From positions 1-35,430 of the forward strand of contig JAPHRE010000049.1 in the NCBI GenBank assembly GCA_026195905.1: a stretch of 35,430 nt of DNA. The letters are read 5' to 3'. Numbering within the stretch: the stretch's first letter is position 1; each line of letters opens with the position of its first letter. The notes under the pieces were generated by a model. It was not told the origin of the DNA, made no database searches, and worked only from the letters and a program-made list of their open reading frames with translations. Of the stretch, positions 1-35,430 are shown in pieces. The position numbers were made by a program, and so were the translations under genes. This DNA is from Pseudopelagicola sp. GTDB taxonomy: Bacteria > Pseudomonadota > Alphaproteobacteria > Rhodobacterales > Rhodobacteraceae.

Positions 1-963
1 CAATCGCTACGCCCGGTCGATGAGGTGCGCGGTCTTCTTGAGGAAAGTGGCTTTCTGGCCCTTTTGGAGGGGCGTCCGGGGGGCGGGTTTGGTCTTGATA
101 TGTCTGTGCTGGGGGGGCTGGTAGAGCATCAGACGATTGGCAGTATCCTGTCGCGGTCAGAGGTGTCGCGCGCGCCGACACGGGTTGATGCCGCCCTTCT
201 TGCGCCACTTCTGGATGAGTGTCTGCGCCGGTTCGGGGCGGCGATTGAGGCGGATGGCGGGGATGCATGGGGGCGCGGCTATGGGTTTGGCGCGATGGTC
301 GCGACAGCGCGGGCGCTGATTCTGGCGCTCAACGAAGGGCTATACCATGTATTTGAACTTGATCTGTCCCTCATGGGAGGGGCGCGGGAAGGGCGTATGG
401 TTTTTGCCTTTCCCGACAAGGTTGATGCCGTTTTGCCCGAGGACGAGGAGGGGGCGGAGGCTGTTCCTGAGGGAGAGAGCCTGCGCGCCGGGGTGATGAT
501 GGCGCAGGCGACGCTTGATGCCGTATTGGCGCAAGTGTCCATGCCGTTGGCGCGGCTCCAGTCGCTTGAGGTCGGGGAAACGATCCCGCTGCCACCGGAT
601 GCGCTTAAAACGGCGCGGCTTGTGATGGGGGAAGACAATGCCGGTTTGCCTGTCACGCTGGGCCAGTTGCACGGGTTCCGGGCGGTGCGCCTGAAGCTTG
701 GGCAAGAACAAACGCGCAGCCCCTCGCCGCAAGAGGCCGCCAGTTCTCCAACATTGCGCGATGCCTTGGGCGAAGAGCCGGTGGGGGCCGCATCGGAGAT
801 GGTGGCATTGCCGCTCGACTCGGTCGAGGTTGCGCAAGACCCGGCGATTGCCGAGCCCCACGAAGGCAGCGTGTCAGACGTCGAAGAGGGGTTGGATGAC
901 CTTGATGATCTTCTTGGTGAGATCGAGGCGGGGGACGCGGCACAAGAGCCGCTCCCGGCCTGA
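1..963 (+). CDS. FliM-like flagellar motor switch protein, 5'-truncated by window edge
   Basis: The reading frame is open from base 1, so the N-terminus lies outside the window; a GTG at 25 could be an internal start. About 320 residues are visible. The middle (roughly residues 30-200) resembles the FliM core, and residues 190-230 resemble a SpoA/FliMN C-terminal domain, with a short acidic tail rich in Asp-Asp-Leu at the C-terminus. FliM/FliN proteins form the C-ring that sets flagellar rotation direction on the cytoplasmic side. No other flagellar gene is in the window and the next gene is convergent only 6 bases away, so context adds nothing. The family call is by eye and the protein is divergent from enteric FliM; another SpoA-domain protein is possible. 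Confidence 0.55.
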   Translation, partial: QSLRPVDEVRGLLEESGFLALLEGRPGGGFGLDMSVLGGLVEHQTIGSILSRSEVSRAPTRVDAALLAPLLDECLRRFGAAIEADGGDAWGRGYGFGAMVATARALILALNEGLYHVFELDLSLMGGAREGRMVFAFPDKVDAVLPEDEEGAEAVPEGESLRAGVMMAQATLDAVLAQVSMPLARLQSLEVGETIPLPPDALKTARLVMGEDNAGLPVTLGQLHGFRAVRLKLGQEQTRSPSPQEAASSPTLRDALGEEPVGAASEMVALPLDSVEVAQDPAIAEPHEGSVSDVEEGLDDLDDLLGEIEAGDAAQEPLPA

Positions 964-969
964 TCCGTG

Positions 970-1389
970 TTAGGTCTGTGCCTCAAGGTAGGGGCGCAAA
1001 GACGACAGATCATAGCCTGCGGCTGCCGCTGCGGATAAGATTGTATCGGGCGAGAGGGTTGTGGCGTTGGCCAAGCCCCAGACGAAGGCCGACCGCGTCC
1101 CGGAGCGGCAATAGGCCAGCACCGTGGCGTTTTCTATGGCCAAGGTCTCGGCTTGGGCCGCGACATTTTCCGGTGTCATACCGGTGCCCGACACAGGGTT
1201 ATAGACAAAGGTCAGCCCGGCAGCCTCGGTCGCGGCACGAAGCGCGTCGGCCTGAAAATCTGGGGTCACTTCATCGTCCGGGCGATTGCAGATCACATGG
1301 GTGAAACCGGCTTTGGCAAGGGCGGGGATGTCGTCTACCGTGATTTGCGGCGCGACGGCGTAGGTTTCGGTAAGTTTGCGCACGTCCAT
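970..1389 (-). CDS. TIGR01244/DUF442 family rhodanese-like sulfur transferase
   Basis: This 139-residue protein belongs to the DUF442 family (the Blh N-terminal type), a dual-specificity-phosphatase fold used as a sulfurtransferase. The active loop is CRSGTRS with Cys94. It has C-x4-R spacing like a rhodanese loop, rather than the C-x5-R of tyrosine phosphatases. It probably moves persulfide sulfur released by the neighbouring dioxygenase and YeeE pair in the cytoplasm. It is the last gene of the minus-strand sulfide operon and follows an intergenic hairpin at 1443-1466. In many relatives this domain is fused to the persulfide dioxygenase; here the two are separate genes. Confidence 0.85.
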   Translation of the reverse strand: MDVRKLTETYAVAPQITVDDIPALAKAGFTHVICNRPDDEVTPDFQADALRAATEAAGLTFVYNPVSGTGMTPENVAAQAETLAIENATVLAYCRSGTRSAFVWGLANATTLSPDTILSAAAAAGYDLSSLRPYLEAQT

Positions 1390-1437
1390 GTCAGGTTTCT
1401 ATCCTTTGTCGTTTTTTGGTGCAATGTCGCTTTGGGC

Positions 1438-1466
1438 AAAAGGGCGCGCCTTGGGGACGGCGCGCC
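1438..1466 (-). terminator. Hairpin with short T-tract between the DUF442 and DUF6691 genes
   Basis: Two copies of the self-complementary octamer GGCGCGCC (1443-1450 and 1459-1466) flank an 8-base loop. On the minus strand the stem is followed by CTTTTG. It lies inside the operon, so it may be an attenuating terminator that lowers expression of the last gene, or an mRNA-end stabiliser. Because each arm is itself palindromic, a protein-binding role is also possible. Confidence 0.5.
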
Positions 1467-1472
1467 AAAATG

Positions 1473-1907
1473 TCAGGAGCTTGGCGCTGCCTTGCCAAAT
1501 CCGCGAAGCAGGGGCGGCGTCAGGGCCATACCCGCAGCCATAGCCGCGAAAAAGACCCAATGTGGCCAGCCGCCGTAGCTGAGCGAGGCGATGGCCGGGC
1601 CGGGGCACAGACCGGCCAGCCCCCACCCTGCGCCGAACATGACAGAGCCGAGGGCGAGCGAACCGCTTATTTTTGTCGCTGCCGGTTTTGGGAACGTGCC
1701 GCCGACCAGCGGCTTGCGCCGTTCTGTCAATCGCCATGCAATCATCATTGGCACGATGGCCCCGCCCATGACGAAGGCCAATGTCGGATCCCAGTCGCCA
1801 AAGACATCAAGCCAGCCCTGAACCTTGGTTGTATCGGTCATGCCGGAGATGAAAAGCCCGGACCCGAACAGGCCGCCCGCGAGAAATGCGTAGATCATGC
1901 GTTGCAT
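1473..1907 (-). CDS. YeeE/YedE family half-permease (DUF6691)
   Basis: A 144-residue integral membrane protein with four hydrophobic stretches (about 5-22, 45-60, 83-107 and 114-132). It has the family signature GLCPGPA around Cys101. YeeE/YedE (TsuA-type) proteins move thiosulfate or other sulfur compounds across the inner membrane through conserved cysteines; this is one half of a two-gene version. The start codon overlaps the stop of the upstream half by one base (TGATG), which implies translational coupling and assembly with it. The exact substrate is not shown by the sequence. Confidence 0.85.
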   Translation of the reverse strand: MQRMIYAFLAGGLFGSGLFISGMTDTTKVQGWLDVFGDWDPTLAFVMGGAIVPMMIAWRLTERRKPLVGGTFPKPAATKISGSLALGSVMFGAGWGLAGLCPGPAIASLSYGGWPHWVFFAAMAAGMALTPPLLRGFGKAAPSS

Positions 1908-2344
1908 CAGATCACCCCCAGGATGTGACGGAAAAGCAGAACGGTTGCGCCACCTGCAAGGATGTAAAAGGCCGTGGCGGCGATGCCGCGTGGAGAAAAG
2001 CGCGAGATACCGCAGACGCCGTGGCCCGAGGTGCAGCCATTGGCAATTCGTGTTCCGATCCCGACAAGAAGACCGGCGGAAATCAACACCACAAGGCTTT
2101 CGCTGGCGTGGGTGGAGAAGGGTTTATAGAACGGATTGATCAAGATGGGCAGGAGAAAGACCCCGGCCAGAAAGGCGATGCGTTCGCCGCTGTTCTTGCG
2201 TCCGGAGCCGTCGATGAGGCCTCCGAGAATGCCACTGGCACCCATGATCCGGCCATTCGCGAGGAGGTAAAGCGCCCCGCCGCTGCCGATCACAAGGCCG
2301 CCAATGAGCCCCCAGATCCAATCGCTTGGTATGGTTTCTAACAT
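1907..2344 (-). CDS. YeeE/YedE family sulfur transporter half
   Basis: A 145-residue membrane protein with the hallmark NGCTSGHGVCG motif; Cys104 and Cys111 are the likely sulfur-relay residues. Hydrophobic segments lie near residues 10-28, 57-70, 85-103 and 121-140. It forms the partner of the following DUF6691 half. A purine-rich AAGGAAA precedes the ATG at 2344. The order persulfide dioxygenase, YeeE, DUF6691, DUF442 is the usual BigR/SqrR-type sulfide-response operon in alphaproteobacteria. The likely role is import or export of reduced sulfur (sulfite, thiosulfate or persulfide equivalents) during sulfide detoxification. Confidence 0.87.
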   Translation of the reverse strand: MLETIPSDWIWGLIGGLVIGSGGALYLLANGRIMGASGILGGLIDGSGRKNSGERIAFLAGVFLLPILINPFYKPFSTHASESLVVLISAGLLVGIGTRIANGCTSGHGVCGISRFSPRGIAATAFYILAGGATVLLFRHILGVI

Positions 2345-2460
2345 TGCGTTTCCTTTTTGTCCTGTCAGTCTTGTTCGCCCTGCCAGGAGGGCAAGACAAG
2401 GCCGACGTCTCCATGTTCGCGGTGGATGCGTCGGACTTTGGGGTTTGGCGGTCTTTGCGC

Positions 2461-3324
2461 TTAGAGTTTGTTGACCGGCACCTTGAGGAAGACATCTCCC
2501 TGTTCATCAGCTTCAGGCATTTGACCGGCGCGCATGTTCACCTGCAGAGAGGGGATGATGAGCTTGGGCATGTCCAGCGTGGCATCCCGGCTATCGCGCA
2601 TTTCGACGAAGGCGTCTTTGTCTTTGCCCGCGCCGACATGGATATTTGCGGCTTTTTGTTCGCCCACGGTTGTTTCCCAGGCGTATTCATCGCGTCCCGG
2701 AGCTTTGTAGTCGTGGCCGACGAAGATGCGGGTTTCGTCGGGCAGGGCAAGGATTTTCTGAATCGAATTATACAGCGTTTCAGAAGACCCGCCGGGAAAG
2801 TCGCAGCGTGCCGTGCCAAAATCGGGCATGAAGAGGGTATCGCCGACAAAAGCCGCATCGCCGATCACATAGGTCAGACAGGCCGGGGTGTGGCCGGGCG
2901 TATGCAGCACGTCGCCGCGCAATTGACCGATGTGAAAACTATCGCCTTCTTTGAAGAGTTGATCGAACTGCGATCCGTCGCGTTGAAATTCGGTGCCTTC
3001 GTTGAAGACTTTGCCGAAAGTGTCCTGCACGATCTTGATGCGGTCGCCGATGCCGATTTTGCCGCCGACCCGCTCTTGAATATAGGGCGCGGCTGAGAGG
3101 TGATCGGCGTGCACATGGCTTTCAAGGAGCCATTCCACGGTCAAACCCTCTTTTTCGACATGGGCGATGACCGCGTCGGCCGATTTGGTATCGGTGCGCC
3201 CGGACGCATAGTCAAAATCCAGCACACTGTCGATAATGGCGCAGGATGTGCCTTGCGGGTCTTTTACGACGTAGGAAATCGTATTTGTGGCGTCGTCGAA
3301 AAAGGCAGTTACTTCAGGTTTCAT
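2461..3324 (-). CDS. Persulfide dioxygenase, metallo-beta-lactamase fold
   Basis: A 287-residue ETHE1/Blh-like enzyme. The motif H70-V-H72-A-D74-H75 plus H145, D162 and H204 gives the iron-site set of two His and one Asp together with second-shell residues. It oxidises glutathione persulfide to sulfite with oxygen, removing the product of sulfide:quinone oxidoreductase. The start at 3324 is supported by GGAGGG 6 bases upstream on the minus strand. It is the first gene of the operon, with a promoter and an overlapping inverted repeat at 3345-3375. No bigR/sqrR or sqr gene is in the window, so the regulator and the sulfide oxidase must be elsewhere. Confidence 0.9.
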   Translation of the reverse strand: MKPEVTAFFDDATNTISYVVKDPQGTSCAIIDSVLDFDYASGRTDTKSADAVIAHVEKEGLTVEWLLESHVHADHLSAAPYIQERVGGKIGIGDRIKIVQDTFGKVFNEGTEFQRDGSQFDQLFKEGDSFHIGQLRGDVLHTPGHTPACLTYVIGDAAFVGDTLFMPDFGTARCDFPGGSSETLYNSIQKILALPDETRIFVGHDYKAPGRDEYAWETTVGEQKAANIHVGAGKDKDAFVEMRDSRDATLDMPKLIIPSLQVNMRAGQMPEADEQGDVFLKVPVNKL

Positions 3325-3344
3325 GTGTTTCCCTCCATTTCGTT

Positions 3345-3375
3345 ACACATATAGATATTTGCGCATGTGTCGCAA
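3345..3375 (-). promoter_or_regulatory. Promoter and overlapping operator-like repeat of the persulfide operon
   Basis: On the minus strand a -35-like TTGCGA (3375-3370) and a -10-like TATATG (3353-3348) are separated by 16 bases. A perfect six-base inverted repeat, ACACAT (3345-3350) and ATGTGT (3365-3370), spans the spacer and the -10 element, where a repressor would block polymerase. An ArsR-type persulfide sensor of the BigR/SqrR kind is the likely ligand by family knowledge; this is inference. Confidence 0.5.
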
Positions 3376-3408
3376 GGGCGGTGTAGCGGTTGACCTATAT
3401 CAATGCCT

Positions 3409-3436
3409 TTGAGACGGGGGCGTGCCAGTGTTATAC
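3409..3436 (+). promoter_or_regulatory. Sigma-70-like promoter of the DksA-like gene
   Basis: TTGAGA (3409-3414) and TTATAC (3431-3436) are separated by 16 bases. A transcript would start near 3443, about 14 bases before the ATG at 3457. It is back-to-back with the persulfide promoter. Confidence 0.4.
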
Positions 3437-3456
3437 GACAATGGAAGGAACACGCG

Positions 3457-3786
3457 ATGATTGATACCAAAGCCCGCAAAAAGGCGCTGATGGCGCGTCT
3501 TGCCGAGCTTGATACCCGTCTTCACGAGATTGAGGATGAATTGGATAACCCGCCTTCCAAAGATTGGGAAGAGGCGGCTGTTGAGCGCGAGGACGACGAG
3601 GTTCTTGAGCAGCTTGGGCAGAGCGGACAGGATGAAATACTGCGTATTCGGGCAGCATTGAAGCGGATACGCGATGGAGAATATGGCATTTGCGTGCGTT
3701 GCGGCGACGATATCGCCCCCGAGCGTTTGGACGTGTTGCCCGATACGCCATTGTGCAAAATCTGCGCGGCAACCGTCGCGCGGTGA
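3457..3786 (+). CDS. TraR/DksA-type C4 zinc-finger protein
   Basis: A 109-residue protein: an N-terminal helical coiled coil (about 1-70) followed by a zinc finger with CVRC and CKIC cysteine pairs (about 83-104) and the family spacing Y-G-x-C-x-x-C-G. DksA-like proteins bind in the secondary channel of RNA polymerase and modulate transcription. The acidic stretch EREDDE lies where the coiled-coil tip would be, but the classical DxxDxA tip is not obvious, so the regulatory effect may differ from DksA. An upstream in-frame ATG at 3403 lies inside the promoter; the ATG at 3457 has AAGGAA before it and is preferred. Thirty bases separate it from the next small gene, probably cotranscribed. Confidence 0.85.
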   Translation: MIDTKARKKALMARLAELDTRLHEIEDELDNPPSKDWEEAAVEREDDEVLEQLGQSGQDEILRIRAALKRIRDGEYGICVRCGDDIAPERLDVLPDTPLCKICAATVAR

Positions 3787-3816
3787 CGCTGAACCAGATT
3801 TGAGGAGGATTGCGAC

Positions 3817-4032
3817 ATGACCATTGTTGAACTCGTAGAAAAGGCGACCGCTCTCGAAGCGGAGATTGCAAATGCAAGCGATGATGCGCGCCATGAGCTG
3901 CATCGGGAATTGCACAGCGTGTTGGAGGATATTCGCAGTAAAGGCGGTTCCGTTCCGGCGCACCTGCGCGATCTTGATCTTGAACTTGTCGATGAAGAGG
4001 TCGAGGAGAGCTTTGACAACATGCCTGTCTAA
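3817..4032 (+). CDS. Small acidic helical protein of unknown function
   Basis: A 71-residue protein with a very good ribosome site (GAGGAGG) before the ATG at 3817. The sequence is predicted almost wholly helical, acidic at the C-terminus (about residues 52-66), and has no cysteine, signal or membrane segment. It follows the DksA-like gene by 30 bases and is followed by a terminator, so the two form a two-gene unit. I do not recognise a named family; a partner or modulator of the DksA-like protein is only a guess from position. Confidence 0.75.
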   Translation: MTIVELVEKATALEAEIANASDDARHELHRELHSVLEDIRSKGGSVPAHLRDLDLELVDEEVEESFDNMPV

Positions 4033-4058
4033 GGCGGATTGCAGGTTGTGTATTGAGC

Positions 4059-4088
4059 GGTGCGCGCGGTTATCCGGGCGCGCCTTTT
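4059..4088 (+). terminator. Rho-independent terminator after the DksA-like two-gene unit
   Basis: An 11-base stem (4059-4069 with 4074-4084) has one mismatch and one G-T pair around a TTAT loop and is followed by TTTT at 4085-4088. It separates the DksA-like pair from the FadJ-like gene. Confidence 0.65.
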
Positions 4089-4172
4089 CATTGCAGGCTT
4101 GCACCGTTTGGCCTGAGGTCTAAAGTTCATAGTGAACACATTGAAGAGGCAGATCCGGGGGAGGCGCGGATC

Positions 4173-6266
4173 ATGGATAAGGCCGTTGGCTATGAGGTAG
4201 ATGACGCGATTGCGATCCTTGAGATACGCAATCCGCCGGTCAATGCGGTCGGTGCTGCGGTGCGCAAAGGGCTTGAGGCAGGTCTGCGCCGGGCGTTGGA
4301 GGATGAGACCGTCAAGGCGATTGTGATCCTTGGCAGCGGTCGCACCTTTCCAGCCGGATCGGATATCCGGGAGTTTGGCAGACCGCCTGCGGACCCGGGG
4401 CTGCCGGGGGTTTGCAACGACATCGAAACCGCGCCCAAATTGGTTGTCGCGGCGATTCACGGCACGGCCCTCGGGGGCGGGTTTGAACTGGCGCTTGCGG
4501 CGCATCACCGTGTGGCCGACGCGGCGGCCCGGATCGGATTTCCAGAGGTGACGTTGGGGATATTGCCCGGTGCGGGCGGGACACAACGCGCGCCGCGCCT
4601 TGCCGGTGCGGGCGATGCGCTTGATCTAATGCTTTCGGGGCGTCCGATTGCCGTCACAAGCCCGGCGGCGAGGCCTTATATTGACAAGATTGTTCAAGGC
4701 GACCTGCGCGATGCGGCATTGGCGTATGCGCGCGCCTTGTTGGCGCAGGACAAGGGGGCACGACCAACCCGAGATATTCGCAAGGGATTTGGCGATCCTA
4801 TGGCGTATCAGCAGGCGGTGGCCTTGCGACGGGATGGTGTCGCAGATCGCCCGGAAATGGCGCCGCGCGAGATCGTAAATTGCGTGGAGGCGGCAGAGTT
4901 GTTGCCTTTTGATGTGGGACTCACGTTCGAGCGTGCGGCGTTTGAGGAGTGTGTGCAATCGGATCAGGCCGCGAGTCTGAGGCATGTCTTTTTTGCAGAA
5001 CGCCGCGCCCCGAAATTCCCCGAGATCGAAACCACGCGCGCCACGCCCGTGACGCAGGTCGGGATTGTGGGTGGCGGTGCGGCGGGGCGGGGATTGGCGC
5101 TTGCGTGTCTTGAGGCCGATCTTGATGTGGTCCTTATCGAGCGCAACAAAGCGGCGCTGCGAGATAGCCTTGGCAAGATGAACACCTACCTTGACCGACA
5201 GGTTGCGCAAGGACGCCTGCGGGGGGCGGCGCGGGATGGCTATTTGATGCGGCTACATGGGAAAACGGATTTCGTCGCGCTCTCCGAGGCGGATATCGTG
5301 ATTGAGACGGTGGCGGATGATCTCAAGGAAAAGCAGCAAGTCCTCTTTCAGCTTGATGCGGTCGTGCGCGAGGAGGCGGTTCTTGTGTCGACCACGGTGC
5401 GGCATGATGTGCAGAAAATCGCGAGCAAAACGGGCGATCCCGGTTGGGTTTTGGGCCTCGATATTCCGAATCCAGTGCATCTGCGTCAAGGTGGTGAAGT
5501 CATGGTGCCAGACGGTGCGTCCAAGGCGGCGATTGCAACGATGGTTGGATTTTTGCGCCATATTGGCAAAATTCCAATACGTGCAAAGGGCAACACGGCC
5601 CATATCGGGCGCGCCATAGTGGCTGCGTATCGTCAGGCTGCCGACCTATTGGTCGAAGATGGCGCGACGCCATATCTTGTGGATGAGGCGATGCGGGCTT
5701 TTGGGATGGCGCAGGGGCCATATGAGCAGCGCGATTGGGAGGGACTGCAAGAGGAATGGGCGCTGCGCCGTGCTTTGGGCGCGCAGGGGCCACATGCGGG
5801 GCGGCAGGTCACGATTGTGGATCGTCTTTGCGAGGCGGGGCGCTTTGGCAAAGCCGCAGGGCGGGGCTATTACCTTTATGATGCGCAAAGCCCCAAAGGC
5901 CGCCCGGACCCGCAGGTCGTTGCCTTGATCCGGCAAGAGCGGGAGGCAAAAGGGATTTCAGCGCGGCGGTTTACGCCTGAGGATATTCAGCGCCATTGCC
6001 TCGCGGCGATGGTAAACGAAGGCGCGCGCCTTTTGCGGATCGGTCATGCGCGTTGCCCGTCGGATATTGATGTTGTGATGGTTCATAACTACGGATTTCC
6101 GCGCTGGCGCGGTGGGCCGATGAAGGCGGCAGATATTGCCGGGATTCGCACAGTTCAGCGCGACATTGAACGGTTTGCGCCTCAGGATGGTGTTTTTTGG
6201 TCGGCCGAGCCGGTGTTTGATACGTTGTTCAAGGCCGGGGTCGGGTTTGATAGTTTGAATGGGTAA
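4173..6266 (+). CDS. FadJ/FadB-like enoyl-CoA hydratase / 3-hydroxyacyl-CoA dehydrogenase family protein
   Basis: A 697-residue two-part protein of fatty-acid beta-oxidation type. Residues 1-180 are a crotonase domain with both catalytic glutamates (GGGFE, E105; FPE, E125) and an oxyanion loop. Residues 293-470 are a 3-hydroxyacyl-CoA dehydrogenase NAD-binding domain with the glycine loop around 297-305. Residues 475-690 are two C-terminal helical repeats, ending with a conserved segment around GFPRWRGGPM (641-650). In the dehydrogenase half the catalytic His (NPVH, H436) is present, but the usual Ser of SNTS is Val409 and the usual Asn of the GN-R motif is Arg480. Hydratase activity looks intact while dehydrogenase activity is doubtful. 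GGGGGAGG precedes the ATG at 4173. No thiolase partner is next to it. Confidence 0.85.
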   Translation: MDKAVGYEVDDAIAILEIRNPPVNAVGAAVRKGLEAGLRRALEDETVKAIVILGSGRTFPAGSDIREFGRPPADPGLPGVCNDIETAPKLVVAAIHGTALGGGFELALAAHHRVADAAARIGFPEVTLGILPGAGGTQRAPRLAGAGDALDLMLSGRPIAVTSPAARPYIDKIVQGDLRDAALAYARALLAQDKGARPTRDIRKGFGDPMAYQQAVALRRDGVADRPEMAPREIVNCVEAAELLPFDVGLTFERAAFEECVQSDQAASLRHVFFAERRAPKFPEIETTRATPVTQVGIVGGGAAGRGLALACLEADLDVVLIERNKAALRDSLGKMNTYLDRQVAQGRLRGAARDGYLMRLHGKTDFVALSEADIVIETVADDLKEKQQVLFQLDAVVREEAVLVSTTVRHDVQKIASKTGDPGWVLGLDIPNPVHLRQGGEVMVPDGASKAAIATMVGFLRHIGKIPIRAKGNTAHIGRAIVAAYRQAADLLVEDGATPYLVDEAMRAFGMAQGPYEQRDWEGLQEEWALRRALGAQGPHAGRQVTIVDRLCEAGRFGKAAGRGYYLYDAQSPKGRPDPQVVALIRQEREAKGISARRFTPEDIQRHCLAAMVNEGARLLRIGHARCPSDIDVVMVHNYGFPRWRGGPMKAADIAGIRTVQRDIERFAPQDGVFWSAEPVFDTLFKAGVGFDSLNG

Positions 6267-6277
6267 GCGGCCCGCCG

Positions 6278-6493
6278 TCAGGCGAGGAAGATGCCAAGGA
6301 TCACCATCATCAGGCCGATTACCGATAGAAAAAGCGCGCCAAGATTAAGCGGCATCACCTTTTGAACAGCCGCGCGCAGGTCCTCGTCTGAAAGACCCGC
6401 CTTACGGGCGCGGGCCACGCGCGCGATTGACAGAACAAGGCCAAAAAGCCCCAAGAGAGAGACGATCGCGCCGCCCCAGACCAGCCATTCCAT
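6278..6493 (-). CDS. Small two-helix membrane protein, unknown function
   Basis: A 71-residue protein with two transmembrane helices (about 4-23 and 48-69) joined by a basic then acidic cytoplasmic-type loop (RVARARKAG, then DEDLR). AAGGAAA precedes the ATG at 6493. It ends 11 bases from the convergent FadJ-like gene and starts 178 bases from gapR, transcribed away from it. I do not recognise a named family, and nothing nearby indicates its job. Confidence 0.7.
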   Translation of the reverse strand: MEWLVWGGAIVSLLGLFGLVLSIARVARARKAGLSDEDLRAAVQKVMPLNLGALFLSVIGLMMVILGIFLA

Positions 6494-6671
6494 TGGGTTT
6501 TCCTTCTGCCATCAATTGCGCAGGACGTAGCCCAAGCGGCGCGATTGGGCAAGCGGGCAAATTTTCGCGCGTCGGCGCGGTATGGCCGCTTGCGGCCTCT
6601 TGGACAGAGCGATAAGTTGCGGTTTCGTTCCAATCGCCGATCCGCATCGGCCTACCTTACAGGAGTGCTCA

Positions 6672-6929
6672 ATGAGCGAAAATTCAAGCGATGACAGCTA
6701 TCGCGTGACGGCTGGCGAATTGCGCCAGTTCATTGAACGGTTTGAGCGGCTCGAGATCGAAAAGAAAGACTTGGCGGACCAGCAAAAAGAGGTCATGGCC
6801 GAGGCAAAGGGGCGCGGCTACGACACCAAGGTCATGCGCAAACTTGTGGCGCTTCGCAAGCGTGACAAGGACGATATTGCCGAAGAAGAGGCCGTTCTTG
6901 AGATGTATAAAGAGGCGCTTGGCATGTAA
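6672..6929 (+). CDS. gapR: GapR-like nucleoid-associated protein (DUF2312)
   Basis: An 85-residue protein matching the DUF2312 family in length and layout: an N-terminal variable tail, then a long helix with the conserved ELRQFIERFERLE stretch (about 15-27) and a central KGRGYD turn. In Caulobacter GapR binds AT-rich, overtwisted DNA as a clamp and helps replication and topoisomerase action. AGGAG at 6661-6665 supports the ATG at 6672; upstream in-frame ATGs lie in the intergenic region. It is monocistronic. The 178-base upstream region contains the dyad GGCCGCTTGCGGCC at 6584-6597. Confidence 0.9.
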   Translation: MSENSSDDSYRVTAGELRQFIERFERLEIEKKDLADQQKEVMAEAKGRGYDTKVMRKLVALRKRDKDDIAEEEAVLEMYKEALGM

Positions 6930-6941
6930 GCGCCCTTTGGG

Positions 6942-7814
6942 TCAGGGGGAGATGAACGTCACGCCCGGAATACGCGAAATCTCAAAGACGTCCTCGTCAT
7001 AGATTTCCGTCAAGGTGTCGACGACTTCCTCGGACCAGCCGGGAATGTCGAGTTCTTCTTCAAGCTCTTCCTCGATGGCGAATTTGTCGAGGAAAGCTGC
7101 GATCACGCGGCGCTTTTGCATCTCGGTCAAGCCGGGGTGCTTTTCAACATAGGCATCAAAACGCTTTAGCCCTTCGACGCTCATGATCTCATGCAACAGA
7201 TCATTGCCGCCTTCGAGTGGTTGTGTGGGTTCTATGCCCGATATCTCACGCAGCAATTGCTCCCAGATGAGCGGCGTGTCTTCGTTGCACCAAACCGTCA
7301 GAGAGGCATTTGGCAGTGCGGTGCGCACACGCTGGATCATCTCCGACCAGCGCAATGCAGCGGGGTCAGAGCCGCCCGTGATATCCTCAATGCGATCATC
7401 TGGTGAGCCGTCGACCAGCGCGGGCAAGAGCGTCGCGGGGTTGCGGATGGCAAAGAAAATCTCGACCTCATCGCTATAAAAGATGCTGCAAAAATCCTGT
7501 AGGCGCTCTTCGCCGCGCGGGTAGTAGGTATTGTTGCGGATCGCGAGGCGCGGCACGCAGAAAAAATTGCTATTGGAAAACACGATACGATCAGGCTCGT
7601 CCACGCTCGGGTCTTTGAGGTCGCTGAGGACTTCGGCTCGGGCGTTGGCGTCGATCAAGCTGTCGTGAAGGAGGGTGCGTATCTTTGTGCGATAGCTGCG
7701 CGGCTTGGGGAGTGACACCCCTTGAGAGGCTAGAAGCTCTCGGTTTTTGCCGAGGGATTTCAAGAGCCTGTCGTCGTCGGTAAAATGTGCGCCAGCGTGG
7801 AGGACTATCTGCAT
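6942..7814 (-). CDS. Sulfotransferase-like protein lacking the P-loop, function unknown
   Basis: About 290 residues from the ATG at 7814; an earlier ATG at 7889 would add 25 residues and overlap the region upstream of the next gene. The opening (LHAGAHFTDDDRLL) lines up with the sulfotransferase start IGxHKTGTTSLQ, but the phosphosulfate-binding KTGTT is replaced by FTDDD. A later FFAIRNP stretch (near residue 120) resembles the second cofactor-binding strand. The C-terminus is acidic (EEELEEELD). It may be a degenerate or non-catalytic member of the family whose intact members occur at 11628-13945. Assignment rests on pattern similarity only. It is divergent from the iron permease gene. Confidence 0.6.
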   Translation of the reverse strand: MQIVLHAGAHFTDDDRLLKSLGKNRELLASQGVSLPKPRSYRTKIRTLLHDSLIDANARAEVLSDLKDPSVDEPDRIVFSNSNFFCVPRLAIRNNTYYPRGEERLQDFCSIFYSDEVEIFFAIRNPATLLPALVDGSPDDRIEDITGGSDPAALRWSEMIQRVRTALPNASLTVWCNEDTPLIWEQLLREISGIEPTQPLEGGNDLLHEIMSVEGLKRFDAYVEKHPGLTEMQKRRVIAAFLDKFAIEEELEEELDIPGWSEEVVDTLTEIYDEDVFEISRIPGVTFISP

Positions 7815-7898
7815 AACGTTCCAGGATGCCAATTTTGTTAGGGGGTCATTATATCTTCGTTTCTGGACAGTGAAACCAGATTCAGGCAACAGAGGCGC

Positions 7899-9557
7899 AT
7901 GAAACCGTCACAGTCTCTTTCCGGGGTGCGTCCGATCCGAATTCAGGCCCCCAGTATTTGGTCAATAGGCGCCGTTGCCATTGCCGCGATCGTTCTTTTG
8001 CCGATCCTGGCGGTTGTTTTCATGGCGTTTAGCCCGACGGAAAACATTTGGGGCCATTTGATTTCGACCACACTGCCGCGCTACATGCGCAACACGGTCG
8101 TCCTTATGTTGAGCGTGGGGCTTGTGGCGGCCAGCATTGGCACAGTGGCGGCGTGGCTTGTATCGCGATACCGGTTTCCGGGGGTGGCGTGGCTTGAGTG
8201 GGCCTTGCTTTTGCCCTTGGCGATCCCGGCTTATGTCGGAGCCTATGCGCTGGTGGATTTTCTCGAATATGCCGGGCCGGTGCAAACCGGATTGCGCGCG
8301 CTGTTTGGGTGGGAGAATGCGCGGGCCTATTGGTTCCCGGAAATCCGGTCTCTTGGGGCGGCGATCATCGTTCTTTCGGCGTCGCTCTTTCCTTATGTGT
8401 ATATTCTGGCGCGGGCCGCGTTTCGCGAGCAATCCGGGGCAGCCGAAGAGGTCGCGCGCTCCCTTGGGGCAGGGGCGGTCAAGCGGTTCTGGCGTATTGG
8501 GCTTCCTATGGCGCGCCCTGCGATTGCGGCGGGAACGGCCATCGTGATGATGGAAACGGTCAATGACTTTGGCACTGTCGACTATTTTGCGGTGCAGACG
8601 CTGACCACTGGCATTTTCAGTGTTTGGCTCGAAAGCAACAACGCGGGCGGAGCAGCGCAGCTTGCGTGTGTGGTTCTGGTGCTGGTGGTGTTTCTGGTCA
8701 CTATGGAAAAGATCAGTCGCCGCAAGCTGCGCTATTTTAGCATGAACACCCGTCAGCGCAGTCCTGAGCCGACGGTTCTTCGGGGGAGCGTGAAATGGCT
8801 CGCGACACTGGCCTGTGTTGTGCCGTTCCTTGTCGGGTTCGTCCTACCGATCAGTGTGATCACGTCCCACGCACTTGGGAATATAGAGCGTTGGAGCGAT
8901 CCGATGCTGCTTCGGGCGCTTGGCAACACGCTTATGGTTGGCGGAATCGCGGCGCTTGTGACTGTGGTTGCGGGGGTTTTCCTTGTCTATGGGGTGCGGC
9001 TTTCGGGGCGGCGGTTGCCCCGGTTGCTTTTGCCGCTGACCACGATTGGTTATGCGGCACCAGGCGCGGTTCTTGCGGTTGGCATTCTCATTCCGCTTGC
9101 CGCTCTGGACCATAAATTGGCTGATTTTGTCGAGGCTGCAACGGGACAGACGGTTGGTCTTTGGTTGACCGGGTCGGCCTTTGCGATCGTGTTGGCCTAT
9201 TCGGTCAGGTTCTTTGCAATCGCCCAAGGCGCGGCGGATGGGGCGATGGGGCGGGTCACACCAAGCCTTGCTATGGCGGCGCGCTCGCTTGGACGCACCA
9301 AGGGGCAGGTTCTGGGCGAAGTGTATTATCCGCTTATACGCACTACCATTGGGTCTGCGCTGCTGCTTGTGTTTGTTGATTGCGTCAAGGAATTGCCGGC
9401 GACGATGCTACTCCGCCCGTTCAATTTTGATACGCTCGCGACGCAGGTTCATGACCAAGCCAGTCTCGAAAACCTTGGCGACGCCAGCCCGGGCGCGGTT
9501 CTTATTATGCTCGTGGGTCTCTGCGCGGTGGCCCTTTTGGCGCGCGCCAACAGATAG
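7899..9557 (+). CDS. Iron(III) ABC transporter permease, FbpB/SfuB type
   Basis: A 552-residue inner-membrane protein made of two fused permease modules, about 12 transmembrane segments in all. Each half carries an EAA-type loop that contacts the ATPase: EEVARSLGAGAVKRFW (about 187-202) and MAARSLGRTKGQVLGEVYYP (about 464-483). The two-module length near 550 is typical of FbpB-type ferric permeases. There is no periplasmic binding protein or ATPase gene beside it, so it must pair with subunits encoded elsewhere. AGAGG lies just upstream of the ATG at 7899. Other substrates of the same subfamily (thiamine, 2-aminoethylphosphonate, spermidine) cannot be excluded. Confidence 0.8.
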   Translation: MKPSQSLSGVRPIRIQAPSIWSIGAVAIAAIVLLPILAVVFMAFSPTENIWGHLISTTLPRYMRNTVVLMLSVGLVAASIGTVAAWLVSRYRFPGVAWLEWALLLPLAIPAYVGAYALVDFLEYAGPVQTGLRALFGWENARAYWFPEIRSLGAAIIVLSASLFPYVYILARAAFREQSGAAEEVARSLGAGAVKRFWRIGLPMARPAIAAGTAIVMMETVNDFGTVDYFAVQTLTTGIFSVWLESNNAGGAAQLACVVLVLVVFLVTMEKISRRKLRYFSMNTRQRSPEPTVLRGSVKWLATLACVVPFLVGFVLPISVITSHALGNIERWSDPMLLRALGNTLMVGGIAALVTVVAGVFLVYGVRLSGRRLPRLLLPLTTIGYAAPGAVLAVGILIPLAALDHKLADFVEAATGQTVGLWLTGSAFAIVLAYSVRFFAIAQGAADGAMGRVTPSLAMAARSLGRTKGQVLGEVYYPLIRTTIGSALLLVFVDCVKELPATMLLRPFNFDTLATQVHDQASLENLGDASPGAVLIMLVGLCAVALLARANR

Positions 9558-9569
9558 CAATATTTGGTC

Positions 9570-9598
9570 TTGCAGGGCTGCGCCATTCGTCATAAATC
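9570..9598 (+). promoter_or_regulatory. Promoter of tRNA-Thr
   Basis: TTGCAG (9570-9575) and TAAATC (9593-9598) are separated by 17 bases, placing transcription start a few bases before the tRNA 5' end at 9609. Confidence 0.45.
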
Positions 9599-9608
9599 CC
9601 TCTGCAGT

Positions 9609-9684
9609 GCCCCTATAGCTCAGCTGGTAGAGCAACTGATTTGTAATCAGTAGGTCCGCGGTTCGAGTCCGTGTGGGGGCACCA
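9609..9684 (+). tRNA. tRNA-Thr (anticodon TGT)
   Basis: A full 76-base cloverleaf. The acceptor stem pairs GCCCCTA with TGGGGGC. The anticodon stem ACTGA/TCAGT holds the loop TTTGTAA with anticodon TGT, and the T-loop is TTCGAGT. The discriminator A is followed by an encoded CCA (9682-9684). It reads ACA and, by wobble, other threonine codons. No integrase or att duplication is visible downstream. Confidence 0.97.
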
Positions 9685-9802
9685 CTTCACCATCCAGAAA
9701 ATCTAAATTGCTTTGTGTAGATTGCTTTTCCAGCTGCGCATGAGGCGGGCGGTGTTGGATTTGCGTTCCAACAGGGCTCTATTCATCGGGCGGTGTCAGT
9801 CT

Positions 9803-11644
9803 TTATCGAGCGGCGATGCCCAAGATGCGGGTCCAGAATGAGTCCTGTGTCAGGTCGTCATAGCCAGCGCGCCATTTGTCGCGAATCTGGGGGTATCGGA
9901 GAAGAAAACGGAGGGAGTTTTTCGCGATACGCAGCCCTTGGCGCAGGAATGCGCGTTTGGAATGTTGGACTTTGTAGGCCTTTTTATTTGCAGCATCGAC
10001 AACGAGAATTTCGGCGGCCCCCCATGAGTTCGCAATATTGTCACGCCCCGCGGTATCCAACACCATGCGGTTGCCGAAACGTCTGAAGAAGGGCAGGAAA
10101 AAGCCGTTGAGCGTAAGCTGCATGATGCGGCGCACGATTGTGTTGCTTGGGTTCAGGACGATGTGAGAGGCTGGCGGCTCCTCTGGGTAGTCGGCCCAAG
10201 CCTCACCCTTCATGATATCCTTGATTTGTGCACGGCGCTGGCTCATGTCTGCGTTTTGTGCAAAAAAGTCCGGGCCAGCCATGACATCTTCGAAAGCAAG
10301 ATTAAGTGCCTCTGCCGTGCCGTAGTGGTGTGTCGCGAGGGCCCTGGCAAAAAAGGAAAGCGCGATTTTCAGGGTTTTGATGCGCCCAATTTCCATTTTT
10401 GGCAATGCGAGATGATGCGCCAGATGGTTGCGCAGATCGAGATAGAGGGTTTGAGCCGATTGTTTGTCGGCAAAATCCGCATCTTGAAATGACATCACGC
10501 CCGGCAGGGTCACGATGTTGAAATCATGCACCAGCGAAAAGGAAATATCATCCCCGCGCACGAAAAACGGGAATGGCATGTGATCGGCATGATCCAGGGG
10601 GAAGGCGAAAAACCACCAGCCGCCATAGAATCCCGGTGGCGGGGTCTTGGTCGAGGCGAGTTCCATCTGGAACACTTGGCCGAGATTGCGCAGGTCTGTG
10701 CCGTTGTGAAGTGGTTTACAGCGCCCATTGAAGATGGCCCCGTTTTCCCAAAGCGACCAACGATGCGCGGCATTGGCAAGCGCGCCGGAAACGGCGGTCG
10801 CCGAATTGGACGCATAGGCGAGAAAAGCCCAAGTGCGATGCAGGCTCTCCATATGGATTGCGGCATCATCATCCATGAACAGGCAGTGGCTGGCACCGCG
10901 TTTGCGCGCCTCCAAAAGCCCCCGAGCAAACCCGCCCGCGCCGCCCAGATTTTCGTTGGGTATTGGCGTAACGTCTTGTGTTGGGCTGAGGTCTGCGCTT
11001 TGGCCATTGTCGACGACGAGCATATGCAAATGATCGCGTAAGGGCGATGTTTTCATATAACTGGAAAACCGTAGCGCTGTGTGCTGAACGGCCTGCTCTC
11101 TCTTGAATGTGGTGACTGAAAGCGTGAGATCGGGAAGGCGCAGGGGCGTTTGCCGCGTTTGCCATTGGGCTTTGCAAAGGTGACCGTTTGTCAACGCGGT
11201 GACCTCAAAATAGAGGATGCCGCGCGCCCCGATGTCAGAGAAATGCGACAGGTCAATTCGGATTGGGTCCGCATCGTGCAGGTCGTAAATATGGCGATGA
11301 ATACGTTCCCAAGAGCGGTTTGGGATGGCGAAAAAGACGCTGATTTCCAACCGGCCTTCGCCCTCTAGAAGCAGGGATAAATCCGTAAGGTTGCAGTGCT
11401 TGACCCATTTCCCGACGTTGAAGAGGTTGAAATAGGTGCAAAAACGGGCCCGACCGCCAATGCCAAATTCAACACGCGAGACGCCGTATGAGTAGCCTGC
11501 GGCCCCGTCGAGGTGCATGTATAGATCAGCTTCGGAGCATAGATCCGGATCCGGCCAAATCTGGTTCTGAAGCGTTGTGTAGCCATCAGGATCGGTGATC
11601 GTCGGGATATCCGTGGTGCTTGGCATGTCAGGTGAGATATTCAT
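9803..11644 (-). CDS. GlfT2-like family 2 glycosyltransferase
   Basis: About 613 residues from the ATG at 11644. The N-terminal 160 residues form a beta-rich domain like that of galactofuranosyltransferase GlfT2, containing a TYFN motif. The GT-A domain starts near 170, with ENLGGAGGFARG (231-242) and the metal-binding triad D258-D259-D260. A conserved W-W-F stretch and the C-terminal helical region follow. The enzyme would add sugars, possibly galactofuranose, from a nucleotide donor during surface polysaccharide synthesis. No strong ribosome site is visible: the ATG at 11644 overlaps the upstream gene by 17 bases, while the ATG at 11626 would start just after that gene's stop. The overlap implies cotranscription with the sulfotransferase. 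Confidence 0.8.
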   Translation of the reverse strand: MNISPDMPSTTDIPTITDPDGYTTLQNQIWPDPDLCSEADLYMHLDGAAGYSYGVSRVEFGIGGRARFCTYFNLFNVGKWVKHCNLTDLSLLLEGEGRLEISVFFAIPNRSWERIHRHIYDLHDADPIRIDLSHFSDIGARGILYFEVTALTNGHLCKAQWQTRQTPLRLPDLTLSVTTFKREQAVQHTALRFSSYMKTSPLRDHLHMLVVDNGQSADLSPTQDVTPIPNENLGGAGGFARGLLEARKRGASHCLFMDDDAAIHMESLHRTWAFLAYASNSATAVSGALANAAHRWSLWENGAIFNGRCKPLHNGTDLRNLGQVFQMELASTKTPPPGFYGGWWFFAFPLDHADHMPFPFFVRGDDISFSLVHDFNIVTLPGVMSFQDADFADKQSAQTLYLDLRNHLAHHLALPKMEIGRIKTLKIALSFFARALATHHYGTAEALNLAFEDVMAGPDFFAQNADMSQRRAQIKDIMKGEAWADYPEEPPASHIVLNPSNTIVRRIMQLTLNGFFLPFFRRFGNRMVLDTAGRDNIANSWGAAEILVVDAANKKAYKVQHSKRAFLRQGLRIAKNSLRFLLRYPQIRDKWRAGYDDLTQDSFWTRILGIAAR

Positions 11645-12731
11645 CTTTGAGGTTTTCAAGGAATTGCGCTGCATTTGGATTGCCGATGGCCTGTGGGTCG
11701 AGCTTTCGCAGTGTATCCGCAACCGCGTCAACCTCGGGGATAGGCTTCACGTCGCGAATTTTCTCAATTCCGGGGAAAAATTCCTCTTTGCCGACAAATT
11801 CCGAGAGCTGGCGATGGATAGGGACAAATCGTTCGACGATTTCGGCCCGATGTGTGGGGCCGAACAGTTCGATGTCTCGATTGGGGATCAGGTCTAGATC
11901 GCCTGTGTGCCAAAGCAGGTAATCGCGCAGGTGCCGGGCGTCCGGGGCCGACAGTTCGTGATTAGCCCGGCGGACAATTTCAAAGGTCGCTATGGCAAGG
12001 CTTTTGTTGTGGCGACCGGCTGGGAGTGTCTCGCGTAGCAGGTCGAGACCGGTTTCATGGGCGAAATCCTCAATGGATCCCCCGGTTGCAAGAATGTCGT
12101 CATATGAGCGCACGGATATCTTGGCGTCGGGTGCGCGCGTGATCCAAGGCCACAGAGCCCGATCATAGTTGAAATGGATGTTATTTGTGTAAGGGGCCAT
12201 GCCGACATCGCGCAGGGGGAAGACGGGTTCGCCGACCTTGATGCGCTGCCCGTGCCACGAGATCATATATTCATCGGGGCGGCGTAGGGCGCAATAAATC
12301 TGAATATCGGCGCTGGGGAACGCTTTAAGAAGGCGGTCGATTTGGGACGGGGCGGCCTCACCAAAGTTCGAAAAGGCCTCGGAGGCAAGAACAACCGTCT
12401 CAGGCTGTATTTGCTCAACCTGATTTCGCAGGGCGTTGAGCATCTGGGGGGTGCCGGGCAATTTGGTAAACTGTTTTGGCACCTGCCGTTGTGTCGCATC
12501 CGCCATCATCCGGTAGGCCAATGCGCTATGGGGCTCGCGAATATTCACATGGTCAAATTCAACCTCGTCCCGTCCACGCGCGCATTTGGCGAGGAAATGC
12601 GAAAACCCGAGTGACTCGACGGGAGGATAGAGAATGCCGCGCTGCAATAGCGCCACGGTATTCTGCGCCAGGAAGGCTTGTAGCGCGGTCGAGCCGACCT
12701 TGTGGTGGCCAATGTAGAGTATGAGACGCAT
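11628..12731 (-). CDS. Sulfotransferase-like protein with P-loop
   Basis: About 367 residues from the ATG at 12731. It opens with YIGHHKVGSTALQAFL (residues 5-20), the phosphosulfate-binding loop of bacterial carbohydrate sulfotransferases. A second cofactor stretch, IYCALRRPDEYMISWH (about 147-162), carries the Arg and the downstream Ser. These enzymes move sulfate from PAPS to sugars or lipids. It overlaps the following glycosyltransferase, so sulfation of the glycan made by that enzyme is a reasonable inference. An alternative start 8 codons upstream exists, but the P-loop position favours 12731. Confidence 0.75.
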   Translation of the reverse strand: MRLILYIGHHKVGSTALQAFLAQNTVALLQRGILYPPVESLGFSHFLAKCARGRDEVEFDHVNIREPHSALAYRMMADATQRQVPKQFTKLPGTPQMLNALRNQVEQIQPETVVLASEAFSNFGEAAPSQIDRLLKAFPSADIQIYCALRRPDEYMISWHGQRIKVGEPVFPLRDVGMAPYTNNIHFNYDRALWPWITRAPDAKISVRSYDDILATGGSIEDFAHETGLDLLRETLPAGRHNKSLAIATFEIVRRANHELSAPDARHLRDYLLWHTGDLDLIPNRDIELFGPTHRAEIVERFVPIHRQLSEFVGKEEFFPGIEKIRDVKPIPEVDAVADTLRKLDPQAIGNPNAAQFLENLKDEYLT

Positions 12732-12868
12732 CTGGCGGCTTTCGCGATCAGGCAAAGAGTATCATGCAGAGGTTTAGAACATGATGGGGACTGCGGAAAG
12801 CACCTGTTTCGTGTATCGCCCAGAGCGGATGGCGATCGGTACATCGAGAGACGGGGTGCGTTTCGGCT

Positions 12869-13945
12869 TTAGAGTGTGCAGGGAGGCTTGGGATCGCGTT
12901 GACTTTGGGGGCGCACGGCCCATGCGAAATGCAGGGGGTCCGCTTCGATCATGCGGGCCGTGAGGGTTGCCCACGCCTCTACCAGACGTAGCTCATCCGC
13001 GCTCAGATGGTCTTGGGCGCGAAAACTCTGGGGGGTCGCGGTGGCTTTGCTTGGCGCGTTGGCCAGCGCATCACTCATCGGCGTTCCCTCAAAGAATGCC
13101 GCGTCAAGGGCGGCGGCGTCGTCGCGATAGACGCGCACAACCTCGTCTGCGAGCTCTTGATGCAGTCTTGGCTTTTGGGCGTCGTGTTGCGGCAAGGTGG
13201 TGAGGAGGTCCGACAGATACCACCCCAAAGCCCTTTGTGCTTTGCGATTTTTCATGTGGTTTTGGGTCAACTGTGCAATTTGGCGATGCATGTGCCGCAT
13301 CATCGCGATGTCCTGAACCGACAGGGATTCATTGGGCTGGCGTTGCCCAACAAGAGTGTAGGGGGTTTGGCTCAAGGCGGTATGCAGGAAGTCCTGCACA
13401 ACATCGCCATCGCGCAAATGGTCGCGGATGAAGGGGCGCAGCGTAAACTGGTCCCCGAACAGCTCTCTCAGCCGTGTGAAGCGTGGCGTATAAAAAAGGC
13501 GCTTTTCTTCAATAAGGCGCGCATGCATGGCCTCTATTGGTTTGTGAAACTGGCCCTTTTTGGAGCGTTCCGCGAATGTTGACACAAGCCGTTCTGCATG
13601 CGGGCGCACATAGGCCAGCAGGCGAACACGATCAGCATAGGCGGGCAGATAGAGATCAATTGCGCGTCGGATTTCCTCTGGGTCGACGAATTCAAAATGT
13701 TCGGCCGAGACAATGCCGACATCCGCGCTGCTTTGGTCAAAGGCTTTGCGTAGAGCGGAGAACCTTTTTTTCTGAAACGGGCGTTCGCTATCGACGGAGA
13801 GCGTTTTGGCCAACGGTATGTGGTTGAACCGCGCCGGGTAGCAGATGCTATGGCTGCTCTCGACCATGCCGGATGCCAGCACCGACTGAATCGCCGTGGT
13901 GCCGGTTTTGCAATCTCCAAGGTGGAACACGATCTCCCGAACCAT
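12869..13945 (-). CDS. Sulfotransferase-like protein with P-loop (second copy)
   Basis: A 358-residue protein starting at 13945, with AAGGAG 6-10 bases upstream. The N-terminal motif is FHLGDCKTGTTAIQSVL (residues 6-22), a classical KTGTT phosphosulfate loop, and a later LLAYVRPHAERLVSTFAER segment (about 112-130) is the 3'-phosphate-binding strand and helix. It precedes the other sulfotransferase by 137 bases on the same strand. The two share the fold but little sequence beyond the motifs, so they probably act on different positions or acceptors. It is divergent from the eutB gene. Confidence 0.75.
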   Translation of the reverse strand: MVREIVFHLGDCKTGTTAIQSVLASGMVESSHSICYPARFNHIPLAKTLSVDSERPFQKKRFSALRKAFDQSSADVGIVSAEHFEFVDPEEIRRAIDLYLPAYADRVRLLAYVRPHAERLVSTFAERSKKGQFHKPIEAMHARLIEEKRLFYTPRFTRLRELFGDQFTLRPFIRDHLRDGDVVQDFLHTALSQTPYTLVGQRQPNESLSVQDIAMMRHMHRQIAQLTQNHMKNRKAQRALGWYLSDLLTTLPQHDAQKPRLHQELADEVVRVYRDDAAALDAAFFEGTPMSDALANAPSKATATPQSFRAQDHLSADELRLVEAWATLTARMIEADPLHFAWAVRPQSQRDPKPPCTL

Positions 13946-13981
13946 TTTCGTCTCCTTGAGCCGTGTGTGACAACGCGTCTT

Positions 13982-14004
13982 ATAGGGGTTCATCCAATCC
14001 CTAT
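13982..14004. promoter_or_regulatory. Near-perfect inverted repeat, candidate operator upstream of eutB
   Basis: The arms ATAGGGGTT (13982-13990) and AATCCCTAT (13996-14004) are complementary at 8 of 9 positions around a 5-base centre. A second, shorter dyad (AGAAC / GTTCT, 14017-14029) follows. Both lie in the 215-base divergent region between the sulfotransferase and eutB genes. A regulator-binding site is inferred; which regulator is unknown. Confidence 0.4.
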
Positions 14005-14094
14005 GTGCCACTGTCAAGAACTGGGTTCTGGGGCGCGGGGGTGTTGGGTATGAAAACGGAGCGGCAAGCGCACTCAGATGATCCGGGGATGATA

Positions 14095-14123
14095 TTGACA
14101 GGACAGGTCGTGGATGATGTTCT
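14095..14123 (+). promoter_or_regulatory. Possible promoter of eutBC-asnC
   Basis: A consensus -35 TTGACA (14095-14100) is followed after 17 bases by a weak -10 TGTTCT (14118-14123), about 38 bases before the eutB ATG. The -10 is poor, so activation by a regulator would be needed. Confidence 0.3.
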
Positions 14124-14160
14124 GCGCGGCGTTTTCCCCTTTCTAGGCCGGAGCGACGCG

Positions 14161-15168
14161 ATGCCCCTGACACTTGCCGATATTTTCGCCGCGCGTCGCC
14201 GTATTCGCGGTCTTGCAGATGCAACGCCGTTTATCCCATCGCCCTTTATGTCAGAGCGTGTCGGGCATGAGTTCCTCATGAAAATGGAGGTGATGCAACC
14301 CATTGGGGCGTTCAAATTGCGTGGAGCCTTGTCGGCGATCATGGCATTGCCGGAGGATGTCCGGGGTGTGACATGCTGTTCGACGGGCAATCATGGACGC
14401 GCTGTTGCGTATGCGGCACATCGGCGTGGGTTGAACGCGGTGATTTGCATGTCTGCCCTTGTGCCGAAGGCGAAGGTGGATGGTATCCGCGCGTTCGGGG
14501 CCGACGTTCGTATCGTCGGTCAAACACAGGACGAGGCCATGACCGAAAGCAAGCGTTTGTGCGAGGTTGAGGGGCTTGTGGAAGTGTCGCCTTTTGACGA
14601 TCCGCATGTGATCTCGGGGCAGGGGACGATTGGGCTTGAAATGCTGGAGGCACGCCCCGATCTTGAGACGCTGCTTGTGCCGCTTTCGGGGGGCGGATTA
14701 GCGGCAGGGGTTGCGGTTGCGGCAAAGGCTATCAAACCGGCGATTTCAGTCATTGGTATTTCTATGGATCGTGGGGCGGCAATGGCGCAGAGCATCCGTG
14801 CGGGCCATCCTGTTGAGGTGCCTGAATTTGCCTCGCTTGCCGATAGTCTTGGTGGGGGCATTGGTCTTCACAATCGCCTAAGCTTTCCGTTGTGCCGTGA
14901 TCTCCTTGATGACACGGTGCTTGTCACCGAAGAGGAAATCCGTCACGCGATGCAAGTGATGTTCTTTGAGGATCGTATTGCGGCAGAGGGCGCATCCGTT
15001 GTCGGGCAGGCAGCGGTGTTGGCGGGTAAGTTGCCAAAGGTGCGCGGCCCGGTTGGAACGATTGTGACAGGCCGCAACCTAGATATGGCGACATTCACGA
15101 AAATCATGATCGGCGAGGATGTGCACATCGGCGATCTCTTGGTGAAAGGCCAAAGCTATGGCGCATGA
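14161..15168 (+). CDS. eutB: EutB-like PLP-dependent dehydratase (hydroxyectoine utilization)
   Basis: A 335-residue fold-type II PLP enzyme of the threonine dehydratase family. The Schiff-base lysine is K52 in IGAFKLRGA, STGNHGR lies at 74-80, and the phosphate-binding glycine loop SGGGLAAG at 176-183. The sequence and the following eutC, asnC, ssd and atf genes match the ectoine/hydroxyectoine cluster of roseobacters, where EutB is needed for hydroxyectoine use. Upstream in-frame ATGs at 14050 and 14089 exist, but 14161 has GGAG 8-11 bases upstream and gives the family's usual start (LTLADIFAARRRI). It overlaps eutC by 11 bases. The related beta-hydroxyaspartate dehydratase is the main alternative. 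Confidence 0.8.
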   Translation: MPLTLADIFAARRRIRGLADATPFIPSPFMSERVGHEFLMKMEVMQPIGAFKLRGALSAIMALPEDVRGVTCCSTGNHGRAVAYAAHRRGLNAVICMSALVPKAKVDGIRAFGADVRIVGQTQDEAMTESKRLCEVEGLVEVSPFDDPHVISGQGTIGLEMLEARPDLETLLVPLSGGGLAAGVAVAAKAIKPAISVIGISMDRGAAMAQSIRAGHPVEVPEFASLADSLGGGIGLHNRLSFPLCRDLLDDTVLVTEEEIRHAMQVMFFEDRIAAEGASVVGQAAVLAGKLPKVRGPVGTIVTGRNLDMATFTKIMIGEDVHIGDLLVKGQSYGA

Positions 15169-16144
15169 TATTCAGATCGTCACCGAAGCACAGCTTCGCG
15201 GGGTTGTGGCGCTTGACCGCTGTGTTGTGGATGTCGTCGAGCAAGCGTTTTTGGCCTTGGCAAAAGAGGGTGTTGTGATGCCGCCGATCCTGTCGATGGA
15301 TTTGCCACAGGCCAATGGCGAAGTAGACGTTAAAACCGCCTTTATTCCCGGATTTGACGGATTTGCCATCAAGGTCAGCCCCGGTTTTTTCGACAACCCA
15401 AAACTTGGCCTTGCCAGCCTCAATGGGCTGATGATCCTGTTTTCGGCCAAGACCGGCCTTGTTGAGGCGCTTTATCTTGATAACGGCTATCTGACGGATA
15501 TCCGAACGGCGGCGGCGGGCGCTGTCGCGGCGCGCCATTTGGCCCCTGAGATCATCCATACCGCCGGTGTGATCGGAACCGGTGTTCAGGCGCGGCTTCA
15601 GATGCAGGCCGCACATCTTGTGCGGCCCTTCAAGAGGGTTCTGGTCACGGGACGCGACCTTGAAAAAGCCGCTGCTTGCGCGATGGATTTACACGAGGCG
15701 CTTGGCGTGGAAGCGGAGGTTGTGCGCGATCCGGCCCGTCTTGTATCGGAGTCTCAGCTTGTTGTGACGACAACCCCAGCACGCGCGCCGGTTTTGCGCG
15801 CAGAGTGGCTTCATCCGGGGCTGCATGTGACGGCAATGGGATCGGATCAAGCCGGCAAGAACGAGGTCGAGCCAGAGGCGCTTGTTGCGGCGGATGCCTA
15901 TGTGTGCGATCGCGTCAGCCAATGCGAAATCAGTGGTGAACTTGAGGCGGCTATGGCGGCGGGGGTCTGGAGCAAAGAGCGGCCAGCAGAGCTTGGGCAG
16001 GTCATTGCCGGGCAAAAGCCGGGACGGAGGCGGGAAACGGACGTGACGATTTGTGACCTGACCGGGACCGGAGCACAGGATACGGCCATCGCCAGTTTCG
16101 TGCGTCAAAAATTCGCCAGTATTGGCACTGTGATTGAGGCCTGA
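15158..16144 (+). CDS. eutC: EutC-like ornithine cyclodeaminase family protein
   Basis: A 328-residue protein of the ornithine cyclodeaminase / mu-crystallin family. An N-terminal substrate domain contains K72 (IKVSPGFFDN) and R116 (YLTDIRTAAAG), and the NAD-binding Rossmann loop is GVIGTGVQARLQ (137-148). In hydroxyectoine clusters EutC acts with EutB, probably reducing or deaminating an imine intermediate; the related iminosuccinate reductase BhcD also pairs with a EutB-like dehydratase. The start overlaps the end of eutB, showing translational coupling, and asnC follows after 5 bases. Confidence 0.82.
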   Translation: MAHDIQIVTEAQLRGVVALDRCVVDVVEQAFLALAKEGVVMPPILSMDLPQANGEVDVKTAFIPGFDGFAIKVSPGFFDNPKLGLASLNGLMILFSAKTGLVEALYLDNGYLTDIRTAAAGAVAARHLAPEIIHTAGVIGTGVQARLQMQAAHLVRPFKRVLVTGRDLEKAAACAMDLHEALGVEAEVVRDPARLVSESQLVVTTTPARAPVLRAEWLHPGLHVTAMGSDQAGKNEVEPEALVAADAYVCDRVSQCEISGELEAAMAAGVWSKERPAELGQVIAGQKPGRRRETDVTICDLTGTGAQDTAIASFVRQKFASIGTVIEA

Positions 16145-16149
16145 AATCC

Positions 16150-16629
16150 ATGCGTTTAGATGATCGTGACATAGAAATACTGCGCGTCTTGACGCGGGAA
16201 GGCCGGATTACCAAAGCCGCGCTGGCGGAACGGATCGGGCTTTCGCCGACGCCATGTTGGGATCGTTTGCGCAAGCTAGAAAAGGCGGGTTTGATTGAAG
16301 GATATGGTGCGCGGATCAATCTTCGCAAATTGGCCCCGCATGTGACGGTTTTTGTCGCCGTAGAAATAGCGGATCATACGGCGGCCAGCTTTCGTGCCTT
16401 TGAGGATGCGATGGAACGCTATGATGAGGTCGTATCCTGTTGGGCGCTTGGCGGTGGGTTCGACTATATCCTACAGATCGTGACGCGGGATATTGATGCC
16501 TACCAACGCCTGATTGATGCCATGCTGGATGCCCGGATCGGGCTGTCGCGCTATTTTACCTATGTTGTGACCAAGCCGGTCAAGGGCGGTGGTGGGGCAC
16601 CGTTTGATATCCTTTTGTCTGAAAGCTGA
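16150..16629 (+). CDS. Lrp/AsnC family regulator (DoeX/AsnC of the ectoine cluster)
   Basis: A 159-residue regulator: winged HTH in residues 1-60 (LSPTPCWDRLRKLEKAGLI is the recognition region), then a RAM ligand-binding domain in 65-150. DoeX/AsnC proteins in ectoine catabolic clusters sense a pathway intermediate such as diaminobutyrate and control the operon. It lies 5 bases after eutC, and a good match to the Lrp consensus (16660-16674) sits just after it, before ssd, suggesting local control. It is distinct in sequence from the second Lrp at 19663-20112. Confidence 0.85.
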   Translation: MRLDDRDIEILRVLTREGRITKAALAERIGLSPTPCWDRLRKLEKAGLIEGYGARINLRKLAPHVTVFVAVEIADHTAASFRAFEDAMERYDEVVSCWALGGGFDYILQIVTRDIDAYQRLIDAMLDARIGLSRYFTYVVTKPVKGGGGAPFDILLSES

Positions 16630-16659
16630 GGCGTTCCGGTCTGTGAGGGGCGCTGTGCG

Positions 16660-16674
16660 CAGTTGATTATTCTG
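16660..16674. promoter_or_regulatory. Lrp/AsnC-type binding site upstream of ssd
   Basis: CAGTTGATTATTCTG matches the E. coli Lrp consensus YAGHAWATTWTDCTR at 13 of 15 positions by my reading. It is a symmetric site with arms CGCAG and CTGCG (16658-16676). It lies in the 119-base gap between asnC and ssd, so the adjacent regulator may control the ssd-atf pair separately from eutBC. Confidence 0.5.
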
Positions 16675-16748
16675 CGTCGTGAGGCAAGTTCAGACACCTT
16701 TTCTGTGGTGGGGTGGCATTCTCTTTTGTGCAAACAGGGGAGAAAGCG

Positions 16749-18224
16749 ATGTGTGAGACAGCTCTTTCGGCACGCGCGGATATTGAAGACAAGGCGCTTG
16801 TGCGGTCTTTTTCTTATATAAACGGCAAATGGTGCGCCGCCCAAAGCGGGGCCGCGTTCAAAGTGACCAACCCGGCCAATGGTGAATTGATCGGGGACGT
16901 CGCAAGCCTTTCGGCAGAAGAATCCTCTGCTGCGGTGGATGCTGCGCAGGCCGCTTTTGAAGATTGGGCAAACCTTTTGCCTCAGGACCGGTCCGCAATT
17001 TTGCGTCGGTGGTTCGAGTTGCAGATTGCCCATAAGGAAGATCTTGCGCGGATCATGGTGCTTGAACAAGGCAAGCCACTTTCAGAGGCGTGTGGCGAGA
17101 TCGACTATGGCGCGGCCTTTGTTGAGTTTTATGCCGAGGAGACCAAGCGCCCCAATATCGAGGGCGTGACAAGTCACCTGCCGGATGCGGAGGTTGAATT
17201 GTGGCGTGAGCCGGTGGGGGTTGCGGCGCTTATCACACCTTGGAATTTCCCGTCTGCGATGTTGACCCGCAAGGCAGCGGCCGCGCTGGCGGCAGGCTGC
17301 ACGGTCGTGGCGCACCCCTCGGCGGAAACACCGTTCAGCGCGCTGGCGCTGGCCGAATTAGCCGAGCGTGCGGGTATTCCCGCAGGTGTATTCAATGTTG
17401 TCACGGGAGATGCGGCGACGGTCGTCAAGCCGTGGACCGAGGACACCCGTGTGCGGGCCTTGTCCTTCACCGGCTCGACGCCGATTGGCAAGCTGCTTTA
17501 TCGCCAGTCAGCCGATACGGTCAAACGGCTGGTGATGGAGCTTGGCGGTCATGCGCCGGTGATTGTGTTCAAGGGCTGTGATCTTGATGTGGCCGTCGAA
17601 GAAACGATCAAGGCGAAGTTCGCCACCAGCGGGCAGGATTGTCTTGGGGCGAACCGGATATTTGTTGAGAAAGACATCTATGACGCATTCTGCGCGCGCT
17701 TTGTGGCGGCCACCCAGGCTCTTGAGGTCGGGACCGGCATGGATGACCCTGATATCGGGCCGTTGATGAACGAAAAAGCCGTTCAAAAGCAGGAAGAGCA
17801 TGTGGGGGATGCGCTGGCCAAAGGGGCCAAGCTGGTCTGTGGGGGCGAGCGTCTGGCGCTGGGGCCGCTCTTTTACGCGCCCACGGTGCTTGTTGATGTG
17901 CCGATGACGGCCAAAATCATGCATGAAGAGACCTTTGGCCCCGTCGCTGCGATTACGCCGTTTGAAACTGAGGATGAGGTTGTGGCGTGGGCCAATGATA
18001 CGGAATACGGCCTTGTGGCGTATCTTCATTGTCACGATCCGCGCCGTATCTATCGGATGAGCCGGTCATTGCAATTCGGGATGGTGGCGGTCAACCGCAC
18101 CAAGGTGACGGGCGCGCCGATCCCCTTTGGTGGGACCAAGCAATCGGGGCTGGGGCGTGAGGGATCGCGTCTTGGCATGGAAGAGTTTACAGAAATCAAA
18201 TACGTCTGCCGCGACTGGGCATAA
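16749..18224 (+). CDS. NAD(P)-dependent semialdehyde dehydrogenase (SSD/DoeC type)
   Basis: A 491-residue aldehyde dehydrogenase with N166 (TPWNFP), general base E264 (MELGGHAP) and nucleophile C298 in SGQDCLGANR. It oxidises a semialdehyde to the acid in the cytoplasm. In ectoine degradation the homologue converts aspartate semialdehyde to aspartate; succinate semialdehyde is the other likely substrate. The usual cofactor lysine in the VxKP motif is replaced: the sequence reads VVAHPSAETP around 187-196. GGGAGAAA supports the ATG at 16749 over one 36 bases upstream. The aminotransferase gene follows after 13 bases, so the two should act in sequence. Confidence 0.85.
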   Translation: MCETALSARADIEDKALVRSFSYINGKWCAAQSGAAFKVTNPANGELIGDVASLSAEESSAAVDAAQAAFEDWANLLPQDRSAILRRWFELQIAHKEDLARIMVLEQGKPLSEACGEIDYGAAFVEFYAEETKRPNIEGVTSHLPDAEVELWREPVGVAALITPWNFPSAMLTRKAAAALAAGCTVVAHPSAETPFSALALAELAERAGIPAGVFNVVTGDAATVVKPWTEDTRVRALSFTGSTPIGKLLYRQSADTVKRLVMELGGHAPVIVFKGCDLDVAVEETIKAKFATSGQDCLGANRIFVEKDIYDAFCARFVAATQALEVGTGMDDPDIGPLMNEKAVQKQEEHVGDALAKGAKLVCGGERLALGPLFYAPTVLVDVPMTAKIMHEETFGPVAAITPFETEDEVVAWANDTEYGLVAYLHCHDPRRIYRMSRSLQFGMVAVNRTKVTGAPIPFGGTKQSGLGREGSRLGMEEFTEIKYVCRDWA

Positions 18225-18237
18225 GAAAGGATATCCA

Positions 18238-19611
18238 ATGCTACGCAACGACCAACTGGAACAATGGGACCGCGAGAATTTTTTCCATCCCTCGACCCAC
18301 CTTGCCCAGCACGCGCGCGGCGAAAGTCCGACCCGTGTCATCCGCACCGCTGAGGGGGTCTTTATCGAGGATCGTGACGGCAACAAACTTCTGGATGCGT
18401 TTGCCGGTCTCTACTGTGTCAATGTCGGCTATGGCCGCCAGGAAATCGCCGAAGCCATCGCCGAGCAGGCGCGGGAGCTGGCCTATTATCATGCCTATGT
18501 CGGTCACGGCACCGAAGCGTCGATTACGCTTTCCAAGATGATCCTCGACCGCGCGCCCAAGAACATGTCGAAGGTCTATTTCGGCCTTGGTGGCTCGGAC
18601 GCGAATGAAACCAACGTCAAACTGATCTGGTATTACAACAACATCCTTGGCCGCCCCGAGAAGAAAAAGATCATCTCGCGTTGGCGCGGTTATCATGGGT
18701 CGGGCCTTGTGACGGGGTCGCTGACCGGGCTGGAGCTGTTCCATAAGAAATTCGACCTTCCGGTGGAGCAGGTAATCCATACCGACGCACCGTATTATTT
18801 CCGTCGCGAGAACCTAGATCAGACCGAGGCAGAATTCGTGGCCGAATGTGTGGCCTCGCTCGAAGAACTGATCGCGCGCGAGGGCGCGGATACCATTGCG
18901 GCCTTTATTGGCGAGCCGGTGCTTGGCACGGGCGGGATCGTGCCGCCGCCTGCGGGCTACTGGGATGCGATTCAGGGCGTGCTCAAGAAACACGACATCC
19001 TGCTTGTCGCGGATGAGGTTGTCACAGGGTTCGGTCGTCTTGGGTCTATGTTCGGGTCCGAGCACTATGGAATTGAGCCGGATATCATCACCATCGCCAA
19101 AGGGTTGACTTCGGCTTATGCGCCGCTGTCGGGTTCGATTGTGGGCGATAAGATGTGGAAAGTGCTTGAACAAGGCACGGATGAGAACGGCCCGATTGGT
19201 CACGGCTGGACCTATTCGGCGCATCCGATTGGGGCGGCGGCCGGTGTTGCCAACCTCAAGCTGCTGGACGAGATGAACCTTGTGTCGAACGCGGGCGAGG
19301 TCGGGGCATATCTCAACAAGGCCATGACCGAGGCGCTGGGCGACCATACCAATGTCGGAGATGTGCGTGGTGAAGGGATGCTCTGCGCGGTTGAGTTCGT
19401 CAAGGACAAGGACAGCCGCACCTTCTTTGATGCGGCGGACAAGATCGGTCCGCAGGTGTCGGAGAAATTGCTTGAACAGGACAAGGTCATCGCGCGGGCG
19501 ATGCCGCAGGGCGACATCCTTGGGTTTGCACCGCCGTTCTGCCTCAGCCGCGAGGAGGCCGATCGCGTGGTCGCCGCAACCGCGCGCGCGGTCAAGACGG
19601 TTCTTGGCTAA
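18238..19611 (+). CDS. Class III aminotransferase, DoeD/Atf type
   Basis: A 457-residue PLP aminotransferase of the omega type. PLP contacts include GSDANE (119-124), D259 in VADE, and the Schiff-base lysine K288 in TIAKGLTS. In ectoine degradation DoeD moves the 4-amino group of 2,4-diaminobutyrate to an acceptor, giving aspartate semialdehyde for the adjacent dehydrogenase. Taurine-pyruvate and other omega-amino acid aminotransferases are close relatives, so the substrate is inferred from context. The start at 18238 has AAGAAAGGA before it. A bidirectional hairpin follows at 19631-19656. Confidence 0.82.
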   Translation: MLRNDQLEQWDRENFFHPSTHLAQHARGESPTRVIRTAEGVFIEDRDGNKLLDAFAGLYCVNVGYGRQEIAEAIAEQARELAYYHAYVGHGTEASITLSKMILDRAPKNMSKVYFGLGGSDANETNVKLIWYYNNILGRPEKKKIISRWRGYHGSGLVTGSLTGLELFHKKFDLPVEQVIHTDAPYYFRRENLDQTEAEFVAECVASLEELIAREGADTIAAFIGEPVLGTGGIVPPPAGYWDAIQGVLKKHDILLVADEVVTGFGRLGSMFGSEHYGIEPDIITIAKGLTSAYAPLSGSIVGDKMWKVLEQGTDENGPIGHGWTYSAHPIGAAAGVANLKLLDEMNLVSNAGEVGAYLNKAMTEALGDHTNVGDVRGEGMLCAVEFVKDKDSRTFFDAADKIGPQVSEKLLEQDKVIARAMPQGDILGFAPPFCLSREEADRVVAATARAVKTVLG

Positions 19612-19630
19612 AGAGCTTGAATCTCAAGGG

Positions 19631-19656
19631 AAGGGCCGACCATTGTGCCGGCCTTT
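19631..19656. terminator. Bidirectional terminator between atf and lrp
   Basis: The 8-base stem AAGGGCCG / CGGCCTTT (one G-T pair) with a 10-base loop lies between convergent genes ending at 19611 and 19663. A-rich and T-rich edges allow use from both strands. Confidence 0.55.
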
Positions 19657-19662
19657 CTCGTT

Positions 19663-20112
19663 TCACAGCACATCGAGAGAAACCTTGACCCGATCCATGA
19701 CGACGGCGGTTTTGAAACGGCTTATATTGGATTCGTCAAAAAAGTAGGTTTGGGTAAACGTCTCGTATTCCTGAATATCCTCGACCGTGAGGATCAGCAC
19801 GAAATCAGCCTCGCCGGTGGTATAGTAGCATTGCTGAACGCAAGGCGCGCTGCGCATACGGCGCTTGAAGGCATCAAGCTGGGCGCGGCTTTCGCGCTCA
19901 AGGATCACCTCGACGATGATCGTCATCTCGCGGCCAAGTTTTGACGGCGAAAGCACGGCAATGTCGCGTTCTATCACGCCGCTTTCGCGCAACCGTTTGA
20001 GACGCTTCTGCACGGCTGGAGCCGAGAGGCCAACCTCGTGGCTGATTGCGTCGGCTGTCAGGCGGGCATCGTTTTGAACGAGTCGTAGTATCTCGAGGTC
20101 TTTGTCATCCAT
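19663..20112 (-). CDS. Lrp/AsnC family regulator of the M20-DAPAL operon
   Basis: A 149-residue Lrp-type protein with the HTH in residues 1-55 (LSAPAVQKRLKRLRESGVI) and a RAM domain in 65-140, including TGEADFVL near 98-105. It is transcribed divergently from the amidohydrolase gene with 129 bases between starts, the classic layout for a local regulator sensing the substrate of the facing operon. It differs from the asnC at 16150, so the two catabolic units probably answer to different inducers. Confidence 0.87.
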   Translation of the reverse strand: MDDKDLEILRLVQNDARLTADAISHEVGLSAPAVQKRLKRLRESGVIERDIAVLSPSKLGREMTIIVEVILERESRAQLDAFKRRMRSAPCVQQCYYTTGEADFVLILTVEDIQEYETFTQTYFFDESNISRFKTAVVMDRVKVSLDVL

Positions 20113-20138
20113 GCGCTGATTTTGATCGCCAAAGTGGC

Positions 20139-20153
20139 ATTTGAAAATGAAAT
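20139..20153. promoter_or_regulatory. Possible Lrp site in the divergent intergenic region
   Basis: ATTTGAAAATGAAAT has ATTT and AAAT ends separated by 7 bases and is the most AT-rich part of the lrp/M20 intergenic region. Lrp family sites are AT-rich and imperfectly symmetric. The evidence is weak beyond location and composition. Confidence 0.25.
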
Positions 20154-20241
20154 TCGTCGCATGAAAGGCGTTTTCGACATTGCGCCGCGCGGGTTTGAGT
20201 TAATCTAGCCCCTAAATCGCATGGGAAGAGATGCTTGGGTG

Positions 20242-21387
20242 ATGGACGGCTTTGAAAAAAGACTGATTGCGCTTCGGCGCGGTTTTCACAAAAGCCCTGA
20301 GATCGGGTTCGACCTCGATGAGACCAAAGCCCGCGTGGCGGATTTTCTGCGTGAACGCGGGCTGGAGGTGCATGAGGGTGCGGGTGTTGTTGCTGTGCTG
20401 CGTGCTGGAAACGGCAATCGCGCCATTGGGCTTCGCGCGGATATGGACGCGCTTGCGATCCATGAACGCGCAAGCCACGACTATATCTCGCAAACCCCCG
20501 GCGCGATGCATGCATGCGGCCATGATGGGCATATGGCGATGCTATTGGGGGCCGCCGAGATACTTGCCGAGCACCGCGATTTTGATGGAACGGTGGTTTT
20601 CCTGTTTCAACCCAATGAGGAGCATGGCCTTGGCGCGCAGGCGATGATCGCTGAAGGCGTGTTGGAGCGGTTCTCCATCGACGAGGTCTATGCGATTCAT
20701 AACCTGCCGGGTGCGCCGCTTGGGCAAGTGTCAACGCGCAAGGGGCTGATTTGCAATAGCGAGAGCCTGTTTGAAGTCCGCATCAAAGGGCAGGGCGGCC
20801 ACGCTTCAATGCCTCATGTTGGCGCAGAGACTCTGACCGTTGGGGCGGAGATAGTGCTTGCCCTTCAGACGGTTGTCGCGCGGAAAATGGCACCGGGGGC
20901 GGGGGCGGTTCTGTCTGTGACGGAATTCCTGACCGATGGGCAGCGCAATGTCCTACCCGGCGAGGCGGTGCTCAAGGGTGATGCCCGCGCACAAGCCCCG
21001 GCAGATCGTGCGGCGCTAGAGGCGCATATGCGTCGCCTTGTTGCGGGGATTGCCGCCGCGCATGGCGTCGATGTCGAGATGCAATTTGATACCGAATTCG
21101 TTGAGACGATCAATGCGCCAGAGCCGGTTGAGGCAGTCTACCGGGCGGCCAAAGCGACCGGCCTTGATCTGGTGCGTGAGCGCCCTTCGATGAGTTTCTC
21201 CGAGGATTTCGCGCATTTTGCCAATGCCGTGCCGGGCTGTTTTCTTCTGATGGGGAACGGCGAGGATGGTCCATACGGGCAGCCGCTCCACTCGGACAGC
21301 TATGATTTCAATGATGCGCTGCTCGCGAAGGGGGCTGCATTTTGGACCGCCCTTGTGCGCGACCGGATGCCGAAACGAAAGGACTGA
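20242..21387 (+). CDS. M20 family amidohydrolase / N-acyl-amino acid deacylase
   Basis: About 381 residues; the ATG at 20221 would add seven. Metal ligands are present: D68 (ADMDA), C92 and H94 in HACGHDGH, E126-E127 (PNEEHGLG), H153 (IHNLPG) and a late His (PLHSDSYDFND). It removes an acyl group from an N-acylated amino acid, releasing the free amine. An M20 enzyme (DoeB2) is known to replace the EutE/DoeB deacetylase for N-acetyl-2,4-diaminobutyrate in some ectoine clusters, which would fit this location; a generic aminoacylase is the alternative. It is the first gene of a four-gene operon, with a 3-base gap to the next. Confidence 0.83.
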   Translation: MDGFEKRLIALRRGFHKSPEIGFDLDETKARVADFLRERGLEVHEGAGVVAVLRAGNGNRAIGLRADMDALAIHERASHDYISQTPGAMHACGHDGHMAMLLGAAEILAEHRDFDGTVVFLFQPNEEHGLGAQAMIAEGVLERFSIDEVYAIHNLPGAPLGQVSTRKGLICNSESLFEVRIKGQGGHASMPHVGAETLTVGAEIVLALQTVVARKMAPGAGAVLSVTEFLTDGQRNVLPGEAVLKGDARAQAPADRAALEAHMRRLVAGIAAAHGVDVEMQFDTEFVETINAPEPVEAVYRAAKATGLDLVRERPSMSFSEDFAHFANAVPGCFLLMGNGEDGPYGQPLHSDSYDFNDALLAKGAAFWTALVRDRMPKRKD

Positions 21388-21390
21388 CCT

Positions 21391-22584
21391 ATGGATGAGG
21401 CATTTGCCCAAGCCAAGCTGACGCATGTTGCGGTCTCCCCGCGAAAAGGCGAGGCCGCGCGCACAGTTTTGACGCGTGATGATTTCACACAAGCCTATGA
21501 TGAGATTGCCCAATGGGAGGGTTACGCGCCGACGCCGCTTGTCTCGTTGTCGGGTTTGGCGGATGAGTTGGGGTTGGCGCAGATTGCCTACAAAGACGAA
21601 GGGCCACGTTTTGGCCTTGGGAGTTTCAAGGCGCTGGGGGGCGCTTATGCGGCTCTACGCGTGCTTCAGCGAGAGATTGCCAAACGGACGGGTCATGATG
21701 TCGCCCTCGCGCCAATCCGTAACGGAGAATACGCCGCGCAATGCAAGGATATTACGCTGGTGTCGGCGACGGACGGCAATCATGGGCGGTCGCTTGCGTG
21801 GGGCTGTCAGAGGTTTGGCGCCCCTTGTCGGATATATATTCACGCGGAGGTCAGCGCGGGACGGGCGCAGGCCATGCGAGACCTCGGGGCCGACGTGGTG
21901 CGGATTGAGGGGGATTATGACGAATCCGTTGCCCGCGCCAAGGCCGAGGCCGAGGTTAATGGCTGGTTCGTGGTTTCCGATACGTCTTGGCCCGGCTATA
22001 GCGCGCCGCCACGGGACGTTATGGCGGGGTATGGTGTGATGGTGCGCGAAGCCTGTGAGGCGCTCTCTCAGCCGCCGACGCATGTCTTCCTGCAAGGCGG
22101 GGTTGGGGGGCTTGCCGCAGCGGTGGCCGCGACCTTGCATCAACATTGGGGAGAGGCCCGCCCGCGTGTTGTCGTGGTTGAGCCGGAATGGGCTGCCTGC
22201 CTGATCGAAAGTGCGCGGCGCGGGACGGCAACGTCGGTTTCGATTGCGGATGAAACCATCATGGCAGGGTTGTCCTGTGGTGAGCCGTCGCAAATGGCAT
22301 GGGAAATCCTTGCGCAAGAGGCCTCTGACTATCTGACGATTCCCGATCTCATTGTCGCGCCGACGGTGCGGCTCCTGGCGCGGGGCGACTGCGGTGATCC
22401 GCAGGTGGAGGCGGGCGAAAGTGCCGTGGCAGGGCTTGCCGCGTTGATTGCAGCGCATGAAGATCCTGCACTGTGGCGCACGCTGGGCCTTGATGCGCAA
22501 TCGCGTGTGTTTCTGATTGGCTCGGAAGGGGTTACGGACCCTGTGATCTTTCGCGAAATCATGGAGGGTGTGCGTCATGGCTGA
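21391..22584 (+). CDS. 2,3-Diaminopropionate ammonia-lyase
   Basis: A 397-residue fold-type II PLP enzyme closely patterned on E. coli DAPAL. The Schiff-base lysine is K80 in RFGLGSFKALGG, the catalytic aspartate of SATDGNHGR is D128, and a second aspartate lies in the VSDTSWPGY motif. The glycine-rich PLP loop is GGVGGLAAAV. DAPAL converts 2,3-diaminopropionate to pyruvate and two ammonia. Keeping both catalytic aspartates makes the reaction class firm, though other 2,3-diamino or 3-hydroxy amino acids could be substrates. The gene is 3 bases after the M20 gene and overlaps the M24 gene by 8 bases, so it is strongly coupled. Confidence 0.88.
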   Translation: MDEAFAQAKLTHVAVSPRKGEAARTVLTRDDFTQAYDEIAQWEGYAPTPLVSLSGLADELGLAQIAYKDEGPRFGLGSFKALGGAYAALRVLQREIAKRTGHDVALAPIRNGEYAAQCKDITLVSATDGNHGRSLAWGCQRFGAPCRIYIHAEVSAGRAQAMRDLGADVVRIEGDYDESVARAKAEAEVNGWFVVSDTSWPGYSAPPRDVMAGYGVMVREACEALSQPPTHVFLQGGVGGLAAAVAATLHQHWGEARPRVVVVEPEWAACLIESARRGTATSVSIADETIMAGLSCGEPSQMAWEILAQEASDYLTIPDLIVAPTVRLLARGDCGDPQVEAGESAVAGLAALIAAHEDPALWRTLGLDAQSRVFLIGSEGVTDPVIFREIMEGVRHG

Positions 22585-23755
22585 GACGCCCATCCGAGGG
22601 TTTGGCGAAGGTGAATATCGCGCCAGAACTGCGCGAGCGCAGAGCAAGATGGCGGCGCAGGGGATCGCAGGGCTTTTGTTGATGACAGAGCCGGATGTGC
22701 GGTATTTTTCCGGCTTTCAAACGCCGTTTTGGCAAAGCCCAACGCGCCCGTGGTTTCTCTTTGTGCCGGTGTCTGGCAAGCCCGTTGCCGTTATCCCCGA
22801 AATTGGCGCGGTCTTGATGCGCACGACCTGGATCGAGGACATCCGCACTTGGAATGCGCCCAACCCAGCCGATGACGGGATCAGCCTTTTGCGTGATCTT
22901 CTTGCGCCTATAGCGGCGCAAAAGGGCAGCATCGCAATGATGATGGGGCATGAAACAAGCCTTCGGATGCCTCTGGCGGAGTATGACCGTTTGCGTGCGG
23001 CCTTGCCGGGGTTGCGGGTGAAAGACGCAACCGCGCTTGTGCAGGGCGCGCGGATGGTCAAATCCGAGGCTGAGATCGACAAGATACGCCATATCTGTTG
23101 CATTGCGTCGCGTTGCTTTGACCGTGTCCCGGAGTTGGTCAGTGCGGGTCAGCCCTTCGAGGAGGTGTTTCGGGCTTTTCGCCGCGAGGCCTTGGCGCAG
23201 GGGGCGGACGACGTGCCATATCTTGTCGGAGGTGCAGAGCAGGGCGGCTATCGTGATGTGATCTCGCCGCCATCGCGACGTCCGATGCAGATTGGCGATG
23301 TTTTCATGCTTGATACGGGCATGACGTGGGATGGATATTTCTGTGATTTTGATCGCAACTATGGGGTTGGCAGGGTGGATGACGCGACGCAGCGCGCCTA
23401 TGAAACCCTGTGGCACGCGACCGAAGCCGGCCTTGCGGCGATCCGTCCCGGCGCAAGCTGCCGCGATGTCTATAGCGCGATGCAGGCGGTGCTTGCGCGT
23501 GGCAAAGAACAGGGCGCAGCGGTTGGGCGGTTTGGTCATGGGCTTGGTATGCAATTGACCGAGGTGCCGTCCATCGCAGCGTTTGACGAGACGGTCCTTC
23601 AGGAAAACATGGTGCTTACGCTTGAGCCATCGCTTGCATACGGGGAGCATCGTCTCATGGTTCATGAAGAGAATATCGTGGTGCGTGCCTCGGGCGCGGA
23701 GGCACTGTCCGTGCGTGCGCCTGAGTGGTTGCCGCTTATCGGAGGGACCAGATGA
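22577..23755 (+). CDS. M24 family metallopeptidase (Xaa-Pro peptidase / DoeA superfamily)
   Basis: A 392-residue pita-bread protein: a creatinase-type N-terminal domain (1-155) and a catalytic domain (160-385). The dinuclear metal set is complete: D246 (LDTG), D257 (FCDFDR), H321 (GHGLG), E350 (LEP) and E364 or E365. Ectoine hydrolase EutD/DoeA belongs to this superfamily, but the N-terminal segment here (SGFQTPFWQS, 45-54) is not the typical EutD one, so I do not name it EutD. Likely roles are ring opening of an ectoine-like cyclic amidine or hydrolysis of a peptide or amide. The start overlaps the lyase gene and the end overlaps the racemase gene by ATGA. Confidence 0.82.
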   Translation: MAETPIRGFGEGEYRARTARAQSKMAAQGIAGLLLMTEPDVRYFSGFQTPFWQSPTRPWFLFVPVSGKPVAVIPEIGAVLMRTTWIEDIRTWNAPNPADDGISLLRDLLAPIAAQKGSIAMMMGHETSLRMPLAEYDRLRAALPGLRVKDATALVQGARMVKSEAEIDKIRHICCIASRCFDRVPELVSAGQPFEEVFRAFRREALAQGADDVPYLVGGAEQGGYRDVISPPSRRPMQIGDVFMLDTGMTWDGYFCDFDRNYGVGRVDDATQRAYETLWHATEAGLAAIRPGASCRDVYSAMQAVLARGKEQGAAVGRFGHGLGMQLTEVPSIAAFDETVLQENMVLTLEPSLAYGEHRLMVHEENIVVRASGAEALSVRAPEWLPLIGGTR

Positions 23756-24510
23756 AACTTGGGTTTGAGGTGGATGGCGGTATCGGCACACGCGCCACGC
23801 TTGGGGTTATTCTCTTGTCGGCGGATGAAACGCTTGAGCCCGAGTTCGCGCGTATGGTCGCGCCGCTGGACGAAGTTGCGCTTTATCATAGCCGTATTCG
23901 AATGGTGAATGAGATACGGGCCGACACACTGGGTCAGATGGAGGCGGATTTGCCCTTGGCAGCGGCGTTGTTGCCGAGGGCGCGAGATTTCGACGTTATC
24001 GGATATGGCTGCACGTCGGCGGCTTCGGTGATCGGTTCCGAAACCGTGGCGCGCACCATTCAAGGGGTTTTCCCCAAAGCCCAAGTGACCGACCCGCTGG
24101 CCGCGATTATTGCGGCAGGGCATCGCTTGGGGATTAAGAAAATCGGCTTTATATCGCCTTATGTCGCTGCGGTTTCGGCGCGGATGCGGGAACGCCTTGA
24201 GGCGGCGGGATTTGAGATTGCCGGTTTTGGATCGTTCGAAGAAGCCGATGATCGCGTTGTGGCACGGATCACCGAAGCCTCAATCGAAGAGGCCGCACTT
24301 TGCATGGCAGAGCACGCGTCCTGTGATGCCATTGTGGCGACCTGCACCAATCTCCGGTGCCTTAATGTGATTGAACGGGTGGAGAAAAAGACCGGGATTA
24401 CAATGCTTTCGAGCAATCAAGCCCTTGGTTGGCATATGTTGCGTCTGGCGGGTGTGCATGCGCCATTGTCGGGGATGGGGCGGCTGTTCAAATGCGATCT
24501 TCAGGGCTAG
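23752..24510 (+). CDS. EutA-like Asp/Glu racemase / maleate isomerase family protein
   Basis: A 252-residue member of the Asp/Glu racemase-arylmalonate decarboxylase-maleate isomerase family. The two catalytic cysteines are C87 (GYGCTSA) and C198 (TCTNLR), placed as expected, and the C-terminal segment LSSNQALGWHMLRLAG (about 215-230) resembles EutA of hydroxyectoine clusters. EutA works with EutB and EutC in hydroxyectoine use, but here it sits at the end of the other operon, coupled to the M24 gene through an ATGA overlap. The chemistry (racemisation, isomerisation or ring attack) cannot be read from the sequence. Confidence 0.75.
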   Translation: MKLGFEVDGGIGTRATLGVILLSADETLEPEFARMVAPLDEVALYHSRIRMVNEIRADTLGQMEADLPLAAALLPRARDFDVIGYGCTSAASVIGSETVARTIQGVFPKAQVTDPLAAIIAAGHRLGIKKIGFISPYVAAVSARMRERLEAAGFEIAGFGSFEEADDRVVARITEASIEEAALCMAEHASCDAIVATCTNLRCLNVIERVEKKTGITMLSSNQALGWHMLRLAGVHAPLSGMGRLFKCDLQG

Positions 24511-24555
24511 AGCCGCGCGGCGACAGATCGCCCGCAAAATCATGTGCCCTGTCCC

Positions 24556-25722
24556 TTAAACGCCTAGAAGAGCGAGGCTTTGTTCGGCGATGGTCTTTTC
24601 TTCGTCCGTTGGGATCACGAGTGCTTTGACCTTGCTTTCCTTGGTGGAAAGAAGTGTTTCATTGGCCGCATTTGCAGGCCGATCAATGGTAAGACCAAGC
24701 CAGGCACAGCCCTCAAGGATGCTTTGGCGCACCTGTGCGGCATGTTCGCCGATACCTGCGGTAAAGACGATCGCATCCAGCCCGCCCAAGACCGCCGCTT
24801 TGGCACCGATCTCGCTTATGCAGCGATAGACGAACAGATCAATGGCTTCTTGCGCATGTGGGTTATTGCTTTCGGTGAGGTCGCGCATATCGCTGCTGAT
24901 GCCCCCGGACACCCCGAGAAGCCCCGATTGCGACGACAGAAGGGCTTCGGTTTCGGTCAGGCTTAACCCCTTGTCGCGCAAAAGATAAAGGATCACGCCG
25001 GGGTCAATTGCACCACAGCGTTTACCCATCATCAACCCATCAAGCGCCGTGAACCCCATTGAGGTTGCGACGCTCTGTCCATTGTGCATGGCGCAAAGGC
25101 TGGCGCCGTGGCCAAGATGCAGGACGATCACCCGGCGGCGCTCTTGTTTGGAAAGAAAATCGGGCAGGCGGGACGCGATGTAATCATAGCTTAGCCCGTG
25201 AAAGCCATAGCGCAGAACACCTTCGTCGCTGAGGGCGCGGGGAATGGCGAAAAGCTCGGCGAGGCGGGGTTGGGTGCGGTGAAAAGCGGTATCAAAACAG
25301 GCGACCTGTGGCAGGTCGGGCCAGACCGCAGAGATGGCGTCAATCCCAGCAAGGTTATGCGGTTGGTGCCCGAGGGCGAGGGGCGTAAGAGCCTGAATTT
25401 TCTTAAGAACCTGCGGTGTGATCCGGGTTGCCTTGGTGAAATCCTGGCCGCCATGCACAACCCGATGTCCCGCCGCGATGACGTCAAGCGCGGGAAAGCG
25501 GCGGCGTATCGAGGCGGTCAACCATGCCAGCGCGGCTTGGTGGTCGATCCCGCCGTCGCGGGGCAGGGCGGTGGTGCCATTCTCGTCGTGATGCTCGGGG
25601 GCTTGGCCGATGCGGTCGATCAGACCTTTGGCAATCAAGGCACGCTCGGCCCCTGTGTCGTAGAGGGCATATTTGAGCGACGAGCTTCCGGCGTTGAGGG
25701 TCAGGATCGCGTGGTGTTTCAC
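24556..25722 (-). CDS. ackA: Acetate kinase
   Basis: A 388-residue ASKHA-fold kinase interconverting acetate + ATP and acetyl phosphate. Family motifs are present: LNAGSSSLKYAL (9-20), HRVVHGG (about 86-92), GFHGLSYDYI (about 173-182), LHLGHGASLCAM (about 201-212) and FTAGIGEHA (about 319-327). The start is GTG at 25722, sharing a GTGA overlap with the stop of the upstream phosphate acyltransferase gene, so the pair is translationally coupled. It is convergent with the EutA-like gene, 45 bases apart. Butyrate or propionate kinase activity is possible but the motifs favour acetate kinase. Confidence 0.92.
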   Translation of the reverse strand: MKHHAILTLNAGSSSLKYALYDTGAERALIAKGLIDRIGQAPEHHDENGTTALPRDGGIDHQAALAWLTASIRRRFPALDVIAAGHRVVHGGQDFTKATRITPQVLKKIQALTPLALGHQPHNLAGIDAISAVWPDLPQVACFDTAFHRTQPRLAELFAIPRALSDEGVLRYGFHGLSYDYIASRLPDFLSKQERRRVIVLHLGHGASLCAMHNGQSVATSMGFTALDGLMMGKRCGAIDPGVILYLLRDKGLSLTETEALLSSQSGLLGVSGGISSDMRDLTESNNPHAQEAIDLFVYRCISEIGAKAAVLGGLDAIVFTAGIGEHAAQVRQSILEGCAWLGLTIDRPANAANETLLSTKESKVKALVIPTDEEKTIAEQSLALLGV

Positions 25723-26693
25723 AGAACACCCTTTCCAAGCCGATGATGCACGAGGAGTTGGGCGAGGGCGGCGGAGACCACCCGCGAGAGGGTGCCGTCG
25801 GCGCGGCTTGTGAGCATGACCGGCACCCGGCCACCGAGAACAAGCCCGGCGGAATCTGCGCCTGCGAGATACATGAGCTGCTTTGCGATCATGTTGCCGG
25901 CCTCAAGGTCGGGCGCGATCAGAATGTCGGGATCGCCCGCCACATCAGAAATAATCCCTTTTGTTTCAGCGGCTTCGCGGGAAACGGCGTTATCAAACGC
26001 AAGCGGGCCATCCAGGATGCCGCCGGTGATCTGATGCCGGTCAGCCATTTTGCAGAGCGCGGCGGCCTCAACGGTTGAGGGAATGCGCGGGTTGACGGTT
26101 TCGAGCGCCGAAAGGATGGCGACCTTGGGGGTCTCAACGCCGATGGCCTGTGCCAGTTCGATGGCGTTTTGAACGATGTCGGCTTTGGTTTCGAGGTCGG
26201 GGAAGATGTTGATGGCGGCGTCGGAGATCAGGAGCGGTTTGGGGTAAGCTGGCACATCAAGCACAAAAATATGGCTCATGCGGCGTTCGGTGCGCAATCC
26301 GCGTTCTTTATGGACGATTTCGCCCATCAATTCGTCGGTGTGCAACGCGCCTTTCATCAAGGCTTTGGCCTTGGCCTCATGCACCAGACAGACAGATTTT
26401 CTTGCCGAGTCGTGGCTATGCAAAGAATCAACAATTTCAAAGCCTTGAATGTCGATTTTCGCCTCCTCTGCGGCGGCTTCGATCTTGCTTTTGGGGCCGA
26501 CGAGGATGGGGATTATCAGGCCATTTTGATAGGCGTAGAGCGCGCCTTCGAGAGAGGCGGCATCACAGGGGTGCACAACGGCGGTCGGGATCGGGTCGAG
26601 ATCGCGGGTCGCAGCGAGCATCCGGTCGAAACATGCCCCCTTTGCGTGCACTTCCTTGGTGGCGTGTTCGGTGGGATTTAATGGAAGAATCAA
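25719..26693 (-). CDS. pta: Phosphate acetyl/acyltransferase (short Pta/Ptb type)
   Basis: A protein of about 324 residues consisting of a single PTA_PTB domain, without the long N-terminal regulatory part of enteric Pta. Typical stretches include ISDAAINIFPDLETKADIVQNA (middle) and AGLVLGGRVPVMLTSRAD near the end. It converts acetyl-CoA and phosphate to acetyl phosphate, feeding AckA, or works in reverse. A TTG at 26693 has AGGAG 8 bases upstream and is the best start; an in-frame ATG at 26726 lacks a well-spaced ribosome site. The sequence resembles the transferase half of MaoC-Pta fusions, so longer acyl groups are possible. Confidence 0.87.
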   Translation of the reverse strand: MILPLNPTEHATKEVHAKGACFDRMLAATRDLDPIPTAVVHPCDAASLEGALYAYQNGLIIPILVGPKSKIEAAAEEAKIDIQGFEIVDSLHSHDSARKSVCLVHEAKAKALMKGALHTDELMGEIVHKERGLRTERRMSHIFVLDVPAYPKPLLISDAAINIFPDLETKADIVQNAIELAQAIGVETPKVAILSALETVNPRIPSTVEAAALCKMADRHQITGGILDGPLAFDNAVSREAAETKGIISDVAGDPDILIAPDLEAGNMIAKQLMYLAGADSAGLVLGGRVPVMLTSRADGTLSRVVSAALAQLLVHHRLGKGVL

Positions 26694-26854
26694 AGGGTTA
26701 ACTCCTGCAAATTGTCCTGTGCCCATCCTTGTGCCTGTGCCGATTGGAGGGGCTTTGGCGCGGTTCTAATGCACTTGTAGCAATTGGGCATGACATAGGG
26801 CAAATCCTGTCGGATTTTTACCGGTGCCGTAGCGGCAATGGGGGCAAAAACCCA

Positions 26855-26887
26855 CGTCGGTATTGCGTCGGTATTGCAACTGTATTG
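26855..26887. repeat. 11-base tandem repeat upstream of pta
   Basis: CGTCGGTATTG occurs twice in tandem (26855-26865, 26866-26876), followed by a third degenerate copy ending in GTATTG (26877-26887). On the minus strand this gives CAATAC three times at 11-base spacing, one helical turn, about 160-195 bases upstream of the pta start. It may be a multi-site operator. No coding sequence covers it. Confidence 0.6.
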
Positions 26888-26910
26888 CGACAGTGCGGTT
26901 TTCGGGAGCA

Positions 26911-26941
26911 CCCAAGCCCCGGAGCGGGCACCGGGCTTGGG
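26911..26941 (-). terminator. Strong hairpin after tupA, without a T-tract
   Basis: A perfect 9-base stem, CCCAAGCCC (26911-26919) with GGGCTTGGG (26933-26941), has a 13-base loop and sits 17 bases after the tupA stop on the minus strand. No run of T follows, so it may act by RNA-end protection or as a weak terminator. Confidence 0.5.
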
Positions 26942-26957
26942 CGGGGCGGGGCAAGAC

Positions 26958-27764
26958 TTACTCGGCGTTGTAGGTAAAGAGCTTTTCGCCGTTGAGCATA
27001 TAGCCGTCGATCAGAGCCTTGGCGCGGTCGGTGAGAAGCCAATCTTGAAGCTTGGCGGCAAGGTCGGCTTTGACATGGGCGTGGGTCTCGGGGTTGACCA
27101 TGATGTAGCTATATTGATTGAAGAGCACCGGGTCGCCGGAGAACAGCAGCGCCAGATCGCCCTTGTTGGCGAATTTGAGCCAGCTTGCCCGATCGCTCAT
27201 GATGTAGGCGTTCATGCCTGACGCTGTGTTCAGGGCCGCGCCCATGCCCGCGCCAACAGCGCGATACCATGCGGTCTCAAAACTGTCCGCGTCGAGCCCG
27301 GCACCGGACCAGAGCGCGATTTCTTTCTTGTGGGTGCCGCTATCGTCGCCGCGGCTGACGAAGGGGGATTGGGCATCGCGGATCGCGGTCAGGGCGGTGG
27401 CGGCGGTATCGACAGCGGCGATGCCCGCCGGGTCGTCCGAGGGACCGATCAGCACGAAATCATTATACATGAAGGGGACACGGGCGACGCCGTGACCTTG
27501 GGCGACGAATTTCTCCTCGGCGGCTTTGGCGTGGACAAGGATGGCATCGACATCGCCCGCACGCCCAAGGCGAAGTGCCTGACCTGTGCCGACCACAACG
27601 AGATGCACATCAAGGTCGAGATCGGCCTTGATCTCGGGGAGGAGGATTTCGGCAAGACCGGAATTATGAAACGACGTGGTGACGGCCATGCGGATGTCAT
27701 CGGCCAAGGCCTGACCGGCCATCAGGGCGGTGACGGTAAGGGATAGTAGGGTTTTGCGGATCAT
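26958..27764 (-). CDS. tupA: Tungstate ABC transporter substrate-binding protein
   Basis: A 268-residue periplasmic protein with a signal peptide (1-21, cleavage after ALA). The oxyanion-binding TTS motif is at 29-31, followed by F-H-N-S-G-L, and SRGDDSGTHKKE lies near 137-148, both typical of TupA. It binds tungstate with high selectivity and delivers it to TupBC, supporting tungsten enzymes such as formate dehydrogenases. The start overlaps the stop of tupC by 4 bases (ATGA). Molybdate cannot be ruled out as a minor ligand. Confidence 0.9.
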   Translation of the reverse strand: MIRKTLLSLTVTALMAGQALADDIRMAVTTSFHNSGLAEILLPEIKADLDLDVHLVVVGTGQALRLGRAGDVDAILVHAKAAEEKFVAQGHGVARVPFMYNDFVLIGPSDDPAGIAAVDTAATALTAIRDAQSPFVSRGDDSGTHKKEIALWSGAGLDADSFETAWYRAVGAGMGAALNTASGMNAYIMSDRASWLKFANKGDLALLFSGDPVLFNQYSYIMVNPETHAHVKADLAAKLQDWLLTDRAKALIDGYMLNGEKLFTYNAE

Positions 27765-28474
27765 AGGACGATATCTCCTTTGAGGAAGGCTATGGCCTCT
27801 GGGGTCTGAGGGGTTGCGAAAAAGCGATCGGCGGGGCCGTGTTCGAGGAGCGCCCCTTTATGGATAAAGAGCACATCGGTGGCGAGGCGGCGGGCCTGTC
27901 CAAGGTCGTGGGTCGCCATGATGAGGCGGGTGCCTTGGGTATGGGCCTCTTGGAGGAGGGATTCGATTTCGGCGGTGGCCTGGCCATCAAGGTTCGAGCA
28001 TGGCTCATCAAGGAAAAGCACCGACGGGGCGCGGATCAGGGCGCGGGCCATAGCGAGTTTCTGACGCTCGCCGCCAGAGAGCGTATTGGCGGGGCGGTTG
28101 GCATGGGGGGTGAGGCCGATACGGTCCAGCCAGTCGGCGGCGACGGCGCGGGCGGGTTTGCGGGCCATGCCATGCGCGACCAGCGGATAGGCGATATTGT
28201 CGAGCACCGAGCGGCGCAGCAGGATCGCATGTTGAAAGACGAAGGCTTGATGCAGGTGGGCGATATCGTGCGGGACGGCCCAATGGACGGTGCCGGAGGC
28301 GGGGCGGTCCAGCCCATGCATGAGACGCAAGAGCGAGGATTTCCCGGCCCCATTCGGGCCGAGGAGGATCGTGGTGCCTGTGCCCGACAGGGTCAGGGAG
28401 ACGGGGCCGAGGATCGTCTTGCCGGTTTTACGCACAGAGGCGTTGGTCAGGGATAGGGGCAGGAGATCTACCAA
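27761..28474 (-). CDS. tupC: Tungstate ABC transporter ATP-binding protein
   Basis: A 237-residue ABC ATPase: Walker A GPNGAGKS (39-46), Q-loop region near 75-81, signature LSGGERQK (132-139), Walker B VLFLDEP (152-158) and a switch His in MATHD. It powers tungstate import with TupB. It overlaps tupB by 7 bases and tupA by 4, giving the order tupB-tupC-tupA on the minus strand. Its length is that of a bare ABC domain without the extra TOBE domain seen in ModC. Confidence 0.9.
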   Translation of the reverse strand: MVDLLPLSLTNASVRKTGKTILGPVSLTLSGTGTTILLGPNGAGKSSLLRLMHGLDRPASGTVHWAVPHDIAHLHQAFVFQHAILLRRSVLDNIAYPLVAHGMARKPARAVAADWLDRIGLTPHANRPANTLSGGERQKLAMARALIRAPSVLFLDEPCSNLDGQATAEIESLLQEAHTQGTRLIMATHDLGQARRLATDVLFIHKGALLEHGPADRFFATPQTPEAIAFLKGDIVL

Positions 28475-29172
28475 CGCGCCGTCCTTTCGGTGCGCGACAG
28501 GCCGTGCACGGCGAGGTTTACGCCGATGGCCAACGCAATCAGGATCAGCCCAAGCGCCAGCGCCATAGCGAGGTTGCCCTTGGAGGTTTCGAGCGCGATG
28601 GCCGTGGTCAGCACACGGGTCACATGGTCAATGTTGCCGCCCACGATGAGGATTGCGCCGACTTCGCCAATGGCGCGGCCAAACCCTGCGAGCGAGGCGG
28701 TCAACAGGGCGCGGCGTCCATCCCAGAGCAAGGTGCGGATGCGGGTTGAGCGCGATGTCGAGATCGAGATCAGCAGGTCATGGTATTCCGCCCAGAGATC
28801 GCGCAGCGCCTGATGGGCGATGGAGGCGATGAGCGGTGTGATGATGATACATTGGGCGATGATCATCGCGGTCGGGGTAAACAGCAGCCCCAGAACGCCA
28901 AGCGGTCCGGCGCGCGAGAACAGGAGGTAGACGATCAAGCCCACGACCACAGGCGGCAGCCCCATGAGCGCATTGAGCAGCGAGATCACGGTGCGGCGCT
29001 GGCGAAAGCGGCTGACGGCGAGCCATGCCCCGAGCGGCAGGCCGATGGCCGACGCGATCAGCGTGGCGCTCAGCGTCACATAGAGCGACCGGCCAATGAT
29101 CTCGAACAGGTCCGCATCCAGCGCTCCGATGAGGCGCAGGGCGGCGATCATGCCTTGCCAGAGATCGTCCAT
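28468..29172 (-). CDS. tupB: Tungstate ABC transporter permease
   Basis: A 234-residue inner-membrane permease with about five or six transmembrane segments, and a cytoplasmic EAA-like loop SRSTRIRTLLWDGRRALLTA (residues 138-157) followed by GFGRAIGEVGAILIVGG. This is typical of the ModB/TupB family. It is the first gene of the tup operon; GGGAAAGAG lies upstream of the ATG at 29172. The start lies in a CATATATG palindrome. The upstream 95-base gap to the flavin reductase shows no clear ModE-type site. Confidence 0.9.
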   Translation of the reverse strand: MDDLWQGMIAALRLIGALDADLFEIIGRSLYVTLSATLIASAIGLPLGAWLAVSRFRQRRTVISLLNALMGLPPVVVGLIVYLLFSRAGPLGVLGLLFTPTAMIIAQCIIITPLIASIAHQALRDLWAEYHDLLISISTSRSTRIRTLLWDGRRALLTASLAGFGRAIGEVGAILIVGGNIDHVTRVLTTAIALETSKGNLAMALALGLILIALAIGVNLAVHGLSRTERTARW

Positions 29173-29267
29173 ATATGTCGCTCTTTCCCACTGAGTCGTG
29201 GGCAGGGTAGGCGATCAGCGGGCCGTGGCAAGGGGCTGAAAGCGGCAGGGTTGGGCGCGAAAACGGA

Positions 29268-29789
29268 CTAGGCGTTTGGATCGCTGTGAAAAGTGCCGTA
29301 GCTGCGTTGGCTAAAGATCAGCGGTTTGTCGGTGGCGTCTTTGTCGATGGCATCGAGGCGGACGGTTTCGACATGGCCCACAAGGATCGTATGATCCCCG
29401 GCGTCATGGCGGGCTTGGGTTTTGCATTCAAACCGTGCCAGGCAGGCGTCGAAGATCGGCACACCGGCGGCATTGAAGGCGGGCGATACGAGCGAGAGCG
29501 CGTCGGTATCGCGGGCGAAGGCTTTGGCGATGCCGATCTGGTCCTCGCGCAGCACATGGATGGCGAAATGCGTGGCATTGGCAAAAATCGGGTAGCGCAG
29601 CGAGTCTTTGGCCGCGGACCACAGCACCAGCGCCGGGTCGAGCGACACCGAGGCAAAGGAATTTGCCGTCATGCCAATGCCGCCCTCGGGGGTGGGGGCG
29701 GTGATTACGGTGATGCCGGTGGCGAATTGTGACAGCGCATTGCGATAGTCGCGCTGATGCTCGCCCTCGGGTTTGAACGTCGTTGCCAT
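29268..29789 (-). CDS. Flavin reductase family protein (FMN-binding split barrel)
   Basis: A 173-residue protein with the flavin-reductase pattern: TGITVITAP (24-32), GMTANSFASVSLDPALVLW (39-57, flavin phosphate contacts) and a C-terminal HxxxVGHVE-type segment. Members reduce FMN or FAD with NAD(P)H to supply two-component monooxygenases in the cytoplasm. No monooxygenase gene lies nearby, so the partner is unknown. It is on the same strand as the tup genes but 95 bases away, and 65 bases from the exonuclease gene, so it may be on its own. Confidence 0.87.
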   Translation of the reverse strand: MATTFKPEGEHQRDYRNALSQFATGITVITAPTPEGGIGMTANSFASVSLDPALVLWSAAKDSLRYPIFANATHFAIHVLREDQIGIAKAFARDTDALSLVSPAFNAAGVPIFDACLARFECKTQARHDAGDHTILVGHVETVRLDAIDKDATDKPLIFSQRSYGTFHSDPNA

Positions 29790-29854
29790 ATGTCTGTGCT
29801 TTCCTGTTCGCGCGGGTCCGCATGTAGCGGTGGGGGGCGAAAGTGTCCAGCGGA

Positions 29855-31273
29855 TCAGTTCAAGTCTTCGAGAAGGCGGCCATGTTTGCGGGTTTGGCGA
29901 ATGACCTCGCCAAAGGTTGTATAGCCACGCGACCGCAGCATCGGGAGCATCTTGCAGAGCACCTCGGCGGTGGCCTGGGCATCGCCAAGCGCGGTATGGC
30001 GCAGGTGCGGCGGGATGGTCACGCCGAGCCGATCACAGAGCGCATCCAGCGTATGGGTCTCGGAGGCACCAAAGAGCACGGCGGACAGGAGCACTGTGTC
30101 GATGATCGGGTGATCCCAGTCGAGGTTGAGCCGTTTGCCATGACGTTTGAGAAAGGCCATGTCGAAGGGTGCGTTATGGGCGACGATCACCGCGCCGCCA
30201 GAGAATTTATGGAAATCCCGCGCGGCGGTGTCGATCAGGGGGGCATCGGCCACCATTTCGTTGGTGACGTGATGCACCTTGGTCGAGGCGGGGGGGATGG
30301 GCATGCCGGGGTTGACCAGTTGGTTCACCTCTTCGCCGGGCACGATCCGGCCATTGACGACGCGCACCGCACCGATCTGCACGATCTCGTCCTTATGCGG
30401 CAGGAGGCCGGTGGTTTCGGTGTCGAACACGACATAGGTCAGCGATTGGATCGGACGGTCTTCGATGGCGTGTTCGCTATCGTGTTCCATCAGATCGAAA
30501 TCATAGATCAGCGGGCGCGCGGCGTCGGGCGAGATTTCGGCATGGGCGTCGTCGATCAAGAGCATATAGCCGGGTGCATGGCCGAGGGGTTTGAGGCGGG
30601 CGTCGAAGGACAGTTGGCCTTCGGTGCCGTGGGCGGTAAAGGCAATCTCTTCATCGCGGTCGATGAGGCTTGTGTGGGCGGCGCGCAGTTCGTCCTCGCG
30701 CAGGTATTCGAAGATCGACGCATTGAGGCGGGGCGGGTGAATTTGACCGAGCACAGCGGCGGCCTGACCATCGTAGAGCACGATCTGGTGGGTCGGGCTT
30801 ATGAGGACCATCGCCACGGGAATCTGGGTCAGGAGAGCGGTCAGGCGCTCTTTTTCCGAGGCGAGGCGCGCGGTCTCGGAGGCCACCGCCTCGGCGGTGT
30901 CGAGGGTGGATTGGCTCAGTTGGGTCGAGACGGCCGCAGCGGCGGGCGCAAGATCGCCCAAGTAGCGCGCCTGATGAGTGTCGAGTTCCAAGGACACGCC
31001 CGCATGGGCGCGGGTGCGCATGGTTGCAGCAAGGCGTTCAATCGGTTTGGCGACGTTCTCGTCAAACAACAGCCAAACACCAGCGGCAATCGCCGTAAGG
31101 CCAAAGCCCGAGAGTATGCCAGCAAACAGGAACGCAGAGGCGGTATCGGTCTCGCCGCCCATGCTGCGCCGGTAGCCGATGAATAGAGCCCCTGATGTTA
31201 CAAGCAGGCCTGCAAGCGCCAAAAAGACGAAGAACAGGAAGATGCGCAGACGCAGGCTCAGGGTCGTCAGCAT
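29855..31273 (-). CDS. Membrane-anchored PAS/HAMP-like protein with DnaQ-type 3'-5' exonuclease domain
   Basis: A 472-residue fusion. Two transmembrane helices (about 6-33 and 46-70) are followed by a HAMP-like and coiled-coil stretch (72-145), a PAS-like sensor region (145-245) and a DEDDh exonuclease of the DNA polymerase III epsilon family (280-460), with D284/E286 (FDTETTG), D371, H426 and D431. The layout is that of a sensor kinase whose kinase is replaced by an exonuclease. It sits in an operon with a CBS/DUF294 protein and an acetate-type symporter, as in other proteobacteria, suggesting a role in regulating uptake or RNA turnover rather than replication. The start overlaps the upstream stop (TGATG). 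Confidence 0.85.
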   Translation of the reverse strand: MLTTLSLRLRIFLFFVFLALAGLLVTSGALFIGYRRSMGGETDTASAFLFAGILSGFGLTAIAAGVWLLFDENVAKPIERLAATMRTRAHAGVSLELDTHQARYLGDLAPAAAAVSTQLSQSTLDTAEAVASETARLASEKERLTALLTQIPVAMVLISPTHQIVLYDGQAAAVLGQIHPPRLNASIFEYLREDELRAAHTSLIDRDEEIAFTAHGTEGQLSFDARLKPLGHAPGYMLLIDDAHAEISPDAARPLIYDFDLMEHDSEHAIEDRPIQSLTYVVFDTETTGLLPHKDEIVQIGAVRVVNGRIVPGEEVNQLVNPGMPIPPASTKVHHVTNEMVADAPLIDTAARDFHKFSGGAVIVAHNAPFDMAFLKRHGKRLNLDWDHPIIDTVLLSAVLFGASETHTLDALCDRLGVTIPPHLRHTALGDAQATAEVLCKMLPMLRSRGYTTFGEVIRQTRKHGRLLEDLN

Positions 31274-31794
31274 CAGCTTGCTCCGCACAGCGTCGAGACA
31301 AGCGGATCATCCAGCGGCACCGTGAGCCATGCTGCGCCGCTTGCCGTGCCGTCGGTATTCAGCGTCACGCCTTCGGTGAGGGCCGCGCGGCGGTTCGCAG
31401 CGCAGTCGGCCAGCATGCTGAGTTTGTTCACCGGAGACCAGCGCCCGAAATAGTAGATATCGGCCAGTCGCATGGCGGGGGCGTCTTCGTGGCGTTGAAC
31501 CGATTGCGTATCAACGGCGGCGAAACGGTCGATGAAAGGATGCAGGTAGGTCCAGGGCCGGTAGAGCGCCTTGCTTTCAACGGTTTCGACGATGACGAAA
31601 TCTTCGGGCAGGTTGTCTGCTGTGCGACCATACCAGCCGTATTCATTGGCAATCGTCGCGGCGATCATGGCCACCCCGGCAGCCACGGGCGTGAGCCATT
31701 TGGGCAGGCGTCCACCGCTTGCGCGGGTGATGACCATCATCAGGCCAGCGGCGGCAATTCCGGCCACAATCGTCGCAATCAGTTCAAGAAACAT
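31273..31794 (-). CDS. Membrane-anchored protein of unknown function
   Basis: A 173-residue protein with two N-terminal transmembrane helices (about 4-22 and 32-47) and a soluble C-terminal domain of about 125 residues with two cysteines (about 140 and 170) that could form a disulfide outside the membrane. GGGAGGA precedes the ATG at 31794. It is coupled to the exonuclease gene by a one-base overlap. I do not recognise the family; its fixed place between DUF294 and exonuclease genes suggests a partner of the same regulatory system. Confidence 0.75.
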   Translation of the reverse strand: MFLELIATIVAGIAAAGLMMVITRASGGRLPKWLTPVAAGVAMIAATIANEYGWYGRTADNLPEDFVIVETVESKALYRPWTYLHPFIDRFAAVDTQSVQRHEDAPAMRLADIYYFGRWSPVNKLSMLADCAANRRAALTEGVTLNTDGTASGAAWLTVPLDDPLVSTLCGAS

Positions 31795-31808
31795 ATGTTG
31801 TCCTCCCT

Positions 31809-31854
31809 GGGGCTTTGCCCCGCCCATGCATCCCGGCCTCCGTTCCGGGGTGCA
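31809..31854 (-). other. Two adjacent hairpins between DUF294 and membrane protein genes
   Basis: GGGGC/GCCCC with a TTT loop (31809-31821) lies just before the ribosome site of the next gene. A 10-base stem with one mismatch, TGCATCCCGG / CCGGGGTGCA (31827-31836, 31845-31854), lies upstream of it. Neither has a T-run. They could adjust translation or mRNA decay inside the operon. Confidence 0.45.
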
Positions 31855-31870
31855 TAGGAATTACAATGTA

Positions 31871-33697
31871 TTAGCTCAACATGCCCCGACCGTGGCCGAT
31901 GGCGGATTGAAGCGTTTTGACCACGACAAAGGCGTCGCGCAGGTGGCTGCGCTCAAAATCCGACAGTTCGGACGGTAGCAGGTAGTTGTCTGGGGCTTGG
32001 CCTTGTTTGACCAGATCGGCCTGATGCGAAAGCCGGGTTTCGGCGATCAGGTCATAGGCGTCGAGCAGGTCGCGCGCGCCAGAGGTGCTCAGGACACCGG
32101 CATGTTCGGCGGCCTCAAGCCGGGCGCGGGTGTTGACCTCGGTCAGTTCACCTTGGAGCGCATAGATGCGGGCGAGATCGACGATCGGCACAACGCCGTT
32201 GTGTTTCATGTCGAGTTGGTTCTTGTGCTCGCCCGAACGGATGGTGGCAAAGCCGCGCAACAGGCCCAGCGGCGGCGTATGTTTGAGCGAGTTGGAGACC
32301 ATATGAGCCACGAAGATCGAGTTTTTCGAGGCCTTGCGCAGGGTATTTTCCTGAAGATCGTCAAAAAGGTGGGTATGCCCCCCGATGGGGCGCAGGTCGA
32401 ACATGACGCTGGCGAGCATCTGGGCCTCGGGGTCGGGTTTGTTGATCCAACCGTCAAAATAGCTCTGCCAGACTTTGACCGGCTGGCACCAGCGCGGGTT
32501 GGTGGCCATCATATCGCCGGGGCAATAGACATAGCCGCAGGTGTTCAGCCCGTCGCAGACGAAGGTGGCGAGGTCGCGGAAATAGGCCATGTCGGCCTCG
32601 GTCACGGAGTCATGCAACACAAGGCAGTTGTCCTGATCCGAAACGCCGGTTTGTTCCTGACGCCCCTGCGAGCCGCAGGCCAGCCATAGATAGGGGGCGG
32701 GGGCAGGGCCGAGTTTGGCTTCGGCCAGTGCCAGCAGGCGGCGGGTCGCGGTATCGGCGATGTCGGTGATGAGGCGGGTGACGACCTCATGGCGATTGCC
32801 GCCCGCCACAAGCTGCACCAGCAGTTTCGGGATACGGGCGGTGACTTTGGCCATCTGTTGCGGTGTCTTGGCCTGGGCGATCTCCGAGACCAGTTCGGCA
32901 GAGGACACGGCTTGAAAGCGGGTCAGGTCGGTCTGGGTCACCATGCCGACGAGCTTGCCGGTCTCGACGATGGGAATATGCGAGATGCCGCGCTCCATCA
33001 TCACGTGCAACACGTCCGAGCCAATGGCCGAGGGCGCAAGGGTCACGGGGTCGGCGGTCATGACATCGCCAATCGGGGTTGCGACGGGCAGGGCGTTGGC
33101 GAGCACCTTGCCCGACAGGTCACGGGTTGTCAGGATGCCGGTCAGGGCGTCGTTCTCGTCGCAGATACAGACCGAGGAAATGCGTTTGTCGCGCATGAGC
33201 GTTGCGGCGTCCTGTGCGGTTGTGTCGGCGCGGCAGGAGACGGGGCTATGGGCCATAAGCGTTTCGACGCGGCTTGTGGCGAGGTCGTTGCCGCGTGGTT
33301 TCTCAATCCGGGTGCGGTCAAAGAAGCGGCGCGCGATGCCTTGCTCTTCGATCAGTTTGTAAAACGGGATCGGGGGGAGAACGAGGACGATGGAATGCGC
33401 TTCGGCGCGCGCGCTTGTGGCGGCGGTGCCATCGCGCAAAAGGCCGCGTTCGCCAAAGGAATTGCGGATACCCAGATGCGAGACCACCACGTCATTTTCG
33501 TCGCGCACTTCGATCTGGCCTTCGTAGATCAGAAACAGGCCGGGGAGCTTTTCGCCAAGATCGTAGACCGAGAACCCCTGAGCGACTTCCCAGGCCTCGA
33601 AAAGCGGCGCGAGGGTCTCAACGACACCAGCTTCAAGCGCATCATAGGGGTGCACGGATTTCAGGAAACGAATGATCTGATCTTGGGTCAGAGGCAT
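31871..33697 (-). CDS. Cyclic-nucleotide-binding/CBS/DUF294 putative nucleotidyltransferase
   Basis: A 608-residue cytoplasmic regulator. Residues 10-125 form a cNMP-binding-like beta-roll (with SFGERGLL at 80-87), 143-265 hold two CBS domains, 295-430 a DUF294 nucleotidyltransferase-like domain with GSQGRQE (342-348) and D354-Q-D356 (the G-S and D-x-D active pattern), and 460-600 the helical DUF294 C-terminal domain. GlnD-like modification of a partner is a plausible but unproven function. It lies between a sodium:solute symporter gene and a membrane-bound exonuclease gene, a recurrent arrangement that points to control of organic-acid uptake. Confidence 0.88.
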   Translation of the reverse strand: MPLTQDQIIRFLKSVHPYDALEAGVVETLAPLFEAWEVAQGFSVYDLGEKLPGLFLIYEGQIEVRDENDVVVSHLGIRNSFGERGLLRDGTAATSARAEAHSIVLVLPPIPFYKLIEEQGIARRFFDRTRIEKPRGNDLATSRVETLMAHSPVSCRADTTAQDAATLMRDKRISSVCICDENDALTGILTTRDLSGKVLANALPVATPIGDVMTADPVTLAPSAIGSDVLHVMMERGISHIPIVETGKLVGMVTQTDLTRFQAVSSAELVSEIAQAKTPQQMAKVTARIPKLLVQLVAGGNRHEVVTRLITDIADTATRRLLALAEAKLGPAPAPYLWLACGSQGRQEQTGVSDQDNCLVLHDSVTEADMAYFRDLATFVCDGLNTCGYVYCPGDMMATNPRWCQPVKVWQSYFDGWINKPDPEAQMLASVMFDLRPIGGHTHLFDDLQENTLRKASKNSIFVAHMVSNSLKHTPPLGLLRGFATIRSGEHKNQLDMKHNGVVPIVDLARIYALQGELTEVNTRARLEAAEHAGVLSTSGARDLLDAYDLIAETRLSHQADLVKQGQAPDNYLLPSELSDFERSHLRDAFVVVKTLQSAIGHGRGMLS

Positions 33698-33719
33698 GGG
33701 TATGGGCCTTGCAAGAGGT

Positions 33720-33757
33720 AAAGAAAAAGTCCTGTCCGATTATGCACCGGACAGGAC
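33720..33757 (-). terminator. Rho-independent terminator after the symporter gene, inside the operon
   Basis: A perfect 10-base inverted repeat, GTCCTGTCCG (33729-33738) and CGGACAGGAC (33748-33757), with a 9-base loop, is followed on the minus strand by TTTTTCTTT (33728-33720). It lies 50 bases after the symporter stop and about 30 bases before the DUF294 start, so it should reduce read-through into the regulatory genes. Confidence 0.8.
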
Positions 33758-33773
33758 CATTTTAGAAGATGAC

Positions 33774-33794
33774 GGGCCGTCGCGGGGACGGCCC
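33774..33794 (-). other. Hairpin immediately after the symporter stop
   Basis: A perfect 8-base stem GGGCCGTC / GACGGCCC around the loop GCGGG, 13 bases after the symporter stop and 16 bases before the T-tract terminator. There is no T-run of its own; it probably protects the symporter mRNA end. Confidence 0.6.
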
Positions 33795-33806
33795 ATCGAG
33801 ATCGTC

Positions 33807-35430
33807 TTAGTGATCCTGAGCGGCGCCTGCGCCTTTGGGCACGCGGACGCTTTCGACGAGGTCTTTGATCTCCTGCGGGGTCTCTTTCGTTGCGTTGGCC
33901 ACGAGGTATGCAACGGTGAAGTTCACCATAGCCCCGATGGCGCCGAACGAGGTCGACTTGACGGTGCCCAAGAGCGGGTCCGCATCCGAGAAGGAATTGG
34001 TGCCCGGCACGAAGAACCAGCCTTTATGCAGGAAGATGTAGACGAGGGTCACAGTCAGACCGGCGAGCATGCCAGCGACAGCCCCAACGTTGTTGATCTT
34101 GGTCGAGAAGATACCCATCATCAGTGCCGGGAAGATCGACGCAGCGGCCAGACCGAAGGCAAGCGCCACGGTTTGCGCGGCGAAGCCCGGAGGGTTCAGG
34201 CCGAGGTAGGTCGCAACCGCGATGGCCACAGCCATAGCCACACGTGCCGACAACAGCTCGCCTTTTTCCGAGATGCTCGGATTGATGGCGCCCTTGATGA
34301 GGTCATGCGACACGGCCGAGGAGATCGCCAGCAGGAGGCCCGCAGCGGTCGAGAGCGCGGCGGCGAGACCACCGGCAGCCACGAGACCGATCACCCACGA
34401 TGGCAGGTTGGCGATTTCGGGGTTGGCCAGAACAAGGATGTCGCGGTTGAAGTTGGTCAGCTCGTTGCCGGTCCAGCCTTTTTCAGCGGCAAGGGTCTGC
34501 ATGTCAGCATTCTTGTCGTTGTAATACTGGATCTTGCCGTCGCCGTTCTTGTCTTCCCAGCCAAGCAGGCCGGTTTTCTGCCACGTAGCCATCCAGTCGT
34601 AACGCGCTTCGTCTTCGATCTGTTGGGTCGTCACGGCACCGCCTTCGATACCGCCATTGGGCCACATCATTTCGGAGATGTTGAGACGCGCCATTGCACC
34701 AACCGCCGGGGCGGTGAGGTAGAGCAGAGCGATGAACACCAGCGCCCAACCCGCCGACCAACGTGCGTCGGCCACTTTCGGCACGGTGAAGAAGCGCATG
34801 ATGACATGCGGCAGACCCGCCGTACCAATCATCAGCGACAGCGTGAAGAGCACCATGTTGAGCGTATCGGCGTGATGCGCGGTATACTCGTTAAAGCCAA
34901 GCTCGGTCACGATTGCGTCGAGTTTCGCCAGAAGCGGCTCACCCGAAGCAACATGGTCGCCGAACAGGCCAAGCGCCGGGATCGGGTTGCCGGTCAGTTG
35001 CAGCGAGATGAAGATCGCCGGGATGGTGTAGGCCATGATAAGCACGACATACTGGGCGACCTGCGTATAGGTTACGCCCTTCATGCCGCCGAACACCGCG
35101 TAAGCAAACACAACACAAGCGCCGATAAGCAGGCCGGTGGTGTTGTCCACTTCAAGGAAGCGGCCAAAGGCCACGCCAACGCCGGTCATCTGGCCGATCA
35201 CGTAGGTGGTCGAGGCGACGATCAGGCAGATCACCGCAACCATGCGGGCGGTCTTGCTGTAGAAGCGGTCCCCGATGAATTCCGACACGGTGAACTTGCC
35301 GAACTTGCGCAGGTAGGGCGCGAGCAGCAGGGCGAGCAGAACGTAGCCGCCCGTCCAGCCCATGAGATAGGTGGAGTTGTCATAGCCGGTGAAGGCGATG
35401 AGGCCCGCCATCGAGATGAAGGAGGCGGCA
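33807..35430 (-). CDS. Sodium:solute symporter, VC_2705/acetate permease type, N-terminus cut by window edge
   Basis: About 540 residues are visible and the frame stays open to the window edge, so the first transmembrane segments are missing. At least ten hydrophobic helices are seen. The sequence has the sodium:solute symporter pattern (for example GQMTGVGVAFGRFL and GGMKGVTYTQVAQY) and a long hydrophilic insertion holding an EF-hand-like loop DKNGDGKIQ (34527-34553). This fits the VC_2705-type symporters, usually next to a small DUF4212 subunit (not in the window), and likely to carry acetate or a similar short acid. Two hairpins follow the gene. Confidence 0.85.
   Translation of the reverse strand, partial: AASFISMAGLIAFTGYDNSTYLMGWTGGYVLLALLLAPYLRKFGKFTVSEFIGDRFYSKTARMVAVICLIVASTTYVIGQMTGVGVAFGRFLEVDNTTGLLIGACVVFAYAVFGGMKGVTYTQVAQYVVLIMAYTIPAIFISLQLTGNPIPALGLFGDHVASGEPLLAKLDAIVTELGFNEYTAHHADTLNMVLFTLSLMIGTAGLPHVIMRFFTVPKVADARWSAGWALVFIALLYLTAPAVGAMARLNISEMMWPNGGIEGGAVTTQQIEDEARYDWMATWQKTGLLGWEDKNGDGKIQYYNDKNADMQTLAAEKGWTGNELTNFNRDILVLANPEIANLPSWVIGLVAAGGLAAALSTAAGLLLAISSAVSHDLIKGAINPSISEKGELLSARVAMAVAIAVATYLGLNPPGFAAQTVALAFGLAAASIFPALMMGIFSTKINNVGAVAGMLAGLTVTLVYIFLHKGWFFVPGTNSFSDADPLLGTVKSTSFGAIGAMVNFTVAYLVANATKETPQEIKDLVESVRVPKGAGAAQDH

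Follow-up and report, generated by a model that had tools for sequence, protein, structure and literature searches.

The closest described relative of the locus analysed here is the catabolic system for ectoine and hydroxyectoine, the ectoines being nitrogen-rich osmolytes that are eaten by marine bacteria. As laid out in the passages of two papers that concern it (PMC5924519, PMC13188858), this system draws on superfamilies that the present locus parallels, with a EutA-like protein, a PLP fold-type II enzyme (EutB-like), an M24 protein (DoeA-like), a deacylase and AsnC/Lrp regulation. In the corresponding part of the 2018 review, the EutABC steps for hydroxyectoine were said to lack biochemical evaluation, many ectoine clusters were said to be devoid of eutA, and variant routes were expected (PMC5924519); in the relevant excerpt of the 2026 paper the EutABC steps are still termed proposed (PMC13188858). 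Another known system is the ygeW-ygeX-ygeY locus of E. coli, in which a diaminopropionate ammonia-lyase (DAPAL) with Lys77, Asp120 and Asp189 adjoins the peptidase-family gene ygeY, much as the DAPAL-type gene described below adjoins an M20 gene. We take YgeY to be an M20 protein and Asp189 to be a catalytic residue of DAPAL. Lys77 and Asp120 were named as potential catalytic residues of the enzyme (EC 4.3.1.15) in the part of a previous study dealing with its active site (PMC4000059). Among the ten annotated features listed, the E. coli locus has no M24 or EutA-like gene, and its setting is one of xanthine dehydrogenase and hydantoinase genes. No published pathway with the four-gene set described here was found, by title or start of abstract, among the matches listed from the open-licence literature, in line with the sequence-only reading of this DNA, which knew of none.

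The window, that is the whole stretch of 35,430 nucleotides that was analysed, comes from a marine Shimia-type bacterium. Its plus strand carries genes for a predicted M20 amidohydrolase or deacylase (20221..21387, with a second possible start at 20242), a PLP fold-type II enzyme of the diaminopropionate ammonia-lyase type (21391..22584), a predicted M24 metallopeptidase-fold hydrolase (22577..23755) and a EutA-like two-cysteine protein of the Asp/Glu racemase and arylmalonate decarboxylase superfamily (23752..24510). Reading the ORFs from the DNA bore out the earlier claim of a coupled operon, with a 3-base gap between the M20 and lyase genes, an 8-base overlap at the start of the M24 gene (ATG at 22577) and an ATGA overlap at that of the EutA-like gene (ATG at 23752). 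The Lrp/AsnC regulator that was said to face the operon is indeed encoded divergently on the minus strand (19663..20112), 108 or 129 bases from the M20 gene depending on the start codon of the latter, and an Lrp-type relative was found near M24 in 40 of 80 named-record loci. The intergenic stretch (20113..20241, not assigned to a strand) is a putative control region, in which a weak shared word, GAAATTCGTC, lies near 20149; with up to 2 mismatches it occurs in 16 of 24 intergenic sequences, which are related to one another and include that of the window. Scanning for promoters and terminators gave sites no more numerous than in shuffled sequences.

What the sequence-only reading did not recognise is that an ectoine-type gene set, eutB-eutC-asnC-ssd-atf, lies directly upstream of the operon, as it also does in Shimia aestuarii. 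The eutB gene, for a hydroxyectoine utilization dehydratase (13963..15168, plus strand, as are all five; the true start is probably within the ORF), scored 436.7 bits against NF005680 (cut-off 413) and just below the cut-off with the TIGR version (408 vs 413). Similarly, eutC (15158..16144) exceeded the cut-off of NF006141 (475 vs 408 bits) and was just below that of TIGR02992 (454 vs 472). An AsnC/Lrp regulator (16150..16629) has the position of asnC in the ectoine cluster, followed by an aldehyde dehydrogenase assigned to the ssd/doeC type by position and SSADH kinship (16713..18224), and by a class III aminotransferase assigned to the atf/doeD type by position (18238..19611), which has an identity of 95% to the counterpart in Shimia aestuarii and of 75-88% to those in ectoine clusters. 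The occurrence of both eutB and eutC next to the module rules out, for this genome, a plain replacement of EutB by the lyase. Unlike the known ectoine system, the module has a DAPAL-type enzyme beside eutB rather than in its stead, and no eutC of its own.

The alignment shows Lys77, Asp120 and Asp189 (numbered as in E. coli YgeX) in the window lyase, so that the lysine and both aspartates are kept as the earlier reading had stated. The protein scored 475 bits against the PALP/DAPAL model NF006058 (cut-off 276), but was below the cut-offs of TIGR03528 (307 vs 532) and, narrowly, TIGR01747 (273.4 vs 274), and had 48 of the 413 bits of the EutB model. A second type of lyase, found with the same M24 and EutA-like neighbours, is without Asp120 in all 43 cases, so that a 2,3-diamino substrate is no fixed feature of the module. 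YgeX itself, 36% identical to the window lyase, forms a group with a Vibrio dpaL that is separate from the remaining PALPs of the module. The M20 of the E. coli locus belongs to a subfamily other than that of the window M20, and together with the separate branching of YgeX this rules out a YgeX-YgeY-type locus.

The window M24 protein has the M24 and Creatinase_N domains. Its metal ligands D, D, H, E and E are intact in 126 of 126 module M24 proteins aligned, whereas the first four of the five are changed in 17 of 17 DoeA-type proteins (to E, P, Y and M in 15). With a five-ligand metal site kept where DoeA has lost four ligands, the M24 protein is mechanistically no paralogue of DoeA, and a DoeA duplicate is further ruled out by a score of 71 bits against TIGR02993, the model for the ectoine hydrolase DoeA/EutD (cut-off 613); the DoeA of the same genome (contig C9, 8292-9458) has 588 bits, itself just under the cut-off. 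The best match of the window protein in both sequence and fold is PepE, with prolidases close behind, and prolidases use the same five metal ligands. Fold and ligands are thus common to the PepE and prolidase-type peptidases and the module M24, although identity is at most 28% among the 50 fold matches listed and the module, unlike these peptidases, has amino-acid and osmolyte catabolism as its genomic context. A DddP-type DMSP lyase was rejected, as DddP is absent among the 60 listed of 70 PDB sequence matches, and a solved DddP was found at fold rank 43 with 17% identity.

The M20 protein (PF01546) had as its best of 16 families the deacetylase DoeB2 (NF038260), at 297.5 bits against a cut-off of 550, and passed the general amidohydrolase model TIGR01891 (284 bits, cut-off 154); the YgeY models gave no match at E 1e-5. 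The EutA-like protein, with EutA-like/Amdase character, reached 164.8 bits against EutA (TIGR02990, cut-off 318) and is below the NCBIfam cut-offs of both EutA and AMDase. Two catalytic-type cysteines are common to it and the superfamily of arylmalonate decarboxylase, maleate isomerase and EutA, the EutA-family cysteine pair being present in the window protein and in 115 of 115 aligned sequences, four of them from eutABC clusters. As a counterpoint to any ectoine reading, none of the M20, M24 and EutA-like proteins reaches the curated cut-off of its corresponding ectoine family.

Far from being a private oddity of this bacterium, the four genes make up a catabolic module that is widely conserved. 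Among the 149 sampled genera of the window's family, 75 carry the module M24. A DAPAL-family match (E 1e-40) was found in 74/75 M24-positive and 6/74 M24-negative genomes and lies within 3 kb of M24 in 64 of the 75, so that the clustering is beyond chance. A EutA-like gene lies within 3 kb in 62 of the 75, a count that takes in 84 of the 90 genomes listed for EutA-like proteins and leaves out the weakest matches, and for M20, counted over the best 26 of 54 genomes, 9 of the 75 have a gene within 5 kb. The family counts for M24, DAPAL and doeA are complete, as are those for eutB save one weaker second match, and the class counts given below take the genome sets in full; in the residue alignments and the neighbour counts over 119 loci a few genomes are in twice (e.g. 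L041 and L072). In the neighbourhood survey that the sequence-only reading had proposed, 36 of 80 named-record loci, a number of which are truncated by contig ends, contained all of the M24, M20, DAPAL-type and EutA-like genes. On both surveys an accidental juxtaposition of the four genes can be rejected.

The link to ectoine genes extends beyond the window. Three genomes (G189, G072 and G130) have the gene order eutB-eutC-atf-PALP-M24-eutA-like-pot, divergent from doeA-argE (L151-L153), with extra ORFs in the G130 cluster and a contig end in that of G072. M24 lies about 2-6 kb from doeA in G177, G103 and G084 (L154-L156; in G103 without a PALP there) and about 3 kb from it in a genome of the window's own genus (G005). 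The order PALP-M24-eutA-like-doeA is found in a second family, where two genomes from the same genus have it (L169, L170), and in a third family (G338, L171) the triplet is beside eutBC-doeA-asnC-ssd-atf. Within the family, doeA is within 12 kb of M24 in 6 of 62 genomes with both, against a rough chance expectation of 0.4; in the other 56 the two genes either lie on separate contigs or have over 12 kb between them. Co-occurrence is also biased, with doeA in 62/75 M24-positive and 35/74 M24-negative family genomes (p 6e-6; all p values are from Fisher tests and overstate independence, the genomes being related). Among 289 Alphaproteobacteria, M24 was found in 28 of 35 doeA genomes and 11 of 254 others, and doeA in 28/39 genomes with M24 and 7/250 without (p 1e-23). 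Since soxA, the gene for sarcosine oxidase alpha, is present in 39 of 39 M24-positive genomes of the class (p 7e-19), part of the doeA signal is lifestyle; with stratification for an osmolyte-eating lifestyle, the bias persists among the soxA-positive genomes alone (p 2e-11).

For eutB, co-occurrence with M24 in the family was not significant (20/75 vs 13/74, p 0.24). Among eutB genomes, the module M24 was present in 19 of 26 without an adjacent eutA and in 1 of 7 with one (p 0.008). Of the 20 family genomes that have both genes, four (those of the window, G072, G189 and G130) place M24 at 3.5-7.5 kb from eutB, and the remaining 16 have no M24 within 12 kb of eutB. Adjacency of eutBC as a general rule was rejected, as eutB or eutC was beside 1 of 80 named-record loci, contig ends allowing. 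Ectoine-type transporters were found in some relatives: a UehC-like permease (57-60% identity) in 5 of 119 module loci, the other TRAP permeases there being at most 34% identical, and an EhuA-like ATPase (53-56%) in 7 of 119, the other ATPases being at most 39% identical, save two at 45-47%. In locus L130, EhuA is above its NCBIfam cut-off (395 vs 345 bits).

Because it travels with genes for eating ectoine, the module probably breaks down an ectoine-type compound. We therefore lean, with modest confidence, towards an accessory module for the catabolism of ectoine-type compatible solutes that is conserved in Alphaproteobacteria, is probably under Lrp control and most likely forms the branch that deals with 5-hydroxyectoine or a closely related compound. 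Against this stand the M24-positive genomes without doeA at the threshold used (13/75 in the family, 11/39 in the class), the distance between M24 and doeA in most genomes, and the lack of significance for eutB co-occurrence taken by itself. In the pathway for N-acylated or peptide-bound 2,3-diaminopropionate suggested by the sequence-only reading, the diamino acid would be freed by M24 and M20, adjusted by the racemase and converted by DAPAL to pyruvate and two ammonia; its ectoine neighbours would reflect shared osmolyte-eating islands. The three residues shared with YgeX and the NF006058 score fit such a pathway, as do the adjoining of ygeX and ygeY in E. coli and the occurrence of M24 without doeA, at the threshold used, in 13/75 family genomes. 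Yet the same partners are also found with a PALP lacking Asp120, the window M20 has no YgeY-model match, and YgeX and the Vibrio dpaL stand apart; the linkage and co-occurrence of M24 with doeA, with the Ehu- and Ueh-type transporters of relatives, point to ectoine-type solutes instead, and we consider a separate diaminopropionate pathway unlikely.

Generic scavenging of peptides and N-acyl amino acids under an Lrp regulator, in which M24 would be a dipeptidase of the prolidase kind, M20 an aminoacylase, and DAPAL and the racemase broad amino acid enzymes, would agree with the full metal site, the PepE and prolidase matches and the TIGR01891 score, but the tight conserved triplet, the doeA co-occurrence and the ectoine-type transporters suggest one defined small solute, which makes scavenging quite improbable. 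BCCT and ProU systems are known to take up ectoines also, and this bears on the proposal that the solute is of the betaine type or N-methylated. Neighbours that would suit that proposal are a DMGDH-type FAD demethylase in 10 of 90 loci (9 of 119 in the larger set), an EctD-like dioxygenase in 8 loci (sole NCBIfam match ectoine hydroxylase, 62.7 bits, cut-off 336.5), transporters of the ProU/choline type (a ProV-like ATPase in 4 of 119) and a BCCT transporter beside M24 in Vibrio cortegadensis, along with soxA in every M24-positive genome of the class; but these neighbours occur in a minority of loci and are not among the window ORFs scanned, and we give a betaine-type solute little weight.

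If the module acts on an ectoine-type solute, the combined action of M24 (a metal hydrolase) and M20 (a deacylase) may release a free diamino acid, hydroxylated or not, from the acylated compound once its ring is opened, and the EutA-like protein, as an epimerase, may set a stereocentre. Elimination of the beta substituent and of the alpha-amino group by the PLP ammonia-lyase would follow, with a 2-oxo acid and ammonia as products; 3-hydroxy-2,4-diaminobutyrate would in this way yield 4-amino-2-oxobutanoate, and Atf and Ssd, encoded next door, could convert this to oxaloacetate. A more speculative and rather doubtful extension is a widespread, undescribed route of marine Alphaproteobacteria for an ectoine-like solute other than ectoine. 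Here the skeleton would be deaminated straight to a 2-oxo acid by means of a diaminopropionate-type lyase and an additional M24 hydrolase that depends on metal, bypassing diaminobutyrate transamination. At its boldest, this reading has as its substrate a cyclic N-acyl-2,3-diaminopropionate, a ring-contracted ectoine analogue, which to our knowledge is not known as a natural osmolyte.

The module is a concrete candidate for a variant ectoine route, its M24 gene occurring in about half the genera that were sampled from the family and being tied to doeA statistically and, in several lineages, physically. If this is true, genes that are now named diaminopropionate ammonia-lyase, Xaa-Pro peptidase and Asp/Glu racemase would have to be re-annotated.

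The module begins with an M20 amidohydrolase gene (20221 or 20242-21387, + strand), identified by DNA reading and family scan, followed on the same strand by genes for a PLP fold-type II diaminopropionate ammonia-lyase (DAPAL, 21391-22584), an M24 protein with a creatinase/prolidase N-terminal domain (22577-23755) and an EutA/arylmalonate-decarboxylase-like protein (23752-24510). The DNA confirmed the operon proposed in the sequence-only reading, including its junctions (3-base gap, 8-base overlap and ATGA overlap, in that order), and an Lrp/AsnC gene (19663-20112, - strand) is oriented away from it. What had not been recognised is the context directly upstream on the module's strand, where eutB (NF005680, 436.7 bits, cut-off 413) and eutC (NF006141, 475, cut-off 408) were found in a run that also holds an AsnC/Lrp regulator, an Ssd-type aldehyde dehydrogenase and an Atf-type aminotransferase. 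The doeA gene (ectoine hydrolase) of this genome lies on a separate contig (G000:C9:8292-9458, 588 bits) and is followed by an M20 gene that reads as ArgE-like, the pair spanning 8292-10674 of locus L021; relatives of both also occur together in L151-L155, L053, L055, L162 and L164.

Among named records, the window is most closely matched by Shimia aestuarii (M24 76%, DAPAL 80%) and by a Rhodobacteraceae MAG (77%, 80%); the window belongs to a Shimia-type genome. Converging on the module are an acetate kinase-like gene (24556-25722, -) and a phosphate acetyltransferase-like gene (25719-26726, -), both named by reading their translations, which also adjoin the module in S. aestuarii and the close MAG; the pairing would make sense if a deacetylase freed acetate. 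An ATPase (27761-28474, -) and a substrate-binding protein (26958-27764, -) resemble, by reading, a molybdate/tungstate-type ABC importer, whose substrate-binding gene is conserved beside the module in close relatives.

The family scan placed the four proteins in the superfamilies of DoeB2, EutB, DoeA and EutA. That they are copies of these ectoine enzymes was ruled out by scores well under the curated cut-offs (DoeB2 297 of 550, DoeA 71 of 613, EutA 165 of 318 bits), and the lyase scored 475 as DAPAL (cut-off 276) versus 48 as EutB (cut-off 413). All 126 aligned module-type M24 proteins retained the five metal-binding residues (D, D, H, E, E), whereas the first four are changed in 17/17 DoeA-type proteins; the predicted M24 structure (mean pLDDT 83) matched PepE best, then DoeA and prolidases. 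The EutA-family cysteine pair was present in 115/115 aligned relatives of the EutA-like protein. Among 118 aligned PALP proteins, the wider PLP family of DAPAL, 62 were nearest to the window lyase, and 61 of these (counting the window DAPAL and YgeX) carry K, D, D at the catalytic positions, the exception being a Vibrio protein annotated dpaL (K, A, D). EutB differs, with K, T, P in 13/13. A second PALP type, which in other genomes occupies the same slot or sits divergently beside M24, has K, A, D in 43/43 and forms a single strongly supported group (100/100) in a 40-row tree, where YgeX clusters with the Vibrio dpaL (99/100), separate from the other module lyases. As had been claimed, the window lyase keeps the DAPAL lysine and both aspartates (Lys77, Asp120 and Asp189, E. 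coli YgeX numbering), and because these are intact the proposal that the substrate is a 2,3-diaminopropionate compound retains some probability; nonetheless we consider it unlikely.

The gene set is widely conserved. Among the 80 best named-record M24 relatives (8 kb flanks, some contigs short), EutA-like genes were found near M24 in 65, DAPAL-type in 61, M20 in 41 and Lrp in 40, and the neighbourhood survey suggested earlier found M24, M20, DAPAL and EutA-like together in 36. In the window's family, surveyed as one genome per genus (149 genera), the module M24 was present in 75 genomes. A DAPAL-family match occurred in 74/75 of these versus 6/74 M24-negative genomes; DAPAL-family genes lay within 3 kb of M24 in 64/75 and EutA-like genes in 62/75 (best 84 of 90 EutA-like-positive genomes counted). 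A close-kind M20 lay within 5 kb in 9/75 (best 26 of 54 M20-positive genomes counted), and M20 is therefore the least constant member. Plasmid-borne M24 genes with a nearby DAPAL gene were found in Phaeobacter, Aliiroseovarius, Roseovarius, Photobacterium, Vibrio, Sinorhizobium and Agrobacterium, the last four with adjoining TRAP, BCCT or amino-acid ABC transporters.

Co-occurrence ties the M24 to doeA. Within the family doeA was found in 62/75 M24-positive versus 35/74 M24-negative genomes (p 6e-6), and among 289 genomes spread over the class Alphaproteobacteria in 28/39 versus 7/250 (p 1e-23; p 2e-20 once the four positives from the window's own family are excluded), with 26 taxonomic families holding M24, 25 doeA and 19 both. 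Sarcosine oxidase alpha, used as a lifestyle control and found in 112/289 class genomes, was present in 39/39 M24-positive (p 7e-19) and 35/35 doeA-positive genomes; lifestyle therefore accounts for part of the signal. The association persisted within those 112 genomes (doeA with/without 28/11 versus 7/66, p 2e-11). Against the ectoine link, doeA was absent at the thresholds used from 13/75 family and 11/39 class genomes with M24, and M24-eutB co-occurrence in the family was not significant (20/75 versus 13/74, p 0.24). M24 was present in 19/26 genomes with eutB but no eutA within 3 kb, versus 1/7 with eutA near eutB (p 0.008), these being few and related genomes.

Physical linkage was also seen. 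Genomes G189, G072 and G130 have the order eutB-eutC-atf-PALP-M24-eutA-like-pot genes, divergent from doeA-argE, interrupted by extra ORFs in G130 and ending with the contig within the pot genes in G072. In G177, G103 and G084 doeA lies about 2-6 kb from M24, G103 lacking all module genes but M24 and EutA-like at that site and G084 carrying the window type of module with DAPAL and M20; in G005, which shares its genus with the window, the distance is about 3 kb. Outside the family, PALP-M24-eutA-like-doeA are consecutive on one strand in two genomes from a single genus of a second family (G364 and G457). G338 represents a third family; there the PALP-M24-EutA-like triplet adjoins eutBC-doeA-asnC-ssd-atf. 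Linkage within 12 kb was observed in 6/149 family genomes versus about 0.4 expected from rough random placement in the 62 holding both genes; in 56/62 the two were farther apart or on separate contigs. Also against the link, only 1/80 named-record loci had eutB/eutC adjoining the module.

An EhuABCD-type ABC importer stands beside the module in other genomes (in L130 EhuA scores 395 bits, over its cut-off of 345, and EhuB 173, slightly under 191). In the 119 module loci, EhuA-like ATPases reached 53-56% identity in seven, 45-47% in two Rhizobiaceae loci, with all other ATPases at 39% or below; in five loci the TRAP large permease shared 57-60% identity with its counterpart in a eutABC cluster (L158), the remaining TRAP permeases reaching at most 34%; a Pot-like importer plus a second M24 with an incomplete metal site occurred in nine, and a ProU-like importer in four. 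Given these low counts, only a minority of module loci have a transporter of these kinds. The Pot-type (spermidine/putrescine-like) importer lies near the module in L151-L156, L121, L122 and L131, within ectoine clusters in L151-L156 (L152 only partly; L154-L156 are from G177, G103 and G084), often with the second M24 (N, A, H, E, D in 11/12), and is possibly an unrecognised ectoine importer. A DMGDH/sarcosine-type FAD demethylase adjoined M24 in 9/119 loci (10/90 in another locus set) and an EctD-like dioxygenase, scoring far under the EctD cut-off, in eight; both are seen in L130 (2970-7048) and other loci, and several demethylase loci carry a second EutA-like gene.

The best supported reading is that the four genes form an accessory module for the catabolism of ectoine-type solutes. 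Chemically, a hydroxyectoine branch fits this best, and we infer each of its steps: M24 and M20 would carry out hydrolysis and deacylation, the EutA-like protein would epimerise, PLP-dependent elimination would give a 2-oxo acid and ammonia, and Atf and Ssd would act thereafter.
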